Shown piece by piece: positions 1 through 64,000 of a stretch of 64,000 nucleotides of DNA. Positions within the stretch are counted from its first letter, which is position 1. Every line of letters starts with the position of its first letter. Source of the DNA: Agelas oroides (lineage: Eukaryota; Porifera; Demospongiae; Agelasida; Agelasidae); assembly GCA_949130485.1 (NCBI GenBank), contig OX422194.1:8781881-8845880 (forward strand), written 5' to 3'. The notes under the pieces were generated by a model that saw only the letters and a program-made list of their open reading frames with translations, was not told where the DNA came from and searched no databases. Position numbers and translations under genes: made by a program.

Positions 1-302
1 TTGCACAAGCACCGTCACAGGGCCGGATTGAAAATCACTGATAGAACTGGTAGCGATACAAGCATAGTCTCCTGAATCATTTTTCATTGCCATTGAAACT
101 GTGAGAGCACTTATAACTGATCTTGAAGCAACCAACTCGGATATGATAGTGGCTCGATTATTCTCATCCTCGCTGACTATTGTCCCATTGTGAGTCCATG
201 TGATAGTTGGTACTGGGTAGCCGGATGCACTACACACTAGTGTGAAGTTCTCAGAGAGAGTAGCATTCACAGCAGAGGGTCCCACGAGGAGAAGAGGTGC
301 AA
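1..302 (-). CDS. Gene 4 exon, further Ig domain (open at left edge)
   Basis: Acceptor TATTTAG, no donor before the window edge. Ig domain with LVCSASGYPVP, ITWTHNG and YACIATS. A decayed copy of this exon is visible in gene 3 at about 25545-25660. Confidence 0.7.
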
Positions 303-3300
303 CTAAATAACAAATAACATTAATAATAGTGAATTGTTTTAACACAGCTATAGGATACACCATACCATTCAGAGTGACGGCAGCACTGTCACTGCCAGCG
401 TCATTCTCCACAAGGCACTCATAAACACTGCCAGCTAAAGCACCTTCAACCACTACCTGGAGCACTGGATCACTGGCAACAACTTTATCATCAAGCATTC
501 TAAACCACGTGAAGTTGTTTACAGGTCCTCCCAGAGCAGAACAGGTAAACTCCACAATCGTGTTCCTTTCTGCATTGATGACTTCAGGTGTGACATGGAC
601 ACTGTCCTCAGGAGAAACTGTATGGTCAAACAAAGAGATTATAAAGCAGCTTAGCAATGCACATGGCCAATACAAATGATCCCATCTAATTACCTGTCAG
701 TAGAGCTGGTATTGACATAGCATTTCTGTTTGACCCTGGCAGACTGGCGACACAGCGATAGCTCCCCTCGTCCCCAAACACTGCTGGTGTAAACTGAAGC
801 ACTGGACCACTCCTCACTGTATCATAACTGCCATTTTCCTCAATATATTTTTCCCATGTGTATTCGGGAGCTGGGAAACTTTCAGCTACACAGGTGAAGT
901 TTACAACTGTTCCATTTCTGGTCAGTATGTTAGTTGGTTGTGTGACTATGATGGGCTCAACATACAGCAGAGCTGTAGCACTGTCACTGCCTACAGCGTT
1001 GCTCACCACACAGGTATAGCTCCCCCCATTCATAGCAGTGATGTTACTAACAGTCAGAGTGGTATCGATTTCATTCATCAAATCTCTTCCATCCTTCTGC
1101 CACTGATATGTAATGTAAGGACCACCTTGTGCAGAGCAATTGAAGGTAGCAGCTCCTCCATGGTCAGCAATCTCCATCTCAGGTGAAACGGCTGGAGCTG
1201 TCATGGATTAAACTCAGTGTGACTCAGTGACTCAGTTGTGCTTTGATCTTAAAACCATGCATACGACCTACAGTCATTGTAGGTACTATAAGCAATAGTG
1301 CCGTCCTGAGTTCAAATAATTCAAACCATAGCTACCATAACCAAATTGGCAGTAACTATAAAGCATGCATGGCCTCATTTCCAGGCTCTCTCCATGCACA
1401 AACAAAGGTGGGGGCCTGGGTGTGGACGTCTACCGCTCATATATCTGTGGTCTATGACTTGATACACCATCACTGGGTAGGCAGCAGCATAAGTGCTCTA
1501 AATAGGTTTTCAGTCTCATATAGTTTACAAGTCCAAACCACATTCCAAGATCCTCACAAAATTTTTGAGTGTAATGCTGCAAATTTTTAGTGCTACTTAG
1601 CTAAAAAAAAAACTCCACCATAAGCTTTATTTTGTCTCATACCTTACTTTATATAAGTATCAGTAAATGGACAAAATTTTTGGTTTATGGGACCAAAACT
1701 CCAGCAAACTTGGCCCTTCCTGGACTAATGCTACAAAATTTTAGTGCTAGCTACTTAGCTAAAAAAAACTCCATCATAACACTGGCAGTTCTATCATCTT
1801 TATTTTGTCTCATACCTTACTTTATAAGTATCAGTAAATGGATGCCTCTTAACATTAAAATTTGGTTTATGGGACCAAAACTCCAGCAAACTTGGCCCTT
1901 CCTGGACTACAATTTTAGTGGTGTCTTACCAGTGTTTGCTGTGTACACTCCAATGAATATGGTCTGATTAGCACCTGCTGCATCTGATTGAGGTACAGGT
2001 ATCTCACAGCGGTAGATCCCATCCTCTCCACCTCTCCTCCTGTGTAGAAGTACCACACTCCGACCTCTGGTTCTGTGGAAGTCCCACTGGTCACCCGAGC
2101 TGACAACTCGAGTTCCATTGGGAAAGAACCAGTTTCCTAAGGTAATATCACCAGAAGGCGGTCGGCAACAATCAGTTATATCAGTTCTGCAGAGCAGGGC
2201 ATCATCATCTTCACCAATGTTCTCCAGGGTCACGACACTGTTGTTCTGGTATGTTGTACCATTGAGTGAGAACCAGACATCACCTGCACCAGGGAAGGGA
2301 GAATTCATCACCAATGTCACAAAAGTACTGTTTCGAGGAATGAGGCTAAAGATGTAAATGGACAAATTATTGGGTGAATAGTTCTCCCAAAAATGTCTAT
2401 GGTAGATAAACGATGCTCTAAAGTATTTAAGGAGTTGCTGACATCCGGATACCACTACTTTTGTATACATTTCCTGTTTTGTATTTGCTTTGCTTTGTTT
2501 TGTTTTGTTTTGTTTTGTTTTGTTTTGTTTTGCTTTGTTTTGCTTTGCTTTGTTTTGTTTTGTTGTTTAGTTGTTTTGTTTTGTTTTGTTTTGTTGTTTT
2601 GTTTTCTTGTTTGTTTTTATTTTGTTTTGTGGCTATTAAAACAACTCGGCATACATATGCTTACCCGTCTTGCTACACGTGTGTAGCTGCATATAGATGT
2701 GGATTAGGTAATGATAAACTGAGGTTCATTGTGGCTAAAGGTGTACATGCACGGACATAAACAAGGAGGCAAGTGCTCCAAGTTGTTGACAAAATCAGTG
2801 TGATACATGCTCCAGCCAAAGTTTGATGAATGTGAGCTCCTATCAAGAGACAGTTGAGAATGACAAAACCAGCTAGTGCCAGACATACAGCTTAACACAA
2901 CAGGCGACAACAGGTATACATATCGATACAGAAGTTTGGGTCACATCTTTGATGCCCAGCTAGATGAACTAGGGAAAGTGGATCATGCAGTAAAGAAGAC
3001 CTAAGCCCTCATTGCCTTGTTCTCACCATAGAAATATACTGTCCTGTTAGAGCTCCCCCTGGAATTCTCCACCATACAGCTGTATAAGCCATAAAGATTG
3101 TCTCCAGTCACTGACTGAGCAATGGTGAGTGTGTTCTGGTAACTGCCTTCAACAGTATCTACTATCATCTGTGTCTGCTGGTGGGTTGTACTGGGAGTGA
3201 TCACAGCTCCATCCTTTGTCCAGATGACAGTGGTAGCAGGTCCACCAGTGGAGGTGCAGTTGAGAGTCCTGGACTCTCTGTCAAATGTAAACTCAGTGAC

Positions 3301-6300
3301 GTTGGGGGCACCTGCATGCAAATGAGGACAAGCAAATTAACTGGTGACAACTTGGAGCAGTATGTGCGTGCATGAGATTCCTATGTTCCATCCTTTCACT
3401 ATCTTAACTTGGGACATTAAAACCATTATAACCACCGAGTTCCATTCTCAAGAAGTCTCTACAGTAATGGAGCCCCTACAAAGGCAGAGGAGCAGTCTCT
3501 ATGCTCGTTTGCACTAACAAGAAGAGCCAGTGCCAACCAAGGCCTTTCTTGTACACAGCCAGCCAAGACAGCTGCCATGTACATGACACCTCGTGCTTAA
3601 ACCCACCCACCTCCCCCTATCCCACCCATTTTGTTAGCACATAGTCAATCTTCATTGTGCCAAGTGATAACATGTGGCCAAAGTCAGATGACGAGTACAC
3701 TCGTCATGGTTGGTTAAAGGGTCAAATAGAACCCTGGTCTATGACTTGATATACCATCACTGGGTATGTAGGCAGCAGCATAAGTGCTCTAAATAGGTTT
3801 TTAGTCTCATATAGTTTAAAGTCCAAGCCACATTCCAAGATCCTCACAGAATTTTTGAGTGTAATGCTGCAAATTTTTAGTGCTACTTAGCTAAAAAAAC
3901 TCCATCATAAGCTTTTTTTTTGTCTCATACCTTACTTTATAAGTATCAGTAAATGGACAAAATTTTTGGTTTATGGGACCAAAACTCCAGCAAACTTGGC
4001 CCTTCCTGGACTAATGCTACAAAATTTTAGTGCTAGCTACTTAGCTAAAAAAAAACTCCATCATAACACTGGCAGTTCTATCATCTTTATTTTGTCTCAT
4101 ACCTTACTTTATAAGTATCAGTAAATGGATGCCTCTTAACATTAAAATTTGGTTTATGGGACCAAAACTCCAGCAAACTTGGCCCTTCCTGGACTACAAT
4201 TTTAGTGGTGTCTTACCAGTGTTTGCTGTGTACACTCCAATGAATATGGTCTGATTAGCACCTGCTGCATCTGATTGAGGTACAGGTATCTCACAGCGGT
4301 AGATCCCATCCTCTCCACCTCTCCTCCTGTGTAGAAGTACCACACTCCGACCTCTGGTTCTGTGGAAGTCCCACTGGTCACCCGAGCTGACAACTCGAGT
4401 TCCATTGGGAAAGAACCAGTTTCCTAAGGTAATATCACCAGAAGGCGGTCGGCAACAATCAGTTATATCAGTTCTGCAGAGCAGGGCATCATCATCTTCA
4501 CCAATGTTCTCCAGGGTCACGACACTGTTGTTCTGGTATGTTGTACCATTGAGTGAGAACCAGACATCACCTGCACCAGGGAAGGGAGAATTCATCACCA
4601 ATGTCACAAAAGTACTGTTTCGAGGAATGAGGCTAAAGATGTAAATGGACAAATTATTGGGTGAATAGTTCTCCCAAAAATGTCTATGGTAGATAAACGA
4701 TGCTCTAAAGTATTTAAGGAGTTGCTGACATCCGGATACCACTACTTTTGTATACATTTCCTGTTTTGTATTTGCTTTGCTTTGTTTTGTTTTGTTTTGT
4801 TTTGTTTTGCTTTGTTTTGCTTTGCTTTGTTTTGTTTTGTTGTTTAGTTGTTTTGTTTTGTTTTGTTTTGTTGTTTTGTTTTCTTGTTTGTTTTTATTTT
4901 GTTTTGTGGCTATTAAAACAACTCGGCATACATATGCTTACCCGTCTTGCTACACGTGTGTAGCTGCATATAGATGTGGATTAGATAATGATAAACTGAG
5001 GTTCATTGTGGCTAAAGGTGTACATGCACAGACATAAACAAGGAGGCAAGTGCTCCAAGTTGTTGACAAAATCAGTGTGATACGTGCTCCAGCCAAAGTT
5101 TGATGAGTGTGAGCACCTATCAAGAGACAGTTGAGAATGACAAAACCAGCTAGTGCCAGACATACAGCTTAACACAACAGGCGACAACAGGTATACATAT
5201 CGATACAGAAGTTTGGGTCACATCTTTGATGCCCAGCTAGATGAACTAGGGAAAGTGGATCATGCAGTAAAGAAGACCTAAGCCCTCATTGCTCTGTTCT
5301 CACCATAGAAATATACTGTCCTGTTAGAACTTCCTCTGGAATTCTCCACCATACAGCTGTATAAGCCATAAAGATTGTCTCCAGTCACTGACTGAGCAAT
5401 GGTGAGTGAGTTCTGGTAACTGCCTTCAACAGTATCTACTATCATCTGTGTCTGCTGGTGGGTTGTACTGGGAGTGATCACAGCTCCATCCTTTGTCCAG
5501 ATGACAGTGGTAGCAGGTCCACCAGTGGAGGTGCAGTTGAGAGTCCTGGACTCTCTGTCAAATGTAAACTCAGTGACGTTGGGGGCACCTGCATGCAAAT
5601 GAGGACAAGCAAATTAACTGGTGACAACTTGGAGCAGTATGTGCGTGCATGAGATTCCTATGTTCCATCCTTTCACTATCTTAACTTGGGACATTAAAAC
5701 CATTATAACCACCGAGTTCCATTCTCAAGAAGTCTCTACAGTAATGGAGCCCCTACAAAGGCAGAGGAGCAGTCTCTATGCTCGTTTGCACTAACAAGAA
5801 GAGCCAGTGCCAACCAAGGCCTTTCTTGTATACAGCCAGCCAAGACAGCTGCCATGTACATGACACCTCGTGCTTAAACCCACCCACCTCCCCCTATCCC
5901 ACCCATTTTGTTAGCACATAGTCAATCTTCATTGTGCCAAGTGATAACATGTGGCCAAAGTCAGATGACGAGTACACTCGTCATGGTTGGTTAAAGGGTC
6001 AAATAGAACCCTGGTCTATGACTTGATATACCATCACTGGGTATGTAGGCAGCAGCATAAGTGCTCTAAATAGGTTTTTAGTCTCATATAGTTTAAAGTC
6101 CAAACCACATTCCAAGATCCTCACAGAATTTTTGAGTGTAATGCTGCAAATTTTTAGTGCTACTTAGCTAAAAAAACTCCATCATAAGCTTTTTTTTTGT
6201 CTCATACCTTACTTTATAAGTATCAGTAAATGGACAAAATTTTTGGTTTATGGGACCAAAACTCCAGCAAACTTGGCCCTTCCTGGACTAATGCTACAAA

Positions 6301-9300
6301 ATTTTAGTGCTAGCTACTTAGCTAAAAAAAAACTCCATCATAACACTGGCAGTTCTATCATCTTTATTTTGTCTCATACCTTACTTTATAAGTATCAGTA
6401 AATGGATGCCTCTTAACATTAAAATTTGGTTTATGGGACCAAAACTCCAGCAAACTTGGCCCTTCCTGGACTACAATTTTAGTGGTGTCTTACCAGTGTT
6501 TGCTGTGTACACTCCAATGAATATGGTCTGATTAGCACCTGCTGCATCTGATTGAGGTACAGGTATCTCACAGCGGTAGATCCCATCCTCTCCACCTCTC
6601 CTCCTGTGTAGAAGTACCACACTCCGACCTCTGGTTCTGTGGAAGTCCCACTGGACATCCGAGCTGACAACCCGAGTTCCATTGGGAAAGAACCAGTTGT
6701 TTGCAACATTATCACGATAAGGCGGTCGGCAACAATCAGTTATATCAGTTCTGCAGAGCAGGGCATCATCATCTTGACCAATGTCCTCCAGGGTCACGAT
6801 ACTGTTGTTCTGGTATGTTGTACCATTGAGTGAGAACCAGACATCACCTGCATCAGGGAAGGAAGAATTCAACACCAATGTCACAAAAGTACTGTTTCGA
6901 GGAATGAGGCTAAAGATGTAAATGGACAAATTATTGGGTGAATAGTTCTCCCAAAAATGTCTCTGGTAGATAAATGATGCTCTAAAGTATATTATTGAGT
7001 TGCTGACTTCCGGATACCACTACTTTTGTATACATTTCCTGTTTTGTATTTGCTTTGCTTTGTTTTGTTTTGTTTTGTTTTGTTTTGTTTTGTATTCTAT
7101 TTTGCTTTGCTTTGCTTTGCTTTGTTTTGTTTTGTTTTGTTTTGTTTTGTTTTGTATTCTATTTTGCTTTGCTTTGCTTTGCTTTGCTTTGCTTTGCTTT
7201 GCTTTGTTTTGCTTTGCTTTGCTTTGTTTTGCTTTGCTTTGTTTTGCTTTGTTTTGTTTTGTTGTTTAGTTGTTTTGTTTTGTACATATGCTTACCTCTT
7301 ATTCAACTGTCTTGCTACACGTGTGTAGCTGCATATAGATGTGGATTAGGTAATGATAAACTGAGGTTCATTGTGGCTAAAGGTGTACATGCACGGACAT
7401 AAACAAGGAGGCAAGTGCTCCAAGTTGTTGACAAAATCAGTGTGATACGTGCTCCAGCCAAAGTTTGATGAATGTGAGCTCCTATCAAGAGACAGTTGAG
7501 AATGACAAAACCAGCTAGTGCCAGACATATAGCTTAACACAACAGGCGACAACAGGTATACATATCGATACAGAAGTTTGGGTCACATCTTTGATGCCCA
7601 GCTAGATGAACTAGGGAAAGTGGATCATGCAGTAAAGAAGGCCTAAGCCCTCATTGCTCTGTTCTCACCATAGAAATATACTGTCCTGTTAGAACTCCCC
7701 CTGGAATTCTCCACCATACAGCTGTATAAGCCATAAAGATTGTCTCCAGTCACTGACTGAGCAATGGTGAGTGTGTTCTGGTAAATGCCTTCAACAGTAT
7801 CTACTATCATCTGTGTCTGCTGGTGGGTTGTACTGGGAGTGATCACAGCTCCATCCTTTGTCCAGATGACAGTGGTAGCAGGTCCACCAGTGGAGGTGCA
7901 GTTGAGGGTCCTGGAGTCTCTGTCAAATGTAAGCTCAGTGACGTTGGGGGCACCTGCATGCAAACAAGGACAAGAAACTGTACACTTTATTATCACTGTA
8001 TATGTTTTGAGGGGTGTACCATTTTTCTAGTAGAAGGTTTGAAAGGCCATTTTTCTATTCTATATATAACAGCCTTCTCCTGCAGCAAAAATGTATGTGT
8101 ACAGGTACCGTATAGCGGGAAATTTTCACTGGGTGCAAATTTTCACGGTTTTCATGGACAGACCTGCTTCCATGAAAGTATAAACTGCAGAAAAATGAAC
8201 TAAGGTGGAAATTGGTGACATCATTATGTGCGTACGTCTATACGAACTAGTACCCGTGTGAACGAGATGGTTCTCTACAGTCTATCTGCCCTTTAAATAG
8301 TCACTGTAGAGAAGATCAGCCTGCTACTACACATAATGCCAATGAACCTGTAAGAGACGCTCTGAAGTTGTCAAAGTCGAGATCAGCAGTGCAGAATCCT
8401 TCTGTTCAAAAAGGCCCACGACAGCAGTTCCTGATACTTTCGTAATTGCGAAGGCCTCCACCCAAAAGGAAGACTAGGCTGTTGTTGCACAAGGTTGCTT
8501 CTTCGCTTCGTCGTTGAGTGTCATTTCTTCTGTTCGCATGTGCAGCGTAGCCATCATGTGGTCAGAGTGCCAAGCATTCATTCCGTGAAAATAAAAACTG
8601 AGAAGATTTCTTCTGAAGAGTCTTGATGCAGTTTCGCGACATTTTGCACCAGCGAAAATTTCCCACTATACGGTATATAGCTACTATAGCATTGACACAA
8701 TAGAGCCATGAACTGGTAGTATCACCTGACATTATGGTCAGTAAACTAAAAAAAAAAACAAAGTAGGTCTACTTGCATAGCGGCCACACTAATCGTAGAG
8801 AGATGGCTCACCAGTGCTTGCTGTGTACACTCCAATGTATATGCTCTGAATAACATTTGCTGTATCTGGTATCTCACAGCGGTAGATTCCTTCCTCTCCT
8901 CCTCTTCTGCGGTTCAATCGTACCACACTCCAACCTCTGGTTCTGTAGAAGTCCCACTGTTTACCCACACTGGGAACCAGACTTTCACTAGGAACCCGAG
9001 TTCCATTGGGAAAGAACCAGTTTCCAATGGCAGAACCCACTTCACCAGTATGAGGAGGTTGGCAACAATTGCGTTGGTCAGTTATGCAGAGCAGAGCATC
9101 ATCATTTTCACCAATGTCCTCCAGGGTCACAACACTGTTGTTCTGGTAGGTTGTACCATTGAGTGAGAACCTAACATCAGCTGCACCAGGGAAGGAAGAA
9201 AGAATCAATGTCATGGTTTGTGTCAACCAATAGTACCTTTCTTGCTGCTATTTGACTTTGACCACAGCCCAAAACTTTCTCAAAGTCGACAGATCTCTAC

Positions 9301-12300
9301 ACCAGTGTTAAGAAGTGTTGAGTGCCACAGGTAATTGCATAATTGATATGAAAGTGAAAACATACAGGACTGTCAATGGAACTCACAGTTAATGTATTTC
9401 TGGGAGCTATTCTCTGATTGCAGGGTATGTTTCACTTGCAGGGTATGTTAGGTATTGTTTTAGCTACACACTGATATGTCTGCAGCTATACTTGACGTAT
9501 GTAACTGAAGATTAATAGGAAGGCAACACGGACATGATACAAAGGCCATATGGGCAGTTAAAACAGGCATGGATGGTGATGAGAAACATGACAATTAATT
9601 TTGCTTGGCCCAAGTGAAGAGATTTTAAGAGAATAATGTAGAAAGTGTATGGAACAAGCTTGCATCATTTATTATCAAAGTACATGCTTACCATAGATAT
9701 ATACTCTCCTGTTAGAAGTCCCCCTGGAATTCTCCACCATACAGCTGTATAAGCCAGAAAGATTGTCTCCAGTCACTGACTGAGCAATGGTGAGTGTGTT
9801 CTGGTAAATGCCTTCAACAGTATCTACTATCATCTGTGTCTGCTGGTGGGTTGTACTGGGAGTGATCACAGCTCCATCCTTTGTCCAGATGACAGTGGTA
9901 GCAGGTCCACCAGTGGAGGTGCAGTTGAAAGTCCTGGACTCTCTGTCAAATGTAAGCTCAGTGACGTTGGGGGCACCTGCATGCAAACAAGGACAAGAAG
10001 AAACTGTACACTTTATTATCACTGTATATCTTTTGAGGGGTGTACCATTTTTCTAGTAGAAGGTTTGAAAGGCCATTTTTCTATTCTATATATAACAGCC
10101 TTCTCCTGCAGCAAAAATGTATGTGTACAGGTACCGTATAGCGGGAAGTTTTCACTGGGTGCAAATTTTCACGGTTTTCATGGACAGACCTGCTTCCATG
10201 AAAGTATAAACTGCAAAAAAATGAACTAAGGTGGAAATTGGTGACATCATTATGTGCGTACATCGATACGAACTAGTACCCGTGTGAACGAGATGGTTCT
10301 CTACAGTCTATCTGCCCTTTAAATAGTCACTGTAGAGAAGATCAGCCTGCTACTACACATAATGCCAACAAACCTGTAAGAGATGCTCTGAAGTTGTCAA
10401 AGTCAAGATCAGCAGTGCAGAATCCTTCTGTTCAAAAAGGCCCTCGACGGCAGTTCCTGATACTTTCGTAATTGCGAAGGCCTCCACCCAAAAGGAAGAC
10501 TAGGCTGTTGTTGCACAAGGTTGCTTCTTCGCTTCGTCGTTGAGTGTCATTTCTTCTGTTCGCATGTGCAGCGTAGCCATCATGTGGTCAGAGTGCCAAG
10601 CATTCATTCCGTGAAAATAAAAACTGAGAAGATTTCTTCTGAAGAGTCTTGATGCAGTTTTGCGACATTTTGCACCAGCGAAAATTTCCCACTATACGGT
10701 ATATAGCTACTATAGCATTGACACAATAGAGCCATGAACTGGTAGTATCACCTGACATTATGGTCAGTAAACTAAAAAAAACAAAGTAGGTCTACTTGCA
10801 TAGCGGCCACACTAATCGTAGAGAGATGGCTCACCAGTGCTTGCTGTGTACACTCCAATGTATATGCTCTGAATAACATTTGCTGTATCTGGTATCTCAC
10901 AGCGGTAGATTCCTTCCTCTCCTCCTCTTCTGCGGTTCAACCGTACCACACTCCAACCTCTGGTTCTGTAGAAGTCCCTCTGTTTACCCACGCTGGGAAC
11001 CCGAATTTCACTAGGAACCCGAGTTCCATTGGGAAAGAACCAGTTTCCAATGGTAGAACCCACTTCACCAGTATGAGGAGGTCGGCAACAATTGCGTTGG
11101 TCAGTTATGCAGAGCAGAGCATCATTACCTTCACCAATGTCCTCCAGGGTCACGACACTGTTGTTCTGGTATGTTGTACCATTGAGTGAGAACCTAACAT
11201 CAGCTGCACCAGGGAAGGGAGAAAGAATCAATGTCATGGTTTGTGTCAACCAATAGTACCTTTCTTGCTGCTATTTGACTTTGACCACAGCCCAAAACTT
11301 TCTCAAAGTCGACAGATCTCTACACCAGTGTTAAGAAGTGTTGAGTGCCACAGGTAATTGCATAATTGATATGAAAGTGAAAACATACAGGACTGTCAAT
11401 GGAACTCACAGTTAATGTATTTCTGGGAGCTATTCTCTGATTGCAGGGTATGTTTCACTTGCAGGGTATGTTAGGTATTGTTTTAGCTACACACTGATAT
11501 GTCTGCAGCTATACTTGACGTATGTAACTGAAGATTAATAGGAAGGCAATACGGACATGATACAAAGGCCATATGGGCAGTTAAAACAGGCATGGATGGT
11601 GATGAGAAACATGACAATTAATTTTGCTTGGCCCAAGTGAAGAGATTTTAAGAGAATAATGTAGAAAGTGTATGGAACAAGCTTGCATCATTTATTATCA
11701 AAGTACATGCTTACCATAGATATATACTCTCCTGTTAGAAGTCCCCCTGGAATTCTCCACCATACAGCTGTATAAGCCAGAAAGATTGTCTCCAGTCACT
11801 GACTGAGCAATGGTGAGTGTGTTCTGGTAAATGCCTTCAACAGTATCTACTATCATCTGTGTCTGCTGGTGGGTTGTACTGGGAGTGATCACAGCTCCAT
11901 CCTTTGTCCAGATGACAGTGGTAGCAGGTCCACCAGTGGAGGTGCAGTTGAAAGTCCTGGACTCTCTGTCAAATGTAAGCTCAGTGACGTTGGGGGCACC
12001 TGCATGCAAACAAGGACAAGAAGAAACTGTACACTTTATTATCACTGTATATCTTTTGAGGGGTGTACCATTTTTCTAGTAGAAGGTTTGAAAGGCCATT
12101 TTTCTATTCTATATATAACAGCCTTCTCCTGCAGCAAAAATGTATGTGTACAGGTACCGTATAGCGGGAAGTTTTCACTGGGTGCAAATTTTCACGGTTT
12201 TCATGGACAGACCTGCTTCCATGAAAGTATAAACTGCAAAAAAATGAACTAAGGTGGAAATTGGTGACATCATTATGTGCGTACATCGATACGAACTAGT

Positions 12301-15300
12301 ACCCGTGTGAACGAGATGGTTCTCTACAGTCTATCTGCCCTTTAAATAGTCACTGTAGAGGAGATCAGCCTGCTACTACACATAATGCCAATGAACCTGT
12401 AAGAGACGCTCTGAAGTTGTCAAAGTCAAGATCAGCAGTGCAGAATCCTTCTGTTCAAAAAGGCCCTCGACGGCAGTTCCTGATACTTTCGTAATTGCGA
12501 AGGCCTCCACCCAAAAGGAAGACTAGGCTGTTGTTGCACAAGGTTGCTTCTTCGCTTCGTCGTTGAGTGTCATTTCTTCTGTTCGGATGTGCAGCGTAGC
12601 CATCAACTGGTAGGGGTGAGTGCCAAGCATTCATTCCGTGAAAATAAAAACTGAGAAGATTTCTTCTGAAGAGTCTTGATGCAGTTTCGCGACATTTTGC
12701 ACCAGCGAAAATTTCCCACTATACGGTATATAGCTACTATAGCATTGACACAATAGAGCCATGAACTGGTAGTATCACCTGACATTATGGTCAGTAAACT
12801 AAAAAAAACAAAGTAGGTCTACTTGCATAGCGGCCACACTAATCGTAGAGAGATGGCTCACCAGTGCTTGCTGTGTACACTCCAATGTATATGCTCTGAA
12901 TAACATTTGCTGTATCTGGTATCTCACAGCGGTAGATTCCTTCCTCTCCTCCTCTTCTGCGGTTCAATCGTACCACACTCCAACCTCTGGTTCTGTAGAA
13001 GTCCCTCTGTTTACCCACGCTGGGAACCCGAATTTCACTAGGAACCCGAGTTCCATTGGGAAAGAACCAGTTTCCAATGGTAGAACCCACTTCACCAGTA
13101 TGAGGAGGTCGGCAACAATTGCGTTGGTCAGTTATGCAGAGCAGAGCATCATTACCTTCACCAATGTCCTCCAGGGTCACGACACTGTTGTTCTGGTAGA
13201 CTGTACCATTGAGTGAGAACCTAACATCAGCTGCACCAGGGAAGGGAGAAAGAATCAATGTCACAGTTTATGTCAACCAATAGTACGTTTCTTGCTGCTA
13301 TTTGACTTTGACCACAGCCCAAAACTCTCTCAAAGTCGACAGATCTCTACACCAGTGTTAAGAAGTGTTGAGTGCCACAGGTAATTGCATAATTGATATG
13401 AAAGTGAAAATATATGGAACTGCCACCAAATAATGGAACTCACAGTTAATGTATTTCTGGGAGCTATTCTCTGATTGCAGGGTATGTTTCACTTGCAGGG
13501 TATGTTAGGTATTGTTTTAGCTACACACTGATATGTCTGTTGCTATACTTGACGTATGTAACTGAAGATTAATAGGAAGGCAACACGGACATGATACAAA
13601 GGGTTAAAATAGGCATGGATGGTGATGAGAAACATGACAATTAATTTTGCTTGGCCCAAGTGAAGAGATTTTAAGAGAATAATGTAGAAAGTGTATGGAA
13701 CAAGCTTGCATCATTTATTATCAAAGTACATGCTTACCATAGATATATACTGTCCTGTTAGAGCTTCCCCTGGAATTCTCCACCATACAGCTGTATAAGT
13801 CAGAAAGATTGTCTCCAGTCACTGACTGAGCAATGGTGAGTGTGTTCTGGTAAATGCCTTCAACAGTATCTACTATCATCTGTGTCTGCTGGTGGGTTGT
13901 ACTGGGAGTGATCACAGCTCCATCCTTTGTCCAGATGACAGTGGTAGCAGGTCCACCAGTGGAGGTGCAGTTGAGGGTCCTGGACTCTCTGTCAAATGTA
14001 AGCTCAGTGATGTTGGGAGTACCTGCATGCAAACAAGGACAAGAATTAAGAAACTGTACACTTTACTATCACTGTATATGTTTTGAGGGGTGTACCATTT
14101 TTCTAGTAGTAACTTTGAAAGCCATTTTTCTATTCTATATATAACAGCCTTCTCCTGCAGCAAAAATGTATGTGTACAGGTACCGTATAGTGGGAAATTT
14201 TCACTGGGTGCAAATTTTCACGGTTTTCATGGACAGACCTGCTTCCATGAAAGTATAAACTGCAGAAAAATGAACTAAGGTGGAAATTGGTGACATCATT
14301 ATGTGCGTACGTCGATACGAACTAGTACCTGTGTGAACCGAGATGGTTCTCTATCTGCCCTCTAAATAGTCACTGTAGAGGAGATCAGCCTGCTACTACA
14401 CATAATGCCAACAAACCTGTAAGAGACGCTCTGAAGTTGTCAAAGTCGAGATCAGCAGTGCAGAATCCTTCTGTTCAAAAAGGCCCACAACGGCAGTTCC
14501 TGATACTTTCGTAATTGCGAAGGCCTCCACCCAAAAGGAAGACTAGGCCGTTGTTGCACAAGGTTGCTTCTTCGCTTCGTCGTTGAGTGTCATTTCTTCT
14601 GTTCGCATGTGCAGCGTAGCCATCAACTGGTAGGGGTGAGTGCCAAGCATTCATTCCGTGAAAATAAAAACTGAGAAAATTTCTTCTGAAGAGTCTTGAT
14701 GCAGTTTCGTGAAATTTTGCACCAGCGAAAATGTCCCACTATATGGTATATAGCTACTATAGCATTGACACAATAGAGCCATGAACTGGTAGTATCACCT
14801 GACATTATGGTCAGTAAACTAAAAAAAGCAAAGTAGGTCTACCTGCATAGCGGCCACACTAATTGGTGAGAGATGGCTCACCAGTGCTTGCTGTGTACAC
14901 TCCAATGTATATGCTCTGAGTAACATTTGCTGTATCTGGTATCTCACAGCGGTAGATTCCATCCTCTCCTCCTCTTCTGCGGTTCAATCGTACCACACTC
15001 CAACCTCTGGTTCTGTGGAAGTCCCACTGTTTGCCCGAGCTGGGAACCTGAGTTCCATTAGGAAAGAACCAGTGTCCAATGACAGAACCCACTTCACCAG
15101 TATGATGAGGTCGGCAACAATTGGGTAGGTCAGTTCTGCAGAGCAGAGCATCATCATTTTCACCAATGTCCTCCAGGGTCACGACACTGTTGTTCTGGTA
15201 GACTGTACCATTGAGTGAGAACCTAACATCAGCTGCACCAGGGAAGGAAGAAAGAATCAATGTCACGGTTTGTGTCAACCAATAGTACCTTTCTTGCTGC

Positions 15301-18300
15301 TATTTGACTTTGACCACAACCCAAAACTTTCTCAAAGTCGACAGATCTCTACACCAGTGTTAAGAAGTGTTGACTGCCACAGGTAATTGCATAATTGATA
15401 TGAAAGTGAAAATATATGGAACTGCCACCAAATAATGGAACTCACAGTTAATGTATTTCTGGGAGCTGTTCTCTGATTGCAGGGTATGTTTCACTTGCAG
15501 GGTATGTTAGGTATTGTTTTAGCTACACACTGATATGTCTGTTGCTATACTTGACGTATGTAACTGAAGATTAATAGGAAGGCAACACGGACATGATACA
15601 AAGGCCATATGGGCAGTTAAAATAGGCATGGATGGTGATGAGAAACATGACAATTAATTTTGCTTGGCCCAAGTGAAGAGATTTTAAGAGAATAATGTAG
15701 AAAGTGTATGGAACAAGCTTGCATCATTTATTATCAAAGTACATGCTTACCATAGATATATACTCTCCTGTTAGAAGTCCCCCTGGAATTCTCCACCATA
15801 CAGCTGTATAAGCCAGAAAGATTGTCTCCAGTCACTGACTGAGCAATGGTGAGTGTGTTCTGGTAAATGCCTTCAACAGTATCTACTATCATCTGTGTCT
15901 GCTGGTGGGTTGTACTGGGAGTGATCACAGCTCCATCCTTTGTCCAGATGACAGTGGTAGCAGGTCCACCAGTGGAGGTGCAGTTGAAAGTCCTGGACTC
16001 TCTGTCAAATGTAAGCTCAGTGATGTTGGGAGTACCTGCATGCAAACAAGGACAAGAATTAAGAAACTGTACACTTTATTATATATCATTGTATATGTTT
16101 TGAGGGGTGTACCATTTTTCTAGTAGTAACTTTGAAAGCCATTTTTCTATTCTATATATAACAGCCTTCTCCTGCAGCAAAAATGTATGTGTACAGGTAC
16201 CGTATAGTGGGAAATTTTCACTGGGTGCAAATTTTCACGGTTTTCATGGACAGACCTGCTTCCATGAAAGTATAAACTGCAGAAAAATGAACTAAGGTGG
16301 AAATTGGTGACATCATTATGTGCGTACGTCGATACAAACTAGTACCCGTGTGAACCGAGATGGTTCTCTATCTGCCCTCTAAATAGTCACTGTAGAGGAG
16401 ATCAGCCTGCTACTACACATAATGCCAACAAACCTGTAAGAGACGCTCTGAAGTTGTCAAAGTCGAGATCAGCAGTGCAGAATCCTTCTGTTCAAAAAGG
16501 CCCACGACAGCAGTTCCTGATACTTTCGTAATTGCGAGGCCTCCACACAAAAGGAAGACTAGGCTGTTGTTGCACAAGGTTGCTTCTTCGCTTCGTCGTT
16601 GAGTGTCATTTCTTCTGTTCGGATGTGCAGCGTAGCCATCATGTGGTCAGAGTGCCAAGCATTCATTCCGTGAAAATAAAAACTGAGAAGATTTCTTCTG
16701 AAGAGTCTTGATGCAGTTTCGCGACATTTTGCACCAGCGAAAATTTCCCACTATACGGTATATAGCTACTATAGCATTGACACAATAGAGCCATGAACTG
16801 GTAGTATCACCTGACATTATGGTCAGTAAACTAAAAAAAACAAAGTAGGTCTACTTGCATAGCGGCCACACTAATCGTAGAGAGATGGCTCACCAGTGCT
16901 TGCTGTGTACACTCCAATGTATATGCTCTGAATAACATTTGCTGTATCTGGTATCTCACAGCGGTAGATTCCTTCCTCTCCTCCTCTTCTGCGGTTCAAT
17001 CGTACCACACTCCAACCTCTGGTTCTGTAGAAGTCCCACTGTTTACCCACGCTGGGAACCCGAATTTCACTAGGAACCCGAGTTCCATTGGGAAAGAACC
17101 AGTTTCCAATGGTAGAACCCACTTCACCAGTATGAGGAGGTCGGCAACAATTGCGTTGGTCAGTTCTGCAGAGCAGAGCATCATTACCTTCACCAATGTC
17201 CTTCAGGGTAACAATACTGTTGTTCTGGTAGGTTATCTTTCTGAGTGAGAACCAGACATCACCTGCATCAAGAAATACCAGAAGTGTTGTAATGTGTACC
17301 ACTGACAACAGTGATTGACCTTAAAATGAGGCTAACTTGTAAAGATGAAGAGATTATCTGTTACGCTTTCACCCTGATGAGGACTGGAGCATTCAGTCAA
17401 AACATCGGCAAGTTATTTTCTGAGCTCAAGTTGGTAACAGATAACCTTCTCTTCATTTATGCAGAAGCCAACTGAGAAGCCACTGAAAGAGGCTAAAGAT
17501 GTACATGCACATATTGTGTTCTTGACTCATTGTTACAGCAGCCATGGACCATTACAGATACTGATGTTGAAGACCTGGGTATAGGGCTATGTTATTGTAA
17601 CCTTCCTGTACATGCAAATGTCCAGGTCAGTGAGACAGTACTCAAAAACGCTGTTTTACATCACGTGCTGTGAACTTATTGTGCTTATGTGTGTCTGGTT
17701 ACATTTTGTCAGCATTTATGGCAAGCTACAAACTTTTGCATAATCATGAAAAAGTTGCGGGTACAAACCCTGGAGTAAAATGCATTTCTACGAAAGTGTA
17801 CGGAAGTAGTTTGACTTAAATCACTCACGTAACATGCCACAATTTTATAGGCAGAAACCACAGCTAGTAAACAGTTGGCAGTTACAGTGGAGGAAGTGGT
17901 CTTATGGGCTAGTATTATTGACGTTTCTTGGGTTCTAACCAGTGCACAAGTAGGGTAGCACACAGCTGGTTTGGTGTTCCACTTTTTTGCTTGAATAGAG
18001 ATACTGGTACTCAACCAAGAATTATGGATGTGCACTGCATACCATTGTTCATGTATACATTTCTTCATACCATACATGTGATATTGTTCTTGAGCACTTG
18101 TAGAAGCAGCCGTGGACCATTACAGACACTGCATGTTGAAGACCTGGGTACAGGGCTATGTTACTGTAACCTTCCCCAGTGCTGTTGTTACTCATTGAAC
18201 CTTGACTTTGATCACCACCAACAACACCACTGTACAAACGTTCAGGTCAGTGTGACAGTACCCAAAAATGCTGTTGTACATCATGTGCTGTGAAATTATT

Positions 18301-20061
18301 GTGTTTCATGTGCGTCTGTTGTCTTCCAAACACAGTGGTTACAACATTTATGCCCAGCTACACCCTACGCTGTAGACACAAGAGAGAAAGTGACCAGTGT
18401 GGAGTTATAACCTCTCAGTAAACATACCCATGAAATCAGCAATCCCTCTCCAGGATAGTTTGTGGGACGAAATTTTACTCCAATTCTACACTCTACCAGC
18501 GCTCGACCCTGAGGCTCTGTCAAAAATAGGGTTCACTAGAAAAATGGGGCCAGTTGACATGAGTGGTTAATAATTGTAGGTGTTAACTGTACCATCAGTA
18601 AATCCGCAAGCTGACTATCTGTGAGACATAAACCTCAAGCAATCTGATTGGTCCAACAACATGCTGATATGTTTATGTTTCATAATTAGGCCCCAGTTTT
18701 CCCAGTGAAAGTGTCCAGACTCTGTTTTTATGACAAGGCCACAGGGTGCATGCAAAAAATGTTGGTCTGAGGATGAGACTACCATAAGGAGGCATGCATT
18801 ATGACCAATCAATTTTGAGCATAATCATGCAATAGCTGTGGGTACTAGCCCTGGAGTAAAATGCATTTTCTGCCAGGAAGCAGTTGTTCGATTAACTCAT
18901 GCCACAATTTTATAGGCAGAAACCACAGCTAGTAAACAGTTGGCAGTTACAGTGGAGGAAGTGGTCTTATGGGCTAGTATTATTGACGTTTCTTGGGTTC
19001 TAACCAGTGCACGAGTAGGGTAGTACGCAGCTCCTTTGGTGTTCCACTTTTTACCGATCTGCTTCAATAGAGATACTGGTACTCAACCAAGAATTATGGT
19101 TTTGCACTGCATACCATTGTTCATCTATACATTTTCTCATACATGCATGTAGGATGTTTGCAGACAAATGTGTATGTTATTCAAGCTGAATAAAAGCTGA
19201 ACACACGTAAGAACTACTTCCAAGCACAAAATGCCAATGGGGTAATAGTTACTGAAGTCATAAGGCACTGACAGGGTTTATCCCTACCTAAAACTTTCAC
19301 AAACAATCGATGAACCATAATTATCTGTCTGTTAAGGTGGCACGGTCGTCCCTCGGCGGAGGTTAACGAAAACATAAACTTGGGTTACAGTCAGGACCAG
19401 GGTTACTCCTAGTTTCAGGGTTAGGGTTTGGTTTAGGGCAATCTTGCTTTGCCTAATTTTAAAAAGGGTTTTAGTAGCTCATTAATATATTCATGAACCC
19501 AAAATTGCCACTCGATGGACGCATCTACACGCTCACTGTAGGTAGCGTCCCAACCACCAATGTATCTCAAATCAATCTATGCCAGCTTTTGTTCAAAGCT
19601 ACTCTCAAAGTCAGGCTAGACTCATGTTTGTCACTACTCTTGGAATGGACAACTTTGACTGCACCAAAATGAATGCACATTTCGAAAAATTCACAGCTTG
19701 TCTACGGGAGGGGCTCATTCACGAGTGGAAGCAAGCATTACTAGCCCCACCTCTCCCCCTTATGTCGCTAAACAACTCACGGCTCTGTTCCACACACAGC
19801 CACCGTTCAGCTCCCTTGTCTGTCAGACTGTAGCACAAACGATAAATTGCGTATTCTAGTTAAAGCCCAGCCCAGCACTCGAAGCACCTGGCCACGGTCA
19901 CCAACTAGACTAGGCATACGGCCGCGAGACCTGGGCCTACTCAACAAATACAGTCTTGGCCACTGTGGCCTTTCTGCTGCTTCTAGACACAAGCTTGCTT
20001 TCACAAGCAGGCATCACGCACTACTCACAGCTACTGACACTACAGCACTCTACTAAACTCC

Positions 20062-20099
<38 letters not shown>

Positions 20100-21160
20100 T
20101 CGATCTAAGCTTATCTTCAAAGTTCCGAGCACCACATGAAGGGTGCCGCCAGGCCACATCTTAACTAACTTAATTATAAACTGATTATTGGATGGCAATG
20201 CCGACAGGAAATGGGGAAAATCCCCAATTTTACGGACCGTGAACGGTTTGAGACTCCCAAAACGGACTGTGCGCTAAAATTTTAACAAGAAAAAGAAGAC
20301 TATCAACTTGGATTCCAGGTTTGTTGACCTTGAAAATACAGGGTACCGTGCCACCTTAAAAGGGGGGGCCTAGAGAATCATTCATGCACTGCACAGAATG
20401 CATTTCGACCAGTATATCATTAATTCACTGAGTTGCATATGCTACTGCCCTTTGCAGGTAGGTTGTCAACAGTTGGAGTAAACTTGTGGTTTACCTGCAT
20501 GGTCAATCAATGACTTCATAGGCTACAGAGACTGACAGTCTACATTTCATGGTTTCCTCAAAAAGAGGACTTGTATCATGCACTTGTAAGTATACAGGTG
20601 TTTTGGGAATCTAACCTCCTGGGTTTTTTGGCGACCTATTGGTCCTTATTGGCTTCGTGTGGTTGCTCACCACATCAATTACAGTAAGTTAATTAGTGTA
20701 AGGGCTCGGATTCCCGCGGTCAAATAGATCGCTAAATCATAAAACCAAAATATAAACAGTGCAAAAGTTGAAGCCACTAAATGTTTGAAATTGTGCATAA
20801 AATTATACAGGTGTCCAGTGGTTTGAATTTGTGAATAAAATTATACAGATGTCCAAATGTCTCGTGCACAAAATTAGCAAATACATTGCACACTATATAG
20901 CATACTAGCAATAGCCTCGTAGGTGTAGCCTCAGGCGCGCCAATAGTGATTGCGCCTGCAGCGACATACAATTTTTCCTGAAGATGGCTGGGAATTATTT
21001 GTGTGTCGCTTCATAGATACTACATGTGCAAATTTATAATACATTATTATGGATCGGCATGCAGCATATTCAAAATTGCGTCCCGTTGCTTACCTCTAGC
21101 CAGTTGCAAACGCAAAGCTAGGCAGAGCAGCAACACGAAACAAGCTGAGTACTTGAACAT
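1..21160 (-). CDS. Receptor gene 4: signal peptide plus 8x(W) and 7x(B) Ig exon array, then further Ig domains (partial, runs off left edge)
   Basis: This is a minus-strand, multi-exon gene for a secreted or membrane Ig-superfamily protein. Exons in order: 21094-21160 (signal), W1 16894-17262, B1 15751-16035, W2 14882-15232, B2 13738-14022, W3 12862-13230, B3 11715-11999, W4 10835-11203, B4 9692-9976, W5 8812-9180, B5 7669-7953, W6 6494-6847, B6 5304-5588, W7 4217-4570, B7 3027-3311, W8 1930-2283, double Ig 694-1197, Ig 366-617, Ig 1-302 (open at the edge). Borders were read from GT/AG sites. Every internal complete exon is a multiple of 3 and phase 1-1. If all exons are used, about 2,000 residues are visible. 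The start at 21160 opens a hydrophobic leader (CFVLLLCLALRLQLARG). The membrane anchor and tail must lie left of the window. Whether all cassettes enter one mRNA or are chosen alternatively cannot be told from DNA. Confidence 0.75.
366..617 (-). CDS. Gene 4 exon, further Ig domain
   Basis: 252 nt, phase 1-1, acceptor ATACAG, donor GTATG. Ig domain with FTCSALGGPV, FTWFRML and YECLVENDAGSD. Confidence 0.7.
694..1197 (-). CDS. Gene 4 exon with two classical Ig (I-set-like) domains
   Basis: 504 nt, phase 1-1, acceptor GACAG, donor GTAATT. Two Ig domains lie in one exon: Cys in FNCSAQGG, Trp in YQWQKDG, Cys in YTCVVSNAVGSD, then FTCVAES, YTWEKY and YRCVASLPG. They are unlike the W and B types and closer to ordinary cell-adhesion Ig domains. 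Confidence 0.75.
1930..2283 (-). CDS. Gene 4 exon W8 (last V-like Ig domain of the array)
   Basis: 354 nt, phase 1-1. No B exon follows it; the next exon downstream is the unrelated double-Ig exon at 694-1197. This marks the 3' end of the amplified array. Confidence 0.8.
2478..2641. repeat. TTTTG/TTTGC microsatellite, copy 1
   Basis: A pentanucleotide TTTTG array in the intron between B7 and W8. It sits at the same place as the arrays at 4765-4912 and 7046-7283. The long Phe/Cys/Leu reading frames across it are artefacts. Confidence 0.9.
3027..3311 (-). CDS. Gene 4 exon B7 (Ig domain)
   Basis: 285 nt, phase 1-1. Ig core motifs LNCTSTGG, VIWTKDG and YGLYSCMVEN. Potential N-glycosylation at NVT, NCT and NRT. 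Donor GTGAGAAC. Confidence 0.8.
3312..4216. other. Type II intron block between W7 and B7, repeated at 5589-6493 and partly at 1240-1929
   Basis: No gene is seen in this intron. It contains two copies of a short motif (CTCCAGCAAACTTGGCCC, at about 3986 and 4166). The block is duplicated almost base for base at 5589-6493, and its last 600 bases are also present in the W8-to-Ig intron. This shows the repeat unit includes intron. Confidence 0.8.
4217..4570 (-). CDS. Gene 4 exon W7 (V-like Ig domain)
   Basis: 354 nt, phase 1-1. The exon and its flanking intron reading frame give the same 187-residue translation as W8, so this is a very recent duplicate. Confidence 0.8.
4765..4912. repeat. TTTTG/TTTGC microsatellite, copy 2
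   Basis: Same array in the B6-to-W7 intron. Shorter than copy 1 by a few units although the surrounding duplication is nearly perfect. Confidence 0.9.
5304..5588 (-). CDS. Gene 4 exon B6 (Ig domain)
   Basis: 285 nt, phase 1-1. Nearly the same peptide as B7 (one visible difference in the domain: YQNSLTI against YQNTLTI). Donor GTGAGAAC. Confidence 0.8.
6494..6847 (-). CDS. Gene 4 exon W6 (V-like Ig domain)
   Basis: 354 nt, phase 1-1. Type II W domain with ALLCRTDITDCCRPP, a diverged YRDNVANNWFFPNGT segment, and the PVPQSDAAGANQTIFIGVY end. Donor GTAAG. Confidence 0.8.
7046..7283. repeat. TTTTG/TTTGC microsatellite, copy 3 (expanded)
   Basis: Same array in the B5-to-W6 intron. It is longest here, with an internal duplication around a TATTCTATTTTG interruption and many TTTGC units. 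Confidence 0.9.
7669..7953 (-). CDS. Gene 4 exon B5 (Ig domain)
   Basis: 285 nt, phase 1-1. The exon and its downstream flank are type II (GTGAGAAC donor, RTVYFYG end). Its upstream intron is type I and carries the MITE, so this cassette is a junction between the two subfamilies. Confidence 0.8.
8108..8673. mobile_element. TA-flanked MITE in W5-to-B5 intron
   Basis: Terminal inverted repeats begin CCGTATAGCGGGAAATTTTC and end with the matching TTTCCCACTATACGG. The element is about 566 bp and flanked by TA. Size, TIR and TA target site fit a mariner/Tc1-like non-autonomous element. It has no transposase reading frame. Copies lie at the same position of the next four cassettes. Confidence 0.8.
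8812..9180 (-). CDS. Gene 4 exon W5 (V-like Ig domain)
   Basis: 369 nt, phase 1-1. Type I W domain. It has a unique SESLVPSVGKQ stretch and ITDQRNCCQPP around the extra cysteines. Confidence 0.8.
9692..9976 (-). CDS. Gene 4 exon B4 (Ig domain)
   Basis: 285 nt, phase 1-1. Ig core with FNCTSTGG and SGLYSCMVEN. The peptide is identical to B3. Confidence 0.8.
10134..10699. mobile_element. TA-flanked MITE in W4-to-B4 intron
   Basis: Second cassette copy of the CCGTATAG.GGGAAA element, 566 bp, same insertion point. Confidence 0.8.
10835..11203 (-). CDS. Gene 4 exon W4 (V-like Ig domain)
   Basis: 369 nt, phase 1-1. It has all W motifs, with the KQRDFYRTRG variant shared with W3. Acceptor GTGCAG, donor GTGAG. 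Confidence 0.8.
11715..11999 (-). CDS. Gene 4 exon B3 (Ig domain)
   Basis: 285 nt, phase 1-1. It encodes the same peptide as B4 over the whole domain. Donor GTAAG. Confidence 0.8.
12157..12726. mobile_element. TA-flanked MITE in W3-to-B3 intron
   Basis: Third cassette copy of the same element, about 570 bp. Confidence 0.8.
12862..13230 (-). CDS. Gene 4 exon W3 (V-like Ig domain)
   Basis: 369 nt, phase 1-1. Almost identical to W4, sharing the unusual KQRDFYRTRG where other copies have KQWDF. It differs from W4 mainly in NGTVYQNN against NGTTYQNN. Confidence 0.8.
13738..14022 (-). CDS. Gene 4 exon B2 (Ig domain)
   Basis: 285 nt, phase 1-1. It carries Cys-Trp-Cys Ig core motifs and starts NITELTFDRES. 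It has SDLYSCMVEN where other copies have SGLYSC or YGLYSC. Donor GTAAG. Confidence 0.8.
14183..14746. mobile_element. TA-flanked MITE in W2-to-B2 intron
   Basis: Fourth cassette copy. Its right end has drifted (CCCACTATATGG instead of CCCACTATACGG). Confidence 0.8.
14882..15232 (-). CDS. Gene 4 exon W2 (V-like Ig domain)
   Basis: 351 nt, phase 1-1. This is the shortest W of the type I cassettes. It lacks the six-residue extension after the GT.VPS motif that W1 and W3-W5 carry, and has GHWFFPNGTQ instead of GNWFFPNGTR. Its donor is GTGAG. Confidence 0.8.
15751..16035 (-). CDS. Gene 4 exon B1 (Ig domain)
   Basis: 285 nt, phase 1-1, donor GTAAG. Canonical Ig pattern: Cys in FNCTSTGG, Trp in VIWTKDG, and the second Cys in LYSCMVEN. 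It has the NITEL start shared with B2, and the RGTSNRRVYIYG end shared with B3 and B4. Confidence 0.8.
16200..16758. mobile_element. TA-flanked MITE in W1-to-B1 intron
   Basis: Fifth cassette copy of the same element, about 559 bp. Confidence 0.8.
16894..17262 (-). CDS. Gene 4 exon W1 (V-like Ig domain)
   Basis: 369 nt, phase 1-1, acceptor GATGCAG, donor GTGAG. It encodes the W domain with ALLCRTD, CC, GNWFFPNGT, FYRTRG and GIYRCEIP. It differs from its neighbours at its N-terminus (AGDVWFSLRKITYQNNSIVTL) and resembles the type II and gene 1-3 W exons there. It is the first cassette after the leader. Confidence 0.8.
17490..19140. repeat. Tandem segmental duplications inside gene 4 intron 1
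   Basis: No exon is seen here. A block at about 17715-18065 recurs at about 18815-19130, including the shared GGCAGAAACCACAGCTAG. A second block at about 17530-17700 recurs at about 18090-18330. The copies differ by scattered substitutions, so they are older than the W-B array duplications. Confidence 0.7.
19336..20355. mobile_element. piggyBac-like non-autonomous element with TTAA target site
   Basis: TTAA at 19332-19335 and 20356-20359 flanks inverted ends GGTGGCACGGT / ACCGTGCCACC. The interior (about 1 kb) has a poly-T run near 20069-20095 and no recognisable transposase. TTAA duplication is the hallmark of piggyBac elements; the family call is inference. Confidence 0.65.
21094..21160 (-). 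CDS. Gene 4 signal-peptide exon
   Basis: The exon runs from an ATG at 21160 to a GTAAG donor and is 67 nt long, ending in phase 1. It encodes a positively started, Leu-rich leader (MFKYSACFVLLLCLALRLQL). It closely matches the gene 1 leader exon at 49734-49800, which supports both starts. Confidence 0.8.
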
Positions 21161-21920
21161 CTTGAACTCCACGAACACAGACGGCCAAGGACGGCTGCGC
21201 TGCTTGATTATGAGCCACTTGCGGAGCGAAATTAGTTTATGTTGCTACGGTAATGCCATTTGTAAGTTTTCATGTAACCTAATTAAGGTGCCCGCGTAAA
21301 GTGCGCGCGCATTGCTCTGCGCATTCCATGCAAATATGATAATTATACCATCTAGCGGTGTAATACATGTGCGTTACCTTCATGACATGGCCACAGACAT
21401 GTTCCGATACTAAGTAACAATGCAATCCATGAGTGGTTAATCCAGTTTCTTTGAACTTTGCAAGTGACTAAGTGTCATATTTATACAGTATACTTAGGAG
21501 ACACTTGGCTGTTGTTAAGTAATCTTTTGATGAAATACTCAAACGAACTTTACTTCATATATCCACCATGCAGTTAGTTACGCACCATCTGTGTTAGCTA
21601 TCTGCGTATCTGGCTCATTTGACTTTTGCTCTGGAACTGGTTTGGGAGTAGCCGAGTGTTTTGGTATTCAGTTACCGTAGCATGGTAGGTAATTTTTCAA
21701 ATTACTGCACAGGAATAAAACTTTCAGCACATGTGAAACAATGTACAAACAAGTTCTACCTACTGTCAATAATTATTATGCTGCATAGTCAAATCTGGCA
21801 TTCGCACATCTGATACTAATGTACAATACATACACTGGTACAAAAATACTTTTTCTATAAAAAGTTATTGGCTCTGTTGTGATGTAGGAATGGGGCCCGT
21901 TCAAAATCAGAAAAACAGGA
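21161..21920. other. Spacer between genes 4 and 3
   Basis: About 760 bp between the gene 4 start codon and the gene 3 stop codon. It must hold the gene 4 promoter and the gene 3 3' UTR. I see no convincing TATA box or further gene. Confidence 0.5.
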
Positions 21921-24900
21921 CTAATCAATGACATAAGGGTCATTAGAATCCATTTGGGAATTATCTTCAGGATGGAATAGTATGCATTCATAAGTATGAT
22001 CCTCACTTGCAGCTTGTAGGTCACAATCTTTGTATGTAGCTTGTAGGTCACAATCTTCGTATGCAGGACAATTCAATGTTTTAATGGCATACTCATTTGT
22101 TGCAGTAAATGACAGGCTGTCACCTCTGTGAATCAAACGTGAAGACATAATAATTAAATTAGCAGTGGGCATATCCTATAACTAGTGATTTAACTATACC
22201 ACATTACATCACTAAGCATTTCAATAGAGGAATATAACAGGTCACATATTCCTTTCATTTAGTAATTGGTGTCTAATTACATAGATCCACGCATGGTCTC
22301 TACACTCTGTGGGCACAAAATTAGCTTTACAATTCACTGTAACTTCAATCATAGTAATCATATTGATAACAAATACATGTAGCACCCTTGGTGCGCTCGG
22401 GGTGCCACAGGGATCTCAGGTTTCTAAATCCCTGGTGTGTCTATAACTATTATGTAGAAATTGTAGTTTACACATACTTTGTACAGAAATGTTTACACCA
22501 AACTGAGTTTTAGTTTACTGTCTCAATGTGGTATAAATTGGTCATTATACTCTGCTAGGTTGTTTACACTTTGCTATGCCTCAGGTAAACTGTCTAGTGG
22601 AGTATATCTGTGGTGTATCTAATACATATTGTATAGACACTACAATGAAATAGTGGAACAGCCTATTTGTTGAGTGCATATCGTCAAATGCATGGAAAAG
22701 AAAAATAAAAGTACTTACCCTATATTTAGGTTTCTCAGCCCATATGATGATTTCCTCCTCTTTTTAATAACCACAACAATCACAATCAATGTGATAGCTA
22801 TGACTATAGCTATAACAACACCTGCAACCGCTCCAGCAATAATTGGTAGCATATCTGTTCCAGGAGAGCTGGGGGACGTGGTGACTGCACACTCAGGATC
22901 ACTGAAAGATGAAATGTGAACTGGGCATGTGGGGTCTATGTCCAGAATCAGCCCCAATACAGCAATCGAGGTACCACTGGATGCCCACCGTTGGATATAG
23001 TTTGTTAGTGTGGATGCATTTGTGGTCACAGTGCCATACAACTTGGAGCGAAAGACGACTTGGTTGCGCTGGTTTTCAGAGCATTGAAACCCACTGACAG
23101 TATGGTCAATGTGTCCTGCTGTAAACCCACAGTGGCAGAACTGTTCAGTATTTTCCACCACGGCAGTGATGATACGATTTCTCTTTTCCTCTATCCTATT
23201 TCTCTACAAGAGGTGATTGATGACACGATTGTTAAGCCTAATGCTAGAAAATAATCGCAGTAAGAACTTACCACCCACTCCACACAGCTAAAGTCACCAG
23301 TGAAGAGGAGCTGAAAAAGTGATGTTGTATTGGCTATAGTTGGTCCTTCAGTTGGAGCAGTGGCTGTGACTATATCCTGGGTAGTAATGTTAGTACGCTG
23401 AAGTACTCCAAGGAGGCCTCCCTCGCCAATAGCACGAACTTGAATGGTATAGTTTGTATACGGTGTTAAACCAGTGATTTCAAAGTTAGTAGCATTCATG
23501 ACCATCATCTTTGTATAGCTACTATCACTCATGATGTTGGGAGGCTGTTGTGGGGTATCTGATACTCTGTAGAAGAGGTCATAGTACAATATAGGTCCGT
23601 TGGGATAGAGTGGAAGATCCCAGGACACTTGGATGGACTGGCTACTGGTAGCAACTGCCATCAGGTTAGTCACTGCAGTAGGTTCTGTAGATATTCAGAG
23701 AAAAAGAACATTTATTATTATGTATATTCATGTGTGATGCCAAACTCACCAATTGCTAGAGACCTGTGTGTTGTCATTTCACTGGGGCCTGGCAGACTAC
23801 GTTTGATGTTGAAGGCATATATTGTCACCTGGTTGTCAGCATAAGGCAGTCCACTTGGAACTACATACTCTTGCTGACTTCCATCAACCATCACTGGACT
23901 TAGTGTTGCACTCTGCTTTCTCTGCTGAGGGTACGGTGGTGTCTGGCCAGCAGAGTATGTGAGCGTGTAGTTGAAGGATCCGTTGCGCAGAGATGGGGGG
24001 GTCCACGTGATTAGAACAGTTACAGTATTGTCATTGTTTGTGTTTCTTGATGAGGTGATTGCCAGATTGGTGACTGCCTGGGGAGCTGTTCAGAAAGTGT
24101 ATGCAGTCATATAAAATACCAAAAGCAAACTTCAAGAGGTTCTTACCATCTTCATCTGTTTGATTCACTCTGCTGGACAGAGGCCCACAACCTACACTTG
24201 TGAATGCACAAACAGTTATGTTGTAGTTGGTATTAGGAGTCAGGTCTGTGATAACAAGCCGTCTGTCCCCTGCAGTTAGGTTGTATGGGCTTCCAGGCAT
24301 GCCCTGTTCTCCAGGGGGATCAAGTGGAGCTGGTAAAGGGTCATGCGTGATCTGCATAGAAGGTATATGCACAAGATAAAGTTTATTACAAAGAAATTTT
24401 TGTATGCTACTTGTCAAGGTCTGCAGACTTACAGTGTATCCTCTTCTAATGCCGTAGTCACAGAGAGGGTGCTGCCAGGTGAGCTCAAGTGCAGTTGAGT
24501 TGAGGTACATGACAGTTAGTTCACGAGGCTCCATTGGGACTAGAGGTGGCATATATATGTATTAAATGTATGTTTAAAGCCAGTTTTACATTTTGTAGGC
24601 AATAGTTAGTATACCATTCTCAGAGGTTGTAAAATTTCTTGAACTTGAAAATGGCCCCCCACCGACTGCAGTTTCAGCCTGAACCCTGAACTTGTACACA
24701 GTGCCAGGAGCTAGATGGAACATGTATCCATGAGAACAACAGTCAATTGGACACATATAATAATGTATACTCACTAAGCCCTGTCAGTGTGGCTGAAGTC
24801 TGTGTTCCATCAACAGTCATGTTACGATTCACATTCGCCTGTCCTCCCAGAATACACTCAACACTGGCTCCATCGGTCTGCCTCCTGCGACGCCCCGTGT

Positions 24901-27900
24901 CTTGTGATGAAGCATTGGATACTGCTACATAGTTGACAGTATAGTGGAGGATCACACCATTAGAATCAGCCGGGGGGTTCCACCTGACTACAGCTGAGAA
25001 GGGAGTTAGCTCTCTCTCATCCACTGGTGGAGGTGGGGGCACTTCTCCTGCTTCTGCATAGGGAATAAATACATGCCTTAGACCTTAACCTTAAACCTAA
25101 CCCTCTCAATGACAAAAAGTAAGGCTACTAATGAATGCACCTTCTTCTAATGTTGTAACTGAAACTATGTCACTGGGGGCACTGTCGCCAATCTCGTTGA
25201 AGGCCACAACAGTAAAGTTGTAGGTCACACCAGGGTGGAGTCCAGTGATGTCAGCCATCTCGACTGTACTGTTGACAACTTGCACACCACTGCTTGCATC
25301 AAGGAAGGCTGGCTGCTGGTACATGATCCTGTACCCTGTGATGGGAGTATTGTGGGGCTCCTCCCACACTAGACGGATGCTACGAGAGGTGATGTTAACT
25401 GATCTGACATTCTGAGGCTGTTCTGGATGAGCTGTAGGAGTTGTGTGGGTGTGTAATGAAAGTTGATGAATTAAGCAAGAGTGCGTGTATAGGAAACTAA
25501 AGTCCTAGTCCTTACAAGCACTATTATCACATGATCAGCTATTACACACTGATAGAACTGGCAACAATAGGATTTATCATGGTTATTGAAACTGTCAGTG
25601 CACTACAACTGAGCTTGAGGTGATCAACTTGGTATGATAGTGGTTCAATCATTCTGCATGGAAGCAAAACTGTCTTTCAGACTCTCAAATGCACTGGTGA
25701 ACGATTCCCACGGTTTATTTCTGTCCCTCCCTCCCACCCTGATAGTTACACACATAATGAACCATGAGGGACGTGCAATAAGACTTTGATTTTCTCCTCA
25801 ACTCTCCATCGGGGTCCTCCCTCAACATGATCAGTACAGAATTTGGGGGCCTGCACAAAATATTATCAATTTATGATAATGCTTACCATAGACATGTACT
25901 GTCCGGTTAGAACCTCCTCTGGAATTCTCCACCATACAGCTGTATAAGCCAGAAAGATTGTCTCCAGTCACTGACTGAGCAATGGTGAGTGTGTTCTGGT
26001 AACTGCCTTCAACAGCATCTACTATCATCTGTGTCTGCTGGTGGGTTGTACTGGGAGTGATCACAGCTCCATCCTTTGTCCAGGTGACGGTGGTAGCAGG
26101 TCCACCAGTGGAGGTGCAGTTGAGGGTCCTGGACTCTCTGTCAAATGCAAGCTCAGTGACGTTGGGGGCACCTGCATGCAACACACAGGAATTGGTAAAC
26201 TGTATGTAACTGCCACATCAGATGATGTGTTTTCATACATGCAGCACAAGAGATTTCATTGTGCAATCTTTTGAATTATGTCTCATTTTGCCACTTATAG
26301 AGGTATCAAGCACATCATCTCCTGGTTGCATGAATTTATTAGTGGTGTCTTACCAGTGCTTGCTGTGTACACTCCAATGAATATGGTCTGAGTCACATCT
26401 TCTGCATCTGATTGAGGTACAGGTATCTCACAGCGGTAGATTCCATCTGCTCCACCTCTCCTCCTGTGTAGAAGTAACACACTCCGACCTCTGGTTCTGT
26501 GGAAGTCCCACTGGTCACCCGAGCTGACAACTCGAGTTCCATTGGGAAAGAACCAGTTTCCTGAGAAATCACCATGAGGAGGTCGGCAACAATCAGTTAT
26601 ATCAGTTCTGCAGAGCAGGGCATCATCACCTTCACCAATATCCTCCAGGGTAACGACACTGTTGTTCTGGTAGGTTGTACTATTGAGTGAGAACCAGACA
26701 TTACCTGCAATAGGGAAGAAAGAAATACTGCATAACGCTAAATTTTCATGGGTCTTTACAAATAATTTCCAAGTTGAAAAGAGATACCTTTGCTTACAGC
26801 TGTGAGTTCAAGCGAACAACTTTGTGACGTGCCTATTGGAAGGCCTGGAACATGGCTTGTATAAACACCCATAGTATATTAATATGTGTGTGGCATGTGC
26901 GTGGTTTAGATGGCGAATTCACGAAATTATTTCAATGAAACCTTCAATAACCCCTATTCGTGAAAAATTTGGATCCTCAAATGTTTAGCGCTCTATGGTT
27001 CCAATGTTACGGCTTTGAGGAATGAGGCTGAATATGTAAATACACAAGTGTTGGCAGACTTGTTCCCCCAAGAATGTTCTAAATGTTTTAACCACGTATG
27101 GTCTGTTTCCTGAGCAAAATGGTGATTTTTATACCGGTACTCGCTGATATGTTGCTGTTTATACTTGTGATTACCACCACAGTGGTGCACGTTTTTTGTT
27201 GTGTTCATCCACAAGAGCCCAATTATAAAACTCTTACCATAGATATATGTCGTTCTGTTAGAACTTCCCCTGGAATTATCCACCATACAGCTGTATAAGC
27301 CATAAAGATTGTCTCCAGTCACTGACTGAGCAATGGTGAGTGTGTTCTGGTAACTGCCTTCAACAGTATCTGCTATCATCTGTGTCTGCTGGTGGGTTGT
27401 ATTGGGAGTGATCACAGCTCCATCCTTTGTCCAGGTGACAGCGGTAGCAGGTCCACCAGTGGAAGTGCAGGTGAGGGTCCTGGACTCTCTGTCAAATGTA
27501 AGCTCAGTGACGTTGGGAGCACCTGCATGCAAATGAGGACAAGAATTGCCAAAATGTATTCTTGACCGTCACTATACATTAATTTTAAGTTTGGAGGGGT
27601 GGACCTAGCTTCGTACCCAGGCTTCTGCAGGGGAGGAGCCTCGTACCGAGGCTAGGGTGGACCAACATATAAGAAGAAAATCTGGAGGGGGCCATTTTCA
27701 GCAAAAGCTTAATTAGGGTATCCAACCTGAAATATGAAAGTGTGCGCATTGATTCCAAAACAGTATTTTTCATAAGAGCCAACCCAAGTAAGAAAGAAAC
27801 TACAGATGGATCGGGTTCGCATGTCATTTTTTTTCGGAAACAATGCACTTTTCCGGAAGTGATAAGTCCCGAAAAATGGTACGTGACCAATATCAAGCCA

Positions 27901-29094
27901 TGGGCCTAGTTATCCCCCAAAAAACTTACCCTCACAGACCTAATGTATAACTCACTGTCATGTTTACAGTAGTCTTGTTCGCTGTGGTCAGTGGTCTGGG
28001 AACGAAATAATTTTACCAGTTACGGTGAACTTGAATTGTTGGTCAAGTGCCATTTTTCGGAACTTACCACTTCCGGAAAAGTGCACCAATTCCGAAAGAA
28101 AATGACATGAGAACTTGATCCGTCTGTAGTTTCTTTCTTACCTGGTTGGCTCTTATGAAAACCACTGTTTTGAATAAATGCGCACACTTTCATATTTTAG
28201 TTGGACAGCCTAGCTTAATGCAGTAAAACTCTAGTTACTATAACAGTAAGTAAAGATTCCCATGCACTAGCATGCAGTTACACTGACATATATTATGATC
28301 AGCAAAAGCTCAGAGAGGACATGCCCACAAATCAGAAATTTGCTAGTAAAACAATTCAGGAGCTTATGAATTTGTTAGTGGTAACTCACCGGTGCTTGCT
28401 GTGTACACTCCAATGTATATTGTCTGGGTAATATTCAGAGTATCAGGTATCTCACAGCGGTAGATTCCATCCTCTCCTTCTCTTCTGCGGTTCAATCGTA
28501 CCACACTAGCACCTCTGGTTCTGTAAAAGTCCCACTGTGTACCATTAGGTGTAGTATCACTAGGAACACGAGTTCCATTGGGAAAGAACCAGTTTCCATA
28601 GGCAACATCCGTACCAATTTGAGCAGGTCGGCAACAATTACGCTGGTCAGTTATGCAGAGCAGGGCATCATCACCTTCACTGATGTCCTCCAGGGAAACG
28701 ACACTGTTGTTCTGGTAGGTTGTATTTCTGAGTGAGAACCAGACATCACCTGTACCAGGGATCGAAGAAAGAAATACTAAATGTTTGCGCCTGGAGGCTC
28801 AGCGTGACCCTCGATCGCCTGACAACGAAATCTCAATGGTACCTGTAAATAGGCCTCCTGTATTCTTACTGGGCAAACCACATACACTTTCAGTGTGCTC
28901 TTATACTGGCCAAACAGCACTTGCTAACAATCATGCTATTTATGTTAAATTGTAGTGTAGCTAGCTAGACTAGATCTATAGAAGATCATTGGACCGCCAT
29001 GATGATATTACTTACCTGATTGACCGATAGTCGGTCGAAAACGCAAGGCCGAGCAGAACAGCAACACGAAAACAAGTCCGTACGCGGGCATCAT
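21921..29094 (-). CDS. Receptor gene 3: SP-W-B-W-B-FN3 repeats-Cys juxtamembrane domain-TM-tyrosine tail
   Basis: Complete gene of 14 exons, 1,258 aa. Exons: 29016-29094 (signal, MMPAYGLVFVLLFCSALRF), W 28390-28749, B 27238-27522, W 26354-26704, B 25887-26171, FN3 25141-25431, FN3 split over 24775-25053 and 24615-24710, FN3 split over 24433-24539 and 24147-24351, FN3 23750-24085, FN3 plus linker 23272-23684, juxtamembrane and TM 22719-23203, tail 21921-22125. All phases join. The FN3 repeats show W..P and TPNTNYNITVCA-like strands. The TM helix (PIIAGAVAGVVIAIVIAITL) is followed by the stop-transfer KKRRK. The tail holds Tyr motifs NEYAI, CPAYEDC, ATYKDC and HTYECIL, which could be SH2 docking sites. 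It is a cell-surface recognition receptor by architecture; the ligand is unknown. Confidence 0.8.
22719..23203 (-). CDS. Gene 3 juxtamembrane Cys domain, TM helix and membrane-proximal tail exon
   Basis: This exon follows the last FN3. It encodes a domain with C.CGF, FQCSENQ, VVFRSKLYGTV, NYIQRWASSG and DPTCPVHISSFSDPEC, then a Ser/Pro/Thr linker, a roughly 25-residue TM helix and KKRRK. The Cys domain resembles a compact extracellular juxtamembrane module, perhaps SEA-like, but I cannot name it. The shorter gene 2 version keeps only its C-terminal part. Confidence 0.7.
25545..25660 (-). pseudogene. Decayed Ig exon in gene 3 intron
   Basis: This stretch aligns by eye with 38-170 of the window (TGATAGAACTGG, ATTGAAACTGT, GCACT, ATGATAGTGG). 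It carries deletions and no open frame. It is a dead copy of the gene 4 Ig exon, which suggests that gene 3 once had that Ig domain after its B exon. Confidence 0.6.
27708..28219. mobile_element. Foldback element with arms of roughly 180-200 bp
   Basis: The left arm (AATATGAAAGTGTGCGCATT, CTACAGATGGATC, TTTTCCGGAAGTG) returns inverted in the right arm (CACTTCCGGAAAAGTGCACC, GATCCGTCTGTAG, TGCGCACACTTTCATATT). The spacer is only about 100 bp. No coding capacity. It lies in the gene 3 W-to-B intron and would form a long hairpin in the pre-mRNA. Confidence 0.8.
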
Positions 29095-29293
29095 GCATGC
29101 CGCTTCACACACAACAGGTGCAGGTAGCTATCCAACGATCACTCGCATGCAAGACAGTATATTAAAACTAGAGTAGTGTATGGCAACTATGGTCTGCCGG
29201 GCTCACTGGCGCGGAAAGTGCTGTGTCTCGTAGGATGCGAAAATTACATTCTCTTCATGGTGCATACTCGGAGTTAGTTATGCATCATTTAAT

Positions 29294-29704
29294 CAGTGGC
29301 GTAGCCACGCTGGGGCACACTGGGGCACGTGCCCTAGCAACTAGAGGCTGTGCCCCACCAGTGCAGGTAAGTATGCGAATTGTCTGCGCTGATAGTAGCA
29401 TTGTTGATCGCGAATCGGGCGCTGAACAGTCTAGAAATCGAACGGCGCAGTATCGCTACGTATACCCACAGAATTACGAGTCTCATACGCTCAGCTCATC
29501 ATACGCGAGTTTGCCGTAAGTGACTTACACTTCGCTACGGTATGGCCTCACATCCGACCTGGGAGGCTGTAAAATTCCAAAACTTTTGGGGGGAGGATGC
29601 CCCCAGACCCCCCTAAAAGTTTCTGCACTTCGCGCAGAAGTTCGTACAAACATAGTGTGCCCATGCTGTGCCCTAGCATCGGGGATGTCCTGGCTACGCC
29701 ACTG
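29294..29704. mobile_element. hAT-like MITE with perfect 8-bp target duplication
   Basis: Inverted ends CAGTGGCGTAGCCA / TGGCTACGCCACTG, with the direct repeat CATTTAAT on both sides (29286-29293 and 29705-29712). 411 bp, no transposase. An 8-bp duplication is typical of hAT elements. A longer, interrupted copy is at 35624-38433. Confidence 0.85.
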
Positions 29705-30780
29705 CATTTAATGCTAATTTTATTTATGGCTTACAGCAACAGTGGCACACTGAATGTATAATTATATCGAATGTCACACATCGATATAACCACCTCCCTA
29801 TTCTATCGTTGGAGACATTACTAATTCAATCTTAACCTCCTAACCTACCTCTTGTACCCCATTCACCTCAGCATGTACTTCGCAATACACATTCTTTCAT
29901 GCAATCATTTTCAGCATTCTTTTTTCCCACATGTAACTGCCTTATGGAACACCTTACCTAGTGCTATTACTTCTGCACCATCTCTTTCTGTTTTTAAGCA
30001 CTATATTCACTCCTCATAGTTTATTTTTATGGGCATTAGTGAACTTTCACTATTCTTGTGTCTTTGCATTATGCATAGAAAAAAATGCATGTCAGCCTCT
30101 TCAACATTGCTTGTTCTGTTTAGTTGTACATCTGCTCTCTGTTTATAATATTTTAATTGCATGAATGAACACTTACAATGTTGTTATGACCAAAGATTTA
30201 TGCCATAAACATGCTGTTGTGAGTGGGTTCTACATTCCCTAAAGCATTGTAGCTCTCAGAGCAGCATAGGTGTTTAACCTCTGTACATGTTCTTGTTACA
30301 CGTGCATCTCACTAGCTGGCACAACAAATTCTGTGCAGTTATGTAATGATGTATGCACAAGTGAAAATCAGAGCTCAGTCTGCGTACCTACAAGCTAGCT
30401 GCATTATTATGCATACTAAATGCATGTATATGTAGTTACACTATTATCAGGTAAGCTGGTAATAATTACAAGGCCGTAGACAAGTGGGTGCTTGGGGGGT
30501 GTCCCAAATTTTTGGCATTTGTATTTGAAGGATATAGCACATAGCCACAGCACACAACTGCTTATGATGTGTAGTGAAAGTTAGCACCCCCAAACTAAAA
30601 AACTTGTCTACGGCCCTGTAATATACTGATAGGCACAGTGCTGTTTTTGTTGTCAGGAGCCCTGGGGTTCAATTCCCATGGTGACTGCCGACTTTTTGCT
30701 TTGTTTGTCACTCTGCTAAGGCCAGAAAGTAGCTAGATTCACAGTTCATTAGACGCCGATATTAATTAACATGCCTACCA
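29705..30780. other. Spacer upstream of gene 3, no gene seen
   Basis: AT-rich sequence with only short open frames. It contains the small MITE at 30471-30616 and a tRNA-derived-looking stretch near 30650-30720 (GGGGTTCAATTCCC, a B-box-like motif). Confidence 0.5.
30471..30616. mobile_element. Small MITE with AGGCCGTAGACAAGT ends
   Basis: The ends AGGCCGTAGACAAGT and ACTTGTCTACGGCCCT are inverted, enclosing about 115 bp. It lies in the gene 3 upstream spacer. Confidence 0.65.
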
Positions 30781-31430
30781 TATTAGCACAAAATGAATAT
30801 GCATGTTCTCTATCTTCATCATACAATACAATAATGCACAGGTAATGTACATGCTGATGTATAACGTTGGTAGTAGAAACATTCTAGCCACTTCGACCAA
30901 AATGTTCATAGACTCCTAAAGATACTCACAGATGAACATTTTCATTGGCTCGATCTGTTATGGTTGTAAGGTACGTTGTTCAGAATCAGTAAAATCACAA
31001 GAACCCCTTCAAGAATTTTTCCGAGAATGACAATATTGATGAGGATTCGACTGATGTGTGCAGTGGGGTGATACATAATCAGAAGCAGCCTGCTAGTGCT
31101 GAGTGGTCTTTCCGTATGCTGGACAATCTGTCATTCCAATGGCAGTTATGTTAGCAAACACTGGGTTGTGACATCTGTGGATCAAGAGTTTCCGGTAAGA
31201 CACTGTCAGAATTAGCAATGAGTCATTTCATCACAGTACTGGTACCAGCCTAGACTCCCAAGACGGCCAAGTGCTATGTCTCATTCCCAACCAGGCTTTC
31301 ACAATCTCATTCATTTCCAGACTATTCTTTGTACAACTGTAGTTTGAGAAGGTTGAAGGATACTAGCTTGTGTTGCATGTTGCAATGCAAAATGGCGGAA
31401 AGCATGCTTTTTCTTTGCTAACTTTAGTTA
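30781..31430 (-). pseudogene. Duplicate of the gene 2 tail exon region (possible alternative last exon at 31093-31174)
   Basis: The block matches 32815-33420 over several hundred bases. It keeps the tail acceptor (CCACAG) at 31174 and an 82-nt exon in the right phase. That exon encodes HNPVFANITAIGMTDCPAYG and stops at TAG (31093-31095). It lacks the YEYLSI segment of the main tail. If spliced from the gene 2 TM exon, it would give a receptor with a very short tail. It may equally be a dead duplicate. Confidence 0.55.
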
Positions 31431-31440
31431 AATAACCAAG

Positions 31441-32425
31441 TAGAGGAGAGTTGAGGGCTGGGAGATGCATGATGTGAGTTGAGGGATGGGAGATGATGTG
31501 AGTTGAGGGCTGGGAGATGTGATGAGATGAAGGCTGGGAGATGATGTGAGTTGAGGGCTGGGAGATGGGATGAGATGAGGGATGGGAGATGAGGGCTGGG
31601 AGATGAGGTGAGTTGAGGGCTGGGAGATGAGGTGAGTTGAGGGCTCAGAGACGAGGTGAGTTGAGGGCTGGGAGATGAGGTGAGTTGAGGGCTGGGAGAT
31701 GATGTGAGTTGAGGGCTGGGAGATGATGTGAGTTGAGGGATGGGAGATGATGTGAGTTGAGGGCTGGGAGATGTGATGAGATGAAGGCTGGGAGATGATG
31801 TGAGTTGAGGGCTGGGAGATGGGATGAGATGAGGGATGGGAGATGAGGGCTGGGAGATGAGGTGAGTTGAGGGCTGGGAGATGAGGTGAGTTGAGGGCTC
31901 AGAGATGATGTGAGTTGAGGGCTCAGAGACGAGGTGAGTTGAGGGCTGGGAGATGAGGTGAGTTGAGGGCTGGGAGATGATGTGAGTTGAGGGCTCAGAG
32001 ACGAGGTGAGTTGAGGGCTGGGAGATGAGGTGAGTTGAGGGCTGGGAGATGAGGGCTGGGAGATGAGGTGAGTGAGGGCTGGGAGATGAGGGCTGGGAGA
32101 TGATGTGAGTTGAGGGCTGGGAGACGAGGTGAGTTGAGGGCTGGGAGATGATGTGAGTTGAGGGCTGGGAGATGAGGTGAGTTGAGGGCTGGGAGATGAG
32201 GTGAGTTGAGGGCTGGGAGATGATGTGAGTTGAGGGATGGGAGATGATGTGAGTTGAGGGATGGGAGATGATGTGAGTTGAGGGCTGGGAGATGATGTGA
32301 GTTGAGGGCTGGGAGATGAGGTGAGTTGAGGGCTGGGAGTTGAGGGCTGGGAGATAGGATGAGATGAGGGCTGGGAGATGATGTGAGTTGAGGGCTGGGA
32401 GATGCATGATGTGAGTTGAGGGATG
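31441..32425. repeat. Minisatellite derived from the gene 2 stalk-coding sequence
   Basis: About 1 kb of GGGCTGGGAGATGATGTGAG-type units of mostly 21 or 24 bp. On the minus strand it reads PSPQLTSS repeats, the same peptide and the same DNA motif as the stalk in the gene 2 TM exon (33616-33700). The array shifts frame, ends without TM sequence and has no clear splice sites, so I treat it as non-coding. Confidence 0.8.
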
Positions 32426-32721
32426 GGAAACGCTGATAGTAGGCCCTATACGGAATAGTCTGCGGAACAACTTTGTGTTAGCTAACCTCGGCAACACAAG
32501 AAGCTACAGTGAAAACCTGTAGGGATCATAAAGTGTACTAGCAGGTGTACTGGGATAGCTATGTAAGAGCCGGCTCAGTGTTACCAGTGTCGTTCAGTCG
32601 TTTTGTTATTGTCTATCAGCTATTCCCAAGCGGCGAAGACGAAGTCTTTCCTGCACTAACATCACCGAAGAACTAGCTAAGTCCAAATAAGGCAATGAGC
32701 CTCTCTCTGTCATTCACATAG

Positions 32722-32755
32722 CCTCGTTCCCAGGCGCTCCTGGGAACGAGGCTAG
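32722..32755. mobile_element. Minimal CTAGCCTCGTTCCCAG hairpin
   Basis: TAGCCTCGTTCCCAGG and CCTGGGAACGAGGCTA are separated by only a few bases. It is the shortest member of a repeat family found all over the window. Confidence 0.6.
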
Positions 32756-32980
32756 TCATTCACAGTGCTTTGAATGACGTAACAAACAGCCTTTGCGTAC
32801 TGTGCATTCCTACCATATTAGCAAGAAATGAATAGTAATAATTATATCTCTATGTTTAGCATACAATACAATAATGCATATTATTGTAATATGTGTTGGT
32901 AGTAGAGACATGGCCATTGGTTTTGTTACCATGATATAAGGTAGGTATTTTCAGATTCAGCAAAAAAGAAATAAAAAAAA

Positions 32981-35900
32981 TCAATTTTCATAAGCATTCT
33001 GAGAATCGTTCAGAGAATGACCTTCGTCTTGATGAGAAGCTGACTGACGTATTGATAAGTACTCATAATCATCCTGCTGGTGCTGGTGCTGAGCGGTCTT
33101 TCCGTATGCTGGACAATCTGTCATTCCAATGGCAGTTATGTTAGCAAAAACTGGGTTGTGAGATCTGTGGGTCAAGAGATAAGATTTTGTCAGATCAGCC
33201 GTGAGATCAGTATACATTTCATCACAGTACCAGCCTAGACTGCACCCCCACTGCAGATAGTGTTTGGTCTCATTCCCAAACTGCTTTTTACACTCTCATG
33301 CATTTCCAGACTATTCTTCACACAATTCTAGCTTGAGAAGGAGCTTGTGTTGCATGTTGCAATTCAAAATGAGAAAGCATGCTTTCTCTTTACTAGCTTT
33401 AGTTAAATAGGTAGTGGAACAAGACCATGTCAGAGCTATGGAATTACCTCATATTCAGATCCTTCAGTTTGTATGATGTTCTCCGTCTTTTAACCACTGC
33501 TACAATCACAACCACTGTAAGGGTTATGGCAATACCACTAATGCCAGCTACTACTCCAGTAATAACGGTAGCTTCTATACTGCAGGAACAGGTGGGTGGT
33601 GCAGTAGTGGAATCTGTTCCAGGGGAACTGGGAGATGAGGTGACTTGAGGGATGGGAGATGATGTAGCCTGAGGGCTGGGAGATGGGATGAGTTGAGGGG
33701 ACATCACATCATCTGTTCCAGGGGAACTGGGAGATGTGGTGGCTGTACACTCGGGGATACTGATGGATGAAATGCAAACTGGGCATGTGGAGTCTGCATG
33801 TGTGCATGTGTTTTTGCACATGCGTGTGTGTGTGTGTGTGTGACAGTGTGTGTGTGTGGTGTGTGTGTGTGTGTTGTGTGTGTGACAGTGTGTGTGTGTG
33901 TGCATGTGTGTGTGTATGTGACACTAAAAGTGAGTATTTGTAAAATAGTATGCTACAGAACATAACAAAAAAATTGTGCACATACACTCTTAGCCTTATT
34001 TCAGTGTTGTCAGGAGAGTTTAAACTATATGATCAAACAACAGCGTATGTAAACTCCATAGGCGAGTGATAGATATGAACATCTACAGCTACAGAAGTAT
34101 ACAATGCTGTAGATTATACTGGCAAGGCCTCATGTTGTATAATGCTTACCAAAGAAATATATTGATCTGCTTACCATAGAAATATATCGTCCGGTTAGAA
34201 CTTCCTCTGGAATTCTCCACCATACAGCTGTATAAGCCATAAAGATTGTCTCCAGTCACTGACTGAGCAATGGTGAGTGAGTTCTGGTAAATGCCTTCAA
34301 CAGTATCTACTATCATCTGTGTCTGCTGGTGGGTTGTACTGGGAGTGATCACAGCTCCATCCTTTGTCCAGGTGACAGTGGTAGCAGGTCCACCAGTGGA
34401 GGTGCAGTTGAGGGTCCTGGACTCTCTGTCAAATGTAAGCTCAGAGACATTGGGGGCACCTGCATGCAAACAAGGACAAGACGCAACATGCAAACTTAAT
34501 GATAGCATCCTTGATGTTGAAAAATATAGAAATATAGACATGGTCTGTCATGAAAATTGATAGGTTTAGATGGACAATTGGTCTGCAGTATACACACAAA
34601 GCTGTCATTGCATAATAAGTGCATTCCACACACAAGACAAACGCCTTTCAATACCACCAGTATATCATACCTGAGTTTAGCATAGCCAAACTGGCATTGT
34701 ATTGTTCCCCCCCCCCCCCCCCCCCCCCCCCCAATTTTTCACGGAAAGACAGGTTTTTTAAAAAATAATAATGCACTCACCCACAAAAATTGTGAATTTG
34801 ATTGTGGAGCTACTATGCATTCAAGTTAACACTGAGATCTCATTTTTCAATAATTACAGGTTGACTTTTCTAGGCTTATTTATTAGTGGTGGCTTACCAG
34901 TGTTTGCTGTGTACACTCCGATGAATATGGTCTGAGTCACATTTTCTGCATCTGATTGAGGTACAGGTATCTCACAGCGGTAGATCCCATCTGCTCCACC
35001 TCTCCTCCGGAGCAGACGTACCACACTCTGACCTCTGGTTCTGTGGAAGTCCCACTGGTCATCCGAGCTGACAACTCGAGTTCCATTGGGAAAGAACCAG
35101 TTCCCTGAGAAATCACTATAAGGCGGTCGGCAACAATCAGTTATATCAGTTCTGCAGAGCAGGGCATCATCACCTTCACCAATCTCCTCCAGGGTCACGA
35201 CACTGTTGTTCTGGTATGTTGTGCCATTGAGTGAGAACCAGACATCTCCTGCAATAGGGAAGAAAGAAACGCCAATGTCACAGAAGTAAAGTCAGAATGT
35301 GTGCCACTGCCAACACAGTTGACGCTTTGTCAAGATGAACACACATGCACAATTGTGAATTTGTTTTCTACCGTCTTTACAGCTCAAACACTGCACCACT
35401 AGTGTTGTATATGCCAAATTGAAACCAAAGTAGTTACTCAAGTTCTGGATCTGTGGGGGCTATATTGAATCTAAAGCTGCGCACACAGCTTGAACATCAC
35501 GGCACTATGACTATGATAAACACTAGTGTGACAGTGTACATGCATGTGCAAATGTTCACTTGCCAGATTGAACACTAGACTGTTGCAAACACAAAACTAG
35601 ACAAACAGCACCATGAAACAAATCAGTGGCGTAGCCAGGCTGGGGCACACTGGGGCACGTGCCCTAGCAACTAGAGGCCTAGTCTCGCAAGCCAGACCCA
35701 ACCAACCCCAGCGCGGATCGCATTCAGTATCACGCACGGGGAAGGAAGGGTCTGGTGACTCTCGGTAGGTTTCCGTGTGCAAGTGGAATGCATTAACGCA
35801 GAAAGTCACAAGGTTAATATTCGATAAAGCCATTAATTAAGTAGGTGCTATGAGCGCTAGCGTGGGTAACGAACTTCGCCACTACGCTCTTCCGATTCAG

Positions 35901-38900
35901 CGGTTTCACACGTCGAGATTAGCTCAAAGTTATGTGACCGTAGCCAATCAGATTGTCTATGCGCCAATCGCGACGTAGCACACGGAAACCTACCGAAAGT
36001 CACCCGCGTGATACTGAATGCGATCCGCGCTGGGGTTGGTTGGGTCTGGCTTGCGAGACTACTAGAGTTAGGGGTCCCAACAAACAATCCAAGAACGAAC
36101 AAACTTGACTCAAGTATGCTGAAATCCAAGAACCAAGTGACCTTGTTTGTGAACTACAGTTACAATAATTTCTATGACTTTCGTTCTTCCGAAAATAAAT
36201 AAAGCAAACAGAAGGTTATGTGCCAAAATATGGCCATTATAGGATTTTGATTTTATATGGGGGGTTATATATGAACATACCTTTAACAGATATCCACGCA
36301 AGTGGTCCAGCTATTTTAATACTCTACCAATGGTAAATAATCAATTGCACTGGTGCTTGCTAAATTTACTTGTCAAAAGTCACTTCAAACCATCAATTAT
36401 TCTTCTATGGGAGGAATGTATTGCAACATTAAATAACAGCTAATATAGTCTCTTAACAGCTATAAACTTGAGTGGTCCAGGCATTTTTGCACAAGATACA
36501 TCAAGTGAAATCCATCAGTACCGCTAGTTTCGTAGCGAAGTTTCAAAAGTCACTTGAACCGAATTGCGTCCAATTTTTGACACTTAACCCTTTCAAGTCC
36601 AAGACGAATTGACAGAAAATAGCTTTGCAGCACCAGCTTTTATAGTCCTGTTTTTATATATCTCAGATAGATAGTTAGTTCTAGTACAACAAATTTGAAA
36701 TCGGAGCACTTTCGATTTTTTCGTTGGGAGCCCTACTAGAGGCCATGCCCTACCAGTGTAAGTATGCATGCGAATTATCGGTGCTGATAGTATCGTTTTG
36801 TCGATCGCGAATCAGGCGCTAAACCATCTTGAAATCGAACGGCGCTGTATCGGTATGTATATCCACAGAGTTACGAGTCCCGTATACGCTCACCATACGC
36901 GCGCAAGTTTGCCGTATAAGTGACGTACACTGCATATGGCTAGCCTCGTTCCCAGGCCCTGCGCGTTCGTCGCTTGCAGTACGAAATTCGCGCAGAGGGC
37001 CTGGGCTCGTTCATCACGTGATGCGTGCCGCAGCTTACGTCACGAACCTTCTACTAGAATCAATGATGTCATAGATGAGCTAGCGCCTTGTTTACCGTTG
37101 AAAGAGGCCCCCCGAGATCACAGTAATGGTTCACGTGCGAACTTACCTAAGTGTTAAAAGTCTCGGCAGCGCAAGAGCACAAGCTGCCATGCTTAGCTGG
37201 ATAGTAGACGTCTATATTCAGATACGAGGGGTCCGTCACGAAAGAAATCTCGTACACCGTCGGCAGAAATCCAAACTGAAATCCAGAAATCCACTGTGAA
37301 ATCCAGAAATCCAGAAATCCACTATGAAATCCAGAAATCCAATCTGAAATCCAGAAATCCACTATGAAATCCAGAAATCCACTCTGAAATCCAGAAATCC
37401 ACTGAAATCTGGAAATCCACTCTAAAATCCGGAAATCCAATTCAGGATTCTATTAAAATACTCCGCAAATATCCGTATACTTTACATTAATTACACTACA
37501 AGGACGTGCACCACAATGAATGACCTTTGTACCCGGCCGATCTTCGCGGTCGGGTACAAAGGTCATTCTTCCAAGGTGATGTAATTGCAATTGTCAGATG
37601 TATTATGTATGACGAACATGCAGTACGGTATGAATATGTAGTATGCGTATGAATATGTATGAAAATCAACGAACACGCAGTATGCGTATGTATAAGTATG
37701 ACAATCAACGAACACGCTGCCTATGCGCTATGTAGCGGTGAACTGCCTCAGTGTGACATTGTATTCTGTTAGCATATAAGCTGAGAGGAATGGTATATTT
37801 TAGCTGTATCTTCAGAAATAGCGAAATCCAGAAATCCGCTTGAAATCCAGAAATCCACTTTGAAATCCAGAAATCCACTTTGAAATCCAGAAATCCACTT
37901 TGAAATCCAGAAATCCACTTTGAAATCCAGAAATCCAGAAATCCAAACTGAAATCCAGAAATCCACCTGAAATCCACTGGATTTCGAAATCTCGTACGCC
38001 GAACCGCGCCGTGACGGACCCCTCGTTCAGATACCTTGGCCACATCGTGTTACTAGGTCGAACCTGGATTTCGGCTCCTCGTCTTCTTCAGCTCGAGTTG
38101 ACTATTGTCGTCTATCGTACGCGCGTGACCTGTTCCAGGTTCTTCCAACTCCATTTGTGGTTATCTCTGCAACACAGCGATTTTGCTATATCTGATGTGA
38201 CGTAAAATGACGCCTGCGGCACGCATCACGTGATGAACGAGCCCAGGCCCTCTGCGCGAATTTCGTACTGCAAGCGACGAACGCGCGCGCAGGGCCTGGG
38301 AACGAGGCTAGCATATGGCCTCAGAACCGACCTGGGAGGCTGTAAAACAGTAAAAGTCCAAAAATTTCGTACAAATTAACATAGTGTGCCCATGCTGTGC
38401 CCTAGCATCGACGATGTCCTGGCTACGCCACTGAAACAAATTGACATAATTTGCAACATTGACAGACAGTCGATGGAGGGCGACTTTGACAATACAAGCT
38501 TCATCGATAATAATATTTCTAGGGTGTACTTTCCATTAGCTCAAGCCATTTGTGTTTACAACAAAGTGAGAGGGGAGGAGGATCTGATGAATACAAATAT
38601 GGCAGGTTACAGGGTATGAATATTGGCAGACTGTTATGGAAGAGGGAGGGTCTGGTGAAGATGATTATTGGTAGGCTGTGTGTGGTAGAGCATTACTGGA
38701 GACTGTCGTAACTGTGAAAAGACATGATAGTCCGTAGCACTGACATAGCCTCATTCCAGGCCACTCCCAGATTCACTTGTGGCTCAATATAGGGGGAAGC
38801 AGGATTTTTAAGATGCTGCAATAACTGGTTTTCATGGTTATCATGGTTATCAAGCAAAACAAACGATGCAAACTGAAATCTAACTGGTTTTCATGGTTAT

Positions 38901-41900
38901 CATGGTTATCAAGCAAACCAAAGGATGCAAACTGAACACAGCCATGAATCTGGGAGTGGCCTGGAAGCGAGGCTAGCACTGATAGGCACCCAAATAAGAG
39001 GACCAGGACTAGTTGTCTGGAAGTGCCATACATAGCTTAATCTCATTCCCAGATTCCTGGTGGGGAAGCTTGGGAATGAGGCTAGTCAGAGCTAGCAATC
39101 TATCAAAAGTCAAGGCTACAGATTATCTTTTGTGCAGTGTATAGCTACTGTAGGTGTTATTGGCAAGGACTCATTGTTACGTTATGCTTACCATAGAAAT
39201 ATATCGTCCGGTTAGAACTTCCTCTGGAATTCTCCACCATACAGCTGTATAAACCATAAAGGTCACGTCCAGTCACTGACTGAGCAATGGTGAGTGTGTT
39301 CTGGTAAATGCCTTCAACAGTATCTACTATCATCTGTGTCTGCTGGTGGGTTGTATTGGGAGTGATCACAGCCCCATCCTTTGTCCAGGTGACAGTGGTA
39401 GCAGGTCCACCAATGGAGTTGCAGTTGAGGGTCCTGGACTCTCTGTCAAATGTAAGCTCAGTGACATTGGGGGCACCTGCATGCAAACAAGGACAAGATG
39501 CAACATGCAAACTTAATGATAGCATCCTTGATGTTGAAAAATATAGAAATATAGACATGGACTGTCATGAAAATTGATAGGTTTAGATGGACAATTGGTC
39601 TGCTTGGACCACAAATCTATCTACACGTGGAATTGTGTGCAATCGACAGTATAGCTAGCCAAATTAGCATTTATTCCTACATTGAGTGAAGAGTGTGGGT
39701 CTGGAGGGACTATGTGTTCAGCAAACCACTGAGATTGAGAACGTCTATGTTATGTGATCAGCTAGCCTCGTTCCCAGTCCCGAAGAGGAGGAGGAGAAAG
39801 GGCCTGGTTTCAGCCATTCACACATGTGCTTAACTATCACTGATTTAAGCATGTATTCATTGGTGGGAGGGTACTTAAGTGTCACATGATCGATTGTATG
39901 ATGTTGCTGCTCACTGTACATGCATGTCAAACCATAACGAACTAACCTACTCCTCCCTTTCTCCTCCTCCTCTTGGTGCCTGGGAACGAGGCTAGTGATG
40001 CCTGGGAACGAGGCTAGTGATTAGCAAGTTTGATTCACCCATATTGCAATTGTTTGGTCTACTGTAATGCATGCATAGAGGTCATATTAATTTGTTACTT
40101 ATGGCTCACCAGTACTTGCTGTGTACACTCCGATGTATATGGTCTGGGTAACATTCAGGGTATCAGGTATCTCACAGCGGTAGATCCCCTCCTCTCCTTC
40201 TCTTCTGCGGTTCAATCGTACCACACTAGTACCTCTGTTTCTGTAAACATCCCACTGTGTACCATTAGCTGTAGTGTCACTAGGAACACGATTTCCATTG
40301 GGAAAGAACCAGTTCCCCAAAGCACGCGACCCATTTTGAGTAGTTTGGCAACAATTGCGTAGGTCAGTTCTGCAGAGCAGGGCATCATCACCTTCACTAA
40401 TGTCCTCCAGAGTCACGACACTGTTGTTCTGGTATGTTGTACCATTGAGTGAGAACCTAACATCCCCTAGGAGGAAAGTTACTAATGTCACAGAAGTGTT
40501 ATTTCAGACTTCAGAGGGTTTAAAGTGCACATACTGCTTAACAGCACAGGGATCGAGGCTCAGGATACATACATGATATTATTGCTGTTTACTGTCACAG
40601 TTTGGAGCACTTCTGCAACCATGCTTTCCCCAAGATGATTTGGCAGATGCTTACACTGTAGCACTCACTTCACTTCCTGATGTCAATGCTGTTTACTTGT
40701 AAATATGAGCTGAATACCATTTCTCTTTGTTTACTTCTTTACTCAATGCTACACATGACGGGACATTAAGGTATACCATGCAGTAACCTGTGTCGGATGC
40801 AAGCCACTGAATGTTGTTAATGTCCCAAATGTGCATAGCCACAGATAATAGGGACATTAAGGTATACCATGCAGTAACCTGTGTCGGATGCAAGCCGCTG
40901 AATGTTGTTAATGTCCCAAATGAGAACAATGAATCTCATTAAAGGCGTGTATAATCAGTGCCGGTACCACGGGGGGGGGGCGCAGGGGGGCGTACGCCCC
41001 CCCCAAACCGCCCGTCTGGCCTGGTCGCGGGGCGGGCGCCATGCTATTATCTACACGGCCACAGCTAGCTAGCTAGGTACGTAGATCAGACATTCTTTGT
41101 AACTCAAGATAAGAGAGAAGTCCACTCATCCAGTCGAAGGAGCAGCAGCCCAGGAGTCCATTGATTCAGTCGAAGGAACAACAGCCCAGGAGTCCACCGA
41201 TTCCGTCGAACGACCAACAACCCACTCAGTCCCATCGTAAAGCGGACGTTCAGCTTCTACTCTGAGTGGTGGTGCCGCACATCATAAATTTTGTACATGC
41301 TTCTCCCCCCCAACCCTCTACTGCTGTGCACGCCTATGTGTATAATTCCGGCTGGAAGTCTGGCAATCTCTCCCCTCATGCATACTAATACTTGAATTTA
41401 GCTAGCTCTGTGTGGCACCCCTAGGCAACATTCCGTTCATTGGTCCTCAAGAATATGATTAGTGGTGTCATATTTGTTCTGTGGTAGCACTGGATTGGGT
41501 TGACTTGACAAATGTAGCATGTGAAATATTCATAGGTTCAGTTATGTGCGGCATCTTAAGGTATACCATGCAGTAACCTGTGTCGGATGCAAGCTGCTGA
41601 ACCCAAGTTTAATGAACACAGAAAGTGTCAGCTTCCCCTATAACTCTGCAGCTAGCTGGCTGGAGTAACACGTAGATACTGCACAGCCCAGCATTTATTT
41701 CACTCCAAGCTACTTCATTTGTATTCCCACTTACAAGATAATACACAACAACCCAACAAAATGACAGGACTTCTACACAAAAAATTAAATACAATGGTGT
41801 GTGCACGCCAGGGCTTACATTAGCGTGTATACTAAATACAAGTGTTACAGTCAAGTAGTGCAACTTGCATGCTCATCTTATTCAATAAATCACTAGTGAT

Positions 41901-43044
41901 TATGGTAAGTGCATAGATTTTAACCTTCATCCATGTCCTCCAGGGTTGCAAGACTGTTGTTCTGGCATGTTGTATTTCTGGCACAGAGTGAAACATTGTC
42001 TGCATCTGAAAGGATGAAATAGCAACTTTCACAGGAGTATTGTTTCAAAGCAAGAAACACTGATGCCAGGTATGATGTGCACCAGACTGCCTGGAAATGA
42101 GACTAAAAATGTGCCAGCATGCACATTTGTTGTCAGAATGGCTCAGCCCAAAATGTCTATATGGCACCTGAACCATGTTTTAAAAACACTCGATACTGTA
42201 ACATACCATCTTTTCGTCTTATCAAATGGAATCAATCGATGCATAAGTAAATACCATAAAAATGGTAAATAGTAATCATTTTCATGTTTTTGTGTGTGTC
42301 ATCCGAAAGAATGAATAAACTAACAACTCCATGGGTAAGTTATTTTAACCCCAAGAATCAAGCAGTCTTTTTTAGTAGTACTGTGAGCCAAAGTAAATTG
42401 GTCTGAGCATGAGAACATAGAGTGGTGAGGGAAAATCAAATCACATGTCGGCTTAGTTCGAAGATTTCCTGACCTCTTAGTTCTTAGTTTAATTAACACA
42501 TATAGCTTTGGATTAGTATAGTTTGTAGTTTTAACTAAGGAATTAAACAGCTAGCTAGCAGATTTAATTTTTGGAATTAGATAATACCAACATGCTTCTT
42601 ATAGTTTTTGTTTAGCTTTCATTACTAGCTACAGGAATATTAAGCCATTTATTTAGTTAGTTTTATGTTACCACACCATTTACAAAAGTTGTACACATAC
42701 AAAATAAATACATACACGGACAAAAACAAAGTCATATCCCACAAGTTACTCTGATTCATATGAAATGATGCCAATTGAATGTACATCTCATAAAGTTATA
42801 GTTAGTCGTCTTCTAAAGCAAGTGGTTGATCTACGAACTGCAAAAGGAACTTGGAGTGCACTAAATTCCAAGTATTTGGTGGGACTGGTAAAGGTGACAC
42901 AGCTACACTACTAGTTTAATATAGCTAGTAGATAAAGGTCCCGATAAAAATAAGATTGTACTTACTGCCGGATTGACCTCCAGCGAGTTTCATACGCAAA
43001 GCTGGACAAAGTAGCAACACGAAATAAACTAAGTTTCTGGACAT
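32981..43044 (-). CDS. Receptor gene 2: SP-W-B-W-B-Ser/Pro stalk-TM-tyrosine tail
   Basis: Complete gene of seven exons, 628 aa. Exons: 42966-43044 (signal, NLVYFVLLLCPALRMKLAGG), W 40110-40466, B 39192-39476, W 34898-35248, B 34175-34459, stalk and TM 33448-33793, tail 32981-33164. Phases are consistent throughout (1-1 for Ig exons, phase 2 before the tail). The stalk holds PSPQATSSPIPQ-type repeats, likely O-glycosylated. The TM helix runs from about ATVITGVVAGISGIAITLTV to the stop-transfer KRRR. The tail carries DCPAYG, DDYEYLSI and a terminal AYEN, which are YxxL/I- and YxN-like phosphotyrosine motifs. It has no FN3 repeats, unlike genes 1 and 3. The large intron between the first B and the second W holds nested transposons. 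Confidence 0.8.
33448..33793 (-). CDS. Gene 2 stalk/TM exon
   Basis: The exon opens directly after a TG-rich microsatellite. Its acceptor CATGCAG is built from the repeat edge. It begins DSTCPVCISSISIPEC, which is the end of the gene 3 Cys domain; the rest of that domain is missing here. Then come the Ser/Pro stalk, the TM helix and KRRRTSYKLKDL, a membrane-proximal stretch shared with genes 1 and 3. Confidence 0.7.
33826..33918. repeat. TG microsatellite at the gene 2 stalk exon acceptor
   Basis: (TG)n runs with TGACAG interruptions immediately upstream of the acceptor. On the transcribed strand this is a CA-rich tract next to the splice site. Confidence 0.85.
34708..34732. repeat. Poly-C tract
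   Basis: An uninterrupted C run in the gene 2 intron between the second W and its B exon. Confidence 0.9.
35679..36061. mobile_element. MITE with long inverted ends (CTAGTCTCGCAAGCC)
   Basis: The left end (AGTCTCGCAAGCCAGACCC, CAACCCCAGCGCGGATCGC) returns inverted on the right over more than 50 bp. Flanked by CTAGAG. The same family occurs at 56999-57395. Confidence 0.8.
36068..36732. mobile_element. Second insertion next to the MITE
   Basis: Imperfect inverted ends AGGGGTCCCAAC / GTTGGGAGCCCT, flanked by ACTAGAG on both sides (36061-36067 and 36733-36739). About 665 bp, with no coding sequence recognised. Confidence 0.5.
36940..38310. mobile_element. CTAGCCTCGTTCCCAG-family element with 8-bp target duplication
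   Basis: Inverted ends of roughly 90 bp start CTAGCCTCGTTCCCAGGCCC. The direct repeat GCATATGG lies at 36932-36939 and 38311-38318. It is inserted in the hAT-like element, whose uninterrupted sequence is visible at 29540-29570. It contains the Mutator-like element at 37226-38025. Confidence 0.85.
37226..38025. mobile_element. Mutator-like element with 9-bp target duplication and subterminal repeats
   Basis: Ends GAGGGGTCCGTCACG / CGTGACGGACCCCTC, with the 9-bp repeat TTCAGATAC at 37217-37225 and 38026-38034. Inside, GAAATCCAGAAATCCACT units are repeated in two blocks (37262-37440 and 37823-37985). A perfect hairpin lies at about 37516-37567. No transposase. A 9-bp duplication fits Mutator-like elements; the superfamily is inference. 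A shorter copy is at 48862-49171. Confidence 0.75.
38745..38975. mobile_element. CTAGCCTC-family MITE with internal direct repeats
   Basis: The inverted ends ATAGCCTCATTCCAGGCCAC / GTGGCCTGGAAGCGAGGCTA enclose two direct copies of a roughly 56-bp unit with CATGGTTATCATGGTTATCA. Near-identical flanks are GCACTGAC and GCACTGAT. Confidence 0.75.
39762..40016. mobile_element. CTAGCCTC-family MITE
   Basis: Left end CTAGCCTCGTTCCCAG. The right end CTGGGAACGAGGCTA is present twice in a row. Flanks GTGATCAG and GTGATTAG are an 8-bp duplication with one change. It lies just downstream of the first W exon of gene 2. Confidence 0.7.
40760..40918. repeat. Two direct copies of a 67-bp GGGACATTAA...TTAATGTCCC unit
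   Basis: Each copy is itself bounded by inverted GGGACATTAA and TTAATGTCCC. A third, partial copy lies near 41558-41600. Gene 2 intron 1. Confidence 0.75.
40930..41310. other. GC-rich insertion-like block in gene 2 intron 1
   Basis: Starts CAGTGCCGGTACCACGG with G and C homopolymers and a GCCCCCCCC/GGGGGGGGC inverted core. It also has three CAG.CGAAGGA...CAGCCCAGGAGTCCA-like repeats at about 41124-41225. It differs sharply in composition from its surroundings and is probably a transposon remnant. Confidence 0.4.
41920..41999 (-). pseudogene. Truncated W exon relic in gene 2 intron 1
   Basis: After an intact acceptor-like ATGCAG it reads NVSLCARNTTCQNNSLATLE, clearly the start of a W domain, then stops at TAA. 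The second half of the W domain is missing. It is a dead or exonised cassette. Confidence 0.7.
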
Positions 43045-43740
43045 CGTCGACTGCGGCAGCGGATGGACGGCAACTTTCACGACGCGTTCGCCCCAAATGC
43101 CGATAGCCCCTGAGTTTACTACCAAAGTGAGAAGGGAGGGTCTTATGAATACTGGCAGTTTGTATAAATAAGGAGAAAGGAGGGTCTGGCGTTTGTATAT
43201 TCAAATTGTGGGGTATATGGTCCAACATATTTGCCGCGCCAAGGCCAGGCAAACTTGATTCATTACGCGCTTTTGCCCACGCCGGAAGGTATAATCATAG
43301 ATGTCACTCTACTATATATGGTATAATTGACGTAATAAGCGCTTATGCTTAATTTTAGCATAGATGATATAATCCGTACTATATCATCTATGATTTTAGC
43401 GCATGCGTTACAGTAGTTAATTCATACTCTGTTGTCGGACAATCCATGCATGAACTGGCCGTAAAAGAATCACACCTCACTTCCTCTCAATTTCTCTCTC
43501 TCGAAGACAGAAAACTCTGTTATTAGCAAACTCTTTGGGGACTCCACCATGCATGTGGCTGTGCTTGTACATACATGGCTGTGTTTTTAAACAAATTATT
43601 CCCATAGCACTTTATAAAAACATAAAATTATACAAATGTGAATGAATGTATAATGAAGGCTAGGACAGCACTTTATAAGGTGCAGTAGTACATACAGTGC
43701 TGTTATGACGTATACATAAGGGAAGTTTTCAGAACGAGAA
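43045..43740. promoter_or_regulatory. Spacer between gene 2 start and gene 1 stop, likely gene 2 promoter
   Basis: About 700 bp. A TATTTATAC motif on the minus strand lies at 43162-43170, about 118 bp before the gene 2 ATG, and could be a TATA box. A perfect hairpin (CATAGATGATATA, 8-bp loop, inverted arm) lies at 43361-43394. No gene seen. Confidence 0.4.
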
Positions 43741-44341
43741 TCAGTGATCTTCGTTTTGATAGAAATTAAAGTGGTCTCCCGGTCGGACTACTATGTGTTC
43801 ATAAATATGATCTTCACTGATAGAGTCCTTGTTGTCTTCAGTTGTAGCAATATACATTGGATTATCTGTTCTGTGGCTCAAAAGTGAAAACTTGGTTTCT
43901 CGATTATCATATGTATGGTCACCAGTCAGACCATTTCTAGTTACAACATGTTGATGCTGAACAGTTTCTGGACAATCATACTCATTCATAGCTACAGCCT
44001 TCTGATGGTGAACAGAGTTTTCGTATGCTGGACGATCGTATGTACGGTCATCGTTCACAGTTAGAGCCTGATGAGAGTTTCCATCTGTTGGACAATCATA
44101 CTCATTCATAGTTATAGCCTTCTGATGCCAAACAGTTTCCTTGTATGCCGGAGAATCGTATGTATGATCATCGTTTAGATCGCTCATTGATATAGCCTGC
44201 CCATGTTGAACAGTTTCTGCATATGCTGCACAGTCATATGCATAGTCAGACTGCAGGTGCTCAACGGAATCTCCGTATGCTGGACAAACCATTATTTTCA
44301 TGTCCACAGCAGGCGCATTTTCAAGCATTGAGTTATCACTT
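43741..44341 (-). CDS. Gene 1 cytoplasmic tail exon with repeated YDxP motifs
   Basis: 601 nt, starts by completing an Arg codon at acceptor CTGCAG. A unit of about 20-25 residues (Y-D-x-P, then H-Q-K-A-I/V-x-M-N-E) is repeated, so the tail has grown by internal duplication. It contains at least eight tyrosines in acidic or Pro contexts. Confidence 0.75.
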
Positions 44342-45192
44342 CTGCAGATCAAGAGGGAAAACACATCAGTAATGGAGCCATCGTCTATCACAATACCATC
44401 TTAAAATGACACTAGCCTTGTTTCCAGTTTGCACTCCCATGCTTGGCAAGAAAGTCATTCCCAAGTATAAAACTCGTTTTCAGCTAATTGTTCTCCCATT
44501 CCTTGTGCAAACTAATAACAAGACTTGGCAATGGAAAATTAACCCTCTCTTTGGTACAATCATAGTAGTGTCACTCTACTATCTATGGTACAATATTAGC
44601 TATGCACAATAACTGAGCAAACAAACGAAGTCTGAGAACAAAGTCATGTCAAAACTAACATCCTTACTTACCTCTTCTTCAGATCCTCCAGCTTGTGTGA
44701 TGTTCGCCTCCATCTAATCACTGCTACAATCACAGCCACTGTAACTAAGATGGCTATAACGCCAACACCTGCAGCCACTCCAGCAATAATAACGATTTGA
44801 GAAGACCGAATAGGTGATGTATCGGTAGAATCTGGGACTTCAGTGTCTAGCTCTTGTGTTGAAACTGAAACTATGTCACTGGGGGAACTGTTGCCAATCT
44901 CATTGAAGGCCACAACAGTAAAGTTGTAGGTGACACCAGGGTGGAGGCCAGTGATGTCAGCCATCTCAACTGTACTGTTGACAATCTGCACACCACTGCT
45001 TGCATCAAGGAAGGCTGGCTGCTGGTACATGACCCTATACCCTGTGATGGGAGCATTGTTGTCATGGGGCTCCTCCCACATTAGACTGATGCTACGAGAG
45101 GTGGTGTTAACTGATCTGACATTCTGAGGCTGTTCCGGACGAGCTGTAGGAGTTGTGTGTGTGAGTTTTGTATGCATCCACATGTGTAATGG

Positions 45193-45223
<31 letters not shown>

Positions 45224-48200
45224 GGGGGGACACCAGTTACAAGGTAGCGCAGCAATACCATAAGTAGCCATTCTCAATGTCCTTGGGGTACTAGTTGCTG
45301 AGAGTGACACAACTAAACATGTGGTACAGGAATCAACTAGCCTAGCTCATTCTAGCAATTAGATCTAAGATACTGATGTACCCGTCTATCCTCATCCTTT
45401 AGCCACCCACAAATTCATAACAAAACTCTTCCCAAGCTTACACCATTTACACAAAGCTAGCTATGTGGAACAGTTCAGGTCTATAGTACATTCCTAAGCT
45501 CTCCCAAAGCACAGACAGTGAGAAAATGGGCCGTTCTGACCGTGTTTTAAACACCAATGCAGATGGAGTGTGGCGTGACAGATTTTATTAGCAACGGCTC
45601 AATTGTCTTACCGTACAAATGTATTGTCCTGTTAGAACTTCCTCTGGAATTCTCCACCATACAGCTGTATAAGCCATAAAGATTGTCTCCAGTCACTGAC
45701 TGAGCAATGGTGAGTGTGTTTTGGTAACTGCCTTCAACAGTATCTGCTATCATCTGTGTCTGCTGGTGGGTTGTACTGGAAGTGATCACAGCTCCATCCT
45801 TTGTCCAGGTGACAGTGGTAGCAGGTCCACCAGTGGAGGTGCAGTTGAGGGTCCTGGACTCTCTGTCAAATGTAAGCTCAGTGACGTTGGGGGTACCTGC
45901 ATGCCAATGAGGGATTAGGAGACTGCATTAGGTAACTGCTGCCACATCGGAAGCTTTGTTTTCAAACTTATCAGTGGTACAAAAACTAGCTTCCTACATA
46001 TACCAACCATTGTTAACTGAATTTATGGTCTTACGTAGCAGTAACTATAAGACATATAGAGGGCCTACTACTCCTAGTTCTATACATACATATATTATAC
46101 AGTGTATATATATTTTTTCGTTAGAAAAGATTTCAAGGAGTAAATCATTTTCCACAAAACAGGTCTGTATGCACTGATGGAACCTCTATAGTACATTCCT
46201 AAGCTCTCCCAAAGCACAGACAGTGAGAAAATGGGCTGTTCTGACCGTGTTTTAAACACCAATGCAGATGGAGTGTGGCATGACAGATTTTATTAGCAAT
46301 GGCTCAATTGTCTTACCGTACAAATGTATTGTCCTGTTAGAGCTTCCCCTGGAATTCTGCACCATACAGCTGTATAAGCCATAAAGATTCTCTCCAGTCA
46401 CTGACTGAGCAATGGTGAGTGTGTTCTGGTAAATGCCTTCAACAGTATCTAATATCATCTGTGTCTGTTGGTGGGTTGTACTGGGAGTGATCATAGCTCC
46501 ATCCTTTGTCCAGGTGACAGTGGCAGCAGGTCCACCAGTGGAGGTGCAGTTGAGGGTCCCGGACTCTCTGTCAAATGTAAGCTCAGTGACGTTGGGGGCA
46601 CCTGCATGCCAATGAGGGATTAGGAGACTGCATTAGGTAACTGCTGCCACATCGGAAGCTTTGTTTTCAAACTTATCAGTGGTACAAAAACTAGCTTCCT
46701 ACATATACCAACCATTGTTAACTGAATTTATGGTCTTACGTAGCAGTAACTATAAGACATATAGAGGGCCTACTACTCCTAGTTCTATACATACAGTGTA
46801 TATATATGTTTTTCTTTAGAAAAGATTTCAAGGAGTAAATCATTTTCCACAAAACAGGTCTGTATGCACTGATGGAACCTCTATAGTACATTCCTAAGCT
46901 CTCCCAAAGCACAGACAGTGAGAAAATGGGCTGTTCTGACCGTGTTTTAAACACCAATGCAGATGGAGTGTGGCGTGACAGATTTTATTAGCAACGGCTC
47001 AATTGTCTTACCGTACAAATGTATTGTCCTGTTAGAGCTTCCCCTGGAGTTCTCCACCATACAGCTGTATAAGCCATAAAGATTCTCTCCAGTCACTGAC
47101 TGAGCAATGGTGAGTGTGTTCTGGATAATGCCTTCAACAGTATCTACTATCATCTGTGTCTGCTGGTGGGTTGTACTGGGAGTGATCACAGCTCCATCCT
47201 TTGTCCAGGTGACAGTGGTAGCAGGTCCACCAGTGGAGGTGCAGTTGAGGGTCCTGGACTCTCTGTCAAATGTAAGCTCAGTGACGTTGGGGGCACCTGC
47301 ATGCAAATGAGGACAAGAATTGGTTACTGCATAAGCCATAATAATCAGTTTTCAAATTCAAAGTGCAACATACAAATTCTAATTTAAATTACTACATCTA
47401 AAATTAAGTAGCTAAATGTCTTGACAATTCCGGTCCAGTGAACAACTAGGTTATTTCACTTCTGAAATTGTTTATAATTTATAAGGCTTACAAATGCCAA
47501 CTGGTTGAGGTGGCTCACCACTGTTTGCTGTGTACACTCCAATGAATAAGGTCTGATAAAAACCTGCTGCATCTGGTATCTCACAGCGGTAGATCCCATC
47601 CTCTCCACCTCTCCTCCTGTGCAAAAGTACGACACTCTGACCTCTGGTTCTGTGGAAGTCCCACTGGTCACCCGAGCTGGGAAGCCGAGTTCCATTGGGA
47701 AAGAACCAGTTCCCAAAGACAGACGGTCCCATTTCACCAATTTGATTACGTGAGCAACAATTACGTAGATCAGTTATGCAGAGCAGGGCATCATCACCTT
47801 CACCGATGTCCTCCAGGGTAACGACACTGTTGTTCTGGTAGATTATACCATTGAGTGAGAACCTAACATCACCTGCACCAGGGAAGGAAGAAAGAATCAA
47901 TGTCAATGTTGTTTCAGATGGCCTGGGAATGAGGTTATAAAGTTAACTGTTGTCCTGTACTGTCTTGGAGCACGTGTAGCCTCGTTCCCAGACTTCTACC
48001 ACAGCTGTGATGGAGGACTGGGAATGAGGCTAGATAAATGTCAGAGGCATAGTATCAATCTGACTTTCCATACAAAATTCCATATTTGGTCAGAGACTCG
48101 ATCAGAGTAGGAGAATGTACATTGCACGGAAATAGCAAGCGAAATCCTTTGTCTGCACGCTGTTAATTTAACACCTTCTGTGTAGTGTTGTTTTAGTTAA

Positions 48201-49800
48201 CTGTAACTTTAACTTTAGCACTCAACTCCAAAACCCCTTACTAAAGGTATTTTATCATTGAATAAAAGGTTGTTTTCTGTTAGTTATGGTTTCTCTTTGG
48301 ATGCTCTTGAATGTTTTAGTTATAGTTTCCAGTTTAGCAAAAAGCTTGTTGTACTTTGATTAATTAAGCCCTTCCAACTGTTTCTGGTCAGGGGTTTTCC
48401 CTGGCATTGACGCGGGCGGGCGGGTACTTAGCAACCTAGAAACCAAGTATACGTACTTCGACACAAAACACTACAGTTCACTAACACCATACACAACAGC
48501 CAAGTGAGATACCCACAAAAAGGCACAAAAAGAATGATAAAACGTACTGAAGCCTACAAATGACAGACACCTTCCCTATTTTGCTTAAATCATTTTAGTT
48601 TGCTAGGCTGATGGCTGCAGCGATCGATTTACAACTCACCGCGAATCCACCATACTGCGCATGCGCAGAAGTCGAGTTGCTGAAATTGCGTAAACGATGC
48701 GGGCGGAGGATCTTGGACCAGTTGGAAGGCAGTGGCGGATCTAGAAATTTAGAAAGGGGGGTCCAGTCACTGGCGCGCGAAGCGCGCCGGAAAATTTTTT
48801 GGGTTGCCATGCCCACTTTCGGTCACGCGAACGCAATAAAATATAGCTGGAAGGCCGAACCGAGGGGTCTGTCACAAAAGAAATCTCGTACACTGTCGGA
48901 CAGTGTTGTTTTAGTTAACTATAACTTTAACTAAATACATTTTAGTATGGCCGTTTTAAAAAAATTACAACTAACTAAAATTTTTGGCTAAGCTGGGAAC
49001 TATAACCAAGAACATACAAGAAGAAACCTGTCGGCTGAAATCCAGAAATCCAAACTGAAATCCAGAAATCCAAACTGAAATCCAGAAATCCACTCTGAAA
49101 TCCGAAATCCACGTGAAATCCAGTGGATTTCGAAATCTCGTACGCCGAGGCGCGCCGTGGCGGACCCCTCGGGCCGAACTGAATATCTCGAAGCAACTCT
49201 AGGCCTAGTCAAACGTCTGGAGATCAGTAAGGAACTGATACGTGAGTGTGTAACTGTGCCTGGTTGTTGTTGCTGCATGCCACTGCTGCATAATCATTTG
49301 ATGGACTCGTGCAGTTATGTACGCAAAAATACATTACTAGCCGCCAAAGGGGGGTGCATTTGCACCCCCCTTACCCCCCCTAAATCCGCCACTGGAAGGG
49401 CCTAATAAATAACTAAAATGTTCAAGTTTTAGTAATTGAAACTATAACTAACTAAAATTGTAACTATAAACTAATCTAAACCAAAAGTAAACTAAAAGCA
49501 CAAACCCTAAATAAAATAACACTAAAATAGATATATCTGTCACCTTCACATAGTCTATACTCCAGCTCAAATACACTTGCAAATGCATCCACATGTTAGT
49601 TCAAGCGTCAAGGCGCTGAATCTTACGAAATATAACTAGCTACCCACGGCACAAATCGTGCCTGAACACGAATGCATGAGCACTATTTGCTATTACTACA
49701 GAGTAGATGTTCGGTGTTACGATAGTCACTCACCTCTAGCCAGTTGCAAACGCAAAGTTAGACAAAGCAGCAACGCGAAACAGATTGAATTTCTGGACAT
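43741..49800 (-). CDS. Receptor gene 1: SP-W-B-B-B-FN3-TM-long tyrosine-repeat tail
   Basis: Complete gene, 782 aa, eight exons: 49734-49800 (signal, NSICFALLLCLTLRLQLARG), W 47519-47872, B 47012-47296, B 46317-46601, B 45612-45896, FN3 plus TM 44672-45143, tail 43741-44341. All phases join. The FN3 has the conserved WEEP and YNFTVVAFNEIG strands and is nearly the same as the first FN3 of gene 3. The TM helix (IVIIAGVAAGVGVIAILVTV) is followed by RWRR. The 200-residue tail repeats a Tyr motif about every 15-25 residues: YDSPAY, YDCPTD, YDRPAY, YDCPET and YEHIVV. These look like repeated SH2-docking sites of the YDxP type. Likely a signalling cell-surface receptor; ligand unknown. Confidence 0.8.
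45191..45229. repeat. GT run followed by poly-G
   Basis: (GT)n then about 20 G, directly upstream of the FN3/TM exon of gene 1. Confidence 0.9.
45480..47300 (-). repeat. Tandem triplication of a ~700-bp unit carrying the B exon (gene 1)
   Basis: The intron motif GCACAGACAGTGAGAAAATG recurs at about 45509, 46214 and 46912, giving units of about 705 and 698 bp, each with one B exon. The exons differ at a handful of sites (for example SSTTHQ/PSTTHQ, MVQN/MVEN). Confidence 0.85.
48730..49394. mobile_element. CAGTGGCGGAT-ended element with nested Mutator-like copy
   Basis: Ends CAGTGGCGGATCTAG / AAATCCGCCACTG. Positions 48862-49171 are a copy of the GAGGGGTC element with a near-perfect 9-bp duplication (GGCCGAACC and GGCCGAACT). 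It lies in gene 1 intron 1. Confidence 0.7.
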
Positions 49801-50877
49801 CTTGAACTTAATTTCACCAATAAAGTATCCTTGATTTCACGACCCCTTGCACACATTCGCTGCAAGTAGCGCTCTATTCTCGCAGTTTCCCACTAAGTGT
49901 CTGCTGGATTATTATAAAGGCTTGAACGGAAGGTATGACAAACCCTGGTCTCCGGATCCACTGAACTATGCTCTTGATCGCCCGGACACATGGATAAATA
50001 TATAGCTATAGCATGCGTACCAGCCCACCTGACTTGGCCTTTTGCAGGAACCATGCAGGAAGTAACATTTCCTGCGGTTGCGCGGTACTTGTCTTGGCCA
50101 TCTTCAAAGGAATGTGAGCGGACAACTTCAAAAGAGCGGATCTGCAACGCTGTCACACCTTATATGGGTATTGGCACCTGACTTGGCATCCTATGACCTA
50201 GCTTACTGTATGTAGTAACCCAGGATTTTTGAAACCTTCACACAAAACCACTGCTGCAGGTTCAGAGCCATTCAAATTTCCTGTGGCATTTCCAGTGTAT
50301 AAGAAGTGTACCTAAGCACCATGATATTCCTTTTTCTTTGGTACGTCGTCAATTTTATAGGACAGCCTATTATGTAGCTGGTTGCAGGCATACTTGATTG
50401 AGTCAGACCACTCTTGCTGTACCGTTGTTGACTCCCCACTCAATACAGGGGTAGCCTTGTTCCCAGGTGTTCTCTTCGTTCTTTTAATTTGCACTCCACA
50501 TGTTGACAAGTTGGCCATATAGGTGGGGGCTTAAAAACAAGGCTATTCACTTTCTAATGGCACGGTCATGCAGGCCTATGTCAAAGACTGACCCTAAACT
50601 AATACCCATGTAGGTTAATTCTTCTCATGCACAAAAAGAGAAAACAAAAGCTATATCTACTCTGCACCTCACACTGAAGTGTATATGGTAATAATACTGC
50701 CCACTGTCACAACCGTGGTGTGTGATAAACTATATTGTACCAGTCCTATGTATGAAGAGATGGAACATTGTAAACACGTTGTACACATAATTATAAAGAT
50801 GAACATGGTGTGTAAAGTACAGCGCTCGCTGTATGAAAATGGGACGTTGTAAACGCGTATATAGTGTATACAGTTTG
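49801..50877. promoter_or_regulatory. Spacer between gene 1 and PSME3IP1, contains the gene 1 promoter
   Basis: A TTTATAATAA motif on the minus strand at 49909-49918, about 110 bp before the gene 1 ATG, may be a TATA box. The rest should be the PSME3IP1 3' UTR. No other gene recognised. Confidence 0.4.
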
Positions 50878-53800
50878 TTAATCTTCAGGTTCACTGGAGT
50901 CACTAGAGGAGTAGGCAGACAGTCCGGGAAGTGCTGTGACTAACATGGGTCGGGTGACTGGAGTGTTGTCATCCAGTTTTAGCCTCTTGACCGGTGATGC
51001 TACAGTTTTCTCAGTCTGTTCTTTCTCTTCATCCTGACTCGTGCTCCTGAAGATACAAAGAAAAGTGCAGAATCTCCTTTGATAGAAACACTTTTACTAA
51101 CTACTAAAAAGAAACAGTCACAACATCACTGTGTCTGCACTACAGTATGTCTGATCAAGAGCGCATAAGAATGGGCGGCTTGAGTAAGAGCATGTAACTC
51201 CGTAGAGTTTACGGCCAGTACTAAAAATACTAACACATACTGCACATGCTGCATAGACATGAGCCATTGTTGCTAAGCAAGTGACCAGGTGTTCTAATTT
51301 TAGTACGGTTCAATCATTTTGACCGGACTACGGGCTTCTATTGGAGTTACGCACTCTTACTGTAGCCACCCGTTCTTATGTGTTCTTGGTCTGATGAATA
51401 GGGCAAGAACAAGCCAACTAGCTGACCAGTTGGTTACAACTAACTATAATTTATCCTTATTGACGGTGAGTTTTACAAGTCCATTGTAGTTGCAAAAGAA
51501 GACCAGATTATTCAAAAATATACCAGGAACCAAATGGTTGACTAGGTATATTCCCAGGCCTTCCCCGTTTTACCTTCCATTTGCGTTCACAATAATACAC
51601 GGGAGCAGAAGGCCGGTGTATTATTGTGAATGCAAACGGAAGGTAAAACGGGGAAGGCCTAGGACCGAGGCTAGTATATATGTTAGCAACCGATTAATTG
51701 CAGTGTTGTTTCTAGTTTAATTAAGCAAATTGTTAGTTTAGTTATACTTTTAATTACTAAATCTAAAAAGGGTTAGTATCGGTACTTTTAGTTTTGGTTA
51801 ACTACCATTTTCAGATGATTTCAAATTAGTAGTTACGGACTAAGGCAGCATCGATTTTAGTTTTTGCTTTAATTACTAAAAGGTTTTATGCTTTACTAAA
51901 ATGCAATTTTAGTTTGTAACTAAAACAACACTGAATTTAATTGATTATGAATATCCTCTAGTCAGGTGACACATTAGCACCACTACCTTTTTCTTTTGGT
52001 TTTTATGGAGCCAGCAATCAAAGAGAGTTGTGATTTCTGTGTTTTAGGGGGCACAGTTCCCAGAATATTTGTGGGTTTATTCTTTGTGTCATCAGAGCCG
52101 GCCTGGGGGTGGCTGGTGGTGGTTTGTGGAGCTGTGTGCACTTCCTTCTCCTCTTGCAACCGTAACACTGCTTCCTGAGTGGAGGGAAATTAGGAAATAC
52201 ACAGTCATGTCAATTTATCCTGGAGCTCAGAATTATCTCAGGGGACTAAAATTTATCCTCAATTGTGATTTTTGGTTAATTTCCCTCCCAAGTTCCCTGG
52301 ACAGCAGGTCATACCAGGAATTACCCTGGGAAGTTAGCTCATCACTGTCCTTAGCCCTTCAAACTGCAGCCCATGAGACAAAGATAATGAGCTACAAAAG
52401 TGGCCATTCTAACTTTTTGACAAATTGTGCTAGAAATCCTGGGCACTGTAAGTAAATCATTTGTGTTTTGTTGAATTTCTGACTTCACTGAACTGAAAAC
52501 CCAGAGATGCCATGTGGTGAACAGAACTGGAACTTTACCACATGGCGTCTCTGGAGTTGCTGTTCTAGTGAACCAGCACATTGCTAAAAACTGCTTGTTT
52601 CATGCCCAATTCTACAGCTTCAAAGATTCCACAAAAGAGAACAAACAATCTTCACTGCTGTGAATTCAGGAATTTAACAAAACACAAATTATTTACTTAC
52701 AATGTCCAGGATTCCTAGCACAATTTTTCAGAAAGTTAGAAGGGCCGCTTTTGTACACTCGTTTAGTGAAGATTCTAGTTTTGTAGAAATGGCAACTCCA
52801 GAGACGCCATGTGGTAAAGTTCCAGTTCTGTTCACCACATGGCATCTCTGGGTTTTCAGTTCAGTGAAGTCAGAAATTCAACAAAACACAAATGATTTAC
52901 TTACAGTGTCTGGGATTTCTAGCACAATTTTTCAAAAAGTTAGAATGGCCACTTTTGTATGCTCATTAAAGATCTTAGAATTGAGTCCAACTGCATGAAC
53001 TAGCCTCATTCCCAACAGGCCTGGGAACAAGGATACCGTATTTCTTCGAATAGACGCCGCCCTTGAATAGTAGCCGCACAATCGGAAGCTCTGAGTGAAA
53101 TAAACACCTTCGCACTAGGGCTATTCGTGTTGTACGACTTGTTTCCATGGCTGACAAGAGGACTGAGAGGCTGTGCAAACTACTGACAGCGTCTAACAGT
53201 CATCGCTGTATCACTCGTACGTACCTTATCCAGCCATCTTTGATGTCTGCGGGCTTCCCAAAGAAATAAACGCCGCCCTTGAATAGTAGCCGTAGAAAAC
53301 GAGCAGCGAAATAAATAGTAGCTGCGGCATCTGATCACAGAAATACGGTATGTATGAACATGCTAACTTACTCGATATGCAGAGACTTCTTGGATTTCGT
53401 TCTTCACCACCTCATCTTCGTGTTCTATCTGTTTGTCCACAACAAACCGCAGAAATGCAGACTCGTCTTCATCAAGACCTTTGTAAATCATATTCTCTGA
53501 TGCGTGTGTAAACACACAGGAGGAAGGAGGAAGAAGAGTCTCAATGTAAGGATGAAGGAGGAAGAGAGTGTTATGAACTAAGCAGGTACTCAGTAAACCA
53601 TGTGCAGGTACTCAGTAAACCATGTGCAGGTACTCAGTAAACCATGTGCAGGTACTCAGTAAACCATGTGCAGGTACTCAGTAAACCATGTACAGGTACT
53701 CAGTAAACCATGTGCAGGTACTCGGTAAACCATGTGCAGGTACTCAGTAAACCATGTGCAGGTACTCAGTAAACCATGTGCAGGTACTCAGTAAACCATG

Positions 53801-56800
53801 TGCAGGTACTCAGTAAACCGTGTGGTTACGACTGGGCCTTTAAAGGTTGCAAAGTTCAGCCAGAGTTCCAGTTCAGTCCAGCTCTGAGAGAGTGAGAATC
53901 AGTTGGAATTCGGCTGAGGCATCTAGGCAATGCTGCTTATGTAACTTGTCTTCTGCTCCTCTGCAAGGGGTCCAAGTGGCTTAATGGTAAGAGCGTCTGA
54001 CTAGTATTCAGAAGGTCTTGGGTTTGAATCCCAGCTGGATCCCGGATTTTGTTCCGTGGATTTATTTCTCACTCTCTCAACCAAAAAGACATCATTCATG
54101 AGCGCTTACTGTCGTCACCAGTAAATAACATCCAGCCTCTGGTTATGTTATGTAAAACATAACCACACATCATATCTCATGTTTATAAGCAACCATTATG
54201 GTTAAAAATTTTACTACTATATAGCAAGTTGTACTCTTCATATCACTCTCAACATGTGAGGCCAGCCAGATGCGAAGCTAACCAAGGCCACATCACAAGC
54301 TGGTGCAGCCCTCTGATCTAGACCACTCTTTATCAAGGAGGTGAGCCCCAAGAGTATCATATGACTTTCAAGCCTTCAAAATAATGTAACAGGAGTTACC
54401 ACAAGAAAACTCTAAGGCTATGAATACAATACCCAGGAATAAGAGCACATAAGAGCAGGCAGTGGTTGTAATCATACTGGCTGCCATAGAGGCCCATAGT
54501 GAAATGTGAAATCGATTTTCACAACGGCGCCCTCGCTTGTTCGGAACGAAACTCACTCAGTGGATACTGTCAGGTGAGCTCTAGATCGCCTGCTATAATC
54601 CTTCGTTATAAGTGAAGCATTTGAGCGGTTCCTTTGGAATCCTCTCAGACTACTATGCGTATCACAAGAGCACATAAGAACGGGTGGCTAGAGTAAGACC
54701 GTACGTTTGAAACCGGTTGGAATTATTGAACTGTAATACTAAAAATAGTAACACGTACTGTGCAGCTGCGTGTAGACATAAGCCATTGTTGCTAAGCACA
54801 TGCCGGGTGTTCTATTTTTAGTACAGTTCAATAATTTTGACCAGACTGTGGGCTTCTATTGGAGTTACATACTCTTACTCTAGCCACCCGTCCTTATGCG
54901 TTCTTGGTATCATAAAATGCCATAGCGGCGATCTAGAGCTCACCTGGCAGTATCCACTGAGCAGCTATATAGAGTAAGAGCATGTAACTCCAATAAAAGC
55001 CCGTAGTTGCGAACTGTTAACTAATTGAAGTAGCCAAGAACTTCCGGTGTTGCACTACAGATTGTGTTTTCTGCAATGTGATTGGTGGACAGAAAATTCT
55101 CCCCAGAAAGTAATCAATGTTAATGAAGCCCGAGGGATCACCCAAATGTCACCAGACCCTCTCCCCTCGGGTGGGGTCTGGGCACGAGACTGTGTCTATG
55201 TGGTGACCCCCTACTGGATATTTCTGGGTGCTGTATACTTAGTCCTTAGAGTATCATGTTACCTCTATAAGTCTATTTCTTAGTTGTGGTGACTCCTGTA
55301 GGATGCTGTTTACATGAGGCGGGCCAACTACCTGACTGGTGCAGTCCTCACTATCAAGGAGGTGCTTACACACCACTGTCAAATAGCCCTAAGAGTGTCC
55401 AAGAGCACATGATGACATCATTTTTATTGTGGAGGGAGGATAAATAAAATGACATCATCATGCACTCTTGGAGTGTCATATGACTTTCAAGCCTCTTGTT
55501 AAAAATGTGCCCACCATGACATGGTCTATCGAGTTCTTCTTGTCGCTTGTCCACCATGACTTGTCGCTTGTCCACCATGACTTGTCGCTTGTAGTAACAG
55601 TTTTTGCACATCGAATGTCATGTAGATCACACAAAATATCCCTATCATGTTACCATGGCGACCACATCCTGCCTCCTCTGCCTAGGCCAGCCTTTTTAAA
55701 ACAAATTTTTTTACAAGCCTAACTGCACTCCAAGTGGAAAGAAAACGGTGACTGGGGGTGCAGGTGGTAACTGCATCCCAAGTGCAATATCCCGATCATG
55801 TTACCATGGCGACCACATCCTGCCTCCTCTGCCTAGGCCAGCTTTTTATTTCACAGAGAAATGTGGTTCATGATTGTTCATGTATAGTTTTTACTGACTC
55901 ACTGAATTTAAACTGCTCCTCCCATTCCTCTTGCTTGCGGTCTCTCTGCACCTTCAGCCTCTCGTAGAGAGTCCTGCTGTCATACTCCTCCTCTGGACGT
56001 TCTGATTGATAAGAAATGAGCAGCTAGGAGCCAACTGAAAATAATTGTGTCTCTCATGCAAGGAGGTGCTGAGCACTAAATCACTCTTTTTCTAAATCAC
56101 ACGAAACTGACCCTCGACATCCTTCTCCTCAGTATCCCCTCCGCCCCGCCTACCTCCCATATGACAGTGACAATGTGGTGGAGGTGCGAGTGCGTCCACA
56201 ACAGCAGCAAGTGGAGATTGATCTAGCCGTGAGCCCACGTGGAGAAAACTACAGTACAGTACAAACTAACCCTAACCACAGGATTCTGCAAGTTAAATTG
56301 CCGCTGGAGTTAAACACACTGCATGCCGGCCAACATGTCAGCCAACAATCTGCTAGTGATATATTTAGTAGCTGTTTCATGTAGACTAGCCTTCATAAAG
56401 ACTGTCCTGAGTTTGCTGTTGGCTTTTGACTTTTAAATCGGAATCTTATCAGTATAGGCAGTTCACCAAAGTATTTTCCCACTTAGTCTGGACCCCAACC
56501 CTAGTCTCGTTCCCAGACCATTTTCCGGGTGCAAAAAATTGTCTGGGAATGTACATTACCCCACCCCGTTATTGTTTCTGGAAACAAAAGGTAGGGTATA
56601 GGGTCAGGCAGGGGTAGAGGGCATGCATTTACATCATCGCATCGTAGCAACCGTTGCTATGCCACCATCTTGATTAGCAACAATTCTATAAGTAGCATCC
56701 CTTTCTTGTACAGGTATGTTAACTGTCATGACTAGCTCTCTGCATACTATAAAGTTGAAGCTAAATGCATGCTCCGTACCTCGAAGCGAGCTCATAGAAT

Positions 56801-57774
56801 AGGCCTCACTGTACATTTTCCCTATTCATTGCCTCTCAAGATGGCGGCGCATATACGGAAGTATGCGGAAATATGCAGAAATTGCCTGCCGATTACATCA
56901 CATGCACGCCCTCTATTTGTTTCCAGAAACGCCAGCAGAAATGTGCGTGGGAGGGTACAGGACGAAGAATAGTTCCTCTGACTAGTTCTTGGAATGACCT
57001 AGTCTGGCAAAGCCAGACCCAAGCGTGAAGCACGAGGGTCTGGTCGCAAGCCAATATTGTGTTTTGTATGGTAGAAATGCAATTACCACGTGGATTACGT
57101 AATGCCTAATCAGTTTTTTAATTCAGACTTCGGGTCATTGTAGCCCAGTTCGTGCAGTTCCTAACTCGGCCAAGTTCTGACTGCTTTTCAAACACTTTCT
57201 AAATCTTTGTCAACGTAACATGTTTGACGAGTTCTCGCGAATAACGAAGTCTACTGTTTTCACCGGATGTCAGTATGTTGTAATTACGTGTTCTGCAATC
57301 TGATTGGACTGCAATATTTCTGCAGTGGGTACAAATCGCAATATAGGCTTGCGACCAGACCCTTGCGCTATGCTTGGGTCTGGCTTCGCCAGACTAGGAA
57401 TGACCCTTCCTCGCCCAACCCAAACTAGTCTATATCCTGCTGGGAACGTTTAATTGCATTCCACTGGGACAGGAGACTACAGCCATTGTGAGTTTATCCA
57501 GCTGCAAACTTCCTGCATCGTCAGGTTTGCGGAAACACTTCCTACTTCTGTGTGAAATTCTTGGCACCATGAACTATTTGATAAAGTGCAGGAAATTAAC
57601 CGCCTGTCAACACTGAAGATGCAACATAGATCGATTGCCAATATTAATTTAAATAGAGGCCTTACGCAGTGGTTGGTCCGGTTTTCTCACTTTCTCCCAC
57701 TCCTCCTGCTTCTTCTTCCTCACCTCTTCTATCTCCTTCTCAGAGATGAAGGATTTCAACGTCGGAACTGCCAT
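50878..57774 (-). CDS. PSME3IP1: PSME3-interacting protein homologue (FAM192A/PIP30/NIP30)
   Basis: Complete gene, 229 aa, five exons: 57666-57774, 55903-56001, 53372-53496, 51987-52174, 50878-51046. All junctions keep frame. The family protein is nuclear and binds the PA28gamma proteasome activator (PSME3) in vertebrates. The N-terminal NIP30 domain is clear: [64 protein letters not shown]. The C-terminal end keeps [17 protein letters not shown], like the conserved LPGLGAYSGSSDSE patch of the human protein, whose acidic phospho-Ser context mediates PSME3 binding. A basic stretch KRLKLD precedes it. Introns hold MITEs and a minisatellite. Start chosen at the first Met before the conserved domain. 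Identification is by remembered family features. Confidence 0.9.
51156..51388. mobile_element. MITE in PSME3IP1 intron 4
   Basis: Ends CAAGAGCGCATAAGAATGGG / CCCGTTCTTATGTGTTCTTG, with GTCTGAT on both sides. The same family lies inside a larger MITE at 54665-54906. Confidence 0.7.
51551..51668. mobile_element. Foldback with ~50-bp arms
   Basis: TTCACAATAATACAC and GTGTATTATTGTGAA, with the outer CCTTCCCCGTTTTACCTTCC and its inverse, separated by about 10-15 bp. This is a near-perfect hairpin. Confidence 0.8.
51701..51932. mobile_element. AT-rich MITE, ends CAGTGTTGTTT
   Basis: Left end CAGTGTTGTTTCTAGTTT, right end AACTAAAACAACACTG. Related sequences are visible near 48185-48370 and 48900-48990. 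Confidence 0.55.
52390..52972. mobile_element. Large foldback with ~175-bp arms in PSME3IP1 intron 3
   Basis: Left arm 52390-52562, right arm 52792-52972: CACATGGCGTCTCTGGAGTT against AACTCCAGAGACGCCATGTG, and so on to AAAGTGGCCATTCTAAC. A third partial copy lies at about 52660-52760. No coding sequence. Confidence 0.8.
53582..53821. repeat. 22-bp minisatellite in PSME3IP1 intron 2
   Basis: About eleven copies of GCAGGTACTCAGTAAACCAT plus two bases, nearly identical, next to exon 3. Confidence 0.9.
53968..54043 (+). tRNA. tRNA-Thr(AGT)-like sequence, probably a tRNA-derived repeat or pseudogene
   Basis: The anticodon arm TCTGA-CTAGTAT-TCAGA is perfect (anticodon AGT, Thr). The T arm TTGGG-TTTGAAT-CCCAG and a D arm GCTT...GAGC are also present. 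The acceptor stem pairs only with a shifted register (GGGTCCA with TGGATCC), leaving two extra bases before the D arm. There is no run of T just after it. It sits in an intron, so a tRNA-derived SINE head is likely. Confidence 0.45.
54556..54961. mobile_element. MITE with a second MITE nested inside
   Basis: Outer ends CTCAGTGGATACTGTCAGGT and the inverse ACCTGGCAGTATCCACTGAG. The inner element (54665-54906) has CAAGAGCACATAAGAACGGG ends as at 51156-51388, flanked by GTATCA. Confidence 0.75.
56999..57395. mobile_element. MITE with perfect 8-bp target duplication in PSME3IP1 intron 1
   Basis: Ends CTAGTCTGGCAAAGCCAGAC / GTCTGGCTTCGCCAGACTA, with GGAATGAC at 56991-56998 and 57396-57403. Same family as 35679-36061. 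Confidence 0.85.
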
Positions 57775-57856
57775 AATTTTCTGGCAGTCGAGTTGTTATC
57801 CGGATACTTCCGTTACACTATAACAATTGTAATAGTGAACGGAAATATCCATCAAG
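57775..57856. promoter_or_regulatory. Bidirectional promoter between PSME3IP1 and ALKBH7
   Basis: Only 82 bp separate the two start codons. The centre (57808-57844) is an inverted repeat, TTCCGTT...CACTAT...ATAGTG...AACGGAA. It carries an ETS-like CGGAA core facing each way. Sequence and head-to-head layout show it; binding is inference. Confidence 0.7.
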
Positions 57857-60800
57857 ATGTCACTTCTGCAGCCCCCTCTCTGCAGAGCTATAAAGTACCC
57901 GCTGAAGGAGCTGATAGGTAAATTACGGACAGTCTGTGCCTGTTCTGTCTCTGCACGTGCATTAAGCTCACTGCTTCAAAGACACACACAATTACTGTCT
58001 ACTTCCGGTGTTAAGGCAGAGCCACGCCCACTGTGCACTTCTGATGGTAGGCCAGGGACCTTGCTAGCGACGGCTAACGACCTGTTACACTGTAATGATG
58101 CTGCTAGGGAGGACAGTAGAGATATAACAGTCATTCCAGACTTTGTTTCAGAGGAGGAGGAGCAATCTTTGCTGCAGGATATCGGCAGAACACTGAGGGG
58201 GAAGCGGTACCAATATGACCACTGGGACGGGGTGAGGAGCAAGAAGTAGTCACACACTTGTCATGTTTAGAGGAGTTTTGCGACCAGGATCAAGATTTTT
58301 GATCAGCCAAAATTACACTTGAACACTTACATTGCTCGATCAGAAGGGTTCAAAGGGCAAAATGATAGCCACACCTCCTGAGAAACAGGTTGATCTGTAT
58401 TGCTCAGAGTTCATTGATTGGCTGTTAAAAAGTTCGTTGATTGCTTGATTCCATTCATAAATGCTTCTACATGTGGTATGCTAGTGACTGCAGTGGAACC
58501 TCTCTAATATGGACACCCTTGATTAGCCAGGTGTCCTTATTTCAGGGGGAGAATAATATTTATTTATATAAAGTTGGGACTCAGTCAAGTGTCCTGATTA
58601 ACCAGGTGTCCTTATTTCAGAGGTGTCCTTTAAGAGAGGTTCAACTACAGTCTTTGAGGAAGTGCATTATACCATACTGTGTGCGTTTTAGGCCATTGAG
58701 TTACACGCCCTTACTCAAGCCGCCCATACTTTGTGTACATGTATTTAGGCCATTGAGGGGTACAGGGAGACAGAAAAGTCGACCTGGACAGACAAGAACT
58801 TGGCTGTGATTGAGAAACTAAAGAACGCAACCATCAGTGCAGTGCCAGGACGGACACTTACACCACTACCCGAAGTCCATGTGTTGGACTTGGCAAAAGA
58901 GGGGTGAATTGCCAGTACAGATTATCACTGTATACTTAACCATTATGTTTGTTTCCTGTAAACTGACATCATGGCGGCACTTGTGCTGAGTGTAGAGAGG
59001 TTCAAGGTTCAATGAACTTCAGCTGGGACTCCATTTCCTCTTCATTAGCAGTCCGGCAGTAGCCCTTCACGCTCATTCTCACGGCTTAGCTGAAGTACAC
59101 GTCGGCGTGGACATTCAATGATCGTGAAATATTAATGCGCTCATTTGAAATTTACGGTAAGTGGTCAGTCCAAACAAACAAACACACACACACACGTGTG
59201 CAATGCTGTCATGCTAGTGTGGGGCTCGCTCAGGCTCGCCCCAATTAACCCACTTCCTCCTGGGGGGTGGGGGCTACCCATCACTCTGCTTCTTGCAATG
59301 AAAAGTTAGGTGGAACCCATGAGAGCCTGGAAGTGAAGCATGTAATTTTAGCTAAAGCTAGTTACTAGCTTGTGTTGGAACTGTCAAAACTCACATACCC
59401 TCACATATGACATTTATTTTGCCAATCAACTATTTTACATAGCTGGGCAGGGCCTGGGAACGAGGCTAATTTTACATAGTAAATTAAACTGTACTGTTCA
59501 TGAATATCTTATCTTTACACAGCTTTATCAAGCCTCATATCGACAGTGTTAAAGTGAGTGCATATACACGTTGCACACACGACTATAACACTCTTTCCTC
59601 ACACAATAACACTGTACAAAGATTGTATACACACAACTAGAACACTGTACAAAGATTGTATACACACACAACTATAACACTGTACAAAGATTGTATACAC
59701 ACAACTAGAACACTGTACAAAGATTGTATACACACAACTAGAACACTGTACAAAGATTGTATACACACACAACTAGAACACTGTACAAAGATTGTATACA
59801 CACACAACTAGAACACTGTACAAAGATTGTATACACACACAACTATAACACTGTACAAAGATTGTATACACACAACTAGAACACTGTACAAAGATTGTAT
59901 ACACACAACTAGAACACTGTACAAAGATTGTATACACACAACTAGAACACTGTACAAAGATTGTATACACACACAACTAGAACACTGTACAAAGATTGTA
60001 TACACACAACTAGAACACTGTACAAAGATTGTATACACACAACTATAACACTGTACAAAGATTGTATACACACACAACTAGAACACTGTACAAAGATTGT
60101 ATACACACACAACTATAACACTGTACAAAGATTGTATACACACAACTAGAACACTGTACAAAGATTGTATACACACAACTAGAACACTGTACAAAGATTG
60201 TATACACGCAACTAGAACACTGTACAAAGATTGTATACACACAACTACAACACTGTACAAAGATTGTATACACACAACTATAACACTGTACAAAGATTGT
60301 ATACACACACAACTAGAACACTGTACAAAGATTGTATACACACAACTACAACACTGTACAAAGATTGTATACACACAACTAGAACACTGTACAAAGATTG
60401 TATACACACAACTACAACACTGTACAAAGATTGTATACACACAACTAGAACACTGTACAAAGATTGTATACACACAACTATAACACTGTACAAAGATTGT
60501 ATACACACAACTAGAACACTGTACAAAGATTGTATACACACAACTATAACACTGTACAAAGATTGTATACACGCAACTAGAACACTGTTGTTTCCTCTTG
60601 TCCAGTTTTGTGGAGAGGTGATTGCCGGGCTCAGTCTGCTGTCTCCCAGTGTCATGCAGCTGCAACATGAGGAGGACAGTGAAAGGTGCATCTGGGCACT
60701 ACTGCCTCGCCTTTCGCTCTACATCATGCGGTGAGCTAGCAAGGTGCATCTGGGCACTACACCCTTGCCTTTCTCTCTACATCATGCGGTGAGCTAGCAA

Positions 60801-61451
60801 GGTGCATCTGGGCACTACTGCCTCGCCTTTCTCTCTACATCATGCGGTGAGCTAGCTCCCAGGCTCTCCCGTGCAAACATTGTGCAATCTCCTTCAATTT
60901 CCTTGCCTTCACAATTACAAGGTTTGCGATCTGGAGCGGAGTGGTCTAGACATTGCTAACGCTATTCGAGAACATCTGAATTGCCTGGGGCCTGTAGTTG
61001 CAAGTTACTGCATAAGAAGCTGAGAATGAGGGTTTCCTAAATTTAGGATCACAGTTCTCGTATGGCAAGAGCCTGGGTACGAGGCAAGTTCTTTGATCAC
61101 CTCTGCTGCCCGTGCTGTCATTACTACTGCTTTTAGCTTCCTTTCCAGGCTTTATATTGTTCAGTTAAATGTGATGCACGAAACAGAATAGCAGTATTCT
61201 ACCCTGTACATCAACACAAGTCAAAGAATTAAACAGGGTAGACCTAAGAGCAAGCGAGGCTCTAGTAATTTGGAATTGAACAAGAACCAGCTATAGAATG
61301 ATCAGGGCTGTTTTCCCTTTTGTGTTACAGTGGTGTGGTGAGGTACAGGTACAATCATGCTATCCTAGCAGGCGACCACTCCTCCTTCAGAGGAAGCGCG
61401 GTTCCGAGAGAGAGAAGGATCTCTATCATATGCAGAACACTGCCAGAATGA
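57857..61451 (+). CDS. ALKBH7: Alpha-ketoglutarate-dependent dioxygenase alkB homologue 7, mitochondrial
   Basis: Complete gene, 268 aa, five exons: 57857-58231, 58749-58903, 59523-59553, 60606-60730, 61331-61451. All phases join. In mammals ALKBH7 is a mitochondrial matrix Fe(II)/2-oxoglutarate dioxygenase that promotes programmed necrosis and acts in fatty-acid and mitochondrial RNA metabolism. Seen here: a basic, mitochondrial-targeting-like N-terminus longer than the human one; YQYDHWDGAIEGYRETEKS; the iron ligands HID in FIKPHIDSVK and His in RYRYNHAIL; the family block FCGEVIAGLSLLSPSVM; and the 2-oxoglutarate-binding Arg region RRISIICR. The catalytic set is complete, so it should be active. 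The 31-nt exon 3 carries the HxD pair. Human ALKBH7 is 221 aa; the excess is mainly N-terminal. Confidence 0.92.
58491..58648. mobile_element. pogo/Tigger-like MITE in ALKBH7 intron 1
   Basis: Ends CAGTGGAACCTCTCTAATAT and AGAGAGGTTCAACTACAG are inverted with a few mismatches, with internal GGTGTCCTTATTTCAG repeats. The CAGTxGAACCTC end type is common in pogo-like MITEs; the family call is inference. Confidence 0.55.
59606..60588. repeat. 33-36-bp minisatellite in ALKBH7 intron 3
   Basis: Nearly 1 kb of CACTGTACAAAGATTGTATA plus CACACAACTAGAA units, roughly 29 copies, varying at ACTAGAA/ACTATAA/ACTACAA and in CA number. It ends 17 bp before exon 4. The long reading frames over it on both strands are artefacts of a repeat without stops. 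Confidence 0.95.
60685..60855 (+). repeat. Tandem triplication of the end of ALKBH7 exon 4
   Basis: Three copies of a roughly 57-bp unit (AAGGTGCATCTGGGCACTAC through CATCATGCGGTGAGCTAGC). The first is the true exon end; the next two lie in the intron and still carry the GTGAGC donor. Splicing from a later donor would read ATG CGG TGA, a stop. Confidence 0.85.
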
Positions 61452-61720
61452 CGTCGTTTTAATCCATGCATAGTAACTGTTTGTTATTAATTTGAAACAA
61501 ATAAAATAAAATATATTTTGTTCGCAGCATTTTAATCCATTATCACCTATACATAGCTGACCTGTAGTATTGTGTGTTGACAAAGCTGGCTGATATGACA
61601 GTTTATATCGTGTGCAAATTCAATAAAAACAAACTATAGTCTTTTCTATAATGACCAGATGAGATGAGGTATAAGACGTCACATGATACGTACATCCTGT
61701 TACGGAGCTAATACCACCTT
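61452..61720. other. Convergent 3' spacer between ALKBH7 and CFAP57
   Basis: Only 269 bp between the two stop codons. Contains AATAAAATAAAAT near 61499 and a second AATAAA at 61621 on the plus strand, plausible poly(A) signals for ALKBH7. Confidence 0.6.
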
Positions 61721-62144
61721 CTACTGTACATGCACAGTGACAGGAGCTGGCTGCATGGGGGGAAGTTTTTCCCGTGAGATGGGTCTTTGGAACCCTTCCA
61801 GTTCCCGGATCTTTCCTCTGAGTCGAGTGATCTCCAATTTCTGCATCTCGACAATCCGTGAGTTGTCTGAGGGCTCCACCTTAGCCAGTCCTGTGGGTGG
61901 GATGAGGGGGTTTGTTCGTGTTAGGGCTGCCTGCTCATCAAAGCCCTGTTTGTGGGCTATTTTCAGTGTAGCCTCTAGATCGTGGGCATGAGTGCGCGAT
62001 TTTTTGAGCTCACACCGCAAGTCATTGATTTCTTTCAGCAGAGAGACGTTCTCCTGTGTGTGTGTGTGTGTGTATGTTTGTGCGTATGTGTGTTTGTGCA
62101 TGTGTGTGTGTGTGTGCATGTGTGTGTGCATGTGTGTGTGTGTG

Positions 62145-62190
<46 letters not shown>

Positions 62191-64000
62191 TGCGTATGTG
62201 TGTGTGTGTGTGCGTGCACATGTGTGACAGTCATTGTCATAAAGACGGCAGAATAAACTCAGGGTAGGAATAGTCTGACGGCTACTTGTATGAAGTTGTA
62301 TCCATTGTTTCCACTACAGTGTACCAAATCTAAAGAATGTACGTACATCTCGCACTCAAAGAGCACCTCAGTTTGTTTATCCACATCCAAAAACTTGTCC
62401 TACTTGCTACAGCTAGGTTACATAGCAACCACATTCAGTTATACCACATCCAAAGACGTTCAAAGAGCCACCTTAGCTTACACCTCTGTTATCCCACCCA
62501 CCCAGTATCTCACATTCAAAGAGCACCTGCTACACAATGCACAACTCCCATACCACTGAAAAGACTACTTCATCCCATGACATCACATATCACACCTCAA
62601 GTATACCACATCCAAGGACTGTATCTTATCAGCTACAGGTGGTACATGCACCGGTAAGCACACTGCTACTACTATGCATGAACAATAATCTGTCTGGAAA
62701 AAAGGCAGGCCTAGATGTTACACAGGGTCACCCACTGTCACCGTGCAGGACACATTTTGGCCTCATCAGCTGCACTGGGGTGACCAGGAGATGGTAGCCT
62801 TTGTTGGCAACCTCTCACACAGGTTCGTTGTGTTTCTTTTTATACTGCAAGTGATGAAAGCTGGGGGTGTAAGAGGCTGGGGGTGGGGGTGGGGGTGGGA
62901 GTGTGAGAGGCTGGGAGTGTGAGAGGCTGGGGGTGTGAGAGGCTGGGAGTGTGAGAGGCTGGGGGTGTGAGAGGCTGGGAGTGTGAGAGGCTTGGGAGTG
63001 TGAGAGGCTGGGGGTGTGAGAGGCTGGGAGTGTGAGAGGCTGGGAGTGTGAGAGGCTGCATGGGGGTGTGAAAGGCTGGGAGTGTGAGAGGCTGGGGGTG
63101 TGAGAGGCTTGGGAGTGTGAATGGCTGGGGTGTGAGAGGCTGGGAGTGTGAGAGGCTGGAAACCAAGGCTAAAAAATGGGGCACACTTCCTAAGACCATT
63201 TCATTGGCTACAGGTGGTACCAGAGCCAACGTGTCCCACCTGCATGACTCTGATGGTGTCTGTTCTGTGTATCTCAGTGTCTTTGGCCAGCTTCTTCCTG
63301 AGGGAGGCCACGCTCCTCTCCAGGTGCTCCCTCTGTCGGGCGTACTCAGAGTGCATGTCTGTCTCGGTTGCCTGGTCAGCCCGGGCTGTCTGTTGACACA
63401 ACCACATGAGGAAGAGAGAGAAATACAGCATTAATAATCAAAGCTACACTGTATTTGCACATACTAAAAGAAACTATTTTGGGAGTCACGTGATAAAAAT
63501 GAATGTCCATCTATCCCCTCCCCTCCCTCCCTTCTCTCCCCACCTGGTCGTAGTCATGAAGGTGCTTTCTGTACAACTCCTTCACGGCTTCCTTGAGTTC
63601 CTTGGGTTCCTGGATGAACTGGGAGGTGTTGTGCAACCCCACCTTCACGGTACGCAGTTCCACCTTCAGGTCATGTACCTGAGGGAGGAAGGAAGGAGGG
63701 AAGGAGGGAAGGAGGAAGGAAGGAGGGTAGAATCACAGAGGACAAAGGTTTGATGACTCTGTGACATACACAGGTGCATGTAATGATAAATGACAGTTCT
63801 AACGTGCACACATACCTGTTGTCTTTCCTGTAGCATTTCTCTGCTGGTGGCATCCAGACGAAGATCCTTCTGTGACATTGCCAGCTGCAGTGCCTTGTTG
63901 TCTCGACTGAACACACCTAGCTCTGCCTCCATCTGTGATGAGTGGATAGATGCATGTGTGTGTCAGGTCTCACCACCATTTAATGTTGATCACTTGTGAT
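61721..64000 (-). CDS. CFAP57: CFAP57 (WDR65) homologue, C-terminal coiled-coil exons (partial)
   Basis: Four last exons: 63816-63932, 63544-63678, 63240-63389, 61721-62053, all phase 0. The gene continues beyond the right edge. They encode a heptad-rich coiled coil with [40 protein letters not shown] and [20 protein letters not shown], which I recognise from the C-terminal third of CFAP57/WDR65. That axonemal protein is a subunit of the inner dynein arm g/d base (FAP57/BOP2 in Chlamydomonas). Its N-terminal WD40 repeats would lie outside the window. In a sponge this fits choanocyte and larval cilia. Stop TAG at 61721-61723. Another coiled-coil cilia protein is possible but less likely given the conserved blocks. 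Confidence 0.8.
62054..62225. repeat. TG microsatellite abutting the CFAP57 last-exon acceptor
   Basis: On the transcribed strand the tract is (CA)n, ending directly in the acceptor CACACAG of the last exon, so it replaces the usual polypyrimidine tract. Confidence 0.9.
62868..63162. repeat. 17-bp minisatellite in CFAP57 intron
   Basis: GAGAGGCTGGGAGTGTG units, about 17 copies, alternating GGGAGTGTG and GGGGGTGTG. Non-coding. Confidence 0.9.

What the first reader, a model, noticed from the sequence alone, without database searches (positions are those of the whole stretch)
1930..17262. Dscam-like array of fifteen interchangeable Ig exons in one receptor gene
Seen: eight W and seven B exons strictly alternate over 15 kb. 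Each has good GT/AG borders and is symmetric phase 1-1, so any cassette can be skipped, combined or recombined with the frame intact. Known: arrays of symmetric Ig exons underlie Dscam isoform choice in arthropods, and exon-level shuffling in recognition loci of other animals. Inference: the gene makes either one very long ectodomain (16+ Ig domains) or many isoforms differing in cassette content. Somatic or population copy-number variation is also easy here. I am not aware of this array being described.
Basis: partly seen in the sequence, partly recalled or inferred. Interest (0 to 1): 0.92.

Follow-up and report, generated by a model that had tools for sequence, protein, structure and literature searches.

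The report
Tandem Ig-exon cassettes in giant receptor
An animal cell-surface receptor gene holds fifteen alternating immunoglobulin exons copied in tandem; the sequence points to one very long receptor whose cassettes are copied and recombined in DNA, rather than to a Dscam-style splicing switch.

Summary
The gene goes on beyond the window: signal exon, 15 cassette exons, four more Ig, an FN3 array, transmembrane-like exon, tail. It belongs to a clustered family with at least 185 W-like exons on 11 contigs; a second W-B array (10 W) lies about 0.66 Mb away.

Best reading: an intragenic tandem array grown by unequal recombination of an ancestral Wt1-B-Wt2-B unit, probably spliced whole into one long ectodomain. 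For it: a hybrid W exon in the second array (12 t1 then 13 t2 diagnostic sites), and no frameshift or stop where about 5.6-5.8 and 1.9-2.7 were expected. Against Dscam-type choice: copies nearly alike (W7=W8, B3=B4), no signal exon per cassette, no simple shared pairing element found. No transcript or second haplotype was available, so splicing and copy-number variation remain inferred. W has no Pfam match in two copies scanned; t1 W exons differ more than their introns, partly through mosaicism.

The parts
21094..21160 (-). signal-peptide exon of the array gene, from its ATG to a phase-1 GT donor
   Evidence: homologous exons at 42976-43044 and 49732-49800 (tblastn spans), a weak one at 29035-29091
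16894..17262 (-). W1 (type t1; first ~60 alignment columns nearer paralogue pW4, rest like W3: a mosaic)
15751..16035 (-). B1 Ig exon
14882..15232 (-). W2 (t1, lacks 18 nt of the other t1 copies)
13738..14022 (-). B2
12862..13230 (-). W3 (t1)
11715..11999 (-). B3 (identical to B4)
10835..11203 (-). W4 (t1)
9692..9976 (-). B4
8812..9180 (-). W5 (t1)
7669..7953 (-). B5, where t1-type introns give way to t2-type introns
6494..6847 (-). W6 (type t2)
5304..5588 (-). B6
4217..4570 (-). W7 (t2, identical to W8)
3027..3311 (-). B7
1930..2283 (-). W8 (t2)
686..1207 (-). open frame with two further Ig domains after the array (exon ends not placed)
   Evidence: Ig_3 6.7e-28, two stretches
1..696 (-). open frame with two further Ig domains (exon ends not placed); FN3 array, TM-like exon and tail follow outside the window (C12:8770494-8781861)
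   Evidence: (Ig_3 7.1e-20, two stretches)
21924..29091 (-). paralogue C: possible signal exon (weak match), W28390-28749, B27238-27522, W26354-26704, B25887-26171, FN3 domains, TM-like exon, tail
32984..43044 (-). paralogue B: signal exon, W40110-40466, B39192-39476, W34898-35248, B34175-34459, TM-like exon, tail
43744..49800 (-). paralogue D: signal exon, W47519-47872, three tandem B (47012, 46317, 45612), FN3, TM-like stretch, tyrosine-rich tail

Best explanation
The array is a protein-coding intragenic tandem repeat of two-exon Ig cassettes. SHOWN: two of the three paralogues next door carry W(t1)-B-W(t2)-B; this gene carries (Wt1-B) five times, then (Wt2-B) twice and a last Wt2, the copies of each half sharing their introns. 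SHOWN: W exons exist that are mosaics of two W kinds with the frame intact, so exchange has happened inside exons. SHOWN: all 15 copies stay open and keep canonical splice borders. INFERRED: all or nearly all cassettes are spliced into one mRNA, giving a giant single-pass receptor (15 cassette Ig, four Ig, an FN3 array, tail). INFERRED: diversity arises in DNA, by unequal crossing over and conversion that change cassette number and make new W hybrids between alleles and paralogues, rather than by choosing one cassette per transcript. INFERRED: the job is contact-dependent recognition or adhesion at the cell surface.
For: Exon anatomy. W tree: W1-W5 with pW2 and pW4 against the rest, support 100/99 (23 rows, with 13 rows, W2 is weakly placed). 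Paralogues' order. Hybrid qW1 in the second array: 25 sites fixed differently in W2-W5 (W1 left out) and in W6-W8, pW3, pW5 read 12 t1 then 13 t2 (a single-breakpoint pattern by coin toss is about 1.4e-6). W1: first 60 columns 90% like pW4 (82% W8, 75-80% W2, W3, W5), later windows 98-100% like W3. Second array C12:8096652-8121125: ten W places; listed self-matches 89.9-98.1%, the 25 longest matches to this gene 88.0-91.9%, introns included. Open-frame test: 0 frameshifts against 5.6-5.8 expected, 0 stops against 1.9-2.7 (Poisson about 6e-4). The same gene holds an FN3 exon array of the same nature, 14 exons. Best signal-exon match inside the array only E 0.043, in a low-complexity plus-strand stretch. 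No 9-11 base element of the first intron (9-10 of the last) complementary to all B-W or all W-B introns.
Against: No transcript was examined, so constitutive inclusion is not shown. Near-identical introns mean that regulatory elements common to all copies within a type could hide in them; my search asked only for exact complementarity shared by both types, with 30 block shuffles as control. W exons of t1 differ more than their introns (40/369 against 58/1392, p 4.6e-6; without the mosaic first 60 columns 22/309, p 0.036), which could mean selection for variety. Self- and cross-array identities of the two arrays overlap (89.9% and 91.9%; here too one t2 pair of units is only 91.3%), so 'copies more alike within a gene' holds on the whole, not for every pair. 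Copy number rests on one assembly.
Confidence: 0.68

Rival explanations
1. Dscam-like isoform choice: cassettes are alternatively spliced (one, or varying subsets, per mRNA), the symmetric phase keeping the frame.
For: Symmetric 1-1 exons and strict alternation. W copies differ in loop-like segments: aa-variable columns 33 of 46 in loops against 34 of 83 in framework over all 13 W (p 0.0009); pN/pS 1.92 in t2 copies.
Against: W7=W8 and B3=B4 are identical, W3/W4 98.9%: little to choose from. No element of 9 or more bases complementary to the first or last intron in all B-W or all W-B introns; at 8 bases counts lie within the shuffled range. Splice borders canonical and near-identical within type in all copies. 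Loop excess is not significant within W1-W5 alone (11 of 41 against 14 of 83, p 0.24), and loops vary freely in many Ig domains (recalled).
Confidence: 0.17
2. Protocadherin/sDscam-like array: each cassette is a first exon with its own promoter.
For: 5' position of the cassettes; tandem Ig cassettes as in chelicerate sDscam (PMC4835542, passages seen).
Against: One signal exon found, upstream of all cassettes. A generic scan for ATG-led hydrophobic frames with a phase-1 GT found weak frames in 5 of 14 introns: four the same frame in the W-B introns of W1, W3, W4 and W5, one in B2-W3; none resembles the signal exons. Promoters were not tested.
Confidence: 0.03
3. The array, or its copy number, is an assembly artefact (expanded or collapsed near-identical repeats).
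For: Copies up to 99-100% alike; longest exact repeat 810 bp here and 1713 bp in the second array.
Against: Units carry their own fixed differences and indels; exact repeats are below usual long-read length (recalled; how this assembly was made is unknown); the hybrid tested has one clean breakpoint; the same mode recurs in at least three other places.
Confidence: 0.1

Closest known systems
LPA kringle IV type 2 array (human)
   Same: Near-identical multi-kilobase genomic units repeated inside one coding gene, isoforms following copy number. PMC6314250 (start of abstract in the listing): 5.6-kb repeat, more than 40 protein isoforms; [quoted passage not shown]
   Different: Kringles, not Ig (recalled); allelic copy number is measured there, not here; here the unit alternates two different Ig domains, in two diverged types.
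CEACAM5/PSG repeated A-B Ig exon pairs (recalled, no call)
   Same: Alternating pairs of Ig exons multiplied in tandem within a cell-surface gene and present together in the protein.
   Different: Fewer copies (three A-B pairs in CEACAM5, recalled), vertebrate; sequence relation not tested.
Arthropod Dscam-hv
   Same: IgSF/FN3 receptor with tandem Ig exon copies. A Dscam chain is the best solved-structure match of the B profile (5.3e-12 for the whole eight-Ig chain), a fold-level likeness.
   Different: Dscam-hv chooses one exon of each cluster by mutually exclusive splicing (PMC3364881, passages seen); no sign of that was found here.
Chelicerate sDscam with tandem 5' cassettes
   Same: Tandem Ig cassettes in a clustered gene family (PMC4835542, passages seen).
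   Different: There one Ig spans two exons and each cassette has its own promoter; here one exon is one Ig and one signal exon serves the array.
Hydractinia Alr family
   Different: No sequence or structural relation tested; intragenic cassette arrays not mentioned in the passages seen; role here unknown.

Membership tests
Dscam-hv type (mutually exclusive Ig exon arrays) | one exon per cluster in each mRNA | not testable with these tools
   no transcripts held
Dscam-hv type (mutually exclusive Ig exon arrays) | intronic docking/selector pairing shared by the cassettes (feature recalled) | tested here: inconclusive
   0 k-mers of 9-11 bases (first intron) or 9-10 (last intron) complementary to all B-W or all W-B introns; at 8 bases 0-3, within the range of 30 shuffles; near-identical introns limit the test
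Dscam-hv type (mutually exclusive Ig exon arrays) | diverged exon variants (feature recalled) | tested here: not met
   within type W 90.9-100%, B 95.4-100% over all seven; diverged only between W types (83-86%)
sDscam/protocadherin type | each cassette a first exon with its own promoter | tested here: inconclusive
   no signal-exon homologue better than E 0.043 inside the array; promoters themselves not tested
Intragenic coding tandem cassette array (LPA KIV-2, CEACAM A-B kind) | near-identical genomic units including introns | tested here: met
Intragenic coding tandem cassette array (LPA KIV-2, CEACAM A-B kind) | all exons open, symmetric, canonical splice borders | tested here: met
Intragenic coding tandem cassette array (LPA KIV-2, CEACAM A-B kind) | copy number differs between alleles | not testable with these tools
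   each tested flank found once in the assembly; copy number differs between paralogues
Intragenic coding tandem cassette array (LPA KIV-2, CEACAM A-B kind) | copies present together in the mRNA | not testable with these tools
   no transcripts held
Immunoglobulin superfamily | Ig fold by profile | tested here: met
   B: Ig_3 1.8e-10. W: no Pfam match in 2 of 2 copies scanned; PDB profile match to NCAM2 7.2e-5 for the chain but 0.05 for its best single stretch, zig-8 0.0015: weak by itself; structure prediction unavailable
Hydractinia Alr family | sequence or structural homology, allelic control of fusion | not tested
   structure prediction switched off

The most novel reading that the evidence does not exclude
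The locus is a recognition (possibly allorecognition) complex whose specificity is written in DNA as the number and hybrid composition of W-B cassettes in giant receptors: unequal crossing over inside W exons continually makes new hybrid W domains and new lengths, so individuals differ by cassette haplotype.
Probability: 0.15. Interest if true: 0.9.

Novelty: new variant of a known kind. Interest (0 to 1): 0.55.

Why it matters
A clustered receptor family with at least 185 W-like exons in one genome, in which whole Ig and FN3 cassettes multiply and recombine inside genes, gives a directly testable route by which an animal without antibodies could vary its surface recognition: count cassettes between individuals and mix cells. 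It also cautions that symmetric Ig exon arrays need not be splicing arrays.

Tried and rejected
Rejected: reading symmetric phase as proof of alternative splicing; a pure positive-selection story for W. W pN/pS is 0.91 (W1-W5), 1.92 (W6-W8, of which two are identical) and 0.51 (five paralogue W); B gives 0.71 (B1-B5), 0.10 (B6-B7) and 0.52 (seven paralogue B). Synonymous differences of t1 W are raised too (pS 0.055, against 0.010-0.034 per site for t1 introns), so exchange between copies explains part of the excess. Of the 13 W pairs tested against flanking introns, 6 of 10 t1 pairs gave p below 0.033 and a seventh (W1/W4) 0.041; W1/W3, W3/W4, W3/W5 and the three t2 pairs did not, and two of the t2 pairs lean the other way; pairs are not independent. 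B exons show no excess in any of 6 pairs. Loop limits for W were set by hand from the Cys/Trp/Cys landmarks and the NCAM2 alignment, after seeing the alignment.

Led nowhere: W profile in genome contigs and B profile in viral contigs, 0 relatives; an end of the repeated intronic element in viral contigs and genome contigs, 0 exact matches. Ten paper searches were made; six aimed at this kind of gene, four at comparisons or the element. No title or abstract start listed describes this array, nor do the passages seen of PMC8242945, PMC11999971, PMC4704026 and PMC12723187. This covers open-licence PMC papers only, and the six searches all presumed a sponge. The phylum was not established: a sponge is my recollection-based suspicion, no call shows it. 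My pattern missed one W of the second array (C12:8103055), present and read. TM-like exons were judged by eye from hydrophobic stretches, no predictor was run.
Full report
OBSERVATION. On the minus strand, eight W and seven B exons alternate without exception from 17262 down to 1930. All 15 have AG before and GT after, a length divisible by three, phase 1 at both borders and no stop. W exons start 2.28-2.32 kb apart from W8 to W5 and 2.01-2.03 kb apart from W5 to W1. The array encodes 1628 residues.

THE GENE. One signal exon lies upstream at 21094-21160 and ends in phase 1 at a GT. Below W8 come four further Ig domains. The own genome became reachable: 259 Mb in 141 contigs, the window being C12:8781881-8845880. 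Downstream DNA (L009-L011, L023-L024) shows an FN3-like frame, then 14 exons of two FN3 types that mostly alternate (9 a, one of them divergent, and 5 b by my pattern), more FN3-like frames, a frame with a hydrophobic TM-like stretch at C12:8771080-8771604 and a tail-like frame near 8770494-8770775. So one gene of about 33 kb seems to hold two separate exon arrays. Gene ends and the joins between these exons are inferred from open frames and borders, not from cDNA; Pfam was run on FN3 frames of the paralogues, not on these.

THE FAMILY. Three same-strand paralogues lie beside it in the window. Two carry W-B-W-B, the first W of type t1 and the second of t2; the third carries W-B-B-B, its W falling on the t2 side. 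The W tree joins W1-W5 with the first W of the two paralogues (pW2, pW4) against all others, support 100/99 (23 rows; with 13 rows leaves W2 weakly placed). The array gene is therefore the same four-exon plan with each half multiplied: (Wt1-B)x5, (Wt2-B)x2, Wt2. Genome-wide, two W queries found 185 distinct places on 11 contigs, a lower bound because 150 were scored per query. Grouped by strand and gaps under 4.5 kb they form 128 runs: 99 of one, 18 of two, 5 of three, 3 of four, 1 of five, 1 of eight (this gene) and 1 of ten; the cap may have cut some runs short. As far as seen, long W arrays are exceptional in the family.

HOW IT GREW. Within t1, introns are 96.2-99.6% alike; between t1 and t2 forced alignment gives about 60-69% and BLAST finds only the exons and short flanks in common. 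The second array (C12:8096652-8121125, plus strand, ten W places) has listed self-matches of 89.9-98.1%, while the 25 longest matches to this gene are 88.0-91.9%, introns included; so copies within a gene are on the whole, not without exception, the more alike. Its first W is a clean hybrid: at 25 sites fixed differently in W2-W5 and in W6-W8, pW3 and pW5, the first 12 read t1 and the last 13 read t2. W1 of this gene is a mosaic as well: its first 60 alignment columns are 90% like pW4, 82% like W8 and 75-80% like W2, W3 and W5; after column 120 it is 96-100% like W3 and W5. Frame-preserving exchange inside W exons is thus inferred from two exons. No donor better than 91% was listed elsewhere for the W1 start (40 of 896 candidates scored).

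ARE ALL COPIES USED? Intron indel and substitution rates predict 5.6-5.8 frame-breaking indels and 1.9-2.7 stops in the 15 exons; 0 and 0 are seen, the only indel being 18 nt. So each copy has probably been kept open by selection since it arose. This fits inclusion of every cassette, but also any use of every cassette.

DSCAM TEST. Dscam-hv selects one of many exons per cluster (PMC3364881, passages) and sDscam cassettes carry promoters (PMC4835542, passages). Here W7=W8 and B3=B4 are identical; the best signal-exon match in the array is E 0.043, in a low-complexity plus-strand stretch; and no element of 9-11 bases of the first intron, or 9-10 of the last, is complementary to all B-W or all W-B introns, while at 8 bases counts (0-3) lie within the range of 30 block shuffles. 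The generic scan for short hydrophobic ATG-led frames was positive in 5 of 14 introns, four of them the same repeated frame; I take these as chance. None of this excludes alternative splicing.

W AND B EVOLVE DIFFERENTLY. Within t1, B exons differ no more than introns (13/285 against 58/1392, p 0.75); W exons differ more (40/369, p 4.6e-6; 22/309 without the mosaic start, p 0.036). Amino-acid-variable columns are denser in three loop-like segments over all 13 W (33 of 46 against 34 of 83, p 0.0009) and in W6-W8 (8 of 36 against 3 of 83, p 0.003), not within W1-W5 alone (11 of 41 against 14 of 83, p 0.24). pN/pS of W is 0.91, 1.92 and 0.51 in t1, t2 and paralogues. I read this as exchange plus relaxed or diversifying change in loops; it does not prove positive selection. 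W has no Pfam match in the two copies scanned; its PDB profile match is NCAM2 (7.2e-5 for the chain, 0.05 for its best stretch), so its Ig nature rests on that, on zig-8 (0.0015) and on the Cys/Trp/Cys pattern. Four Cys are invariant in all 13, two of them adjacent.

ASSEMBLY. The longest exact repeat is 810 bp here and 1713 bp in the second array. Two flank queries each matched in full only themselves, so no second haplotype is available.

VERDICT. A real and exact observation, best explained as an intragenic tandem cassette array of the LPA KIV-2 / CEACAM kind (CEACAM recalled) in a large clustered receptor family, with mosaic W exons shown and splicing, allelic variation and function inferred.

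Noticed in passing
C12:8775793-8781401 (L011), same gene: A second exon array in the array gene: 14 FN3 exons of two types, mostly alternating, with symmetric phase-1 borders.
   Followed up: partly
C12:8096652-8121125 (L018-L021): Second W-B array with ten W; longer W (378 nt) and shorter W (351 nt) come in pairs, as if pairs had been duplicated again.
   Followed up: partly
C4:7171121-7198510 (L014-L017): Another gene-like array: three Ig frames per roughly 1.46 kb unit, 19 Ig_3 hits of one kind in the scored list, exact repeats up to 1710 bp.
   Followed up: partly
C12:7733516-7739034: Relatives of the two-Ig stretch of this gene recur; eight start 589-590 bp apart, with a partial one before them.
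   Followed up: no
window 31443-32428: A minisatellite of about 1 kb, open in several minus-strand frames, Ser/Pro/Thr-rich, like the stalk stretch of paralogue B (33628-33699); a tail-like duplicate lies at 31091-31434.
   Followed up: no
window about 8100-8700 and the other t1 W-B introns: A repeated element with inverted ends (ACCGTATAG...), perhaps an old short transposon amplified with the unit; no exact match of its end in viral contigs or genome contigs.
   Followed up: partly
window 41923-41980: Remnant of a W exon between paralogue B's signal exon and its first W, with a stop after it.
   Followed up: no
window 43744-44400: Tail-like frame of paralogue D has 14 tyrosines and four YDxP motifs; those of B, C and D share a CPAY motif.
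   Followed up: partly
window 45480-47312: Three tandem B exons in paralogue D, units 96-97% alike: B can be multiplied without W.
   Followed up: no
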